DNA of 64,000 nucleotides from Sipunculus nudus (lineage: Eukaryota > Annelida > Sipuncula > Golfingiida > Sipunculidae), in NCBI GenBank assembly GCA_026874595.1, contig CM049316.1, positions 10,530,839-10,594,838 on the forward strand. Direction: 5' to 3'. A model generated the notes under the pieces. It did not search any database, was not told where the DNA came from, and saw nothing but the letters and a program-made list of their open reading frames with translations. The stretch's first letter is position 1; the number at the start of each line of letters is the position of its first letter. Below are positions 1-64,000 of the stretch, in pieces. Position numbers and translations under genes: made by a program.

Positions 1-1871
1 AGTGATCAGGTAGTTACTTGAATCCAAGCTAGCCAGATCTTGGCTGACAAATAGCCACAGTCTCTTTGGTATAAAGTGGCTCCGCATTGGCTCCTTAGGA
101 TTGACTAGTTTGTACTGTGCACACTTGCTACAGGACTGACGTGTATATCTTATATATGCCTTCAGGCCAGGCCAGAACAGAAGGTCCTTACACATTATAT
201 TAGATTCAGAGTCAAGTTGGGCAACATGTATCTGCTTTAGCAATTTTTGTCTCATGGAGGTTGGCAAAACAATCTCGATGCCTTTTTAGACAACGCCATC
301 ATGGTTAACATTAGCTTCTTCTTTAGTGGCACCTTGCCCTACGACAAGCACATCATCAGCGATGCTGAAGACTCCTTCAAGTTATTCTGTAACTTCATGC
401 ATCGGCATCTGGAACTATTCCGGTGCGCGGCTGACGCTATATGGTAGACAGCGCCACCTGTACCTCCCCCATGGTGTGTGCATTGTTCTAAAATCTTTAG
501 ATTCTTCGTCCAATTCTATTTTTGTGAAGCCATCCAGTGCATCAAAAATAGAGAAGACCTTGTGCTTCTTAACCGACATCTGTTGTTGGAATCTGGTAAG
601 GAGGAATCATTATACCTCTGTCGAGAGTACGACTAGGGTCCAAGCAAATTCTCACTTTAGTAATGCCATCTGATCTCGCTTTTTCACAGACTGTCATGTT
701 GCCGCACCAGTTAGTTGTCGTTTTGACTTTTTCTATCTTTCCTTCCTGAACCATCTCATCCAGCTTATCTTTCACCATTTCTAACTATGATACTGGTATC
801 CTATGGATGCCTGCATGACAAGGGGTAACATTAGGGTCCATTGTTAGGTGAACAGGTTTTGCTATATCGCAAAGACCCTCAAAGTTCTCTTTGAAGGCAG
901 TGGTCAGGTCTTGTTTGGTGATATAACTAGGGATCAGGCTGTCCTTCCCACTGAGAAGTGCTGGTTTACCAGGAATGTCTTTTGAGTCTATTATCTCAAA
1001 AACTAAAGTCTCAAATGAGTTAAACCCTTCACACACAGAGGTCTTTTTGTCCTTTGGACTGATTGTACCGCCTGAATATGGTATGATCCTCTCACTTGAG
1101 CATTGCAGACAAGACTGACCTTCAAGTCTTTCATATACTGTTGATGGCACTGTGTTGCAAGTGGCAGCTGAATCTTCCTGGACTAGAACCTCTGCAGTTT
1201 TATGTCCCACAACGATAGGAAGCCACGAAACGAATTTGTCAGGTGTGTCAGTCTTTGCAGTTGTGATGAAGCCATAAGCAAATGAGTGAACTACATGAAG
1301 TCATCATCTAACTCCTCTAGTGGGAGGTCTTGCACTGCATTTGCTTGTTTGCACTGAGGTTGTCTCCTTGACATGAATGATTTAGGTCTAGGGTTTCTGC
1401 ACATTTTAGTGAAATGATTTTACCTCATATTGCACTTGTTACAAACTATGCCAGGCTTGGTATCAGGGCATTCCTAACGAGGATGGCAAGGACCACCACA
1501 CCATCCACATCTACTTTGGATTTGTGGTGAAGCTGGTTTTGTTTGACGTGAAACTGCGTTTACTACTTCTGCAGTTGTAGAGGCTTGGGTTACCAAAGCA
1601 TTTGTTTTATGGGCTGCCTCCCAGGCCTTTGCTTTGCTTGTTTTCTTCATATATTAATGGGTTATTCGGTCATCTTTAAAACGATGAAGCAGCAGCTGAC
1701 GCAAGTCTGTTTTCTACCCCTGTACATAATCGATCTGTCATTATTTCTTGGAGAGGACCTGTCATTTCCTCAAATCTTGTTTTCTTTACAACTGATCTAA
1801 TGGCGGTTTCATAGTCAGTGACTGACTCACCTGATTTTTTAGTGCATGATCCAACGTGCATGATCACTTGT
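1..1871 (-). mobile_element. Degenerate Gypsy-type LTR retrotransposon, gag-pol remnant
   Basis: Read on the minus strand from right to left, this stretch gives in order: a gag-like segment (about 1870-1676), a CCHC zinc-knuckle region (about 1520-1390), a protease-like segment with a D-S-A site where D-T/S-G is usual (about 1210-1080), the RT entry region (778-569), an RT core with an I-A-D-D type catalytic box (about 560-270), and an integrase zinc-binding region with its H-H-C-C spacing running off the window edge (about 260-1). In-frame stops in the zinc knuckle and the RT show it is dead. The RT core runs directly into the integrase leader near 265, so the end of RT and all of RNase H are deleted. 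The family call rests on motif order and similarity to Gypsy/Ty3 polyproteins known from animals. Confidence 0.8.
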
Positions 1872-1879
1872 CTTTAGAA

Positions 1880-3285
1880 CAGGGGCGTAACCAGACCTGA
1901 CCGTCCAGGGGAGCAAGACTCGAGAAGATTCCCTATTCTGTACCATTTGAGCATATCCAATATGATGAACACATAGGTCTACATCATGAAGTCTGCATGC
2001 AAAATGCAAAATTTACACAAATCAAGTTTAATTTAAACACATGTTTACATGACTAACATATCTAAAGGGCTAACACGTTTAAGGTGACTCCTCTGTAGCC
2101 CGCCCTCATCCGGAAATTTGGAATGCAGGCTATCACATAAAACCAATTATTTAGAGAAACCAGGCACATCCACAAGTTCACAATATAGTGCAAAAATAAC
2201 ATTAAGCTAAGATCTAAATATGACACAAACATCAGTAGGATCAGTTGGCGGACAGTTGTGTACCGATCATTTTAATGTTAGACCAAACTCGATCATTTAC
2301 CCCCTCAATGTCTTTTTTCATGCCAAGCTGTTTTAGAAATAACCACAGGATTACTGGTGATACCATTTCATATACAACTTTTAGAAACTACAATAAAGAA
2401 TTGTGACTACTTTTTTGGAATTTTTATTTAAAAAAGCATTGTTTTGAAGTCACAGAATTTCAAGTCACATTACTCAAAACATGTCCGGCTTCTTCAGCCT
2501 TTCAGGTATTTTTCTGGTGGAATATTTTTGTCTTATCTGTACACGTACATTATTTGCCCAATATCGATCTTTGAAGTAGGAGCCTGATATTTCACCACTT
2601 TTCAGTATCAGTACTGTTGCCTGTTGTAGAAGCATACCCAGTAACGCAGGTATGCAATGTAAAACCTAAGATGGGAGTGACAGTAAATTTTACCACAGAG
2701 AATGCAATCCAGGTCAATAGGTCATATATATAGCTTAGTGATGGTACCACAAATGAAACAAACCTAATTATTTCTAGTTTCCCTCAGCAGCAGTTTCCCT
2801 AAAGATTTGTTTTAACTTAAGTTTTTAAAAAGTATTTTTGTTTCCCACTCCTTTATAAGTATTAATAACAATAATAATAATGTAGGCGTACCAGGCTACC
2901 ACTATTTTTGTTAGATAGATGAGTTGTTTGTTGTTGGTTTTTTTTTTCTTCTTTTCTTTTCTTCTTTCCTAAGCCCCTTCATCTTTTCATTAGCTTCCTT
3001 TTCGCTCATTTCTCATATTTTCCCCTTTCTTCTCTTTTTCCTTCCCTTTCTCCTTTTTCGCATCCTTTTCTTTCCTTTTACTTCTTCCTCCCCTTTCTCC
3101 CTTTTCTTTTTCCTTTTCTTTCCTTTTTCTTCTTCCTTTCCTTTCTCTTCTTCCCTCTTCCCCTCTTTCCTTTCTTTCCTTCATTTTTTCCCATTCTGAT
3201 TTTTTGCCCCCTTCCCGTTTTTGAGGGTCGGGGGAGGGGGGGGGGGGCAAGCTGCCCCTCGGCCACCCCTCTGGTTACGCCACTG
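1880..3285. mobile_element. hAT-like non-autonomous DNA transposon inserted in gag
   Basis: The two ends are inverted copies: the left end reads CAGGGGCGTAACCAGA and the reverse complement of the right end reads CAGTGGCGTAACCAGA, the usual look of hAT terminal repeats. The 8-bp sequence CTTTAGAA flanks both sides (1872-1879 and 3286-3293) and fits the hAT target preference nTnnnnAn. The interior (about 1.4 kb) holds no transposase frame. It contains a strongly strand-biased pyrimidine tract at about 2935-3200 that produces spurious open frames on both strands. Because it interrupts the retrotransposon gag, it inserted after that element. Confidence 0.8.
2935..3200. repeat. Polypyrimidine (C/T-rich) low-complexity tract
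   Basis: About 265 bases are almost entirely C and T on the plus strand, in irregular TTCC/TTTC runs, inside the hAT-like element. It codes for nothing recognisable. Long homopyrimidine tracts can adopt triplex structures and are often variable in length. Confidence 0.8.
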
Positions 3286-3293
3286 CTTTAGAA

Positions 3294-3429
3294 GGATCCC
3301 GCCAGCCTTTTTGCAGCATGCACCACGCTTTTAACTTTTTACGCTAAATTCTAACACTTACTGACTTCTAACACTTTACCTTCACGCATTTTCTGTGGTG
3401 GTTCAGTTTTTTAATCCCTTCTGACACCA
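3294..3429 (-). mobile_element. Gypsy leader with primer-binding site
   Basis: This short stretch continues the minus-strand retrotransposon on the far side of the hAT-like insertion. At 3418-3429 the minus strand reads TGGTGTCAGAAG, which resembles a tRNA-derived primer-binding site of the type seen next to Gypsy 5' LTRs. It lies directly beside the LTR at 3431-4116. Only about 120 bases separate the primer site from the insertion point, so the 5' part of gag is shortened. Confidence 0.6.
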
Positions 3430-3430
3430 A

Positions 3431-4116
3431 GTTTATATGCTTAGTAGAATAAAGTCGACTCAACACATCAGCTGGTAATACAACTTATTTATTATCGCCC
3501 ACGCATGCCCATGGATCATTCCTGATATTTTGTGTGGGGAGCATTCATTATATGTACTCCCTAATAACACTTGCAATGGATGGTCCACACTCGCCTCGCC
3601 GTCGCACTTCTTCACAGATTGTGTGATATTGATTTAAGATACAAGGGCCAGTGGTTTGTAAACTTTATTAATATATAATATGTTCATGTTAGTGCTATAT
3701 GTTTTGTGTTGACAACTTGTTTAACATACTTTAATTTCAAAGGAAAAGTTCTGATATCCGATAAAACCAAAATGGCCTTCTTGTTTAACTTTGAAAGTTA
3801 AAGTTGTTCCGAGGGCGCGTCAGTATCCTCGGTCAAAAGGTCACGGCACTTAAACAAACACCATGTTACCCCAGGTTCGCACCAGCCATCAGTCTGCAAA
3901 AAACAGGAGGAGACGACCAGTGAACTTGATCAAAGTTTTATCGCTTAAAAACATGGCGGGCTGAACGAGCTTCCGTCAGTGATAACCAATCACGAAGCAC
4001 CGCACTGCTGGTCACGTGTATCCACAGTAACACGTGCCATCAGCTGTCACCAAAAATATGTTAAAAAATTATGGGCCCACCCTGCGATTCCACCGAATTG
4101 TTGACTGATCGTCACA
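3431..4116 (-). mobile_element. Gypsy LTR shared by two copies
   Basis: On the minus strand the LTR begins TGTGACGATCAG at 4116, immediately after a purine-rich tract (4131-4117, AAGTGGGGGAGTG), the usual polypurine primer position. It ends next to the primer-binding site at 3429. It therefore looks like the 3' LTR of the copy to its right and the 5' LTR of the copy to its left. The first 206 bases are repeated at 5338-5543 with about three differences by eye. Two CACGTG E-boxes (4013-4018 and 4031-4036) and a CAGCTG lie near the LTR start. The inner boundary is approximate. Confidence 0.65.
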
Positions 4117-5337
4117 CACTCCCCCACTTAAACAAATGTCGTCCCCGACATTCACAAAAGACAATATAAAATAATACCCTCTGAAACCATTACAAAAATG
4201 GGCATGACTAAATCATCGCGGTTTAAATTGACACCGTTTGTACCGTTTCTTGAGAGACGTTCTCTCCTACATGGATAAAATACATCAATGGTTGGCCGGT
4301 TCACTGAAATTGCACTTGACAAGCTCATCCTATGTTGAAACAGGTTATCAAAAGATACTTTAAACAGTTCCAAATTCACTAAAACATTCTCCTTGCGTCT
4401 AACAACATAGACCTCCCTTAAGTTTGGGTACCCCTCAATACTTCTCTATAAACTGCAATACAATTGATATTCAGCTAACAAATTTTTTTTTTCACACCAT
4501 ATGAATCTATGTCAATGATAAGTCACATTTGTCCTCAGCAGGAAATAACATACAAAAATACAAATATTCATCGGGTCCCCGTAGGAATACTTGGAAAATA
4601 CGAATAATCAAGGGGTTCCCGTAAGAACACTTGGGGGTTGATACCTGAACGAAAATATCCTGATTTAGATTATATTACTTAAAGTCTAACATTTCATCAA
4701 TAGTTAAGAATTCCTACACAAACTGTGGGATGCTGACTGGATACCATCCCGTCATTGCTGGGATGGCAGGTATCGCAAGAGGACATGGTCCATGTAACAA
4801 CTGAACACTAGGCCGATACTGGGTACATTGTCCAGGAATGTCGTAAGTCAACCTGGCAGGTGCTCTACGTTCACGCCGAGGCCTAGCGGATACTGAAGGA
4901 TGGTCATCATCAGTGGCGGTGGAGTCATTGTGGTCCGGTACCTCAGGGCCTTGAAGGTCCTGTTCCCTAACGCCATCAGTAGGTTGGACATCTGTCACCC
5001 TTGGGGCCTCTGGTTTGGTTTCATTGGCTAATTCGCCAGCAACCTCAGACTGAGTAGATGCCTCACCCGGGGCAAAGGACTCTGCATCAGGATCAAGGTC
5101 TGAGTGGTGGACTAACATTTGCCATTCATCTTCCAGGTCATCACCAGTTTCGGGAGCAGGTCCAACTTGCTGTGTCACTGTTTTTGGTTTTGCCAAGGGC
5201 CTCTGTTGTGATCCACTTAATGAAGGCGCTGGAATTTCCAGAGGAAGCCCATCACATGGAAGAAGCAAATTCCTGTGTACAGTTCGTAATCCACCACTTC
5301 CATCTTCTACTCGAATCTGATACACGGGACTATCACT
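4117..5337 (-). mobile_element. 3' end of a second Gypsy copy: Pol C-terminal tail and 3' region
   Basis: The minus-strand frame 5337-4714 encodes the tail of a Gypsy polyprotein. It has an S-P-V-Y-Q-I-R segment followed by V-H-R-N-L-L-L-P-C, a hallmark of the region after the integrase core, and then an acidic, Pro-rich end. About 600 bases of untranslated sequence and a polypurine tract follow before the LTR at 4116. Upstream the frame is fused to a partial LTR, so the open frame 5460-4714 is a chimera and not a gene. Confidence 0.7.
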
Positions 5338-5543
5338 AGACGACCAGTGAACTTGATCAAAGTTTAATCGCTTAAAAACATGGCGGGCTGAACGAGCTTC
5401 CGTCAGTGATAACCAATCACGAAGCACCGCACTGCTGGTCACGTGTATCCACAGTAACACGTGCCATCAGCTGTCACCAAAAATATGTGAAAAAATTATG
5501 GGCTCACCCTGCGATTCCACCGAATTGTTGACTGATCGTCACA
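5338..5543 (-). repeat. Truncated Gypsy LTR copy
   Basis: This 206-bp direct repeat of 3911-4116 (offset 1427) includes the TGTGAC terminus. It is joined abruptly to the Pol tail at 5338, so the rest of the LTR, the leader, gag and most of pol of that copy are missing. The few differences from the intact LTR suggest the copies are related closely in time. Confidence 0.75.
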
Positions 5544-5832
5544 ACCACATGCACTTCTTTGCGCTTATCAACTCGTGTTACTTTTCTCTTGTACAGGGTT
5601 TAATCATCCTTAGAGTAGTCTGCTGCTATCAGTGCGATTGTGTCCACTTTTGACATATTTCAATCGTGGAGGTGTGACAGACCAGAGAAATATCTGAATC
5701 AAAGAGAGGGCTGCACGTTACCGGGAGGAAAGGGATGTTAGTTGATGTATAAATTCCAAGACGACCGCACGTTGTAGTACTAGTAGGCTTAATTACGTCC
5801 TTCCGTTGAGGTACACATTTCATTTGAATGAT

Positions 5833-8638
5833 TTGAGGTACGCCTGTACATGGATGGAAGTACGATGTGACTGACGAGGAAAATTTTTGTGAAATATTAA
5901 ATAATTACTTAAATTGGCACGCTATGCCGCGGAATCCCTTGGTGCCGGCTAATCATACAAGACAATATATATAGATAGCTCTAACAGACATCCGTGAGGG
6001 CATTGTTGGGATGTTTCCGGTCAAGATACGTGGAATTCATAGATCCACATCCGAGGAATGTGGAATTTTTCTAAACACTAGTGACACTGATGATTGAAAC
6101 GACGCATGTACAGATTGCATGTTCAACAATGGGTTATCAAAACATTCTAATGCCAATTTTGTTTCAAATGATTTCTAATTCTAAGTCACCCATGGCTGAC
6201 CATATATATATACTTGGACCGAAGTATAGACCACCGTAATTCGATTCCAGGACGGCACTTTGCCGTACACGGACGCGCACTTGTAATGATAGGAATAATT
6301 AGATAATGTATTAAAAATGGATTTGTTTCTAATAAACATGCATTGCGTTGAAATATACTTTAAGCACTTTTTTGTTCACATAATTATTAATTTGCTATTT
6401 GACGGTATCATTTTCTAAATTGAGATATTAAGAAAATTTTTGAAATACTAAATGAGTTTGAACCATGTTACATTTGTTTTATTGCAGGGCAGAATCGAAG
6501 ATATTTGGCTCATTTTGAACATGCAGGCGGGTATAAAAACATGCTCATGTAAATTGCATGTGTGTCTATTTAGTAAACCTTCAGATTTATATGGAATCAT
6601 AAACATTCATAACCTAAGTAACATTTAATACGTTTATTAATTTAGGAAATGCATATCTCTTTAATGACATTTTTTTTCTAATATCAATAAGCCAAACCTA
6701 ATATTCAGTGAGACTTTAAGCGCATTATTATCTCTGCCGTAGTAGACTGTGTTACATGGTTTGTCTCTTCCTGCCCTTCCATGCTAATATCTATATTTTC
6801 ATAACATCTTCACAGCTTGTTGCTGCATGTACCTCGTTACATACAAGGTATTCATGCGCATGTCATCCACCGTGTGACTTATGGCATGAATTTGACCACA
6901 GGTAAAAAATAAATGTGTCAGACTTTCCACAATATTTTCTCCTTGAATCCCTCGAATGTTTAAAGAACAATATTATATACTAGCATTAACTTAACACTTT
7001 AGTACAGACTGGTAGTTTGTCAAGTGGTTAGTTAGCAAATTTAACTCCATACGTGCACGAGTTGTTGACAACCCGGTTTTCCATCAAATATTCATACTTG
7101 GTATTTCAGAACTGCTGACATCACTTACCTGACATATACGCCTATGAAATACAGGCCCCAGAGGATGCAGGTCTAAATGTTCATCGAAGAGTAGTTGAAA
7201 TTCATTTTTTTATGAAACCAGTATATTCAGAACATTTCCATACACTGTATATCATATTTTAAGTAAACATTTATTTTATGTATATGAAAACAAAAAGGAA
7301 AAAGTGGGGTTCATTATAAACCAGTAAACAAGTAAACGTATACCTCGATGTACTGTATGTTAATACAATACCCTTTTAAGTGTTTTTTTTATATCTGTTT
7401 AAGCTTCGAAATATTCATTGTGTTTTACATTTTTATGAATATGCAGATAGTTGCTGGGGTATTTATTTCAATTGCAAAGAATGTGCCGTTAGGGTAAGGT
7501 AAATAGAGGAGCATTTGGACCAAAGTTTATTAAAGTAAATAATTAAAAATTATAACACCTATAAAAAGTTCATATATGAACCACTATCTAATATATGCAT
7601 CCGTCTGGTCAAGAAACTGAAAGAGGCAGTGAGCAATACTGAATTTTATACAGGAGGTAGAAAGTATGAAGTGCATGTGAAGCATTAATTGCTAACAAGT
7701 CGTGAAAGAGAAGTGAAATTAAATCGTTATAAAAAATACATTCTAAAAATCCAACTGTATTCCAAAAACAGGAAAAAATAATTATGAAAATCTGACGCAG
7801 CTGTAGACTGTACCAAAATATCTGAGGATTACCATTTGTATGTCGACACACCGGGTTCTGCATGGTCGGGGATGCCGAGATCGTATTTAAGTCAAGAAAG
7901 CTTGTTAATTACTCATTGGTTAAATTATGGCACCTAAGATTTTTCAGATGTTTTACCGCAAGGAAAATGTTTCGAAATGTTGGTTCTTCAATGCTTCTGT
8001 CCTGCATTAAATGGAAAAAATTACATGGTTAAACGGTAAACCTCATTCAGTGAATCAAAAGTTGTTCAATGCCTCGTTTCTTTTCCCAAAGGTGAAACGA
8101 ATGCCTTCAAAATAGTAAATGCATATTAATTAACAAGAAAGGCCAATTTTAATACATTATTCCTTACTCAATTATATTGGTACACGGACCACGTCCGTGT
8201 ACAGCATAGTGCCGTTCTGGGATCGAAGTACGGTGACGTACGTATTTTTTGTCCCAAGTATGGTCGGCAATGGCAATGCATGGTGAATTTACAATTCATT
8301 TGAAAAAATATGTGTTTGAACTACTTGCTAACCCACTTCAGAAATTGTTGAATATGTAAGAAGTATATTTGATACGTCGTTTCAATCCCCAGTGTCACTA
8401 AAAAGGGCGACATGTCTCGGATGTGAATCTTCAAATGCAGATATTTTGCACGTAAATCCCCCAACAATGCATTCGCAGGTGTCAGCTGGTACAGCTATGA
8501 ATTGTCCTGCATGATTTGCGGCATCAGGAGATCCGGAAGCTTAGCGTGCTAATTATCAGTGATTATTCAATGTTTCACAAAAGTTTCCTCGTCAGTCACA
8601 GCATACTTCCATCGTACAAGTACAGGGTGTACCTCAAA
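5833..8638. repeat. Large imperfect inverted repeat (two ~650-bp arms)
   Basis: The plus strand at about 5833-6505 resembles the reverse complement of about 7985-8638. Matching landmarks in the same order are GTGACTGACGAGGAAA, GCATTGTTGGG, TCACATCCGAG, ATTGAAACGACG, GTACACGGACG, AATGTATTAAAA and a GCAGG(G/A)CAGAA box. Identity looks moderate with indels. Both arms share a short reading frame that ends at an equivalent stop (S-D-T-x-D then stop), preceded by I-A-(L/V) and I-V-G. The middle (about 6505-7985) has no recognised gene. It could be a long-inverted-repeat transposon or an old inverted duplication of a 3' exon. No family was recognised. Confidence 0.6.
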
Positions 8639-8639
8639 A

Positions 8640-10580
8640 GAAGTACGTACCAGGTACTTCTAAACGAAGGACGAATTAACTTCACCCACTGACGTCTCCC
8701 GTGGAGCTGGAAGGTTGGGGGGGGGGATAAAGCCTGTGTTATACTTATGGCATTGATTGATCTGGCAGTCTTCAGACTTCCATTTATTTAGCATGTTTTC
8801 CCTCATTCCCACACCCGATTCCTGCACAAACATGCATTTTGTTTGGTCCCCAGGGCTAAACAACATAGACACGCGTACCTTTTTTTAAGTTTGTTTATGT
8901 ACCTTGACCTTTGACCCTAGCCCCCACAAGCCAGCGCGGTGGCAGAATCACGAAAAGGCTAATACCTTTTATGTACTGAGATGGATATTATAATGTTCAC
9001 AGAATAGTATTGCTTAGTATAGTGTGAGGCATTTTGATCACTCTTACATTATACATTGATATATTAACAATTAAACCTGTAAGATTAACTATTCTTGCCA
9101 CGCATGCAGGTCGAGATGTTCTGTGAAGTTGGATGCAGTATGATTGTCTGAATATTATCCAGTACTGTCTAAAGACTGTTCAGATTATCTGATATGAACT
9201 TGTATACAGATATAGTTGAGTATTACCATATATTTATCTTTAATGTCTGTCATAACAGGTGATGCTTATCTTTAACTTTACTATTTTCCTATGGTAATGC
9301 GATAACACTGTAAGAGTACTTGTGAGTCTTTTTGTTTATTTTCAGATGACTCGGACAGCCTTTTTGTTTTGGTCAAGATATAAACCTATACATGGGATGC
9401 CCGATTGTTGTCTACACACACTTGTATAATGGAGATGAGAGGACACTCAGTGATCGCTACTCATGTATGGGCATACCTATAGATATGTACTACAGTTAAG
9501 CACTCGACATGCTCTTGATAAGATTATACCAGATTTTAATGTACAATCAAATAAAGACAGTTCCTACAAAGAACCTACTTGGTAAATGATTCATTGTAAC
9601 TGTGATGGAAACAGGAAACCCACTCGGCCCTAGTCCGCCACGTACGGACTCCATTTATCTGTAATATGGAGACCGACTGTCTAGCGGTGAGAGTTCACCC
9701 TGCCGTACATGGAGGGACCTGTAACATGAATTATCACTGCTTGTTGTGCGATGGAGAAACAATCTTGTATTTATATATAGAAATAAACTTTTTATGTATC
9801 AAATTAAATCGATATATCACCTTTATGTGCGCCTGTAAATGTTTTTATCCTTTGAACTGCCAGGGTTCAGTTGTTGCATGCCAACTGGACACCGCCGGAA
9901 AAGGAATCCCATTCAAATTAGGTGGGCAATCAATGCAAAAGATGAATTCAGGGGGGCTTTTCCCAGGAATGCCAGTGCCGTGCACTAGGATAGACCATAT
10001 TTTCATAAGCATCCTTCCCATCATACATCGCGTGTTGTCAATGATGCTAATTTCCTATTGGTTGTTCCAACCGAAAAGCGCCATCGGCCAGACGGAGACG
10101 AAGCAATATCTGACTTCATCCAGAGTAAGTGCCCATAATTTATTAATGCTGATCATCCAGCAAAAGTTTTGGTCCCAACCGAGTCTAAGCATCTGTAACA
10201 ATTATAATATGTGGGGTTTGTTTGGTGTCCTCACGCTTCACAAGGCATATACATGTCTGAGGGTCTGTACGGATCCGTACAAACTTAGATAGTATAGACT
10301 CTCCCCGCCAGAGGCTGCAGCGCTTGTATTGTTTACTATATATGTCAGCGCGACAAGACTGCAGCAAACTCGGACCATGTTACATAATCTTTTGTCAACA
10401 TTGCGTCAGTGGTGTATGGATTAGTGAAGTAGGGCACGTGAACTTTGTAATCGCTCTTTATGGCATCTGCGATACCCTAATTAATTCACTGACATGTGCA
10501 CACCTATTTTGCATTTGTTTATGCTCCTATTAGTGCTACTAATATTCTTTAAATTGAAATTTGATCGTGTAACAGGCACT
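8640..10580. other. Intergenic stretch, no supported gene
   Basis: The only long open frame (9666-10292, plus) has biased, Cys-rich, non-domain composition and no splice or family support. No RNA gene or clear transposon end was seen. Short simple runs occur (poly-G at 8717-8726). Confidence 0.5.
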
Positions 10581-10591
10581 TGAAGCACATA

Positions 10592-10599
10592 TATATAAG
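10592..10599 (+). promoter_or_regulatory. Candidate TATA box of the sulfotransferase gene
   Basis: TATATAAG lies about 40 bases upstream of the sulfotransferase start codon at 10638, with a pyrimidine/CA initiator-like stretch a little downstream. If used, the 5' leader would be only 10-25 nt, so a distal promoter with an upstream noncoding exon remains possible. Confidence 0.35.
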
Positions 10600-10637
10600 T
10601 ATTAGAGAAATATCAGCCTACACGGAGTGGATGAAAA

Positions 10638-10883
10638 ATGGCGGACAGGGCATCTTCATCCCCCGCATCACCCGGATCTCCTCCGGAACATTTTATACAT
10701 GATGGAATCATCTACATCAGGTCGTGCGGGAGAGACCTGCTCCAGAACATGAAGTATTCTTCCGTCAGAAAGGGTGATGTATTCATCGCCGGCTACCCAA
10801 AATCAGGTAAATAAAAGATATTCAAAGTGTTAATTTTTCTTTGTGTCGCAATGTATCTTTGCACCGGTAAATGATCACCCATG

Positions 10884-10955
<72 letters not shown>

Positions 10956-13900
10956 CATTACCCAGAACTGGCCAGACATATTCTCGCGAATTGGCATGCC
11001 TGGGCTGTACGCTGAAAATGAGATTTATTTTTGATTGACCCCTTTTACTCCAGCTGTGTACACCACTCTGTGTTTGTACACTAAAATTTTCATTTGATTT
11101 CATAATATGGCAAGTAAAAGTAATTAAGGATAATGGATAATAAAAAAAGCTAACGGCGGAATCATGTATGGTGAATATAATAACAATCAGGGAGATATAA
11201 AGAGCAGGTGATTTGGGTTAGTTGGCAAAAATAGGAGAAATTATCAATGCCCACAGCACAAATTGAAGAACAGGGAACACGTTTGTTTGTTACAGTTACT
11301 TGATGATAATGTGATATCTGACACAGTCAGGGTCCGAGGCATGACGACACAAGCAACAAGTGACCCATGGGTCATGACGCTCAGCTGACTGGGAAGAGAT
11401 TTGCAAAAGGAAACTTTATCATCTGAATGGCAGTATATACCCTTGGGGTATTTTGGAGCCATACAGCTTAATGGATATGGGTAACAGAGACCTAATTTCA
11501 GTTTTCCATGGAGATTTTTCATGGGGATCCCTGTGTGTAAAGAATGAAAATTCTAGGTCCAGTTGTTATGATTCGTGCCCTGTTAACAGGTGTTCATATC
11601 TATAAAGGTCTCAAAAATAGAGAAAAAAAAAATCGAAAAAAAGCCCGAACAAATACATATGGTGCACCAGGCTGCAGAAACTGATGAAACACGCCATGAT
11701 CAATATCCATGCAAACAATTATGGTGATCTCTGCATTAGTTGTTCAGATACTTCAGCTTTTGTATCAAATTTTCCATTATTCTGAGCTGTACTTTGGAGT
11801 GCCATATCTCAAAGAATATGGGTAACAGAGACCTAATTTCAGGTTTCCCTGGAGACTTTTCATGGGTCTCCCTGTGTGTCAAGAATGAAGATTCTAGGTC
11901 TAGTCGTTACAATTTGAACCCTGTTGACAGATAACTACATCCATCCTTAAAGGTCTCAAAAAAAGAGAAAAAAAAAATGTAAAAAAAAATTGAAAAATAC
12001 AGGAGGCGCTACCAGTCTGCAGAAACTGATGAAACATCTCATGATCAATATGTATGCCAAAAATCATGACCATCAGTGATGTAGTTAATCAGATATTGAA
12101 GTTTTTCAATGAAATTTTTTACTTTTCTCGGGGGTTCTTTGGGGCCCCATAGCTCAAAGGATATGGGTAACAGAGATCTGATTTCTGGTTTCCATGGAGA
12201 CCTTTCATAGGTCTCTCAGAATGTCAAAAATGAAGATTCTAGGTCCAGTCTTAACGATGGTATGATGTTCACATTTTTAAAGGTCTCAAAAATAGAGAAA
12301 ACAATTCGTAAAAAATCGAAAAATACAGATGGCGCCACCAGTCTAAAGAAACTAATGAAACATCTCATGATCAATATGTATGTCAAAAATCATGACCATC
12401 AGTGATGTAGCTAATGACATATTGAAGTTTTTGTATGAAATTTTTCACTATTCTAGGGGGGGGGGGGGTACTTTGGGGCCCCATAGCTCGAAGGATATGG
12501 GTAACAGAGACCTAATTTCTGGTTTCCATGGAGACTTTGTATAGGTCTCTCAGAATGTCAAGAATGAAGATTCTAGGTCCAGTCTTTACGATTTGTGCCC
12601 TGTTAACAGATGTCCACATTTTTAAAGGTCTCAAAAATAGAGAAAAAAAATCGTAAAAAAATTGTTCTGGGAGGTACTTTGGGGCCCCATAGCTCGAAGG
12701 ATATGGGTAACAGAGACCTAATTTCTGGTTTCCAAGGAGATTTTTCATGAACCTCTCAGAATGTCAAGTTACAAGATTCTAGGTACAGCGGTTACGATTT
12801 GTGCCTGGTTAACGGACAGACAGACGGACGGACAGACGGACAGACAGACGGACGACGGACAAAGAGTGTTCGCTAAAGCTCAGCATGACTGAAAGTCAGC
12901 TGAGCTAAAAAAAAAAAGGGTTGACATCAGACAAGGAAACTGTGCGGCTTGTTGACAGCGGGCGCTGTGAGACACCGCTGCTCTAAGCCAATCTATGCTT
13001 GGCTGAGGGCCATAATAGAGCAGGGTACCAGTCTTGACACGTGCGTGGTTAACCGGAAGTGACGTGGGCCCGGCTTGCCAGTGCCGCCGCCCTGGTGGAC
13101 GTAATGGAACTAAGAATCTTAGAGTTCCACATTGAATGAAATTAAAGTCATTATTCTGAATATGCACAGTAGATAACTTGTCATTTGGTCTGGTCCCATT
13201 TTAACCTTCCCATTAGGACGTTTCTAGATGAGATGAATCTGAGTTGGACGCTCTTATATATTCTGCTTAATATATTCTTAGGCCATATCCGCACTTATTT
13301 TGCACTTAAACCGGATTATGTTTACGTTTTGACTACATATTTAAAAAAAAAATCCCCCCCCCCCCCCACAATGTGGTTAGGGTGTCCCCTTTTCACATCC
13401 TTCCCCTCAAGGGCTTTATTCTTTCTCACTTCATGACATTCATAAACGGGATCATTATTTCCTAGAAGTCTTCTCTGTAGTTTATACAGCTGAAAAAAAA
13501 AGATATTTAAGTGAGTTTGTTTGTGTGAAATAGAAACTTTTTTGTCATACGGGAGTTGTTTGGAGTTCAGATTGGGCCATTCTTATACATCTGATGTACA
13601 CATGATCTTTTGATCTGTTATGATTCTTATTTAAACATTTTAATTTATGTTTTTGTTTATTTTGTTAATAGGCCTTTGCATAACCAAGCGCTTATTCTTT
13701 TATATATATTTCTTCTTCGTCTTCTTCTCCATAACTTCATAATCATCATTATTATCAACATCCCCATCATCATTTACTTCTTCTCCCCCCCCCCTCTCTC
13801 TCTCTCTCTCTCTATCTATCTCTCTAAAAATTTGCTTCTATTTCTCTATCATCACTGACAACTTAAACTGATCTTAAGTGTTTTATGTACATTTTAATAC

Positions 13901-14801
13901 ACATGTTTATGGGCTCACATAGCACCGGCCATTTAATCAAACTGCAGATGTCCTCATCATCAGATCATCTGATGATCTTTCTTTTCTCTTTTTTACATTA
14001 TTAAAATACATTATACTTTATAATGATCCATATTTGTGACTGATCGTTAGTGATTTATACGTATTAGAGTATTTATTTTCAGGGGCTCACTGGATCATCA
14101 CCATCGTGAAAGCATTGGCCCAACTTGATAAACTGGACAAATTTGAACAAGAAGGACTGATGGATGCTAAAGGTGGACCTTACGAAATAGTGAGCGTCTA
14201 TGAACATCTCTCTAAAAAAGTCGGCCCCCGATTGGCACACACCCATCTCAGGCCATCACTACTGCCAGAGGAGCTGAAAACCCGAGGCAAAGTGATTCAC
14301 GTGATGAGGAACCCGCTTGACGTGGCCGTGTCATATTATCACTTCCACACTATGTGCTTGGATCTTGGATGCTACCAGGGAACTTGGGAACAGATTTTCG
14401 AGTTCTTCATCGCAGGCCAGGTAGCCTGGGGCGGATGGTCGGAGTTCATCGCTGATTGGCTGACAACGCCACACGGGTTTGATGTCATGAATATTCATTA
14501 TGAAGACATGATATCAAATCCCTTCGAAGGCGTACGGTGTATTTCTAGGTTTCTAGGTTATGAGGCGACTAATGCTCAAATCAATGAAATTGTTCGTATC
14601 ACCAGCTTCAGCAACATGCGGCAGAATCCCAATCTCAGCTGGGACGATACGGATATCTTCAGGCCAGAAATATGTCGATTTATGAGGGAAGGTAAAGTTG
14701 GAAACTGGAAGAAATATTTCACCAAGGAACAGAGGGAGAGAACTGATAAAGAGTACCAAGAGCTGGTCAAGAAAACAGGAACAACGTTCACTTTTGAGTG
14801 A
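10638..14801 (+). CDS. Cytosolic sulfotransferase (SULT family), two exons
   Basis: Coding exons are 10638-10806 and 14083-14801, joined G|GG across a GT-AG phase-1 intron, giving 295 aa, the usual SULT length. The enzyme transfers sulfate from PAPS to hydroxyl or amine groups of small molecules in the cytosol. Visible motifs are the 5'-phosphosulfate loop YPKSGAHW (residues 53-60, split by the intron), the catalytic His in THLRPSLLP (His111), the 3'-phosphate site RNPLDVAVSYYHF (132-144), and the C-terminal PAPS-binding REGKVGNWK (258-266). The start is the first in-frame ATG. The ATG at 10631 is out of frame. The loop has Ala-His where vertebrate SULTs have Thr-Thr. AATAAA at 15212 may mark the 3' end. 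The acceptor substrate cannot be predicted. Confidence 0.93.
10886..10952. repeat. (TA)n(TG)n compound microsatellite
   Basis: About 30 bases of TA are followed by about 36 bases of TG in the sulfotransferase intron, 80 bases after the splice donor. The open frames on both strands here are produced by the repeat. Confidence 0.95.
11340..12908. repeat. Tandem-core interspersed element in the sulfotransferase intron
   Basis: A unit of about 340 bp recurs. The landmark ATATGGGTAACAGAGA starts at 11475, 11817, 12161, 12495 and 12701 (spacings 342, 344, 334 and 206, the last copy truncated). Each unit also carries ATTCTAGGTCCAG, CCTGTTAACAG, AAAGGTCTCAAAAA and GAAACTGATGAAAC in order. The array ends in a degenerate GACG/GACA run (about 12815-12860) and a terminal segment CAGCTGAGCTAAAAA. 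A related terminal segment occurs inverted near 58276 in another intron, so both look like copies of one mobile family with internal tandem cores. No protein is encoded. Confidence 0.75.
13795..13825. repeat. (CT)n microsatellite
   Basis: About 30 bases of CT with a TATC interruption follow a C10 run in the sulfotransferase intron. Confidence 0.9.
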
Positions 14802-15235
14802 GGTTATGTTATGCCGGTCCTTGTATGAGAGGGACAATCAAAAGGAGCACTGACAGAACTCGAAGCAACTCCAAGCTATCGATCTTGAATGAGAATGTAC
14901 GTTCTTTCTCATGCCAGTTTAATTCTAAGTAAATCAACTCTGTTTTGCATACTTTATGACTGATCGTTCAATAAGTAAAAACAAAAATCAAACATGTCAA
15001 GGGAGCTTCAATGTTATATTTGTGCAAATATTATTGGCCATGCTGTGTTAAATTTGCACAATTCCTGAAACTCAACACAAGATTAATAACTACCTTTCTC
15101 TGATAGCTGGCGCGATATAGTGCTTTGCCTGCTGTAAGTACGCATTGCCTACTTCTGTTAAAGTGACTACAAAACATGTTGAATTAACATGAAAAAAATG
15201 TCTTCTCTTTGAATAAAACGTCTGCCAAAATACCG
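14802..15235 (+). other. Probable 3' UTR of the sulfotransferase gene
   Basis: This AT-rich noncoding stretch follows the stop codon and contains AATAAA at 15212-15217. No competing coding signal was seen. The end point is inferred from that hexamer. Confidence 0.4.
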
Positions 15236-16140
15236 CCGTGAATTCGTTGGCTTACACCTGTCCACGAGTCATAGAAAAGAGGACAGGTAGCGATCACTGA
15301 CACCAACATTAACATAACGCAAACGCCACCTGCGTTTTTCAGTTTTCTTTTCAGGTTTACATCCGGTGTTTCACAACTTTCACGTTCGTGTTTGGACAAC
15401 TTATTACTTTTTTTTTTTGGATTTGTCGCGCATGCGTAAAATCGGACCTCCGGCTACGCAACCTTATTACGGTAAACAGACACACGTGGACCGTGTTAAC
15501 TCACCCGCAGAAGCAGCTGAAGGGGAGGTACTGTGAAAGTGTGCTAGGATGGTTTTCTTTGAAATTTTTGTATAATGCAAAACTGAACTGACAGTATGAA
15601 AGAATAGGTAAATTAATGCTCCTGATTATGTCCTTTTAAATGTGTCAATAGTTCTAGAATGAAGAGCGGACGGTTTGCAGTGGACGATGTAACATCGCAC
15701 AGATGAAGTAAAAGACTATCAAACATCCGCTGGTATAGAACAAGCCGGATTTTCTTACATCTTCAAATGATTCAGGAGAAAAACATTTACTTAACCAAAA
15801 GGGTTAAAAAAGAATTCTGTCATGTGCATAGATTAGAAGTCCGTCCATAGCACTCTCTATTTATAAAATGAAATAATCGACAGATTTTGAGGACGTAACT
15901 GACACGTTTTGGATCCACGTTCTGACTTTGTATCGAGTGTAATGTTTGAACATAACAAACAATCTAAGGCAGCTAAAATAGCTTACCCGGTCAAAAGTAT
16001 AGATTATGCATATAAAACTGTCAATGTTATTTTGCCTAATAATTTTGACAGGAATATTTACAAGCTAAGCAGCCGTAAATTAATCGTTGTATTTCACAAT
16101 AGGAATATGATTCTTAGGTGTAAAAAAAGCCACTAGGTGA
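15236..16140. other. Intergenic stretch, no supported gene
   Basis: Short open frames here lack domain character and splice support. Nothing else recognisable was seen. Confidence 0.4.
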
Positions 16141-16149
16141 CCTCACATA

Positions 16150-16600
16150 GAACATACCAGTCAACGAATGTGGAGTAGAATTAACGTTCTAAAGGCTTTG
16201 TGCTATAAGAAGGACGGACATAAACAGGAGAGAGCTAAGCACCTTAATTTAAACAATGAATCTGCCCTATAGGCATATATACGGATCCATAGCTTTCTTA
16301 GGTGCACCTAAGACACACTTATATAAACTAGAAGTTCAACAAAACAAAGCCCTCAGACCAGCCTTCAGACTTAGTAGGTTCACTAAAAGATCAGAACTAC
16401 GAGCACGCACAAACACACCGACTGTTAAAGATTACATGAAAGAACAATCCGTCAGCACTTACAACAGGATAAAACATATACACTCAATACAAATCTTAAC
16501 AAACGACCACAGGCATACAAAAACCAAAAAAAAATCGTTTTTTTCTCTAGATATATCCTACCAAATCCTATGTAGAAACAGACTGTAACATTACATCCAC
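16150..16600 (+). pseudogene. LINE (non-LTR retrotransposon) ORF2 3' fragment
   Basis: A plus-strand frame (about 16169-16255) with R-M-W-S-R-I-N-V-L-K-A-L-C-Y-K continues after a frame change into 16256-16588. The second part has Y-G-S-I-A-F-L-G-A-P-K-T, then V-Q-Q-N-K-A-L-R and a T-N-T-P-T segment. This is the pattern of the region just after reverse transcriptase in animal LINE polyproteins. The frame break and a stop near 16265 show it is inactive and 5'-truncated. The clade was not determined. Confidence 0.65.
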
Positions 16601-17935
16601 TAAGTAAGCGGCCTTGTTAAGTCAGCTTAATCTTACCTTACATCCATGGCTTAAAGGGACATAATCAGGAGCAATATTCTGCCTACTCTTCCACACAAAC
16701 AGTTCAGTTTTACTTTATACAAAAGTTTACCAGCAAAAACATCCCAGCACAGAGGCTCAGTGCCTCGCATACGGTGGTTTCGCACCTTAATTGTTATGGC
16801 TCTGCGTGTTGATAAACGCAGACCACGTGTATTTGTTTACCAAAACTATCCCACGTGACCTGAGGTCCCATTGTCATCTGCAACACGTGAAGTTGCAGGC
16901 AGCAGGAACATGTATTTCATTTTTTGGGCTAAGAAGTCAGAGAATCTCAGAATTCACGCGTGTTGTGGCCCGGCGATGCATGCGCTATGTTTATGTTTAC
17001 AACTGTGATCGCGCACGGTGCACTGTTTTTAAAACTCGTTTACCGGAGTAAGCGAACGGTTTCAGGGCAAAAGTTTGGCAGGCACCAATTCATTTTAAAG
17101 GGAAGAGCCTATTTTTCGTGTTAATTAAACATGCTTTATGGGTGATTGGGCCCCGTTAACTCAAGTTAGGATGAGTAAGTTGGAAGTTCTGCACCTCGTA
17201 ACCATTTAACATTACTTCTTTTTAGCATATCCTGTAACTTGGGTTTTTACCCGAGACGCTTCGGTATAATCTTGCTCTTTTAGCATATCCTGGCACTTAT
17301 CTCAAAGCTATACAGTTTTATTATTCAGTTAATTTACATCTGCTCTTTCTCTCTCTCTCATACACACACACGAGCCGTAAAATTTTGAATCCGAAAAAAA
17401 AAATCTTTTTTTGGTGGTCGAGGAACAGCTTTATGTAACGTGCATGGTCTCCCGAAACCTGTTTGACCCATTTCAGCAAACACCCTGTACGAGAACACTT
17501 GGAATACTAAACGGACGAATATGAATCGATAATTATGTCTTAACATTATGAATATTTATGAAAGTAAACATACATGTACCAGAATACATATATAGAAAAA
17601 TAACCCAAGCAAATGATATATTTTAGCACTCATTAAGCCAAAATGAATCGGGATGATATTCATGGCTTTTTAAACCCGAATGGGTCAACAGGAGACATGT
17701 CTCGTCATACAACACCTACATTCGTTTTCACTTTAGGTAAGGGTTGACCGAACCTTATGTTTCTATGTTTATCCCTATCAAGTCAGGGTGAATAATCCCC
17801 AGCGGGCGTTACACCATGCATTAGTAACATACAAGGCAAATTTTGAATTTATCAAATGTATTAATATAAACACAAATAGGAAATTACATGTACATGTATT
17901 CGAATTGTAGTACATATATATATATATATATATAG
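16601..17935. other. Noncoding stretch with a CACGTG cluster
   Basis: Three CACGTG palindromes lie at 16824, 16852 and 16884 within 66 bases, followed by a CpG-richer patch to about 17050. The remainder is AT-rich, with a CA/CT simple run near 17345 and a (TA)n tract at 17913-17934. No gene is supported. Confidence 0.45.
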
Positions 17936-17954
17936 TTGTGTTTTTATCATGTTA

Positions 17955-18135
17955 TTGTTAATAAGACCACCCTTGGGACTGGCCAAAAGTGGTCTTTATA
18001 TTTATAGGTGGTCTTATTAGACAGGTCAGTTATAGCCAACGTGAATGCGTTCTGTTCAGTCAAGGGTGGTCTTCATAGATAGGTGGACTTTTCAGGAAAG
18101 ACTGAAAGACCGCCCCCTGAAAAGACCACCTGCAG
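17955..18135. repeat. GGTGGTCTT/AAGACCACC inverted-repeat cluster
   Basis: AATAAGACCACC near 17960 is mirrored by GGTGGTCTTATT near 18006. Further GGTGGTCTT and AAGACCACC copies occur to 18130. The spacing suggests one or more small MITE-like palindromic elements. No target duplication was resolved. Confidence 0.45.
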
Positions 18136-18458
18136 CCGTTGACGGTTACACCCAAGATCTGAAGAACAATTCGGGCTGCATGTCGGTCCTTAATTGAATG
18201 ATTGCTGCAGGTCTAATGGTCGTCAAACTACCTTATTTCTGCTTTAAAAAACATGAGTTTTACCTCCAATGATCTAAACATATAAGGAATCCCCAGAATT
18301 TTTCTCTATGTTATTCACTATTTATAAATAAAGGTTTTGTTGTTGGTCTGAAGATTTTAAAATTTAAGGCAAAATTGCCTCTTGCAATAAGTACGGTATG
18401 CATTTAACAATAATATTATCTTAAAAAGCATTACAAAATGTCTCTAGGCTTTTATTAT

Positions 18459-18459
<1 letters not shown>

Positions 18460-18491
<32 letters not shown>

Positions 18492-18508
18492 ATATATATA
18501 TATATATG
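18460..18508. repeat. (TA)n microsatellite
   Basis: About 48 bases of TA dinucleotides with one GTG interruption, followed by a TG/TTTG run. The minus-strand open frame here is an artefact of the repeat. Confidence 0.9.
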
Positions 18509-18509
18509 T

Positions 18510-21370
18510 GTTTGTGTGTGTTTGTGTTTGTATGTTTGAATAACCGTACTTAAGAGGACGCGATATTGACTGCACACCAAACGCACGAGGACTTTTTCTT
18601 CTTGTGAGGAATTGCACACTGGTCCTCGCAAACGAAAAGCTGTCGAAGTATTTCTTAAACATTTAAAAAAGCCGGGAAAACTATGCTGGGGAAGTTTCTT
18701 GCAAGTCCTCAGAAAGAACGTTTTGCTTGAAATTTGTTGTGTGTATGTGACAGCGCCATCTGTTGAAAGCTTTGCAAGATGGCTAGAAAAGTGTGTGTGT
18801 GTGTGTAAGCCGGGTGCTTCAAACCTGTTAAGCGGTATCAGATCTTTAGATCGTGAGGTGTTAGAATTAGAACCTTATATTACCATCGGTTCCAGAAGTA
18901 AACAGACAACCCAAAAAAAATTGTTAGATTTTCTTATCTGCATGATAGGTACACCCTGTTATCTGTCAAGAAAAACTGTGAGCAGCTTGGTTCTAAAGTT
19001 TATAATTACATAAACGTTTGACATGATAAAAATAATCTTTCCATCAAGTGTAAATATATATGTAAATATATGTTTATCGTTTGTATTTTTTTTACTTTAC
19101 ATTTCTTGTATCGAGAGAGCATGTTACATCAGTATATTGTTACATTATTCATTGATTTCTTTCTAATTGTATTGCTTGTGTCTTGTTTCATTTTGGTGAA
19201 GATTATGAATTTTTCATAGAATTACAATATTAATCTAAACATATTATATCTTCAAATACTTTATGTACTTTTACTTGTACCGTGATGTCTTATATAATGT
19301 TGTGTTTAAATATATATCTACAGGAAAGCATGCACATATAAGCCTGATTGGCTACTTTTGTAATTCGGTTATAAATAAATATGTTTAAACCAAGTGTGCT
19401 TAATATGCTGATTAGCAGGTCTTCTCTATGACACGAAGACATGACATAAACTGAAAGTCCTCGCAGCTTGTCCTCGCAAGTAACCCGCTTTCTTTTTAAA
19501 AAAAAAATTGTGCGAGGAAACATGCGTACCCTAAGTGTTTAGGATCTCAATAGCTCTTCTTGCTAACTCTATCAGAACTGTTACTATAGTGTGAAAACAA
19601 GGTAATCTCTCTTGTACGCATATACGCGTATGTGTGTGTGTGATTTTAATGTCAACTGTCAAGTGTGTGTGTGGGTGGGGGCTTATGACCCAAAGACTAA
19701 TTGAAGTCCAAGAAACAGGTAGTAATGTGGTTACCTGGATACTCTGGCTTGCACTAATTGAATGTCAATGAACAGGGCCCAGCACTAAAGGCCCGTTACC
19801 GAAGTTCACAGTCCCAGATATCATCAAGTCTACAGTCAATTTTTCAGCAATTTAAGAATGTGGGGGTTCTCTTTGGATTTATACGTTTGTTTACACCTCA
19901 CGAGGGGTTGACAAGTCCAGAGAAATGCTACCTTTCTTAATGATTAACATATTGTCAGGAACACATTTTTGTGACAAGGTGGTTATCACAATGACCTTGT
20001 CGTCCACACATTTTTTTTAAATTGAACATTTTATTATTTTAGATATGTAATCCTTGGCTACACACCCGCCAAAACAACACGGTTGATATGAATGTCACAA
20101 ATTCTCATAATGAATTACATCATTTGTTTTATAAAAAACATCTGCACATATGTGCACATATACTTGTCAGGATCACAGGAAGAAACACCGCGTGGTCTTT
20201 CTTTTGATGCCACCGATTAGTGATCACTCTTTATACGCTCGTCTGGCCGTTACAGAGCAACAAATCGTTATCGCTTGACCTAGAAACCTTTTACTTAATA
20301 TCTAGGTATAGCCTATATGTCCTTGTTATAGGTCCTCGCATACCAACAATTAGGTCACTATGAGTCACGCGTATATGTTTTAGCACTATGAAAATCGGAT
20401 TTTTTTTTCAGTGTTCTGGGCTGCAAAACAACAAGTTTGCACTCAAACAAAAAAAATGAAACATGTGCATCATGTGCACATATATCATCAATTGTTAAAA
20501 TGTAAAAACTGAAGAAAATTGTCCCAGCCAGTTCTTCACAAAACCGAAATTTAAACATTTTGGGCTGTTGATGTATGAAATTTCTAACGCAATATCTCTG
20601 GAATTCAGTAAGCTTATTGATCATTTATAGCCCTGATGCATACCTTAAACTCATTTTTTAAATGTTTTGAAATTTGGTAAGCTTGATAAACATAGGTTTG
20701 CAAAACTTTTAGTGTCATTTACATTTCTCAGTTTTTTTAAGCATTTTCTTCGAGTACCGCGAGCTTGTTTGTATAAAGTACTTCGAAGCGTTAGTGGTCT
20801 GGGCTGCAAATAAAAAATTTGCACTCACCATTTGAAATTTGAAGAAAACCCATTCAATAATTTCTGCATAACTTCCCTAGACACAATTGTAAATATATTA
20901 AAATAACAGCATTCTATGTTGATAGAACATCTTAGTGTCAGAGATAAGATGAGCGTCATGACACCTAGGTCACATGCTTATCGATATTGTTTTAATAATG
21001 CAATTTAAAAAAATGAAATCAACCTTGTTACATAAACACCTTGTATTTCCTTGACCATCTACCAGAATGAGTATCCTGAATGCTTGTATCATGGTTACCG
21101 AGCAAAGATATTCAAACTGAAAGTAATGTCCCGGGGGTTTTCGCCAAGTTTCTCCTTATTCAAACCAGCATTACCCTGCTCTCATTCGCCATTTAAATAG
21201 GTAAAATATGTAATGCGTAGCAGGAGAAAAGTTTACACACAGCTATAAAATGTCAATAATCAATTCTTGTCACATTAATTGCATTGACTTTTAGAGCCAA
21301 TATCTCCCAAGAAAAACTCATTTTACCATTTCCATCTATATAACACGAAACAAAAGGCTACCCTGCTTTA
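18510..21370. other. Noncoding repeat-bearing stretch
   Basis: GTCCTCGCA-type segments recur on both strands (near 18630, 19465 and 20332). A segment with CTGGGCTGCAAA and TTTGCACTCA is repeated at about 20415-20440 and 20799-20825. These look like fragments of interspersed repeats. The open frame 18612-19013 has no domain signature. No gene is supported. Confidence 0.4.
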
Positions 21371-21385
21371 TGTACTATTTACACC

Positions 21386-22211
21386 TTTATTTTAACAAGG
21401 TGCATTAACAGAAATGTCCACGTTAGGTGCATGCAAACAGAGAATAATCTATTGAAACGAGAACCGTGTCTAGGTTTGTAGAAAAAGTCATTTAAAGACA
21501 CACAAAATTGCAGGTAAAAATAAGATGCATAAAAATAGTTAAAGCAGGTCAGTGTGAGTATATATGAATTATCAGGAGTAAAGTTTGTATTCGAACATTC
21601 AAATGTGTGACATCTACAAAAGGAAAATCTTGATACAAAATATGCTAAGACCATATAACCCTGTACTGAAGATTATAATATCATAATATACATAAACGCA
21701 AATGTACACGTTTACCAATACTATATAGACATCATATTACCTGCTTGATAATACACGTAGACCTATCACATCATCTGAGAAAACGGTTAATGTTAAGCGA
21801 TATCAGGAGATATATGCTGCAAATATGTAAATAAAATACCGCATTGAGACATCCTGTATCGAGGAATGTGACTACAAGTTCGTCTTAGTCTAATCTAGTT
21901 TATCCAATCAGCTTAGTCTGTACTAATTAAATAATATATTGATAAGTTGTATATACAAACTCAAGAACAACCATTAAGTTTTCAACCTTTAATTAAAAGC
22001 TCCCTGTCTCTGATGACTTTGGGTCCCTTAAATTGGCTTTCAAATGCTTCATAGTTGAATTCTTTATATACCTCTCATTTCATTCTAACGGGGAGCACCT
22101 GGCTGCAAGGTTGCGCTGTTCTTTAAATTTCTTTGAAATATTCCCTGGGATAGGTGATGAATATGAAAACCATTTACGGATGAGGCCAAATCTAACAAAC
22201 ATAACAACAAA
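21386..22211 (-). other. Probable 3' UTR of the minus-strand HECT gene
   Basis: This AT-rich stretch follows the stop codon of the HECT gene (minus strand). A minus-strand AATAAA lies at 21391-21386. The extent is a guess from that hexamer. Confidence 0.3.
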
Positions 22212-22456
22212 TTAAAATGTTCCAAAGCCCGGGGAACATTTGATGGCTTCATTAACAGCATCAGCAAACTCTTTCTGTTCCAGCCCTCGCGGGAGGGATA
22301 TCTCCATGCTGCAGGTCGAACAAAAGGGGTACCGGCCTTCCGCTTCCGGGTCATGGAAATGGATCTTTATTGGTCGACTAAACCCGCCAGGTGGCACTTC
22401 AGTCGAACCAGTAAGAAACTGAAGAAATTCTTGGAGGGTCACCGGATGCCTCCCAT
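22212..22456 (-). other. Catalytic-cysteine exon of HECT paralogue A
   Basis: This last coding exon (245 nt) encodes the HECT C-lobe tail. The pattern CSTCSMEISLP matches the T-C-x-x-x-L-x-L-P active-site signature, with Cys509 the predicted ubiquitin acceptor and an extra Cys three residues before it. A Gly-Phe-Gly near the C terminus matches the usual HECT end. The equivalent exon of paralogue B is also 245 nt. Confidence 0.88.
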
Positions 22457-25400
22457 CTGTCAATAAAATATTTGTTCATTATTTATCAACCCAATGACTG
22501 TGGAAAAGATTTCACAGGCCGAAACCATATAGATCCTTATTGTATGGATTCTATTTTTCTGGCTGCGTGTGTACGCGCATGTGCGTGCATAATTGCGTAG
22601 GGATTCCATGGTTATAATAAATTTTTCGGGGACAAAAAGTTAAGCACTCTACCTTTGAAACTGACAAATTTATCAAGAATGAAGAGGAACAGGTTGAACT
22701 AGTATACAATATCCAGTGAATCTGGCCTGTTTAACTGCCTTTTTCTATTCGTTTTTATACGCATGAAAAAGCCAAGTCCTTCTTTAGGCTTATACTCTTT
22801 AAATTGACTCCATTTTACGACCTTTCGTTTCTTTTAATTGTATTGATTGCTATATTACCTATTTCTATAATGTTAGGGAAAACGTTTAAATAATTACAAA
22901 TTCTTAAATATGAGAATTTACGGACGATATGTGTACGATATATATACAGACGATATATTTCGGTACCATACTATACCTTCCACTTCAATCAGGTAATCTC
23001 TGAGTGACTGGATCGTGCACATGTCGGCAAAAGGTATTTCTGATAAGCTAAAGTTGGTCAGTTCCAGAAGTTTAGTAGCTGTAAGGCAAGTTCGTGGATA
23101 GACGAAAAACGCCTGCCCGGGCTCCGGATAATCCCTCAAAATGTCCAATAAACCAAGTCGATCAAGACCTTTAGAGAATTGATCAGCAGAGGCCATCACT
23201 CTACAGGTATAGAATAGGTTAAAGATCACCACCACCAGAATAATTCAGGAATGCCATGAGAGAATTATTATCATATTTTAGTAATTATTAAACCTTTCAT
23301 TTTCTTGAAGGGGCTGCACCTACATTTTTGCTATTCATATAAGTCTACTTTATAAACTTATCATAGGTACCTAAAAATGTATTCATTATTAATTAAAGTG
23401 AAACCGCTATTGCAACTCAGCGTCATTTTGTGTTCATTTAGTGAAACACATAAGGTTTAAGTACGTCAGTAAAAATGGATAATTCTTTGTTTATTATTAT
23501 ACATTTGAGTGGCATGCCAACGAGAATACATAAAGTTTCAACGCAGTGAGTTAAGATACGATGTAAGCCAACGTTTAGTTAATAAAAAGGATAGATATTT
23601 GAAACTTCTAAATCGTTTAACAATTGAAAACTAGATGGCGCTGGGAAGAAAAAGCCGAAGTTATCGCAAATTATTATCATGTTCAAAATGCCCCATTATA
23701 TTAGTATTTATTATGATCATTAGTCGCAGTAGCAGTAGAAGTCGTAGTATCAGTATTGAAATAAGTACTATTATTTTATTTACGAGAAAGGACTTACACA
23801 TACAACACATATACGTACGTAAGGACAATTACAGACCTTGTAACAATTGATTAAGACGCTTGACCAATATAAGCATAAAAGAGCGAAAGAAAATTGTTAT
23901 GGTGTATTGGGAAAGAACAATATTGTGGTGAATTTGGTAAGAACACTACTGTGTTGTATTGGGAAAGAATACTACTGTGTTGTATTGGGAAAGAACACTG
24001 CTGTGATGAATTAGGAAAGAACATAGCTGTGTTGTATTGGGAAAGAACACTGCTTTATTATATTGTGAAAGAACACTTTTGTGGTGTATTGGGGAAGAAC
24101 AGTGACTGTGTTGTGGTGTATTGTGAAAGAACAGTGTTGTGTTATATTGTGAAAGAACAGACCTTTTGTGTATTGGGAAAGAATTCTATACCTGTTATAC
24201 ACGTAGTGCTGTACGATTTTATTGCACACCTCATCCCGATCTTTAATCTTAAGTGTTGCTGGTTGTACACCACACCAGCACAACCAGTCAAACAGGTCTG
24301 AACAAACCTGTTGTAGCTCAGCTGATGTCTTGCAGCTTGCTAGCTGTGATGTTTAAGCATGACCGATTGAGTCTTTAATAAACGTGAATGCATAAGCACA
24401 TAAATGTAACAAAAAAAAATGTTTTAATTTGTTAAACGTTTCGACAACTGTATCTACAAATCATCTAATGCTTAGAAGTCGAAAGACTTTACATATTTAG
24501 CCCTATCGTTGTTATCTTAGGGCAATAATAATTCAATGTTAGCGAATAATTGTTAATAACTATTTAATTAGCAATTAATAATGAAATATCTCTACAAGAC
24601 CTACAAACCACTTTTTCACGAATTATTTAATAAATATATAATTTTACTTAACTAGCGATGTAAATAAATTTATACCCTCCGAACTTTTTCTTGTTCGTCG
24701 AAATCTGGAATGTCTGATATGTACGTATCAGGATACTTTGTCCCCAACATCCTGGCATAAACGTACGGATTCAGACATTGTAGCCCAATACCAGTGTGTA
24801 AAACGGCCCAGGCCACCATCACCCCGGCCCAGTAGTATTCATCCGCCTGTATCTTCTCAAGATCATAGGTGAAGGTCACTTTCTTTTCAGGGCCCTCAAA
24901 GATCCCGGAAGTTTGAATTTCCTGAATAAGTGAACTATACGCGGGAAAATATCAAATGTAACACTAACAAATGACACTTAATTTATTCAAGGAAATAAAT
25001 TAGACAATATCCATAACTTTCGTGGGGCTATTTTTATCGGTTGTTCACGTACAGAATTCAGGCCAGACAGTCTATTACATCTTTATCGTTCTTTATGCAA
25101 TAAAGTTAACATAAAATTAATGTTTATGGTTAAACTGATCAACATGAACTGTATGTGTTCCGACAAGAGTTGGTCACAAAGCACTCCTCAGTGTTCATAT
25201 GAAATCTTCAACGAAAAAATTAGCGAAGTGACGTGTACTCTAGACCTATATTGTAAATATGTATAAGTTAGAATTTTGTAAATAGGAAGAATATCATTTA
25301 TCAATCATACGTAAAAGAATATCAATTGCGCGCGCGTTTTAAGGGCATTTTGGAATGTCCTAACGAGGAATATATTAGATTTTAGTGTGGACCAGGCTCA

Positions 25401-27835
25401 TGATCCAGATCCAGGAACGCCATAGATGAATATTCACAACTATAAAGTCACTTATGTACCAATAAATCTGAGAAGATGGGCCGAATAAGGGAACGGCGCA
25501 GTTTTTCACATTTCTCATTACATATATTTCCTTTTCCGCACACATGGTGTAGTGGTAAGCAAAAAGGAACCACGACGTGGAAGCAGTTATTTATAATATT
25601 CATTTTAAATAACAATAACATTGTCACTTTTTTAATATACCCAAAAACGGAGAAAATGTTCACCTGAAAAACTCCCTCATCGGGCCTCCACAATCTATTC
25701 CTTCTTCTTCTTCAAATGATATGGAGGGATCAGCTTCAAAGTCAAAATCCTCCTCCCTGATACGGTCACGGATAGACTGGATAACACTACCCCGCTTTAC
25801 AATGATATATTCACTTGAGATGTTCCTCTGCTCTTGGTATAATTCCAGCACATCCGCAACCAGCTCATCACTGATCAATTAAAACATAATATAAATTCTC
25901 GCATTCACAATCAATGGTCCTAATTTTTTTGTGTTACATGGTATTAATTTTTTATGCATTCATATTTTTTATAACTAATATTTTATAATATTCTATTATA
26001 CTAATATTAGTTGTATAACAAAATGTAATGAAAATTGCAGAATGTAATTATTCTTATAAAGTTTTTTAAGCTACTAACACAGTAACAAAGGTAGCTTAAA
26101 TCTGGTATAAAGCTTTCATTCAACTGATTCTTATGTCAAGTAAGAAACATGAATACAAAACAGAAAAAGACTTGTATTGAAAACTACCAATTTAAAGTGG
26201 TTTTATTAGTAGATTTAAATAATTTGTTTTTATAATACTTGACTTGCTCAAATTCAACGCCTTTGAAATTGTCAATTGGTTGTCCATGACTGGAGGAACG
26301 TCCAGAAGTTGAGGGTACGACAGCCTGCGAGGTTTGAGAGCGGGCACTCCATGGACGAACTGACGGTAGACGAGTGGACGATGGGCGTGCTGAAGGCGGA
26401 CGGACGGAAGATTGACGCACGGACTGAGGTCTAACAGGAGAGGTCTCCGCTAAGCTTTTTGAAAGAGCGATGGCAATCTCAAGTTCTTCCTCTTCCTTTT
26501 CTTTAGCTATGAGGACTATAGCTTCAACAAGGTCAAGGCCACTCAGATGCTGCAGCTATAAGATAATTTTGGTATCACTGACCAATGAAAGTTTCACATC
26601 ACAGTCACACAGTCACACTTTTGGATTTCGAATTTTTCTTTTTACTTATATATGAACACCCAGAAGGCTCTGATCTCGTGTGCTTCACTAATTTACAAAA
26701 AAAAGGGTTTTTTTTTAGGATGAATGTACATTTAACAGCCTGGAGAAACATTTATCAAAATCGGGAGAAAAAAAATAAAGATTTACGGTGGAAAATTGAC
26801 GAACCTTAACTGACTGCTCGTCTGTCAAGTTTATACCGGATATTTGCTGCAACGCTGCTCCACGTTCTGCTGCTTTACGCTCTTCTTCTATCTGCTGCAT
26901 GGCTGTCATCTTAAACATATCATCACAATCATCATCATCATCTCAACAAATACCACCGTAATAAGGTGTTCCCCGTAGGAAGAGGAGGCTTATAGGGGCT
27001 GATGAATTTATTTCTACATCAATATTTGGTAAACAATTTAGGAGGGAGAACCCTCCAAGGGTGAAAAAACAACGATTACAAATTTTTTTTTCTTTTTCTT
27101 CTGCCCGTGTTTACGGTATAGATCTCAAGTATATCTGATAAAAAAGTAACCTTTTGGTAAAATGATAGAAATATATGATAAATTTGCACCTGATATTTAG
27201 TTTTAATTTCGATCTCATTTTCCAGTTCTTTTTCTGTTTGCGTTAGATCCCACTATAGATGTCTGGTTTTTTTAATGTCACTTCCCTAACGATCACTCGG
27301 CGATTGCAGACATCTGTTATTTTTTTAATATATTTATTTTTTTTAACTTTGACTGTTAAGAGCGCTTTCTTAATTTTTAAGTACAAAACTTACAGATTTT
27401 ATTATAGATAAATTATAATATCGTGCTTTTTTTCTCAAACGCGTATCTATCACTTAATTTACTAAGGAAAATTACTTATTAGGTCAATGTCTGTCCCATA
27501 TGTTGCTTCTACACACAGTAAACGGCTGCATTATGAAGCAAGAAGAATGCCTGTAAATATTACTTTTATGAATTTTGTAAAATAGCCGCGGTAATTTTAT
27601 GTATAATTGTTCTAGGTAAAACCCTTCACATCTAGATTAGTTTTATGTTATGTTCTAAGTCTTTCTGTGGATTACGTGGTCCCTGATGTAAGTACTAGGA
27701 GGTACTCACGGCGTACAGCAGCTCCAGCCCATCATATCCTTTCTCCTCCCCCTGCTGCTGCTGCTGCTGTTTCCGGGCCTTTTCTGACCCTCCATCATCC
27801 CTCCTCCTCCCCTGTCTGCCGGGCTTGTTCCCCAT
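22212..27835 (-). CDS. UIM-HECT E3 ubiquitin ligase, paralogue A (8 coding exons)
   Basis: Coding exons in transcript order: 27835-27710, 26909-26805, 26555-26248, 25870-25664, 24934-24676, 24343-24192, 23200-22977 and 22456-22212; they sum to 541 codons with no frame break. HECT ligases accept ubiquitin from an E2 on a cysteine and pass it to substrates. N-terminal part: MG-leader with a six-Gln run, a charged helix (43-77), a UIM-like motif (96-114, core Leu102, Ala105, Ser109) and an Arg-Pro-Ser linker. The HECT domain fills the rest: EGIDCGGPMREFF in exon 4 and the catalytic Cys509 in STCSMEISLP, ending GFGTF. It resembles invertebrate G2E3-like HECT proteins. Intron 3 seems to start with GC. 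The start of exon 2 (AAG acceptor) is the weakest boundary. Confidence 0.9.
23885..24190. repeat. ~30-bp minisatellite beside a splice donor
   Basis: About ten degenerate copies of a unit with TATTGGGAAAGAACA and CTGTGTTG fill this interval in intron 6 of HECT paralogue A. The array starts within about 10 bases of that exon's donor (exon end 24192, GTATAG). Open frames across it on both strands are repeat artefacts. It is not CRISPR-like: there are no unique spacers. Confidence 0.85.
26248..26555 (-). other. UIM and Arg-Pro-Ser linker exon of HECT paralogue A
   Basis: The exon reads LQHLSGLDLVEAI, then a UIM-like EEEELEIAIALSKSLAE, then a linker built of short R-P-x-S and V-R-P-x-S units ending in PSVRPWSARSQ. 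Paralogue B has the same order. UIMs are single helices that bind ubiquitin. The exon ends GA followed by GCAAGT, the consensus of the rare GC donor class. Confidence 0.8.
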
Positions 27836-27925
27836 CCAGGAGATTAATGTTAACTACAGAAAGACTAATATTCCAAAACACCACTGACTTTATTTGGCTG
27901 TACATTAAAATTCGTTTCGCAAACG

Positions 27926-27989
<64 letters not shown>

Positions 27990-28420
27990 AAAGTCCATGG
28001 CTATAGGTTCCTGCAAATATAGTTTAGATTACTTAACAGATTGTTTCGAAATTCCGGTGTTGCCAACATTATCAGAACAACCTGTCCCGTCTAACAGATG
28101 TAAACGCAAATGAATGTTTAAGACATAAATGCGGGATGAATTTTTTCCCATTTTTATTGGATTTAAAAAGCTTACCTCGCTGGAGGTATGGTCTTTCTGA
28201 ATGCTCTTCAGTTTAAAACCTTAGACGTAAAATATTTCTGGACAAAGACCAAGGATAGCTGCTTAACAATGCATTTCACTCACTGAAAAAAGTCTATAAG
28301 CTCGAAAGGACTGGCAGGGCACAATCTCTCAAAAAGATGTGAAGCTTTGTACCAGGCGAAAGGACACGGTACGCTCCAAATATTTATATCCCTCAACAAG
28401 TATATACCTCCAAAGCCAGA
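27836..28420 (-). other. Probable 5' noncoding exon and intron of HECT paralogue A
   Basis: Upstream of the start codon the minus strand has a good acceptor (TCTTTCTGTAG, exon resuming about 19 bases before the ATG). Further upstream there is a strong donor, CCAGCGAG|GTAAGC, with the exon ending at 28176. A noncoding first exon ending there would explain both. Its 5' end and promoter are not visible. A (TA)n tract (27928-27986) lies in the intron. Confidence 0.4.
27928..27986. repeat. (TA)n microsatellite
   Basis: About 58 uninterrupted bases of TA lie between the presumed 5' noncoding exon and the first coding exon of HECT paralogue A. Confidence 0.95.
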
Positions 28421-29178
28421 TCGTAATCACAGAAACGACACCTTGCCTTATAAAAAATGGCTCTCTATGTGTAATTAGTTTGCGCCCTCTATAGAACCGA
28501 TTGTTAATACTGGGAATACCGTTGTGGTAACAAGACGTATACGATATACGTGCATGAGTACATAAAGACTTGTCATATTAAAAGCTCCTTGAGTGACGCA
28601 TGCACTGACGCGTTTTTAACTTCTGCAACATACGTTGCGAGTGAGGCTTTGGGTATAGGGCTTACAAAATATTTTCAACTATTACCTCAGCTGAGCAGCA
28701 ATATGTCCTATTGAATAAGAAGCTACCGCCTAGACCTCAAGCAAATGTTTTCCAATGGCAGTTCTAATATATGATATTTGGCTGTAGAAAATTTACTTTC
28801 ATAAATTTTGTGTGAACCGAACCAATTTTTTGCAGGAAAATATTTATTTAGAAATAAATACCTGGAGGTTGTGTGATTACATAGGGAGCTGTCTTTGTTT
28901 CCTTGGACACTCTCTATCTGCAATGAGGTCAGCCACAAGAAAATCATATGTCACCGGCAAATCTAGATCTTATTAAATACATCAAATTCAAGTGTCAGAA
29001 CCAACATTTCAGGGATGAATAAAAATTATGAATTATCATATTTAAGTCATTAAGACAGTTCATGACGTCACGCTGGTACCTCTCGGTTCATATCTTAAAT
29101 CACACAGTAGAAAAAAAGTGGGAAACATATGATGTGATGCTCGTCTTTCATTTTAACAATAAATTCTTAATTAAAAAT

Positions 29179-29455
29179 CTGCATTCTAAGGAATGCAAGC
29201 CTCAGGCATGTTCATTTATTCGGCCCATATTCACAGTTTAATTCGTGCATAAGTGACTGTACATTTTAACAGTTCCTTATAGCCTTCCTTGATGACGTTC
29301 CTTGGATCCGGATCATGTACGGGATCCCCACCAAAATCTAATTGTTATTCCCGAAATTCTCTGAAAATTTCTTGACATTCCGTTCATGATTGTGTCAGTT
29401 AATTTGTGAACAAACACACATACGAACATGGATGAACGAATAAGAGTATTTTCTG
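29179..29455 (+). repeat. Interspersed repeat copy 1 (ATCCGGATCA family)
   Basis: Shared landmarks with 34690-34905 and 38740-39056, in order, are GACGTTCCT, ATCCGGAT, CGAAA, TTTGA/TTTCTTGAC, CATTCCGTTCATGA and ACAAACACAC. Copies 1 and 3 also share an upstream GGAATGCAAGC block. All three lie in the same orientation around the HECT gene pair. The third copy ends in CTTGGCGGAG, a terminus seen in widespread animal short repeats. No protein is encoded. Confidence 0.65.
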
Positions 29456-29866
29456 TCATTCTGCCAACCCACATACTTTCAAGTCACATATTCTAAAGTC
29501 TGGTTCAACAAGGTCACAATTTTTTATGCTAAAAATAAAAATTATGAAACCTCTCAGGGCACTTTCTAATTAAAGCAGATTTAACCTTATGCATGAATAT
29601 GATAAACAGTCTACACTAAGCCTACCACATGGCTGATATTCATAATCATAAACAGTCGCTTCTATGCCGAGCTGTTTATTTTTACATCATTATTTTTTTG
29701 TTACCTGTGAGCTTGATCTTCTTGCTGTTTTCTGCACTGATCTTATTAATATAAAACTGGAAACCTTTTTACTGCCCGATCATGTGACGACCTGTGCGTA
29801 TACCTGCACACTCTTATATAGATATACCGCCTTAAAAGGTCCTGAGTATACACAGCTGGAGGTCGT

Positions 29867-29954
29867 AATCACAAACTGATCAAATTTGCATGATCACAAT
29901 AATTTATCGCAATCACAAACTGATCAAATTTGCATGATCACAATAATTTATCGT
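29867..29954. repeat. 44-bp perfect tandem duplication
   Basis: Two adjacent copies (29867-29910 and 29911-29954) begin AATCACAAACTGATCAAATT and are identical apart from the last base. Each carries ATTTGCAT (octamer-type) and two TGATCA palindromes. It lies about 0.75-0.85 kb upstream of the HECT paralogue B start. Confidence 0.9.
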
Positions 29955-30254
29955 CGCACCTGTTTCTTTCATCTCAATTTCTATTGCAACAGTTTTTACA
30001 ATTTTACCCGTTGCAGGCCTACGTTTTGTTTCAAACCGTCCCTTCCACTTAGGTTATGTGGCGTTAGAGAAAATATAGCCCTACGGTAGGTACCAGTATA
30101 AGAGACGGTAACAATTCTTGGAAATTGTACAGAAAAACATAGATCAACACACGTGACACAAAGGTGGATAAGGACTTCTATAGAACTATCAAAGGCCTGG
30201 GCAAACAAAACCAGTGAATGCATACCTTGTAAACAGTTAACTACCTCGCTTTAC

Positions 30255-30489
30255 ATATCTGTGTTAGGGGTGGCCTGTATACCGGGGGGCGCGCCAGTCC
30301 CGCGATAACAGCAGGTTTTATGTCCTCAAGTCGAAACCTGGACGCGGAAGAAACGAACTGTTCCTTCACACAATCACAGACTAAAACGCTACAACAAAAA
30401 ACAGGCTCAGCCTTAAAATTAGGCGAGTCAGGCTTTATAATGTTGTTACTGACATGGAGTAACACGCTATTTAACATGGGGTTAATAAG
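30255..30489 (+). other. Possible 5' noncoding exon of HECT paralogue B
   Basis: A GC-richer patch (about 30275-30350, including GGGGCGCGCC) is followed by a donor-like AATAAG|GTAAGG at 30489-30490. A possible acceptor (CTTTTTCAAG) lies at about 30655, some 48 bases before the ATG. This mirrors the arrangement inferred for paralogue A. It is weak evidence without transcripts. Confidence 0.3.
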
Positions 30490-30702
30490 GTAAGGAGAAC
30501 ACCCAGTCAGAAAAAAAAGTTGGTGATCGATACATGGGTGACTTATGCATACTGTAGTAAGACAAACAAAGTTAATAGCCGGCTTAACGGTTACATTGAT
30601 AAATAAGGGACATTAATAAATACGGATTATCAGGAGCGTGCATCGCTTTTTCAAGGAGTTAACTTCGTTAAGTAGAATATGGATAAGTAAAATTCATCCG
30701 GT

Positions 30703-33700
30703 ATGGGTACCAGCCACAGTCGCCCTGGAGGTTCGAGTCCTTTGGAGCAGCGCGGGAACGGAACAGGAAAGACCAGACGCAGAGCAGACGACAGTGACGA
30801 CGAGGAGGCACAAACAAATGACTACGATGGCCTGGAGCTCTTCGTCGCTGTGAGTACAGAGCGTCTTTTCGTTGTGTCGTAAAAGAATATATATATATTA
30901 AAGTATTAAATCAGTTTACGAAGACGCTTACAACATTCTGGAAGTCTACTTTTTCTCTCAGTTTTTACAGTTTGCTAATGTTTTGTACTTGCATATGATC
31001 ATACGCCAGATAAAATAACTATATATATATAGTTAAAATTGTAACTTTGTGTATTTTACAAAACACAGAGAGAGAGAGGGGGGTATCACTTCTTTGTCTG
31101 GGTAATATTAAAACACAAATGATTCTATACACATTGCTATCACTAATAAAAAGTAAGATGTTTACATATACGCTATCAGAACAGGTATGTTGTATTCAGA
31201 CGACGAGTTTAAGTGTATTACAGAGTCACTGAACTGGGTCACGCCTTGTTTATTGCAGAGAGACTAGCCCTGCGCATGTGTAAGTAAAGAACAGTACACA
31301 AACCGGCTTATAAGAATGTCTCGGGACTTTAAACCTTGTTACCTGGATCTTCTATACGCACGCGTATACAGATTAAAATCAATGTTCACATGTAAGAGTC
31401 AATAAAATACCCCCCCCCTGGTATAACGGGTCCAGTAGCGAAAAAAAAAAGAAATGTAAACAATACATTCCTGTGTTGCTGCTAACACCAGAACAGGAGC
31501 TATTTACTATTACAACAAAACTTAAAGTTTTGTGTAGTTGCCTTTTAGATATAATATACATGGGTTCCTGATACCCATGCATGCAAACCGGGCTGCCATC
31601 TGTACACAGTCATCTGTAGAGTAAATTCAGTAGAAGTATTATTATATGGCAAAACTCTGTTTTCTGGTTGCTATTTTTTTCAATTAAATATTGTTTGCAT
31701 CAAATAGTGAACATATGGTAAACATGGCAGCATTGCATAGCCAAATAACTGGTATTCATGCTACCATTCTTTAAATAACTCGTAAATCTTAACAAGGAAC
31801 GAATATATATAAGCAGACGCGGATCCAGGGGGAGGGTCACGGGGGTCCGGACCCCCCCCCCCCCCCTTTTTTTTCAGCTTACGCAGCCTTTTTAAAGGGT
31901 TCGGACCAATTTTTTCGGGCTGGACCCCCCTTTTCCTGACCCAGGGACCATTTTTTAGATTTGTTATTAGTCCTCCAGTGTTTGGACCCCTCCTTTTCCT
32001 AAATCCTGGAACCGCCCCTGATAGGGGTTGATGAGTTTATTTGTACATTGATATTTAGGTCAAAATTTGAGAGAGAGAGAGAGAGAGAATCGTTCAGAGC
32101 GAACATATCATGCTAGGGAACACGATATTTACCCAAAACAGATGTAGCACCCTTGTACTTCATTGGCTCCATACCTATAGAGGATGTAACAAACAAAAAT
32201 TATTTGTCTCTGGTATTTATTTCAGCTCATGGCACTGCAGCAGAGGGAAGCAGAGGAGCAGATGGCACGACAAAGTGCAGGACTGCACCACTTGGCGGCA
32301 GCACTGTCACTGTCGGAGGAACAATCCGCCGGGGTAGGTAAAATGGTATTAATCTTTTAAGTTTATTTAAGTTCAAATGGATCACTTGAAATATTTCACG
32401 TCGAAGTTGTTTATCTTTAATCTTTAGGATCAGAGGAACCATAAGGGCTACTTTGCCTCGGCGGAAAGCCCACAATTACCCGCCGAAGGATCGGGGTCCA
32501 TATTCTGCCTTGCGCGAACTTTTAGTTTTAACATTATGGCTAAGTCAGGAGTAAAGATGAAACAAAGATCGCTCGCTAGACCCGCTTAATAAACGACCTT
32601 CCATGTCAACGTTTTGATTTTTTAATTAGTTTCATAATTTTATTATAACAACAATATCCATTGTCAATCATGCAATTTCAGAGGTAAACGCCATTTGCTC
32701 TTACATTTATAATTAATTAACTTATCAAATAGACGTTTTACCCCAGGATTCGCCAATTTTATCGGAGCTTTGTCCAGACAAACAGTTAAAAATATTGACC
32801 GAGGACATCAACTGATTGACGATAGGTTGTTTGTTGAATACGGACAGTGGATAAATAACATTTATTTTTTAGAGTTCGCTGGTCAATTATGCATCATTTT
32901 CTTGAACCAGTTACTTTGAAAAATTTATTCGGCGATTACTCCTCCGGAAACGTCCCAACATAACTTCAAACTCCTTTCCAAGCCCCTAACGAGAGATTGC
33001 AAAACCTCATTCTTGCCCACTAAATAATCTAAGGAGAAAGCCAACTCGGACCTTACCTGCTCGTAAAACTTTCGATTAAAAGCCATCTATTCACATATAC
33101 CTTTTCTATGGAATTTAAATTTCTGGCTTAATCTCCCTATAAATTAATTAACTTTAGGCAATTCCTATAAATAAAATTCTTATAACATCACTGTAATTAA
33201 TATATGAGTTTTTTTTTATGAGTTGTTAGTAAACACAGCAATGTTGATGAAGGTAAAAACACCTAACATAAGGTGGTTGGTTGAATATGTGCGGAAATTG
33301 AAATGGTCATTAGTTTGCAAAACTCCTTTTGTAAACTCTGGTTCGTCTTTCCTGTCACCGGTTAGCGTCCTTGTTGAAAGTGTTTTGATTATCTTAGCGT
33401 TCCCCTACCTGTTATAAACAGACAGGTGGATATAATCATAACGAACAGCCTATGTGCGGTCGGATCGACGTTTTTTGGCGTATTTAAAAATCAATCATGA
33501 GGTTATCATAAGTTAATAGACGTCAGATATCGGAATAGAACACTTTAAACAAAAGTGGCGCACATGTTCATGATGCATATGACAAAAACATTATTCAGTG
33601 TTTATGAATCATGTTGTAGCTTACTCAGCTTAGCGGTCTTGATATTCTACAAGCGATGATGGAGATAGCTGAGGAGAAGGAAGAGGATGAAGTACGTGAA

Positions 33701-35599
33701 GCGCTGGAGACATCACAGATGGAATTTACTTCTCAAATCCCCCGCCAGGAAACCCCCAGAGCGTGGTCCACCATGGTCTCGCCGTCCCCCGCTAGACCGT
33801 CCTCAGCCCGCCCCGTCCGGCCCCCGTCAGTCCGACCATGGAGCGCCCGCAGCCAGAGCCGCGCAGGGACAGTGACGCCCAGACTGCCCGCAAAATACAA
33901 AGACCAGGAAGACGACTTTGTTGGAGTAATGCTTGAGTAAGCCTTCTTTTTTAAGCCATCATGAGGATTTCTTATCAGTTATTAAAAGTGAATTCAGTTG
34001 ACGTTATAACAGAAATTGTGAAGCATACTCTATATAAGGACTGACCATTGCCATGTTATTTCTGCATTTTACTGCTAGTAGATAATAAAACTACACTCTA
34101 AGGTTTTGCGCCATTTAGTTCCTTTATTCAGAAGGCGTTCATATTTAGACAAATTACAAAACAACAGCTGGGTAACCGTTTCATTTAGAGTTTACCAAAC
34201 TATGGATTGTTAAAAAATAATTTTGTTTATATTTATGGAAATAATGACAAACTGACGTGTTCTTAATGACAGAAAAATTATACTTGCAAATAATGGAAAC
34301 AAGAAAATCTCTGATGGGCTCGTTATATTCAATTTTTACAAAGAAAACGTGAATGGTGTTTTTGGAATCTTGTGATGTTCCATTGATATTTCATCCTCGA
34401 AATTGTTTCCCGGTTTTTCATTACAGTGACGATGACGTCGCAGAACTACTTTCGAATTATAAAGATCAGTGTAACACGGAGAGCGAGGTCATAGAAGTGG
34501 ATCGCGGCCAGGTTTTCAAGAGCATTCAAGGTCAAATCAAGAAGGAACAACTAGACCTGGATGCCGAATCTTTCATTAGTTTCAATGGTGAGGCGGGCTT
34601 AGATTACGGAGGGCCAAGGAGAGAATTCTTCAGGTGAGAAAAGTACAAACTAGAAATCTGCATCTAAGTGACTAAACATTTGTAAATATTCTTTGACAAC
34701 GTTCCTTAATCCGGATAATGGGCCGGATCCACGATCATCAAAATCTAATCAATTCTTCATTGGCTCATTCCCGAAAAGGCCTGAAAATTTCATGACATTC
34801 CATTCATGACTGCGATAGTTATGTTGTGGACAAACACACTCGCACACATGCAAACACACACACGATCGGGGTGAACGCATACTCCCCTGGCGATGGCAAT
34901 GCTGACAAAATAGTTCGAGAAGAATCCCAGTGTGTGTGCGAGCGAGTATGTTTGTGTGAGTGTTTTCTTTATAAGAAGGGTATAAATATTTAGGCAGAAA
35001 ATTGTAACCTTACAAAATGGATTTGATTTAGTGCTGCACCGAAGAGGTGAGGTCAATATTCTCTCTTGACTATCTACCTAAATATGTATACAACAAATCC
35101 TACTATGCCAGTTTGTGGCCTACTTTCAGGTACTCCACACCAGGAAACTGTGTAGAACAATATAAATAAAAATTTCCAAACGCGGGCTAGAACACGAAAA
35201 CTGCTTAAATGACAAATGGTGTTCTACTTGAAAATTGTTTACACACACAAAAAAAGGAGAAATATACCTTCCACTTTTTATGATGTTGGCACACTTGAGA
35301 GTTGTTTAAAATTCATTGTGCTCCGGCCAGGAGCCAAAGCAACAAACCAATTGGTCTTATGATATTTTTGTACTCACTCGATAGTACTAGAAATAACCTG
35401 CTAAAGGACAAGTGAATAAATGCTGAGGTGTGTGTGTGTGTGGGGGGGGGGGGGGCGACAGACTCAGGCTTTTAGAAAGAATGGGGTAGGGTCCAACTCA
35501 GACTAATGTGAAAAGGTCCTCTGGTCAAGGGTCATGCCCGCAAATAAAATTGTTTGAAAAACTTAAGAAGGCCGCTGCGGCTGGAAAAAGGGATCAGCT

Positions 35600-35657
<58 letters not shown>

Positions 35658-38600
35658 TGGTTAAATGTTATAAAGTCTTGAAAATATTAAGACAACTTAT
35701 AATAATCTATACACACGGGTAGCACTAAATTAGATGTACACATTTATATGATCAGAACGGGTAGGCTGTACGAAGGGTTTAAGTATATTACAGAGTCACT
35801 AAACTGGGTGACGCCTCATTTACCCATGAGAGACAAACCCTGAGTATGCGCGGCGTAAACATGTGTAGATGTAGATAATGAACAGTACACAAAACAAATA
35901 AGATAACAAATGTGACATTTATAACAATTTTACTTCAGCGAACTGCTACATAGTTTACAAACTTCTGGATTGTTCGAGGGCCCGGAAAGAAAAGTGACCT
36001 TCACCTACGACCACGGTAAGTTGGAGAATAAGGATTATTACGTTGCCGGGGTGATGGTGGCGTGGTCGGTCCTACACACCGGACAGGGCCTCCAGTGTCT
36101 GCATCCTCTAGTGTACGCCAGGATGGTGGGACAGGAGGATCCGAACGTCTGCATCTCCGACGTCCCCGACTACAGCGACCAGGAGAATATCCGCAGGGTA
36201 TGTTACCATGGAAATACACCAACTGGCAGCATGGATTTATTTAAAGTGACCTAGTCCTGCCTGGGCTTTAGTTTAGTATTTACGTTTGCTGTTAAAATAA
36301 AAAAATTGATCCCATATATACCGATAGACGTAACTCAATCCTAGCTCGATGAAATAATCGGCCAGAGAGCCGAGGTGGTAGTACCTGTTCTAAGTGTTGC
36401 GACACAGCAAGACCAAGTTTGATGGCTCATTTAGTGCGAATTATGTTTCAACCATTGCACTGACTGAGCCGATCTAAAAGTGACCGGGTCACATTTCACT
36501 CACAGACACTGACTAGAATTTTAATTTGGCAATTAAAATCAAGAATGTTAATTTAAAACGAAACACCTCGGTTATTTTTATTTGTTGGCCATTTTATTGG
36601 CCACTGAAAATCTACTTTTCACAGCTGAATATTGATGAAATGCAAAATATCAACACTTTCTAAACGTACGCCTGATTATATTGCAGCGTGTTAAGTGTTT
36701 TAACTCTGCTTTTTCACGTGTTTTTTTTCACGTGCATTTTAGGAATCCAACAAGCATCGCCAGGCTTTATTGCATGTACCAGATATACGTAAATATATCT
36801 TAAGACGGGGACAAATTCAAAGCCTACGTTAATCTTATGGTAAAACAATTATCTGGTTAGTCATCTGAACAAATCTATTTTTAGATTTACAAATTAAATT
36901 GCAGCACTTTGAATTAAAGTCTTTACCCACTTCGCTGTTATTCTAGACACAACCAGTCAATTTTAGTTGAACACATGTCCGAATCGATATCCCATTATTT
37001 TGATCGTTCCACCCCAGTGTTATAATGAACTCCCCCGAAACACCCCTCTGTGTAAGTTAGCCCCCCCCCCCCCCCCCCCCTGCAGAGATATGCAATAAAA
37101 ATATCTCCAGGTCCTGGGACCCAAAGCGAAACTAACTATATTCCGTCTCAGTCACGTGGACCATGGCGCGCGAAGGGATCAAACGTGAGTCGACATACGC
37201 GAATTACAATAGACGCCGCGACAGTTTGAACCGAAACTATAGCGCCCCAACAAGGACAGGCAGAATCTTTTTGACTTAAGCTGTTTTTTTCGAACATTCC
37301 GTGCTAAAAACAATTTCTTTGTGTTGCTCTATATTTACTTGGGGAAATCAATACACACTGATACGGATCATGGGTGTAATTATTATAATAATTAAAGTTA
37401 ATATAGTTATATAATTTATTATTATAGTTATATCCTTTTCACGTATAGGGCATTTTCTCGCCACGTGGAACGCATAATATGTGAACTTCTATGAATATTG
37501 TGTAACATATTTTGATTATTGTGTGTCACTCTCGCACATACATAGCTGAGGTGCGGACCGGACCGGACAACCCCTTGGTGGCCCCGTCCAACACATTTGC
37601 GGTCCGGTCCTGGTTCGGTTCAGCTCTAGGTGGTCTGGTCCAGTAGGTGGACCGATCCAAGCGGTCTGGTCCATTTAGTAAAATATAATTAAAAATAAAT
37701 TAATTTGTAGTTTATATTTAATTTGTTCAAATATTTAACAAAACCGAATATCACATGTCTACACTGCCAACAGTCCAATTAATGTAATGATATAATCTAT
37801 ACGTGAATCGCGAGACCTGGTTTGATGTTTAAACGACAAATTTAAAATCACAATATTTTTTGATTATTTGACAACAGTGGCATATTTTGTCTTATTGTGA
37901 GGGGCATGGTAGTGAGAGTATTAACCAAATTGTGTAGGGCTGTGCGAGCTGATTGAAAAAAAAATACTGGGCGGGGATGGATGCGGGTTGACTATATATA
38001 TAGGGCTATGCAATTGATGTAGTTACATTGTTTAACGGTTTAATGTATAGAAATTGCTCTTATTATACGTTGATAGACAGTGAAAATCAGAACACAGCAA
38101 GGGACACAGACTCCAATTCTGAACATGTCACTTCAATCATAAGTTAATAACAAAAATAACCATTTACAGTTATTCAGAGAACAAACATATAAAAAATACA
38201 CCAATATTACACTATTGCAGTTGCCATTGCTTTAAATACATTTATGTAGCTAAAAAGACTTCCTCTGAGATGTTAATTACACCTTGTTCATAACAAGATT
38301 TGTAATCTGAAACTAAATCCAAGTCATTTGTTTAGCATAAACCACTTAAAATTAGGTAGAGCCGTCCGGACTGGTTCGTTCAGGGATATGCGGAATAAGG
38401 GTCCGCACCCCTAAGCCACAGCGAAGACGCAGTGTTCGTATATTATTATAATGTTCTGTCTAATCACTCATATTAGCTCGCCAAATGTGAGACTTCGTCC
38501 GAGATTCGGTCCGTGACGTCAGAGCTGTTCGACTGGTTCTGTAATTGTGGCGTGCAGCCTGCTACACTAAAACTGAAGAACAGGGATGAAACTGTCAAAA

Positions 38601-40692
38601 AGCTCATCAAACACTTTGTCTACTTCAGGTACAGTTTAAATCATCTTTTTCTTTTCACTTATTCGTAAGCATTTTAATTATTTAATCCTGGTGCCCCATT
38701 TTTATACACCGAACGTTAAGGCATAGCAAAACTGGAAAACTGCATTCAAAGGAATGCAAGCTTCCGCCATGTCTGGGTCCTTTTTGTAGAATATGCTCCC
38801 CAACCCATGTTTGCATATACTTATTCAGTCAGTATTCCATGGTACATTCATGTGTTTGTGAATATTCCTTGATGACGTTCCTGAATCCGGATCATGTGCG
38901 GAATCCACATCAATATCTTATCGATTTTTCGTTGGCCCCTCCCGAAATGCCCTCAAAGTTTGATGAGGTCCCGTTTATGACTGAGTTATGTTTTGAACAC
39001 ACACAAACACACAAACACGAACGGGAATGAACGCGTATACCCGCTTGGCGGAGTCCTCGATTCATCCCAGACAAAGCATTAAATAGCTATTGGTCTCCTA
39101 CCTGGGATAATTCTATGAACAGTTTCATACTTATATACACATTTCCATACCAAACTTAGTGATATAAAGTTTGATAAGAAATGTCTTAGCAAACATCTCC
39201 AAAAAACAGTTGGATGATCATTAATAGACTCATCAATCCACTCTATACTCTCCATCAATCTTCCTATGGCTACATATGTTTTAGTCTGTGGAACAATGTA
39301 CCAGTCCATATCAGAAAGGTCGGATCGGTTATCACTTCTAAGGGATTTCTTGAGACATGCCTGTTTTTAGTTTATCAGAGTAACTCTTGATTCTATGGTT
39401 TTACAACTTTTTTACTTAATTTTTACGTCAAATTATTCAATTTATTTTATGTTATATGTTTTTGACCTTTTACTTGGTGTATAAGAGGAGTGTTATATAA
39501 ATCTAAATGTGGTATATTTTCAGGGTGATGCCGGCAGCAGACGAGTTTGCCAAGGGATTAGACCGCATGGGATTACTGGATCATCTCCGAGCTAATCCGG
39601 AGCCTGGTAAAGCCTTCTTCCTCTTCCCGTACTTGCAGCTGACCGCCACGCGGTTTATAGAACTGACTCGATTCTCATTCGACAGTCTTCCAACGAGGCA
39701 AGAAATCCATACCATCGATGCTCTGAAGAAATTCTTGCTTGAAGTTGAAGGTATGATCTCCAGAGTCGAGTTATCTTTAATTTCTGTATATTTGTATGCC
39801 CGTTATATAAACTGAATAATTAATTTTAACAGATAAAGCTGGGAGCGAATATTCTATGATTGATACTCTACGACAAGGTCTTAGTCAGATGTCATCCTCT
39901 GTGTACAATCCTTTAAATTATAATTCAAATTGTATTCGCTTTAATTCTTTTCACTTACCTATTAATTGCTGAGACCGCCATTGCCGACACGGTGGCCATG
40001 CTCTGGTGCCGTTAGCTTTGTTGAATTAAGCCGTACCAAAATGTAGTCAATAGGTCTTTTCCATGAGTGAGCTCTTTAAATGAGGGAATCCACAGCAGCC
40101 ACTATACCACCCGAGCAAGTTATGTCATTAACAGCCATACAGCATGAATAAGAACACATTTGGAAAAATCGAAATACCCTATTCTTGGTCTTGTGCCACA
40201 GGGCGTGGTGGTTACATACAGCAATGTCGGCCTTTTATTAGCAGTAGGTTGACTGTCAATGGGAATTTACGTGCTTGACCACTGCGGAAGTTCGTTTTGT
40301 TTCGCTGCATATGTATGTTCTTTTGTTTTAAACGTACAGCTTTATTTTTTTGCGTGTTAACTGAAAATTTGCGATCACATGTCTTACAGTATAAACATAA
40401 TACTTGCATTTAGTCTTTATGGTTACTTGTTTCTTATTCATTTACAGCTGGGAAACACCCCGTCACCCTGAGGCAAATGCTCCAGTTTATTACTGGTTCC
40501 CCGGACATACCACCAGGTGGCTTCACTATGCCTATCAAGGTCTACTTCCATGACCCAGACACGGACGGACGCTATCCACGGTGCGCCACCTGCAGTATGG
40601 AAATCACATTACCCAGTGGACTCTCGTATGACGAATTCGCTGACGTCATTAACGAAGCCATCAGAAGTTCACCTGGATTTGGCGTGGACTAG
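30703..40692 (+). CDS. UIM-HECT E3 ubiquitin ligase, paralogue B (8 coding exons)
   Basis: Coding exons: 30703-30849, 32226-32333, 33620-33936, 34427-34633, 35939-36197, 38477-38628, 39524-39750 and 40448-40692; the sum is 554 codons with stop (553 aa), no frame break, all GT-AG. It is the mirror-image paralogue of A, with the same phases (0,0,2,2,0,2,1). Order: MGTSHSRP leader that fits an N-myristoylation pattern, YDGLELFVA at the first junction, charged helix (50-85), UIM-like motif (103-121, core Val110, Ala113, Ser117), R-P-S linker ending PSVRPWSARSQ, then HECT (GLDYGGPRREFF near 248-260; catalytic Cys521 in CATCSMEITLP; end GFGVD). Expected role: cytosolic ubiquitin transfer. Substrates are unknown. 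A full-length HECT C-lobe and intact frames argue against a pseudogene. Confidence 0.92.
31065..31310 (+). repeat. Intronic repeat, copy 1
   Basis: This stretch in intron 1 of HECT paralogue B shares ATTACAGAGTCACT, AACTGGGT, ACGCC, GAACAGTACACAAA and flanking blocks with 35600-35905 in intron 4, both preceded by GA-dinucleotide runs. Either a transposed element or a local duplication would explain it. Confidence 0.6.
31814..32020. mobile_element. Short hAT-like MITE
   Basis: The left end CAGACGCGGATCCAGGGG and the reverse complement of the right end, CAGGGGCGGTTCCAGGAT, form imperfect terminal inverted repeats of hAT style. The interior is rich in GGACCCC runs with a long C/T homopolymer. 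No clear 8-bp target duplication was seen. It lies in intron 1 of HECT paralogue B. A related element lies at about 49133-49345. Confidence 0.6.
34690..34905 (+). repeat. Interspersed repeat copy 2 (ATCCGGATCA family)
   Basis: This copy lies in intron 4 of HECT paralogue B, just after exon 4. It matches copies at 29179-29455 and 38740-39056 but lacks their upstream GGAATGCAAGC block. Confidence 0.6.
35600..35905 (+). repeat. (GA)n tract and intronic repeat, copy 2
   Basis: About 50 bases of GA (35604-35653) precede a segment that resembles 31065-31310. The copy ends some 30 bases before exon 5 of HECT paralogue B. Confidence 0.65.
37035..38460. other. Intron 5 of HECT paralogue B, no internal gene
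   Basis: This part of a 2.3-kb intron holds a C20-type run near 37062 and a patch rich in GGACC/GGTCC repeats (about 37545-37680). The rest is AT-rich. No open frame has coding character. Confidence 0.5.
38740..39056 (+). repeat. Interspersed repeat copy 3 (ATCCGGATCA family)
   Basis: The fullest of the three local copies, in intron 6 of HECT paralogue B. It has the GGAATGCAAGC block at its left and the CTTGGCGGAG terminus at its right. Confidence 0.65.
40448..40692 (+). other. Catalytic-cysteine exon of HECT paralogue B
   Basis: The last coding exon encodes the HECT active-site region. Cys521 is codon 40591-40593 within CATCSMEITLP. Paralogue A carries the same CxxC arrangement. Size (245 nt) and phase match exactly. 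Confidence 0.88.
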
Positions 40693-41840
40693 TCACCACG
40701 TGGAGTTAATATTTAAATGCTTAGAGTTTCTGTTCAAATATTATTGGCCCACGTCAAATTAAATGGACATTTTTCCAATCAACAAAAAATGGTTCGAAAG
40801 TGATTTAAAGAAGAAAAGTTTATAAAGTGTCAATCTCGCTTCAGACACTTTTAGCAGCATTCCATTTATCATTCATATTAAAACCAGTGGGAATATGTCA
40901 CATGAATATATGTTTAACTCTTTTATATATTTAATATTTCGTTGTTTTGACATGTATAGCTACAGGTTTTCTATATTTTTCTCTTATACCAAATTAAGCA
41001 AAATGAAGTTAACCAATTATATTTTGTGTATTTTTTGTTATATCGCATGTCAACTGAGGGACCAGGAAACCTATTTTGATATTCTTTTTATAAGAATAGA
41101 CGCTTAAAACAACTGCTTATATAAGTGTTTTAAGGTGACATTCAGATATTATTAATACATCATGCCTGAGATTACGTGTTATGTGTAATGAAAACAGGTA
41201 TAAACTTTTGGATGGGCTGAGTTGATTGTAACAAACCTGTTTCATGGGTCTTTAACAGTAATATTTATATAGAATTACACTTACAAATACATGCCGTTGC
41301 ATTTGTTATTTGTCTTCCCAATTAATATTACTGCGGATGCGTAATAGGAGTCTATTTAAAAAACAAACCAATAAATTGTCTATTTAACCACGATAACAGA
41401 CGCTAAAATAAATCAGTTGTACAGTCTCAATAAGGCATGTTTACAGTCAGAAATTAATAATGACATGCACATTAAAAAGCTTGGGTTACAGCTTAAGGAA
41501 ATTGATTGTTACATGTTTGTATTTTGATTTATATTTATAAATATGTATATTATTATGTAAATCTTTATGAGTCTTGTTTCTATTAAAAACTTATATAAGA
41601 TTAAGAGCAATTTGATACAATCCCGACAATGCATATTTACATTTAACCCATATTATGGACGACATCATGTATATATGGGACTATATATTTCCCAATCCAG
41701 GCTCGTATCTGCATAGAAATGTATTATCTTTAAATTTCTGTGTGTTATTTTGTATATACTCTTTAACTTGTTAATATTTAAGTATTTCTTTCTGTTCAGT
41801 TCTATCTAATCTTGTGATATCAAGCTAAACAATAAAGCCC
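40693..41840 (+). other. Probable 3' UTR of HECT paralogue B
   Basis: AT-rich noncoding sequence follows the stop codon. AATAAA near 41831 (CAATAAAGCCC) is a plausible poly(A) signal, with earlier weaker candidates such as ACCAATAAATTG near 41368. Open frames here are random. Confidence 0.35.
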
Positions 41841-44800
41841 ACATTATACACTGGTTAAATTTTCTCATTTTGTATATCCTTTACCATTAAATATTGTTCA
41901 AAAAGTGAGTATTTATCTTCTTTTACATTTTTCTCGCTTAGTTTATTTTAACTATTTTGATCAGCGTTCACAAAGGCCATTCAAAGGCCAAATCATCGCA
42001 AATCAGGAAGATCACCGGGTTTTTTAAAAATTTCCACACCCTTGTGTTAAACGAGGTCAATCAGGCTGCAACCATAAACACCAGATTTTGATTTTGCTTG
42101 TCATGTGAACAGCTTAATCTATAAAGTAATTTCAAATTTCTTCTGTACCTGTGAATTTGTTTTGAGGCATTGTTCGCCGCTAGGCGATACATCAGGTGTA
42201 ATTATGAATATCAGGGCAACAGAATCCATTTTCCATCTTTATTACTGGTACCTTAGACTACATATACCTGGTACACCAGGGAGACACGAGACACACTGAA
42301 CACTTAATTGATAAATAATATCTTATGTCAATGTGCCCGACGCCTTGTCTTTAACAAACTTATAAACTCCATTTCAAACCCAAAGTATAAAAAGAGGAGG
42401 GAGGCCCTCCTAGGAAGAAGTTTCATGTTGGCATCCCTGGTCAGCTGTTCATTTTAAAGCAAGAACCCACTTCCGGGCAAGGAATTCCATTCAGTTACCC
42501 CGCAGACTCTTCTTAACAAGTAGTTTGGGAACATAAAAACGGCCAACATCTGAAGAAGCTTGTGTGTAGGGCCCTAGGGTTTATTGGAAAACAGACAGGT
42601 GCTGGATATTATGGGGGAGTGGGAAAATCAGTGCTCGATAAGGGCAGGGCAAGTGACCTCAGGGTAGTACAGGGACATGCAAAGGCATATATGTATCTAC
42701 TGACAGAGTTTGGCGGTGACTGGTCCAGTCGCTGAAGAGAAATTCCTAGAGGAACGCGTTTCTGGAGCAACTCCCAAAAGGTATATCGAAGTAGGATTTT
42801 ATTTTTACAGTTACAAGTCATGACGTCTAAACTAGTTTACACGTTCCACAATCTCTTTTCTGTATATATTTTTATCATCATTATAACATCATTAATATGC
42901 CCGGTACAACTGATTCATCATTATAGTTTAGATTAACAGCTGTTAGAGTTTCGTATATATTGTATACAGTACTCCATGGGAGTAACACAAAAGTCTGGGG
43001 CCCCGAGTATTGATAGTATGTAAGAGAAATAGAGCATGCGCAGTTGTTTCACGCAGTTTCCTTTGAATCCTACCCGATAGAAAATATGTCCATCTTTGTA
43101 TTACTACTATATAAAGGAATCGCGGATTTTTTTTCATTAGCACACTTTGGACCATGGTGTTAAATGCAGAGCTGGAATCTACAATTAATGCAATGACATA
43201 GTTTCATTTTATCTGTAAATCATTATGAATATAATTTAAAATTGTCATGGTGGCAACCTGGACCCTATGTTCTTAGAATGTGCGAATACGTTTTCACTTC
43301 TGATACCTTCGACTCAGAGACTTCTATTACGAAGAGCGTGCAGACATCTCCTTGGGAACCTTAAACTAGGTCACGGTGACTATTATTCTGCGAGCTATAG
43401 GACGAAACGTCGATTCATCATAAATAAAAAATATTAGTAATCTATATATTTAAGACTGCAAGCATGGACAATTTTAGCAGAATTTGTCCAACCAGTTCTT
43501 TCAGAATGGGCCAGAACCTACATAACCATACCGTTTTATACGGCCATTCGGTCGCCAGCAGAACTTAAACTGTAACTATATGACATATAAAACCATGTGA
43601 CCTACCGGTATATTCTGAGAGATACTCAACGAAAACATGATTTGCCGGACTTTTAAGTCAGACTTTTTTTAGTGTACAAGACTATTGGACCTTAATACTG
43701 AATTTGTATACATATACCCTTTTTTAACACTTGGAACCTATCAGCATGCAATCTATGTACAATACTGGCACAATCAGCTCATCTCAAATGCGATTGAAAA
43801 ATTTTGATATTTCATTACAGTTAGTCCATTTTGTTTAAAAATGTGATACAAAACCTTCAATTTCTCAATAACAAATGCATGGGTTACCTTGGGACTAAAT
43901 GTCATTATTCATCTTGGAAAGCTTCATCTAATGTACGAGACAAGTGGCGTCACATATATTTTTAATCGTTATATATAGATGTTCAAAATTATTTTGACCC
44001 CGACACCTTACATTCATGTGACTTTTTACTCGACTCTTACGAAGATTTATGCATCTGACCATGCGTTCAGAGCATAAAGCGGATATAGAGTGCATCTGTC
44101 AGATCTATTTCATGTGCAAAATGGAGGGTTAGGACAACATTAATCAACCAAGTAGTATTTAAATATATGATTAACAAATGTGAACTTTCAAAATGATCTA
44201 TTTTGTGCAAATTCATAAAACAGCTTCAATTTCATGATAAATAATGCTTTGTCATTTATCATACTTAATATATACTTCATAATTAATTGGACACAGCAGG
44301 GGTTATCTTTTGTATAAAATTAGTGGTGCAAGCTGTGATTGTACATAATTAACGCAAATTCATCACTGCTTTTGGGACTGACAACTGGAAGACGCGTAAA
44401 AGTTTTAGCTCTTCTCAAATTATATCTCTCTTTATATCATAAAATTGAATACACATGTCATACCTATTTTGATTTCATCATTAAAAATCTGACAAAATAG
44501 GGTAAACCAGTTAATAAATATATGACGAGTAAATGTGAAATTTCACTATAATTTGTCTATTTTAAAAGCTATTCGTACAATTTCTCAATATGCTATGCAT
44601 ATCTCTAGACAGGTAGCGTCACCTGCAATTTCTTCAAATGTGCACCAGTCTAACAATTATTTCGAGACTGAGAGACGGAGATTGTCCAATTTGTCCGCAA
44701 AGAATAATAAGATATTTAGCTTTTGACCTTCTGATTCAAATAATGTACTTCAATATATAATTAGTCATATATTCTCTAATTCATAATGGTTTGGCCAAAT

Positions 44801-45600
44801 ATTCCTTTTTTAGGGGTGGGGGGGGGGTCTAAATATTCCCCAAAAATTGGTTATCTTGGTACAGCTGGTTTAAAATGGGTAAAATTCATACAGAATCAGC
44901 GATTTCTCAATATTTCTTTGGCATGGATTGCCTTGAAATTTGCTAAGTATGTTGATCGTACTTTTAATTATGTTATGAAATCAGTGTAAACCTGAACTTT
45001 GTATTATTTGGCAAGGTTCGTGGTTATTTTTAGACTGCATGATCTCAGTCATATTAGCTGTCACACGCTTTGCCTTTCACTGTCAAGTATAAGACAAACA
45101 TTCTTGTCCTCCTGCACAGTTCTGATAAAATTTATCAGAAAAACGTGACAAGTAAAGGTTATATATAGTCCTGCGAAATATTATGCAAGCGCCGAATGTA
45201 CGCAAGCGCTTGTTAAACACTTCGCAGGATTATAACAGATTAGTACCAAAAGCTGCGCAGAATAATATACTGGTATAATTAATACCAAAAAGCCGCAATG
45301 GATCTCTCGTCTGGTATCGTATTCTTCCCTATAATTCTGCATGCGAGGGACAAGATGTTTAAAGTCTATACTATTTCAAAAATTTCGGAATGTAGCATAT
45401 TTCCAGTCCCGCTGCGTGACTGTGGTGGAAATCAATCGTTCATCAGTGTCTGACGCATTAGAAGTTAACGATAAATTGCTTTCACTCAATACTAACAGAC
45501 CTTGCTACGCTAATGAGAACAAACCACATATATCCCTTATTTGGAAATTATGCGTGCTAATTACATGCACACAAGGAAAAGTTAATCTCATGTTGGACAA
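41841..45600. other. Intergenic stretch, no supported gene
   Basis: Mostly AT-rich. A short palindromic unit (TCCTGCGAA ... TTCGCAGGA, about 45170-45232) resembles sequence at about 63920-63965 and may be part of a small repeat family. The minus-strand frame 42821-42609 lies in a GC-richer patch but shows no recognised domain. Confidence 0.4.
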
Positions 45601-45609
45601 GCTGTTATG

Positions 45610-47020
45610 AATGTTGGCCAGTCCGCTGAGCGTCATGACCCATGGGTCACTTTTGTTGTTGCTAACAAAATAGCTGTAATTGAATCCTGTTAATAATTTT
45701 AGCATATAAAACATACGTGATAAACTCGTTTCTATAATATGAATGAAATAGCAAATCCGTAAATTATTACAGCTTATTGCGGAAGAAAACTTTCGCATGT
45801 AAAATATATGTGATAAACTCGTGTCTACTATTCATAGAATATCCAAATATATATATTTTTTTTTTGCAGCCTGATGATAATATTCGCATATAAGACAATG
45901 TGACTTATAGGGCTAAATCCCTGTTACTGCAACCTGCAAATTTTCTCATTGAAATTGTTTGATTAACCCTTTACTGAATGGATGAAATTACAGATCCTAA
46001 TTGTAATTACATCCTGATGAGAACTTCCGCAATAAATGGTGCGATAAAATTGTAATAAATTTATAAACCCCTGCAGTTATACAGAGTGATGATGGATCTC
46101 AGTATTCACACCCACATATATAAGATACCGTAGTTTCTAACATGCTTATCAGCATAAGTAATTTACAAAAACACTATAGTCTGTTTCATCCCCTCATGTC
46201 CACCTGTTTTTTGCTATGAAATTTTTTATTAGGTACATTTCAAGGGAAACAGTTATAGTGTAGAGGAGAGGATTACAGAACCTAATTTTCAACAAGGTAA
46301 CTAAATTCCTACCTCACCTTATTTGAGTAACAGAATTTTCTTAAAATATGAGAAATCAGTCTACATTTTACAACATATCAGACCCACTTATGGAGGTCAA
46401 GGTCATTGGTCACATGCAAAAACAGCCTCAACTGACAGCTGCTGATTGGATGATCTCATGTAAACAATCTAAAAAATATAACCAGATAAAACAAAGATGG
46501 CTACTTATGGAGGGACACACCATATCTGCCAGATCATGATAAAGAGACTAAAATGTTGTGAAACATAAACGGGGGATTTATTGTAAAATTCTTAACTGCC
46601 ATATTAGGTTGTCACTTCCATGTGTTGTTTTGTTGGAAAATATTGAAAAATATAAACTTTTAAGTAAATCATCTACAAAAAACAGACGGACAGCAGGTGG
46701 TGAAATGGACTATAGTAATTTAAGCCTGATAATACTAGTTTTCACACTCACAAATATATAGGGAATATGAAAAACTCGATTCTTACATTGATAAATTACA
46801 AAATCCCTGTAACTGCAGCCTAAAGATTTACTGTATCCCTGTAATTGCAACTTAATGATAGTTTTTATCTCATAAATGTATGACAGGCTAATTAAATTCC
46901 TATAACATTGACAAATTACAAAATCCCTGTAATTATAGAATGATGGTTTTAACACTAACAAATATACTAAGTCCCCATAACAGCAGCCTGGTGATAGGTT
47001 TCACATTCACAAATATATAT
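45610..47020. repeat. Degenerate tandem-repeat element
   Basis: The left end (about 45617-45660) contains TGAGCGTCATGACCCATGGGTCAC, split here only as landmarks TGAGCGTCATGACC and CCATGGGTCAC. It is the inverse of a segment at about 11360-11395. Units of roughly 80-110 bases with AAATCCCTGTAACTGCAGCC, GATGATAGTTTT and CACAAATATAT follow, most clearly at 46700-47010. No protein is encoded. Confidence 0.5.
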
Positions 47021-47089
47021 GAATTTCTGAGTCACCAAAACACTGTCAATTCTGTAGCACTAATCCAGAGTCTCTTCTGTCAGCCACCG

Positions 47090-47329
47090 GCCACCTGTGA
47101 GACTTTTGGTACATCGAAATCCCGGCAGGTGACGCTGCAATGCATGGCCTAGGCTGTCTCCCTTTCCTCTTTTTCTCCCTACTATCGTCGCGTCCTCAAA
47201 TATACGTCACGTTTTTGTACACGGGAACCAGCCTAAGCCAAGGCCGTGACCTGTGTGTGAGCAGATCAGGCACCAAATATAACCTCCAGTTTACGTGTAC
47301 CTCACCCGGCAGGAGGTCCCATTACTCAG
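47090..47329 (+). other. Possible first noncoding exon of the IMPase gene
   Basis: A GC-richer patch ends in a strong donor, ATTACTCAG|GTAAGTT, at 47329-47330. The next known exon on this strand begins at about 51230 with an acceptor ahead of the IMPase start codon, so this could be its leader exon. A short exon-like segment at 50467-50520 (AG acceptor, AAG|GTCAGC) is a further weaker candidate. Assignment needs transcripts. Confidence 0.3.
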
Positions 47330-47747
47330 GTAAGTTATAATGTATAATTTTAAAGGGTTAAGTAAATAGTACTTTTAAATTGTATGCAGGTATCTAATTA
47401 TTCTATCTGAAATATAACTAGCAATAATGAGATCTGAATCTGACATTTGAGACTGTCAATTCTGATGGCCGAAAGTGGCAGTAAGGACAAAATCAGTGAA
47501 AAGTCAATTAGTTTTCAATTAATTCAGCCATGAAACGTTAGAGTGTATCCAGATACCACATAATATATATAAATCAGCCAGGATCTCAATCAAACTTTGT
47601 TGTGTGCTACAAAGAAATGTCCGTCACTGTGCGGCAACCAAATATAGTTTGATCACAGGTGAGTTTTGCTTGCTAGAACAAAGGCAATCTGTACCCAGAT
47701 ATGTTCCCACCTCAGAGGGCGTGGCCATGCTCTCTGTTAGGCATTTA

Positions 47748-47751
<4 letters not shown>

Positions 47752-47780
<29 letters not shown>
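47752..47780. repeat. (CA)n microsatellite
   Basis: About 29 bases of CA between 47751 and 47780. Confidence 0.95.
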
Positions 47781-47783
<3 letters not shown>

Positions 47784-47799
47784 GAGTCATAGATCTTTT

Positions 47800-50700
47800 T
47801 ATCTATTTTAATCTAAAACTAGACACATTCTTAATCATAAAACCAATAGCACCTGAAGTGCTGCCATGGCATAGTTTGCACCATTGGTGTGGTTTGCACC
47901 CCAGGTACAAACCATGCCATAGACTATATTATACTAGAGGGTGTAAACTGTAAATAGGCAAGGTGGATTCCCTGTACTATTTGCATAGCAATTAAGGCAC
48001 AAAGAGCAATCAGACTTATCTTGAGCTGTGAATCACTACCCCCTCCAAGGATTATATAAAATTATTTTTAAATTCAAAGGCCCACTCGAAAATTCAAAAC
48101 TGGTTTTGGTTCCAGAAAATGATCCCTTAATAATAGCGGCACCAAAATGGATGTGCAAACCTCAGTTGAAATATTTATTTAGGCAAAAACACCGAGTAGT
48201 GTTATTTGGGCAGACTAAATTTGATATAAGTACATTTAAAATCCCCTTCAGATAACAGGTTTTATTGTTAAATTTTATGCTATGTCCATTTATGACTGAT
48301 GCTTATGTGATGTAATGGTTTTGCCCATTATTTGTACTTACTAAAATCTGTTGAGTTATGAAAGCATGTGTCAGGGATAATTTTATTGTTACAGACTTAA
48401 AATATTTCTTGTCAAAACAATTTAGATTGCCTTCCATTATCCACTACATTATTAAATTTTGTATACACTTTATCTCCAGCCCCCTGAATGATTTGATATT
48501 TTATATTCCTATATATTTTATTAAAATTGAATATTTTATATGCTATATAATATATATATATGTTATATAGACATGTTCTTACATAGAATATTATTAACAT
48601 AATAAATCTACAGTGAGTACAGTCCAAAGCCTTTATACAGTAATTCTTATTTATGCAAATGTAATTATGAATTATGAATTTTCATCAACCGAACAGGGAC
48701 ACTTGGCATATAGCAGTGATTTAAAACACTTTGTAAGATTGATAGGATGCCACAGATTTACTTAACTGCATTTGCTAAATTGTGAAGTACCTGTACTCTC
48801 TTTGACAAACAGTACCCCAGTACTGCCGAGCCTGTCCTTGATGAGTAGTCAAAAGTAACTACAGAGATGGTTTGCCTTTTGTTAAAGGAAACCTAACCCT
48901 CAAAATTGAAAATATTATGTTTGACCTCAGAAAGTGATATATTTGATTCAAACTCATTAACTGTATACTCCGCAGCTTTCTGCTTTGGTGTGGAGCAGTG
49001 GCACAAACTGCTCTTTTCAGCTGTTAGTTCATTTTGATTTAGTCATATTATTTTGTGGTACCAAATACTACTTTAACAGAGATAAGATCATTTGCATTTG
49101 GATGAATCCTACTATATAGTATATGACATAAGGAGGGCACGGGGGATCCAGGATTTAGGAAAAGGAGGGGTCCAACCCAGGAGGACTTATGATAACACCT
49201 AAATTAAAATGATTTCAAGTCCAAGAAAATTCCAAGAAAGGAGGAGCAGGCCACAAATTGGTCTAAAACCATTAAAAAAATGGTTGCAGTGGCTGAAAAA
49301 GGGGGTGTTCCTGAACCCCTGGACCCCTTTCCTGGTTCTGCTTATGGAGGGACATGGTCACTTCAGTGTGTTACAGTATCCTGGCCACTTCCTTGTGGCT
49401 ACAGGTCAAGTCACTGCCAAGCTCTCTCTGCAGATAGGTTCATGTCTCAGGACTGTCCTGGCCAGAGTTACATGTACTTTTGTGTTTCACTCTCCTGTCC
49501 TTGTCAAACTGTGACTGATTCATTCCTTACAAGCATTTAAGTTCACATATTTCCAAGTTTCAACTTGAGTACACTCTAAAACCTGGGCATTGCAATTTGC
49601 AGTGAATAAAACAGCATGGGCACATTTCTACTGAAGCCAGAAAAGTATAGGTTGGTTTCTCGGGCACCAAGTGCATCAATCTTGACTTCCTGGATCAGAT
49701 ATTTTTGGTTTCAGTAGAAATTTACTCATTTTGAGTTTCAGCTGCTTGGACATTTCTTTCATGAAAATAAAATGGTAAAATTTCAGTAAAAACTTCCCTT
49801 TGTTATGTTTTGTTTTTTCCTGTTAATCAATACAATTCTGTTATTTTCACGGTGCCCTGTGATCATGTGGTTTGTTAATCAGAAACCTAAAGTAAAAGGG
49901 TAAAATAAAATTGCCCACATGCACTGATTTATAAAATAAAAAGTGTCTGAGAAACATACTTTTTGCCTGATGGTTGTCACTTCAGTTTTCATTGAATCTT
50001 GTGTGGTCAGAAGTTTCGATAAATCTCTGAATGTACCATTTGCTGAAATCAACATTTACCAAGTAAAATCTTTTATACATATATTTAAAAATGCCCTAGG
50101 TAGTCAAGAATAATTAGGCCCAGGTGTATCAAATAAATACTCTTTAAGTACACCATAAGCTGAAATTCCCTGAAAACTGGCAAATCCTTGAATGTTCCTT
50201 AATGAGGTGGTAATACCAGGTGGAACAATATGTCTGGGAGATACAAGGCCTGACTTGCAGAAATTGAAACAATGGTTATGGTTGACTGCTTTTTGGTGCA
50301 CTCCAGCAGTGTTATATCAATTAAGTAAGTGAGTGGTTGGTTAATCTTGGCTAATTATATGTAGAATTATATGTGGAATTATATGTAGTGAAAACTACAT
50401 AGTACATGTACATGCATATAAATGCTGCACTCCTGATATCTCAGTATGTTTAATTAACTTTCAGAGTCATCTGACAGTGACATTGGGAGTGTATGTAGGA
50501 GACTACTAGTAAATCACAAGGTCAGCCTGGTGAGTTGTGTGTCTTTTTTTTAATTAAAACTCCAGAGGCATGTAAATTCTATTTTGGTATTGTTTTTTTA
50601 ATGATGAAGTGAAAGATTTAATAGATCAACAAGAGGAATATAAAATTTAGTTAGACTCATAATTGGTGATAGGCTATGCTGAACATCTGTATAAAGGGTA

Positions 50701-51225
50701 AATACTGGGAAATAATATCTGCAGTGATGAGATGTGCAAATTAATAATTTAAGTTAGGGATGTGGTAGCCATGTGATTGATTGATGTGCTGTTGATCAGG
50801 ATTTCAGTAAGTGCTGTTTACACTTCATGATCTCATAAATACAAATAATGTACATAAATTCTTTGAACAAGGTACTAGAAAACTGCAGCATCCTCTCAGA
50901 TATTTTGTCTGCTTGTATGAACATGTATATATTTAACCTGAGAAAGTGTCAGTGTTTGTAGGTATTCTGCTTACATCTGCTATAAATAAAGGCATTTATA
51001 GTCAAAAACTGTTCCCAAGAGGCAAAGGTTATCATTTTTTTTACTTTAATATATATATATATAGATCATTCAATATCAAAAGTGGCATTTAAATTCACAG
51101 TCACAGATTTAGGCAGTAACGGTACTAACATCACCAAGAACATCCAGATTTTATGTTGGTGCATTATGTGTTGTCATTTTTCGTTATTATTTGTCATGCA
51201 ATTCATGCAAATAGTGTTATGAATT
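47800..51225. other. Presumed IMPase leader intron or intergenic DNA
   Basis: AT-rich sequence with no coding signature. A small hAT-like MITE (about 49133-49345) lies in it; the open frames at 49209-49540 come from that element. Confidence 0.4.
49133..49345. mobile_element. Short hAT-like MITE, diverged
   Basis: The left part CGGGGGATCCAGGATTTAGG and the right part GGACCCCTTTCCTGG are roughly inverse. The interior shares GGGTCC and GGTCTAAAACC-type blocks with the MITE at 31814-32020. Boundaries are approximate. Confidence 0.45.
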
Positions 51226-51279
51226 TCAGGAGATTTGTAAATTTGACTCAACAAGGGACCACAGAGAAAGACAGTTGAG

Positions 51280-54200
51280 ATGGATCATGATATGGAAGAG
51301 TGTTACAACGCCACCCTGGAGGTGGCCAAAGAGGCCGGTGTGGTGAGTAAAACATTGTGCACAATACCAGTCTGGGACACGATGCTGGTGTAAAACACAC
51401 TTTAATGTCCCTGCAAAACAGAGAACTCTAGTAGGGCCTGCCTGTTTTCAGCAACCTGTGCAGGAGGATATCCTTTCACAAAACAAAAAATAAATACATA
51501 TAAACACAGAGATGAACAAACTGCAGGCCTATGGCCAAATGCAGCCAGCCATATGTGTTTTCATAGCTGGCAAAGATGTATACACAGAGATGTAATTCTG
51601 TTATACTCCATTAAATAAAGGCACAGACTGAGACTAGAGTATAATTCTATGGCCATGTTGTACAAAGAAATTGACAACAGTGATGGACAGCAAGTTTTCT
51701 ATCAGACAAACACGGAAAATATGAATAAGTTATTAAAGATTTGCCCATTTCAGATTAGATTCTTTCTTACACCCTGTAGGTTCTTGTCTATTTTGACAAA
51801 TGGCTGTAATTTTTTTGCAGATGATCAGAGAAGCGTTCAGTCAGGAGAAGAGAATAGAGACAAAATGCAGCGTGGCAGATTTAGTAACAGAAACAGACAA
51901 GGCAGTGGAGGATCTTATTATAAACACACTTAAAAAGAAGTTCCCATCTCACAGGTAAGTTTTGTGAAAAGCTGATGGTAAGCATGGGGGATTACATTTA
52001 TTCTTAATACAGATTAGAACTGGGTGATAAGCCTAAAACTAAATATAACCGTTAATGAATCAGTATGCATGATATCAGAACGATACAGGCAGTTCAACCC
52101 GCTATGATGTATGCTGTCTGTCTTGCTGCCATGTAATACAGGTTATACAAGCCCTGCAGCTTCCTGTGCTAACCAACTGGCCCCAGGGTGAAATGAAACG
52201 TTTCCTCAAGTTCCAGCCCAAAACTGCATCACTGTAACATTATCAATACATTACAAGGAAGACCTGCCTAAGGACCATGACACCAAGTATTGTCCCCTAC
52301 ATATTGTGTATGCATTATTATAAAACATTATTGTGTGTCAATGATGTTAAGGTAAATATCTGAGTGTCTGTATAAGTGGTTGGTAGCATGTATGATCATT
52401 TAATTAAAATATTGAGCCTCGTGGATTGTGTCTTCATGCACGTAGACCTATGGGCAGCCATTGCTGTCTGCGGTCCTAGGGGCTTACCTCAATTTAGGCC
52501 TGTATGAAGACATCATTAATGAAAGCAGTTATTAAAATATAAATATCGTTTGAATCAGATGATATAATATTTATATATTGTTATGCTATTTCAGTATTGG
52601 GCCAGGGAACATTCATATGATCCTTTGATGCAGGTTTAAAATACATCAAGATTCTGTTTGTACATTCATATCAATAACATGAAACATTCCCATTCTCAGA
52701 TATTATCATTGGGCAAACCTCCCTGAATCCATGCACTTTAGCAGTCATAATTGACTATACTGATCCATCCCTTCAGTTCCATTCGTGCAAGTCTGACTGT
52801 ATTCATCTTTAATTACAGAAACAAACTTGAATACCTATGGAGTACAGTGAAATTCTAGTGAGAGAACTACATGTACCACAGTACAAGCGCAAGCATTCTG
52901 ATATTCCTCATACAGTGAAACATTTTAAAGTACCATTATTTGTATGTCACCCAACTTGTATATTATAAACCTGTCTTCCTGATATAATATGGAATTATTT
53001 TTTGTTTTGTTTTCAGGGAGTAATTAAACATTTCTCAAAACTCAAATATTAACACAGGAAGTAAAAATGGAAAAAATAAACAGATGTTTATTAAAGTAAT
53101 TGTATTCCAAAAACGCTAAAATTATTCTGGTATTCTTTTGTATGTAGTTTTATAGGAGAAGAATCTGTAGCCGCCGGCCAAAAATGTGTCTTGACTGACA
53201 ACCCCACCTGGATTATAGATCCCATCGACGGAACGTCCAACTTTGTTCACAGGTAGTGGAAGCTTATCATTAATTGATCATTAAGTGATGAGGTTACAAT
53301 ATTAATTTCTGTTAGATGAGGGATAGCTTTATTCTTTGGAGCTGAGGAGGCAGGGATTAAATCAAGTTGAAGTAACCATGCTTATGAGACAGATCTGCTT
53401 TTCAAAATAAGTTGATACTTTGACCTTGAATCTATGACAAAGTTTTGGATACTTAGTAATTTAGAAAAATAGGAAAATTTTTTCAAAGAAAAAAATATTT
53501 TATATATCAGGACAACTGCTTTAATTGCTTGATTTTCAAAATATTATGTGATGTTGCAGTTCCCAGAGAAGGGATATTTATGATATCACATCTAGATTCA
53601 GTATATAAACTTTTGCATAGTGGTGAGCAATTACCTGCAAACCAAAACATGTACTGCTTCACCAGAAAAGTTTAAAAGATCAGATACCTTTATATAAATA
53701 TAAAGTAATTTAACAGAATCCTTGAATGACATAGTTCGCTTTTAGTCATCTGTTGTAATGACATACAATTTATTTTCATTTATGTTTGTATTTTTGATAG
53801 ATTTCAATATTTATATATGTATTTTTGACAGATTCCCATATAATTTTATGTATTTTGACAGAGTTTTATAATTATTTATGTATTTTGACAGATCTGTATA
53901 TTTATTTATGTAATTTGACAGATTTGTAAATTTATTTATGTATTTTTACAGATTTCCATATGTTGCTGTATCAATAGCATTGGTTGTCAACAAGAAGGTC
54001 AGTGATTATTTCAAAATTTAATCAACATGTGACTATTTTGAAATAAATAACTACTCAACAATGCAAAAACTTAAGGTTTTATAATTTGAAGGAGATTCCA
54101 GCACCTGTTAATTAATTATTCAGCTAATCATACCAGATTTTATCACACGTGTGATGACTTTTTGCATTTTGGCCATTTAGTTTGTCTTAATGTCACATTG

Positions 54201-57200
54201 AAAACTCTTCTATTCAGGTAATCAAATATTATCACTGCCCTTGCCTGTAAATATTCAGTCACAAAAAGATTTGCTTAACCTGGTCACTTTTCCATTGAAA
54301 CTTAGTTATTCTCAAATAGATAATCTAAATTCCTCACCTAAATGTATAATCAGTATTGAAAGAGTGGTCATTTAGCTTATAAAACCTAGGTTTTCTTTTC
54401 TATTTTAGATTCTAAAGCTATTTTAATGAGAGTTTTAGACTTATTTTATAAATACTTGTGGGCTGTAACTGATTCAGAAATCAGTTTTATGGAACATAAG
54501 AATCTGTGTTTATATAAATATGCTAATGGATAATATTTTGCGACATAATTTCAGACAGAGATTGGGTTGGTTTATAACCCCATCCTAGAACAAATGTTCA
54601 CAGCAAGGCCAGGCCATGGAGCCTTTTGTAATGGTGAAAGGTTAAAGGTCACGGGTAACAAAGGTCAGTCTCAAGATAAGTTTGGTTCACCTTGGCATGT
54701 CTAATATCTGTAAGCTTAAGTTACTGCAAGATAACTTTATACTTTAAAAAAATAAAAGCATTTATGTAGGTTTGTACTAATGTTATCTTGAATAGTCTGT
54801 GAACATTATGAATTTTCATAATAAATACTCCTAATGATGACATATTAAGCATTTGGATTTGCTTTCAGTATTGACATAGCCATTTCAACATGTCATGTTT
54901 TCTATTTTGTGTAATTTAATGCTATAGTTTGTAAATAAACAGATAAAAGTAATAAAAACAACATGTTAACTAAACTATCATTGTAACCATGATGCTGAAG
55001 ACATAAAATAATAATTTAAATGCAGGCTTAAATTTTCTTGATAAGACAGATATGACATATCTCTCAATGCCAGCAAATTAGTTTGTTGCTTTTTTAGGTT
55101 TATTTTTGGTGCTCCTAGGAATCTTTTATATGTATTACTTTTTACCAAAGATCTCAGTAAATCACTCATCTTGACTGAGTTTGGGTCCCAGAGAGTACCT
55201 GCTGTATTAGATTCAAGATTACGAACGATGAGGAAAATCATCGACCAGGCTCATGGGTAAGTGGTTTTCTGTATGCTTTTTCAGTTTTGTGCTATTCAAA
55301 AAATCTCCTTTTCACTTTTATATTGTCTTATAAAAGAAAAAGAAAAAAGTTACATAACTGTAAAATAAATATGTTATTCTAATTTCAAAATATGAAAATC
55401 ATAAATTTTGGCCACAGTATACAGAATAAAATTCAGTTATAAAAAAATAAATTCCATGTGTTTATATTGTCAATTTTTTCTGTTCTATTTTTTTTTTTTT
55501 ACTTTATATGAAGTAATTTGATAAACTAAAGGCAGATTTAGTTAATCAATATAAAGTATGTCAGTTTTAAAGGGAGCATTGAATGGACATAGACTTAAAC
55601 AAAAGGCATAAACTTTGACAAAAGGTGTTTATTTGCATTCATATATGTTTAAAATAAAATACAATAAATTTGTAAATGCATACATTGATTTGAATGCTTT
55701 ATCAAATCTATAAATTTAATAGAAGTGATTTTTGTGGCATGCTGTGGTTAGTAATAAGCTTTGTATTCTTCAATGTTGTTAACCAGAATCATTATTTGAT
55801 TTATGTGGATACCATTCTTTATATATATACGTGATAAAATGCTTTGTACCTGACTGTGAAGCCAAAGTGATAGGTACTCTGGTAAGATCTCCCAACTTTT
55901 AACTGCACCAAAGAACTGTGTTTGCTTGTTAACAGCTGGTAACAGGCTTCATGCACTACAGTAATGTTTTAACCTCAGGATAGAAAAAGAAAGGCACAAA
56001 CCTGTGCGCATGACTACAGCTTTCACCTTAATGATGTTACCTGGGTTTCAGTTACCTGGTACATCAAAATAACATACAAATTGATTATAATGCATACAGC
56101 ATCTCTCAGCACCTTTATCTTAGGCCAGCCTCCATCCATACATGGTAAAAAGGACTACATGCTGCTCTTAGGTTGAATCTGAGTTTGATAGCTCTCATTT
56201 GTGGTTATAATAACCTTTTGCAGTCTGTATGGGAGAAACAGGTTAACAAAATGACAGTATAATCTTGCAGGTTTTAGCACTGATTGTTTTATGCAAGGCT
56301 AGATAGTCTACGATTACATGAGATCCTTTATAAATGACTGCAGTATCACAAAACATTTAAGTATAGACATGTGCCCGGGCTTAATCTCAGCTTCTCCAGT
56401 GAAATATAGTCAAGAATGAAGTTACAGCATTTGTGAAGCTGGAATGATACAATATGAAAAAGACAATTTTCACTGTAAGAGTTTAGGTATATTACTTATT
56501 GCCCAATGTTGTGTTATTGCCAACAGGCTGTGGGAACTATTTAACCTGGACGGTAGGTATATTTATAGTACTGGGATCTCGGATTGTCGCCTGACAATTT
56601 TGTGTATTAACATGCAGTTTTGATGTAGATTAAATCCATTGTATTTAAGAGGATTTATCTTATAAGACATTTCAGGTGAGGAATATGCCCTCATGGTTAT
56701 GTCATTTATCTCTCATTTGTAGGCTCTGGGCTGAATAGTATTCACCACATTTTATAAATAGGCAACAATTTTAAACTTTCAGTTATACAACATTGGGCAT
56801 TGCTACAGTATATGATATACACATTTAACTGTTTGTTTGGCTTTATATTTTATTTTATAAAGAATTAAATGCAAACATGTAATTGTTTACAAGAATTTTC
56901 ATTATTATTATTACCAAAATTATGTCTTTTATGTGAATATTGTAAATATTGCTTGGTAACCAATACACTGGAATCTTATTAATTAAATGGAAGCTTTAGG
57001 GAGGAAATTATAGATATATAGGTTTGATTGGATGAGGTAAAATGATAGAATCCCTGAAGAAACACAATATGCAAGATAAGTATAAAGTACAGAAATGAAT
57101 TTTCAGTTTATAGAATACAGAGCAACCCAGTTTTATCAGAGGAATCTTGTTGCCTTGTAATTGCAGAATTCGTGATTTGGGTGCAGGTTCCCTCCACTGT

Positions 57201-60200
57201 TGTCAGGTAGCTTCAGGTTTAGCAGATGGTTATTACCACCAGCCGACCAATGCCTGGGACATCGCAGCAGGTGTCCTAATAGTAACAGAAGCAGGTGGTG
57301 TTGCCAGGTGCACATCAGGTACATCCCACTCTCCGAGCATATGATACTCTCCCATCCAAACTTATAGATTGGTACCCTGCTTTATTAATGTGGCTAAGTT
57401 CAGTGTATAACAAAGATAGGCTGACACCTAGATTTTCATTAATAGTGGGAGCATTAATGGAGCAGGGTACCAATCTAAAAACATAGGCCTGTACAACTCC
57501 TCAGATAAGCATGAATCTCATGTCAGATATGAAGTTATGCCCACTCTCCAAGCCTAAATCCTGTAAACTTTCAGCAAAAGTTTACCAACTTTGACAACTT
57601 TTTGCACATATGGCAATGTCCACTATCAAAGCATAAAGCTATGGGCATGTTTGGCAAGTTGCTTGGTTGGTTGTGAACAGAAGCTGGTTGCTGGATTGCA
57701 CTCAAATGCTAGTTGGTAAAAACAAAATGGCTTCTCTGAGATGAATATGCATATCTCTCAAGCTGAATATGCATTTTTCAGGACCATTGTAATTTGTGGT
57801 TGATTCATTTGTGCTTAGCTGATTCAGCTTGCTAAGGCTTAGGGATATCCTTCGTCCATTCAGTATGTCAGTCTTCATGCACATGTATATGAGTTATGGA
57901 GTTGACAGATTTTGCATGGCAGGTATGTAGACTAATAACTCTTACATTTAGTTAACAATTGTATGTTTAGCTCTGTTGAATTAATATGCACATAAAGCTC
58001 TGCCATGTTTGACTATAGTCTGCCTGCCTAGCCAGTGAATTGTTAGCAGGGCATGTATTTGTGTCTTTTAGGGCTATAAGCTTCTAGCTTGATATCATGA
58101 CAAGTTATGGTGAAATCTTAGAAATAAAAAATAGGTTAAAATGTTTTACATTCTACTGGATGTAGTTAAAAAGTGATAATGAGCACCATTAAAACCTTGT
58201 GACAGTGTTTGAGGAATCTTAACATACACCTGGCACAGGTCAATAACAGGAAAATAAGTAACCCAATTTTTTTAGCAACCCGGTGAGCTAATGCGATGGT
58301 GCAGCGTCGTCCGTCGTGCGTTGTCTGAACTTAAACCATAGCTATTTAAAAAAGGCAAGAGCTAGGATCACCAAATTTTTTGCAAATAATCAATCATCTG
58401 AAAAACTCTATCGGATTTTGTTTATTTTTTCCTAACTGCATTTTCTTAGATTTTATAGGGAAAAAAGCTAAAAAAGCTTTAAAGTCTTCTTCTCTGAAAC
58501 TGTCCAGCCAAATTGTCCAGTATTTCACAGAAATGATCCCTGGAACAATCTCTCTCAAATTTGTTCAAATGGTTCCAGTTTGGGGATTTTTGGCCAAGTT
58601 ACAGAAGGTTGAACTTAGTTATCTGTCCAAAAAAGCACACTAAAATTAAAATACCAGAAACGGCTAGAGCTATAATGACCAAATTTTATACCAATATTTT
58701 TCACATATATCATATCTGAAATTGAGGTATTAGTGGTGCCACCTACATTGATTTGTTTTTTACAAGCAAAAATGTAATTTTTAAACTCTTCTAGCTTATA
58801 CACTGATTTATGATGAAACTCTTTAGCTGATTGGTTTAAACTTTACAAGAATTATTCTTTGGTAGGGTTCTGCCAATTTTATAAGAATAGATTGGGTAAA
58901 TACGGCTTTAAAAAAGCATTGTAGCCAATTGAAAAAGGCTTTCTGTGTTTGAAAACAGATTTGACAACATGCTGAGTTTCAGCAGCCAAGTCAAGCGGTC
59001 ACTCAGTACAACCAGGTGGGGTCCAGACATCACCATGGCAACTGACCTAGCTCTGGCGGGTGTCTAGACTATGTGTCACAATGTGACACAATGTCTAGAC
59101 GCAGAATTCCCAGATTATTGGAACTATATCTTTTACCTGTTTGAAAAAAATTGGTTTGCGTTTTTAGCGAATCTGTGAGCATATGCAATTGTGTGGGGTC
59201 GTCCGTCCTGCGTCATAGCTATCTCAAAAAGGGCAGGGGCTAGCATCACCAATTTTTTTGCAAAAGATTTGTCATCAGTCATCATTTGTTTATTTTTTTT
59301 TCTAACTGCATTTTCATAGATTTTTGCACAGCGTCCATCTGTTCATCTGCCTTGGGATAAAAACACTCATATATCTGCATTGGTTGGACTTATTGACCTG
59401 AAATTTTGCAGGTTTATACATCCTTGGCAGCTTTCTTGATTTTAGGCAGGTGACGCCACCTACTTTCAAATTTATGCTGCAGACATCCAAGCTCATATGT
59501 CTGGAACCATTTGACCGATTGGGCAAACATTTTGCATGTTTATAGATCTCACATAGCTCTTCATCATATGCAAAACTGGTGGCGCCACCTGCAATCATTT
59601 TTGCACAGTATCCATCTGTTTGTTTGCCGTTGGATAAAATCACTCATACCTCGGCAGTGGTTTGACATATCTGCCTAAAATTTTGCATGTTTATACATCT
59701 TGGATAGCTTTCTTGCTTTTGTGGCAGGTTGGCGCCACCTACATTTATGTATATGCTGCAAACATTCAGGCTTATATTTCAGGACTGGTTTGACATATCC
59801 CCCTGAAATTTTGTGTGTGTATAGATCTCACATAGCTCTTAATCATAGACAAAAGTGGTGGCGCCACTTGCCACCTTTTTTGCACAGCATCCGTCTGTTT
59901 CTCTGCCGTGGGCTAAAATCACTCATATCTCAGTAGTGGTTTGACTTGGTCTGCCTAAAATTTTGCATGTTTATACATCTTGGACAGCTTTCTGGATTCT
60001 TTGGTAGGTGGTGCAACCTACATACACATTTCGGCTGAAGACATCCAGGCTATTATGCAACACACCTCACTCTATTTCCCCTTGCCACTCAATCCATGCC
60101 TTACTTCACCCGTCCCACTCTGATTTTGGCCGATTCAAGTAGTCGCTTGTTGACTACCCAAATTCTAGTTTTTGTGTTGTGTGCACCCATGCAAGAATTT

Positions 60201-63200
60201 CAGAAATGATGTTTGTTTAATTGTTTCGTGTTCTAAGTGTTTAGTACTTGCATTGTTCATATACATGTTACACATGTTCTTGAAAAGTTATGGTCCAGCA
60301 TTGAAGCATTATACCTGGTGTAATCTCATTGCACAGGTTCGCATTAGGCCTGTAGGCCTTGTTTATCAAAACTTAAAAATACCATATATGCAATGGGTTC
60401 TGGGGTGTGCAGTGTAGTTTGTGGCTTTCTTTGCTCTCAGGTTTTGCACACTTGTGACATAAATGAAAGTCATAGGACACTAGATCAAGAAAAGTGTAGT
60501 GTCTAAAAAATAAAAAGACGGTCTGAGTGCATTCAGGGAGTGTAACATCAGTACCAATGGACCAAATCCTGTATACTGTCAAAGTAGCTGGGATACAATA
60601 TGTGTCAAACTTGTTTGGTAAAAAAAGATATAATTTTTAGCAATTATCAATATGACACAGGGTTCAGACCTTCCTGTCTATGTATTTGACAGGATTCGGG
60701 GCCTTGGGTCGGCCGCTCTCAATATGTGTCTGGTAGCGGCGGGGAACATAGATGCGTTTTTCCATCAAGGCTTACACTGCTGGGATATTGCCGCTGCTGA
60801 GGTGGTAGTCAGGGAAGCTCAGGGCGTTGCCATGGATGTGACAGGTTGGTCACATGATCCACAAGTTCTGTCCATAGGAGCACTAACCTTTATTAAACCC
60901 TAGGTTTAGCATGGCATGTCACATAATGTGCTTAAGAGTAGGCCTGGCACAAGTTTTTATAGTTAACTGTGGTTTTGGTTTGATTTTCAACAACAAGTTT
61001 ATCATTGTCCTGTGTAAGATAAGTTAATTACACTTTATCCCTGAAAAAGGAAAAAAAAAAACAACGCGAGGTGTTGTTGCCATGATACAGTGCCACCAAG
61101 TAGTCTATACTTAATGTACAATGTGCTGCCCTCTGAAGGCAGTTGGTGGAACTACACCAGTATTTAAGCTGAATGCAACTTAAACCCCTATGGATAACCT
61201 TAACAAGCCTATGGTGAAAGCACTGTAATGCGGAGCATTTGACAGCCTAATTCAAATCCTGCCAGAGGCTTACAGCAAACTGGTGAAATCTAGATATATC
61301 CTTAAAAATCATTCAAATTTTTAACATTACTTATACAACAGACAGTGCCACCAACAGGCCATTGACCTTTCATTTAAAAAACACTTTACCCAGGTTTTAC
61401 TGATATAGCTTGTACTCTTCTTTGGGTCCAAAATATCTTTTTCCATAGTTTCAGAATACTGTAGTAGATGTGGGAACATAATTAAGCAGAACCTGTGGGT
61501 ATAAATAAAAGTTTGGTCAGGAATATAAGTGTTACAATGCACCATATGCAGTAACACACGGTGAAATGTCTTGTTCAGCTTAATACTCGACACATGGGAT
61601 TACGGTCAGTGGTGATGGAATCTTGTAATCGTAGCTAAGAGCAAGCTGTGTATGTGTGTGCTTGTATATGTTGGTATCGGTCAGACTTCAGCAGTGGTGG
61701 TTCTACAGTGCTTTGTCACTAACAATCAGCATTACAGTTCTTTTACTAAGGTGTAATGACACACAGCACATCAAAATGGCACTGGTTTTTACAATAGTGA
61801 GTACAATACAAATATCAAATTGAAGATTATAAACAAATTTAAAAAAAAGTACACAGCGAATTTATAGAAAACTTCTGTCAGATTTAGTAAAATTCATATA
61901 AAACAAAATCAGGGAAAGAATGATAATACATTTCAGTAATATCCAGTGCTGTTTTCTGTGTAATACTCTTGCTCCCCATCCTTTATCTCAGTGGTACGGA
62001 CACTTCCTCCCTTGAACAGTTAAATCCCCATGGTTTCCTATCCTTTGGCTTCATAATCAGTGATAGCGTTAAACATGACATAATCTGGTGAATGAATGAT
62101 GGCCATACCTTATTGTAACAGGATAAGGTGTACAGGCTCTGCAGCTATGTCTATGGTGCTGGTTGCCGCTGGTAACGCTGATGCTTTTTACGAGTTTGGC
62201 ATCCATTGCTGGGATATTGCTGCGGGGGATCTGATCGTTAGAGAAGCAGGGGGAACCGTTATAAACCCTACAGGTAATGTACTGTCAATGCTCAAAAACG
62301 TCACCACGTTTCCAGATTCTGACGGGGCTTCAGCTGTCTTTGATCTTTATCCACCTTTTAGAGTTCTTTTGTTATATTGTACTTAAAATGACCTTTATTT
62401 TATATGTCCTTGAACTGTCCTTGATCTTCAGAGTCTCCTTCAATTGTTAATATTTCATGGTCCTTATGAACTCATGATAATTTGATCTCACTCACTTTGT
62501 TTTAACAAATATTAACAATGGATTTGATGCGGATTTTCACATGAATGATTTTTACAGAATATATATTTTACATGTCTGAGTCCATTTGTCTCAGTCTGGA
62601 TGTAAGAGGTTTGAGTAAATAAATGCATGTTGTTGTCACAGATTACATAAAACATTACCTTTATCTTGTGTTCAGTAAGAACTCAAATTGTAAAGCATCA
62701 TTGAAGGATTTTAGCTCTTCTTTAAAGCCATACAAAAAGTACAAACTGCAAACTGATCAAAGGAGGCAATGTTAAGTTCTCTTTGTTCAGTCCTTTGTAA
62801 AGGTGACACAGTTACCGTGGTTTCTCCTGTGTGTCATCTGATTGTTTGGTCCACGTTCGATGTTTCACATTTCAATGCTCTTTGTGTCTAGGACAGCGTT
62901 AAATGTTGGTCGTGACTGTGCTCGTGGAAGTTGAGGCATCCCATCCCAAACAACTCAGAATTGTGTCATTGTAGCAGATATGATTCTGATCACATGAGTT
63001 TTGTTATTGCCTTATATAAATACTGTACTATGGTATATCAAAAACCTGTCCAGTCTGAACCACCTGATGTTTTTATCATCAAACAGAACACTGATCAGTA
63101 GTCTTTCATGCTACATATACATCTTGCTATATCATCCTTTTTAACTGAAACATACAAAGTTTAATACTCTTTTCCTACATGTTCATTTTATATTAAACTA

Positions 63201-63887
63201 AAAGTTGAATTTCCATTTCATCCTTTATTCCTTTCCTCACATGGGAGTTTGCCTTCAGTAATATTTTATCTATTTCTTTTTCTTGTGTACATTTGTCTGT
63301 CTGAACGTACTTGTATATTAGCATAAATATTTTGTAGGAAATGAACACCTAATTCTTTATTTCATCTTCAGCATATCAGTTTAAATGAGATGTATACTCT
63401 TTCTACCAATGAACATGGTTTCCTCTATTTGAATTCTTTAGTAGAAATATGCTGTCACATTTGATGATGAGTGAAATGAAAAATAATGAGGATTAAAGTG
63501 CAATGTTCACCTTTTGATATTCTAGAAAATAAGTAAATACAGGTTAAAACTTAAGATATATGTATTTTTTGTTTCAATGATTACCTTCCAACTTCTTGAA
63601 TATCAGTAATTTAGTTATTAGTGATTCCTGGAGTTTCAGAACTGTATAATGCATGTTGTTTTGTCACATTTGGTCATTAAAGAGGATTTAGACAAAAATA
63701 AATGATGTAATGTCTTGATTCACACCAATGACAACAGATTTCTCACTGTGTTATTAGTACTGATTTTGTTATTGTTGTAGGTGGCCCTCTTGATCTTATG
63801 GCACGGCGGGTGTTGTGTGCGTCATCTCAGGAACTTGCAGACCAAATAGTGAAGCAGGTAGAAGCTATAGAGTTTGAGCGAGATTAA
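51280..63887 (+). CDS. IMPA1: Inositol monophosphatase with three alternative seventh exons
   Basis: Constitutive coding exons: 51280-51342, 51821-51954, 53148-53252, 53952-53997, 54555-54663, 55151-55256 and 63781-63887, plus one of 57167-57318, 60693-60844 or 62122-62273. Any choice gives 822 nt (273 aa; human IMPA1 has 277). The enzyme is Mg2+-dependent, lithium-sensitive in relatives, and hydrolyses myo-inositol monophosphates for phosphoinositide recycling in the cytosol. Metal ligands are visible: Glu70 in FIGEES, Asp90 and Asp93 in [11 protein letters not shown], and the Asp of the C/A-W-D motif in exon 7 (219 here, human 220). Every junction keeps frame and uses GT-AG. The start is the first in-frame ATG, with an acceptor 50 bases upstream (leader exon inferred). 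The orthology call is by eye; IMPA2-like origin is possible. Confidence 0.93.
53791..53951 (+). repeat. 30-bp tandem array of the exon-4 splice acceptor
   Basis: Five copies of a 30-31 bp unit end at exon 4 of the IMPase gene: 53801-53831, 53832-53861, 53862-53891, 53892-53921 and 53922-53951. Each ends in a TTT(G/T)ACAG acceptor and most begin AT(T/C)(T/C)(C/G)(C/T)ATAT-like, resembling the first bases of exon 4 (ATTTCCATAT). The unit therefore spans the intron-exon junction. Confidence 0.85.
57167..57318 (+). CDS. IMPase alternative exon 7a
   Basis: The acceptor is TTGCAG and the donor CATCAG|GTACAT. The exon is 152 nt, entering in phase 2 and leaving in phase 1. It encodes [13 protein letters not shown], then [17 protein letters not shown] and TEAGG. 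It keeps the metal-binding Asp of W-D and the EAGG segment. It differs from IMPA1 in having Gly at the Ala196 position, His at the Glu213 position, and Asn-Ala where His-Cys precede W-D. It is the most diverged of the three, but has no stop or frame break. Confidence 0.85.
57365..57477. other. Intronic 25-bp stem hairpin after exon 7a
   Basis: AGATTGGTACCCTGC... at 57366-57390 pairs with ...GCAGGGTACCAATCT at 57452-57476. All 25 positions pair as RNA if two G-U pairs are allowed, with a loop of 61 bases. It lies 47 bases downstream of the exon 7a donor. It may be a splicing-control structure or a tiny palindromic MITE. Confidence 0.8.
58260..60060. repeat. Tandem-core interspersed element between exons 7a and 7b
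   Basis: A left block (58276-58460: GTGAGCTAATGCGATGG, GTCGTCCGTC, CTAACTGCATTTTC) is partly repeated at 59167-59325. It is followed by about 2.7 copies of a roughly 278-bp unit whose landmark TTTTTGCACAG occurs near 59322, 59603 and 59878, with GGCGCCACCT and AAATTTTGCATGTTTATA in each. The left terminus resembles, inverted, the end of the element at 11340-12908. No protein is encoded. Confidence 0.7.
60693..60844 (+). CDS. IMPase alternative exon 7b
   Basis: The acceptor is TTTGACAG and the donor GTGACAG|GTTGGT. The exon is 152 nt with the same phases as 7a and 7c. It encodes [17 protein letters not shown], then [13 protein letters not shown] and [13 protein letters not shown]. Overall it is very like IMPA1, with C-W-D and MDVTG intact, but it has His at the Glu213 position and Gln in place of the second Gly of EAGG. 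Confidence 0.9.
60905..62115. other. Intron between exons 7b and 7c
   Basis: AT-rich noncoding sequence with no repeats of note. The minus-strand frame 61593-61327 lacks coding character. A search by eye found no obvious docking and selector sequence pairs of the kind that control some mutually exclusive exons. Confidence 0.4.
62122..62273 (+). CDS. IMPase alternative exon 7c
   Basis: The acceptor is TTGTAACAG and the donor CCTACAG|GTAATG. The exon is 152 nt with the same phases. It encodes [17 protein letters not shown], then [17 protein letters not shown] and VREAGG. It keeps Glu at the Glu213 position as well as C-W-D and EAGG, so it is the version expected to give a canonical inositol monophosphatase. 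It is nearest to the final exon (63781). Confidence 0.9.
62400..63780. other. Last intron of the IMPase gene
   Basis: AT-rich noncoding sequence ending in the acceptor TTATTGTTGTAG. No further copy of exon 7 was found here by eye. Confidence 0.5.
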
Positions 63888-64000
63888 AGCAGCATTACCC
63901 TTAGCTTGTATCTCAATGTTAGACCCGGATATTATGCAAGGGCGAATGATGTTTAGCAAACAAATCCCCATGTCAGGACAAGAGAGGGGGGATCTGCCAG
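63888..64000 (+). other. Start of IMPase 3' UTR
   Basis: Sequence after the stop codon; the poly(A) site lies beyond the window. The stretch 63920-63965 resembles the palindromic unit near 45180. Confidence 0.5.

Follow-up and report, generated by a model that had tools for sequence, protein, structure and literature searches.

Three variants of exon 7, probably mutually exclusive, in an IMPA-type inositol monophosphatase gene of Sipunculus nudus

Inositol monophosphatase (IMPase) recycles inositol for signaling and is a putative lithium target. In Sipunculus nudus, an IMPA-type gene contains three versions of its seventh coding exon, which raises the question of whether they are used as alternatives and how the resulting enzymes might differ. 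The gene, apparently animal, lies at positions 51280 to 63887 on the forward strand of a 64,000-nt window, by which we mean the whole stretch of DNA analyzed. We found one copy of exons 1 to 6 and 8 and three of exon 7, all on the forward strand. A tRNA scan and an Rfam search at gathering thresholds found no match within the window.

Coding exon 1 (51280..51342, 63 nt) begins with the ATG and ends in phase 0. On its own it gave a weak tblastn match (E 27, 30% identity), in the right place and frame and with a GT donor. Exons 2 (51821..51954, 134 nt), 4 (53952..53997, 46 nt), and 5 (54555..54663, 109 nt) were placed by tblastn and a boundary check. Exon 3 (53148..53252, 105 nt; 89% identity by tblastn) contains the GEES and IDPIDGTSN motifs, so that Glu70, Asp90, Ile92, and Asp93 are encoded in constant sequence. 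Exon 6 (55151..55256, 106 nt) ends in phase 2, after the GG of a glycine codon. Exon 8 (63781..63887, 107 nt) completes a glycine codon and adds 34 residues and the stop codon.

The exon 7 copies lie at 57167..57318 (7a), 60693..60844 (7b), and 62122..62273 (7c), in an array with introns of 1.3 to 3.4 kb. We confirmed that each is 152 nt long and that, as the original prediction held, all are entered from exon 6 in phase 2 and left in phase 1 into exon 8. Each copy is open, has a CAG just before it and another as its last three bases, and is followed by GT; exon 6 joined to any of them completes the split GGN glycine codon. We translated all eight inclusion patterns. The three with a single copy gave a 273-aa Inositol_P protein, and the other five lost the frame. 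Without exon 7 altogether, the product was 191 aa, with a stop 13 nt into exon 8. All four joint patterns gave a premature stop, 108 to 260 nt upstream of the last junction. The three copies together make 456 nt, which is divisible by three; the frame of exon 8 is still wrong, and there is an earlier stop in 7b. The claim that zero or two copies break the frame is thus correct, and three copies fail too. One-of-three use, as first proposed, is the sole arrangement predicted to yield the full protein, and it is from the reading frame that we infer exclusivity. The locus has the marks of a mutually exclusive cluster: three neighboring homologous exons of equal length and equal phases, with no functional protein predicted from joint inclusion (4/4 patterns).

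The copies were also said to encode the same segment, and this was borne out. By tblastn within the window, 7b matched 7c at E=2e-17, 7a matched 7b at 2e-11, and 7a matched 7c at 9e-9, far beyond chance, and each single exon matched PF00459 (7a, 53.1 bits; 7b, 54.5 bits; 7c, 66.4 bits; cut-off, 27). The whole domain scored 283.5 (7a isoform), 286.9 (7b isoform), and 298.3 (7c isoform) bits against the curated cut-off of 27, which places all three isoforms in the family. Protein identity among the copies is 22 to 30 of 50 residues (44 to 60%), and third codon positions agree at 16 to 18 of 50. First and second codon positions are better kept than third positions (Fisher p 0.003, 0.002, and 2e-5). 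Because of this protein divergence, and because the flanking introns share no linking repeat family, the duplication is old and not an assembly error. We also compared constraint branch by branch, and first and second positions were slower than third positions in 87% (7a), 79% (7b), and 93% (7c) of 2000 bootstraps; third positions are saturated, so this test is not decisive.

Several mechanisms that could enforce exclusive use were considered. Steric hindrance was rejected because the introns are 1.3 to 3.4 kb long. Incompatibility of U2 and U12 sites was rejected because the donors of exons 1 to 7c are GT and the acceptors AG, with no U12-like donor by eye. Weak donors as a mark of the alternative exons were unsupported, with 7 of 9 consensus matches for each variant versus 6 to 9 in exons 1 to 6. 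Docking/selector RNA pairing at this locus, in this one genome, was not clearly above shuffles; in four set-ups of 15 shuffles each, 1, 9, 14, and 2 shuffles equaled or beat the best pairing.

Exon 7 contributes to the substrate pocket: by alignment (human numbering), the metal ligand Asp220 is encoded here, as are residue 213 and the loop at 194-196. We found the metal ligands Glu70, Asp90, Ile92, Asp93, and Asp220, whose roles are given in PMC4954947, in all three isoforms. Asp220, Trp219, Gly194, and Arg191 are conserved in all three copies. Residue 213 is Glu in 7c, the canonical variant, and His in 7a and 7b. Besides His213, 7b retains Gly194, Ala196, His217, Cys218, and Asp220. The most diverged variant, 7a, has Gly at 196, Asn217, and Ala218, differs further in the pocket and close to the loops of the dimer interface, and retains Asp220. 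At position 213, human IMPA1 has Glu and human IMPA2 has Gln. A scan of genome contigs for relatives gave at least 591 stretches, 576 of those listed being confirmed. In the 80 prokaryotic relatives kept as the best of these at least 576 confirmed stretches, residue 213 was Glu in 75 and His in 2. An earlier genome-contig scan with a three-isoform alignment gave 6 stretches, none of them confirmed, and none of 63 pattern-matching stretches in viral contigs was confirmed as a relative.

Glu213 of IMPase contacts the C3 and C4 hydroxyls of inositol, and Glu or Gln at 213 marks inositol-1-phosphate-specific enzymes, with Asp, His, Ser, or Thr seen in dual or fructose-bisphosphate enzymes (PMC2080633). 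By this rule, 7c has the residue of a specific enzyme (Glu), whereas 7a and 7b have His. Use of fructose-1,6-bisphosphate has also been linked to a shortened beta9-alpha6 loop (PMC2080633). This region (SuhB 150-190, approximately human 135-175 by our own conversion) is encoded by constant exons 5 and 6 and is common to all isoforms. It aligns to human and bovine IMPA1 without gaps, the sole gap in the alignment being one residue near 183, so that 7a and 7b combine His213 with a loop that is not shortened, unlike dual IMPase/FBPase enzymes. Since the region is constant and has no deletion relative to human and bovine IMPA1, we do not expect fructose-1,6-bisphosphate to be a substrate. Judging from residue identity, the chances are about even that position 213 is a substrate-recognition switch between the isoforms.

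The exons could be mutually exclusive and the substrate the same, with the switch tuning expression, stability, dimer pairing, or the response to metal or lithium. Consistently with this, exon 7 also encodes the beta10-alpha7 and alpha7-beta11 loops, placed at the dimer interface in PMC2080633, and an incoming magnesium ion touched Glu213 in simulations of human IMPase (PMC4954947). The change nevertheless hits the ring-recognizing side chain of exon 7, with a residue that is rare in relatives, and we regard an unchanged substrate as a possibility on the doubtful side. Less likely still is that 7c alone is used and that old duplications left 7a and 7b behind as relics. The best Pfam score belongs to 7c, and the longest branch (1.87 changes per column) to 7a, which also has several unusual residues. 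A young neutral copy may also appear intact: when we simulated neutral copies of 7c, counting as kept those that were open, had the WD, and showed at least 22 of 50 identities, 20% looked intact at 0.2 substitutions per site, indels not yet counted. However, only 5.5% passed at 0.36 substitutions per site, 1.2% at 0.5, and 0 of 3000 at 0.9, and, assuming one indel per ten substitutions, the chance of unchanged length would be 0.4% at 0.36 and would fall further at greater distances. In addition, 7b and 7c are equally close to human IMPA1 (30 and 29 of 50). We rejected the relic reading on the length, openness, and splice signals of 7a and 7b and on these simulations.

The original prediction named separate genes, with 7a and 7b having first exons of their own, as an outcome that would overturn it. 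The introns of the array leave room for first or last exons, but we found no convincing second set of exons 1 to 6 or 8 in the window (best other place by tblastn, E 0.23), in the 20 kb downstream (best IMPA1 match E 0.067, 24% identity, taken for chance), or among the best candidates of the genome. In the 1.43-Gb host genome, where only best candidates were scored, the full protein, 7a, and exon 3 matched only here and in intronless, bacterial-looking genes; exon 4 was unmatched in one of these searches, and in two of them 7b matched only at its own place. Among those best candidates, no second IMPA-type gene was found in the host part of the genome. Within the scope of these searches, we rejected separate genes as very improbable. 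An assembly error or tandem-stacked allelic copies is the least credible reading of all. Nothing was found in its favor, and the copies differ at 39 to 49% of bases, a divergence on which we rejected it; apart from AT-rich matches of about 25 to 33 nt, no repeat family joins the flanking introns.

Tandem-duplicated mutually exclusive exons are already known as a kind, and the IMPA-type array would be a further case. The original prediction knew of no such description for inositol monophosphatase, and the literature that we searched likewise gave no report of mutually exclusive exons in it. Mammalian ketohexokinase is likewise a metabolic enzyme; its exons 3A and 3C are usually exclusive, their use is tissue specific, and the C isoform has the higher fructose affinity (PMC6464065). 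It is a kinase with two exons rather than three, and its exclusivity was shown by RNA, whereas here it is predicted from the frame. Vertebrate OGDH is a metabolic enzyme whose mutually exclusive exons 4a and 4b give calcium-insensitive and -sensitive forms (PMC7969005). There the exons number two, and a size-restricted intron with distant branch points keeps them exclusive, whereas the introns here span 1.3 to 3.4 kb. Insect Dscam, Mhc, 14-3-3zeta, and MRP1 have exon arrays believed to be tandem duplicated, and PMC6071210 describes docking/selector pairing for them that we did not clearly detect here; none of them is a small-molecule phosphatase. Human IMPA1 and IMPA2 also differ at residue 213 and show similar divergence in the segment (23/50 identical), but their variety comes from two genes, not from three exons of what seems to be the only IMPA-type gene.

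Taken together, these data make it likely that one IMPA-type gene has three functional, mutually exclusive variants of exon 7. We propose that the exon was duplicated twice in tandem and that exactly one of 7a, 7b, and 7c would be used per pre-mRNA. The cell may enforce single use, at minimum by degrading mRNAs in which two or three copies are included. Glu70, Asp90, Ile92, and Asp93 come from the constant exons, and whichever copy of exon 7 is chosen contributes Asp220 and residue 213 together with the 194-196 loop. The 7c isoform is presumably an ordinary inositol-1-phosphate phosphatase. The 7b and 7a isoforms would keep the metal centre and lose the side chain that recognizes the C3 and C4 hydroxyls, and so may take other phosphomonoesters as substrates or show reduced selectivity for inositol. 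Speculatively, a new substrate, or a regulatory function within mixed dimers, is most likely for 7a. In sum, a single gene could probably give rise to three enzymes distinguished by the inositol-recognizing residue. A bolder reading is that, in an animal with a single IMPA-type gene, exclusive exons replace gene duplication and the Glu/His213 switch yields three phosphatases, one specific for inositol and two acting on other substrates; we give it a probability of roughly 0.45.

Exon use as predicted would mean that splicing decides which phosphomonoesters this IMPA-type enzyme removes. The isoforms would then offer a natural set of Glu213 and His213 variants of one protein, otherwise the same, with which the role of residue 213 could be tested. 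They would, in addition, be a clear instance in which duplicated exons achieve what two genes do in vertebrates.

Using the human IMPA1 protein as a tblastn query, we placed the exons, read their boundaries, and assembled a model of an IMPA-type inositol monophosphatase gene at 51280-63887 on the + strand. Exon 1 (51280-51342) matched weakly (E 27), in the correct position and frame. It is followed by exon 2 (51821-51954), exon 3 (53148-53252), exon 4 (53952-53997), exon 5 (54555-54663), and exon 6 (55151-55256), all located by the same search, then by three versions of exon 7, namely, 7a (57167-57318), 7b (60693-60844), and 7c (62122-62273), and by the last coding exon of the model, exon 8 (63781-63887). 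The model introns are bordered by GT...AG. We found that the constant part is identical to human IMPA1 at 117 of 223 aligned residues and that mammalian IMPA1 and IMPA2 are the best solved relatives of the 7b isoform (E down to 1e-100).

The original prediction held that the gene carries three 152-nt versions of exon 7 with the same phases. This proved exact to the base, with each version entered after GG and left in phase 1. It also held that including none or two of them would break the frame. We computed all eight inclusion patterns and found the same: five lose the frame, and the three single-inclusion patterns keep it, each encoding 273 residues. Leaving exon 7 out gives 191 residues, and exon 8 is then read for just 13 nt before a stop. 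All four patterns of joint inclusion place stops 108 to 260 nt upstream of the last junction, and such mRNAs would be expected to undergo nonsense-mediated decay.

Within the window, the exon 7 versions matched each other with E values of 2e-17 (7b/7c), 2e-11 (7a/7b), and 9e-9 (7a/7c), and the best second place there for any of exons 1 to 6 or 8 had an E value of 0.23. Each version alone passed the Pfam Inositol_P cut-off. Pairwise identities were 76 to 91 of 150 positions in DNA and 22 to 30 of 50 in protein. The repeat family common to the three places sits within the exons themselves; none links their flanks, and intron matches were only short and AT-rich (about 25 to 33 nt). The mutual E values, Pfam matches, divergence, and unlinked flanks together rule out chance likeness or an artefact. 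Because the versions have diverged and no repeat family links their flanks, the duplications look old. Exon 7b is equidistant from 7c and human IMPA1 (30/50 identical to each), and human IMPA1 and IMPA2 share 23/50 in this segment. A tree of 18 rows and 52 columns, including 12 of 80 bacterial sequences, grouped 7a with 7b at 87/92 support, gave 7a a long branch, and left 7c and the human sequences without a firm place. Thus, 7c may have split first and 7a and 7b later, an order that these 52 columns support modestly.

We compared codon positions 1 and 2 with position 3 and found better agreement at the former in all three pairs (63/100 versus 18/50, 60/100 versus 16/50, and 73/100 versus 18/50; Fisher p 0.003, 0.002, and 2e-5). 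Per branch, positions 1 and 2 were slower in 87%, 79%, and 93% of 2000 bootstraps for 7a, 7b, and 7c, respectively, a weak outcome because third positions are saturated. In neutral simulations, the share of 7c copies still intact fell from 20% at 0.2 substitutions per site to 5.5% at 0.36 and 1.2% at 0.5, and at 0.9 no copy out of 3000 was intact. Intact here meant open, with WD present and at least 22/50 identities, before unchanged length was taken into account, for which an indel rate was assumed.

We searched the host assembly (1.43 Gb, 153 contigs), in which the window lies on contig C11; for protein queries and exon 3, the best candidates were scored. The DNA of 7c had one match. With the full protein as query, 20 places matched at E values of 1 or less. 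Nine of these correspond to exons of the C11 gene, exon 4 not being among them, and the other 11 are intronless genes, ten on contigs C61 to C90 and one on C128. The 7a protein matched only 7a, 7b, 7c, and the C128 gene, and exon 3 matched only itself and C128. In the 20 kb at and past the window end, the top IMPA1 match had an E value of 0.067, which is not convincing. As far as searched, there is one IMPA-type host gene with three exon 7 versions. The intron-rich, IMPA1-like gene and the size of the genome point to an animal host. Since only the best candidates were scored, distant family members, e.g., bisphosphate nucleotidases, may remain in the genome.

The ten similar intronless matches (loci L090 to L099; 32% identity, one in-frame TGA in each) lie on nine contigs (C61, C62, C66, C72, C74, C77, C83, C89, and C90), two of them on C61. 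The C128 gene (26687-27442) also lacks introns; its frame spans 278 aa and shares 40% identity with the host protein. Seven of the eleven loci were read: six among the ten had 48% G+C and the surroundings of the C128 gene 55%, against 37% for the window. Frames adjoining L090 and L099 presumably encode a transporter permease and a glycerophosphodiesterase, judging by look. From this higher G+C and these neighbours, we take the ten to be probably from bacterial associates and the C128 gene to be likely a bacterial inositol monophosphatase within the assembly.

How might one version be chosen? Steric hindrance is not favoured, as the introns are long for it, and splice-site type incompatibility is rejected, as the sites are of the major type. 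The search for a docking site able to pair with all three neighbourhoods yielded no pairing that clearly exceeded shuffles, which were as good in 1, 9, 14, and 2 of 15 in four set-ups. Frame alone spoils the other patterns, so any but single inclusion is useless. According to PMC6071210, decay of joint products is one contributor to exclusive splicing, and PMC5740500 reports that exons whose length is not a multiple of three occur in 60% of its human clusters. The minimum mechanism, which we prefer, is that frame loss and decay would remove joint products, with a putative regulator selecting 7a, 7b, or 7c.

Several other features lie in the gene. Directly 5' of exon 4 (53793-53951), a 30-nt unit is repeated about five times, and the array contains TTTGACAGAT-like versions of that exon's acceptor (TTTTTACAG, then ATTTCC); by eye, use of the copy 30 nt upstream adds ten in-frame residues and no stop, and the next copy further upstream runs into TAA. 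A 29-nt inverted repeat (57362-57480; 90% complementary, 61-nt spacer), beginning 44 nt past the 7a donor, could form a hairpin or represent a small mobile element. Within the 7a-7b intron lies a repeat block (58269-60060) with copies at a 277- to 279-nt period. If the 7b donor is skipped, 7b extends 19 residues to a stop near ATTAAA (60845-60903), and 7b could in principle serve as an alternative last exon. Elsewhere in the window, open frames on opposite strands at 22000-26900 (-) and 33600-41000 (+) have similar protein segments, which suggests two related multi-exon genes; one segment of the latter (40414-40689, +) matches the end of the HECT domain (PF00632), and four other tested segments of the pair matched no Pfam family. 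One long open frame at 14040-14798 (+) encodes a sulfotransferase, matching PF00685 at 171 bits.

Mutually exclusive exons have been described before, metabolic enzymes included, as in ketohexokinase (PMC6464065) and OGDH (PMC7969005). Among the open-access papers listed, no title or abstract opening described them in inositol monophosphatase or IMPA1, and the main text of PMC5740500 has zero occurrences of IMPA or inositol. This covered open-access literature, and automatic annotation of exclusive exons may exist in genome databases.

In the alignment to human, the constant exons carry Lys36, Glu70, Glu71, Asp90, Ile92, Asp93, Gly94, and Thr95, and exon 7 carries residues 194 to 196, 213, 217 to 219, and the metal ligand Asp220. 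All three versions have Gly194, Trp219, and Asp220. Exon 7c has Ser195, Ala196, Glu213, His217, and Cys218; 7b differs at these positions solely in His213; and 7a has Ala195, Gly196, His213, Asn217, and Ala218. Residue 213 is Gln in human IMPA2. Of 576 confirmed prokaryotic relatives, the best 80 have Glu at this position in 75 cases, His and Gln in 2 each, and Ala in 1 (one of six search patterns included Glu213, which could bias slightly toward Glu); Asp220 and Gly194 occur in 80/80 of this set and Ala196 in 78/80. According to PMC2080633, Glu213 contacts the C3 and C4 hydroxyls of inositol; Glu or Gln at 213 is typical of inositol-1-phosphate-specific enzymes, and Asp, His, Ser, or Thr is found there in dual or fructose-bisphosphate enzymes, with a shortened beta9-alpha6 loop also linked to fructose-1,6-bisphosphate use. 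The region of that loop falls in constant exons 5 and 6, and we found no deletion there relative to human and bovine IMPA1, the sole gap being one residue near 183. Fructose bisphosphatase activity is therefore not expected; judging from these residues, 7a and 7b would be expected to confer relaxed or shifted monophosphate specificity instead.
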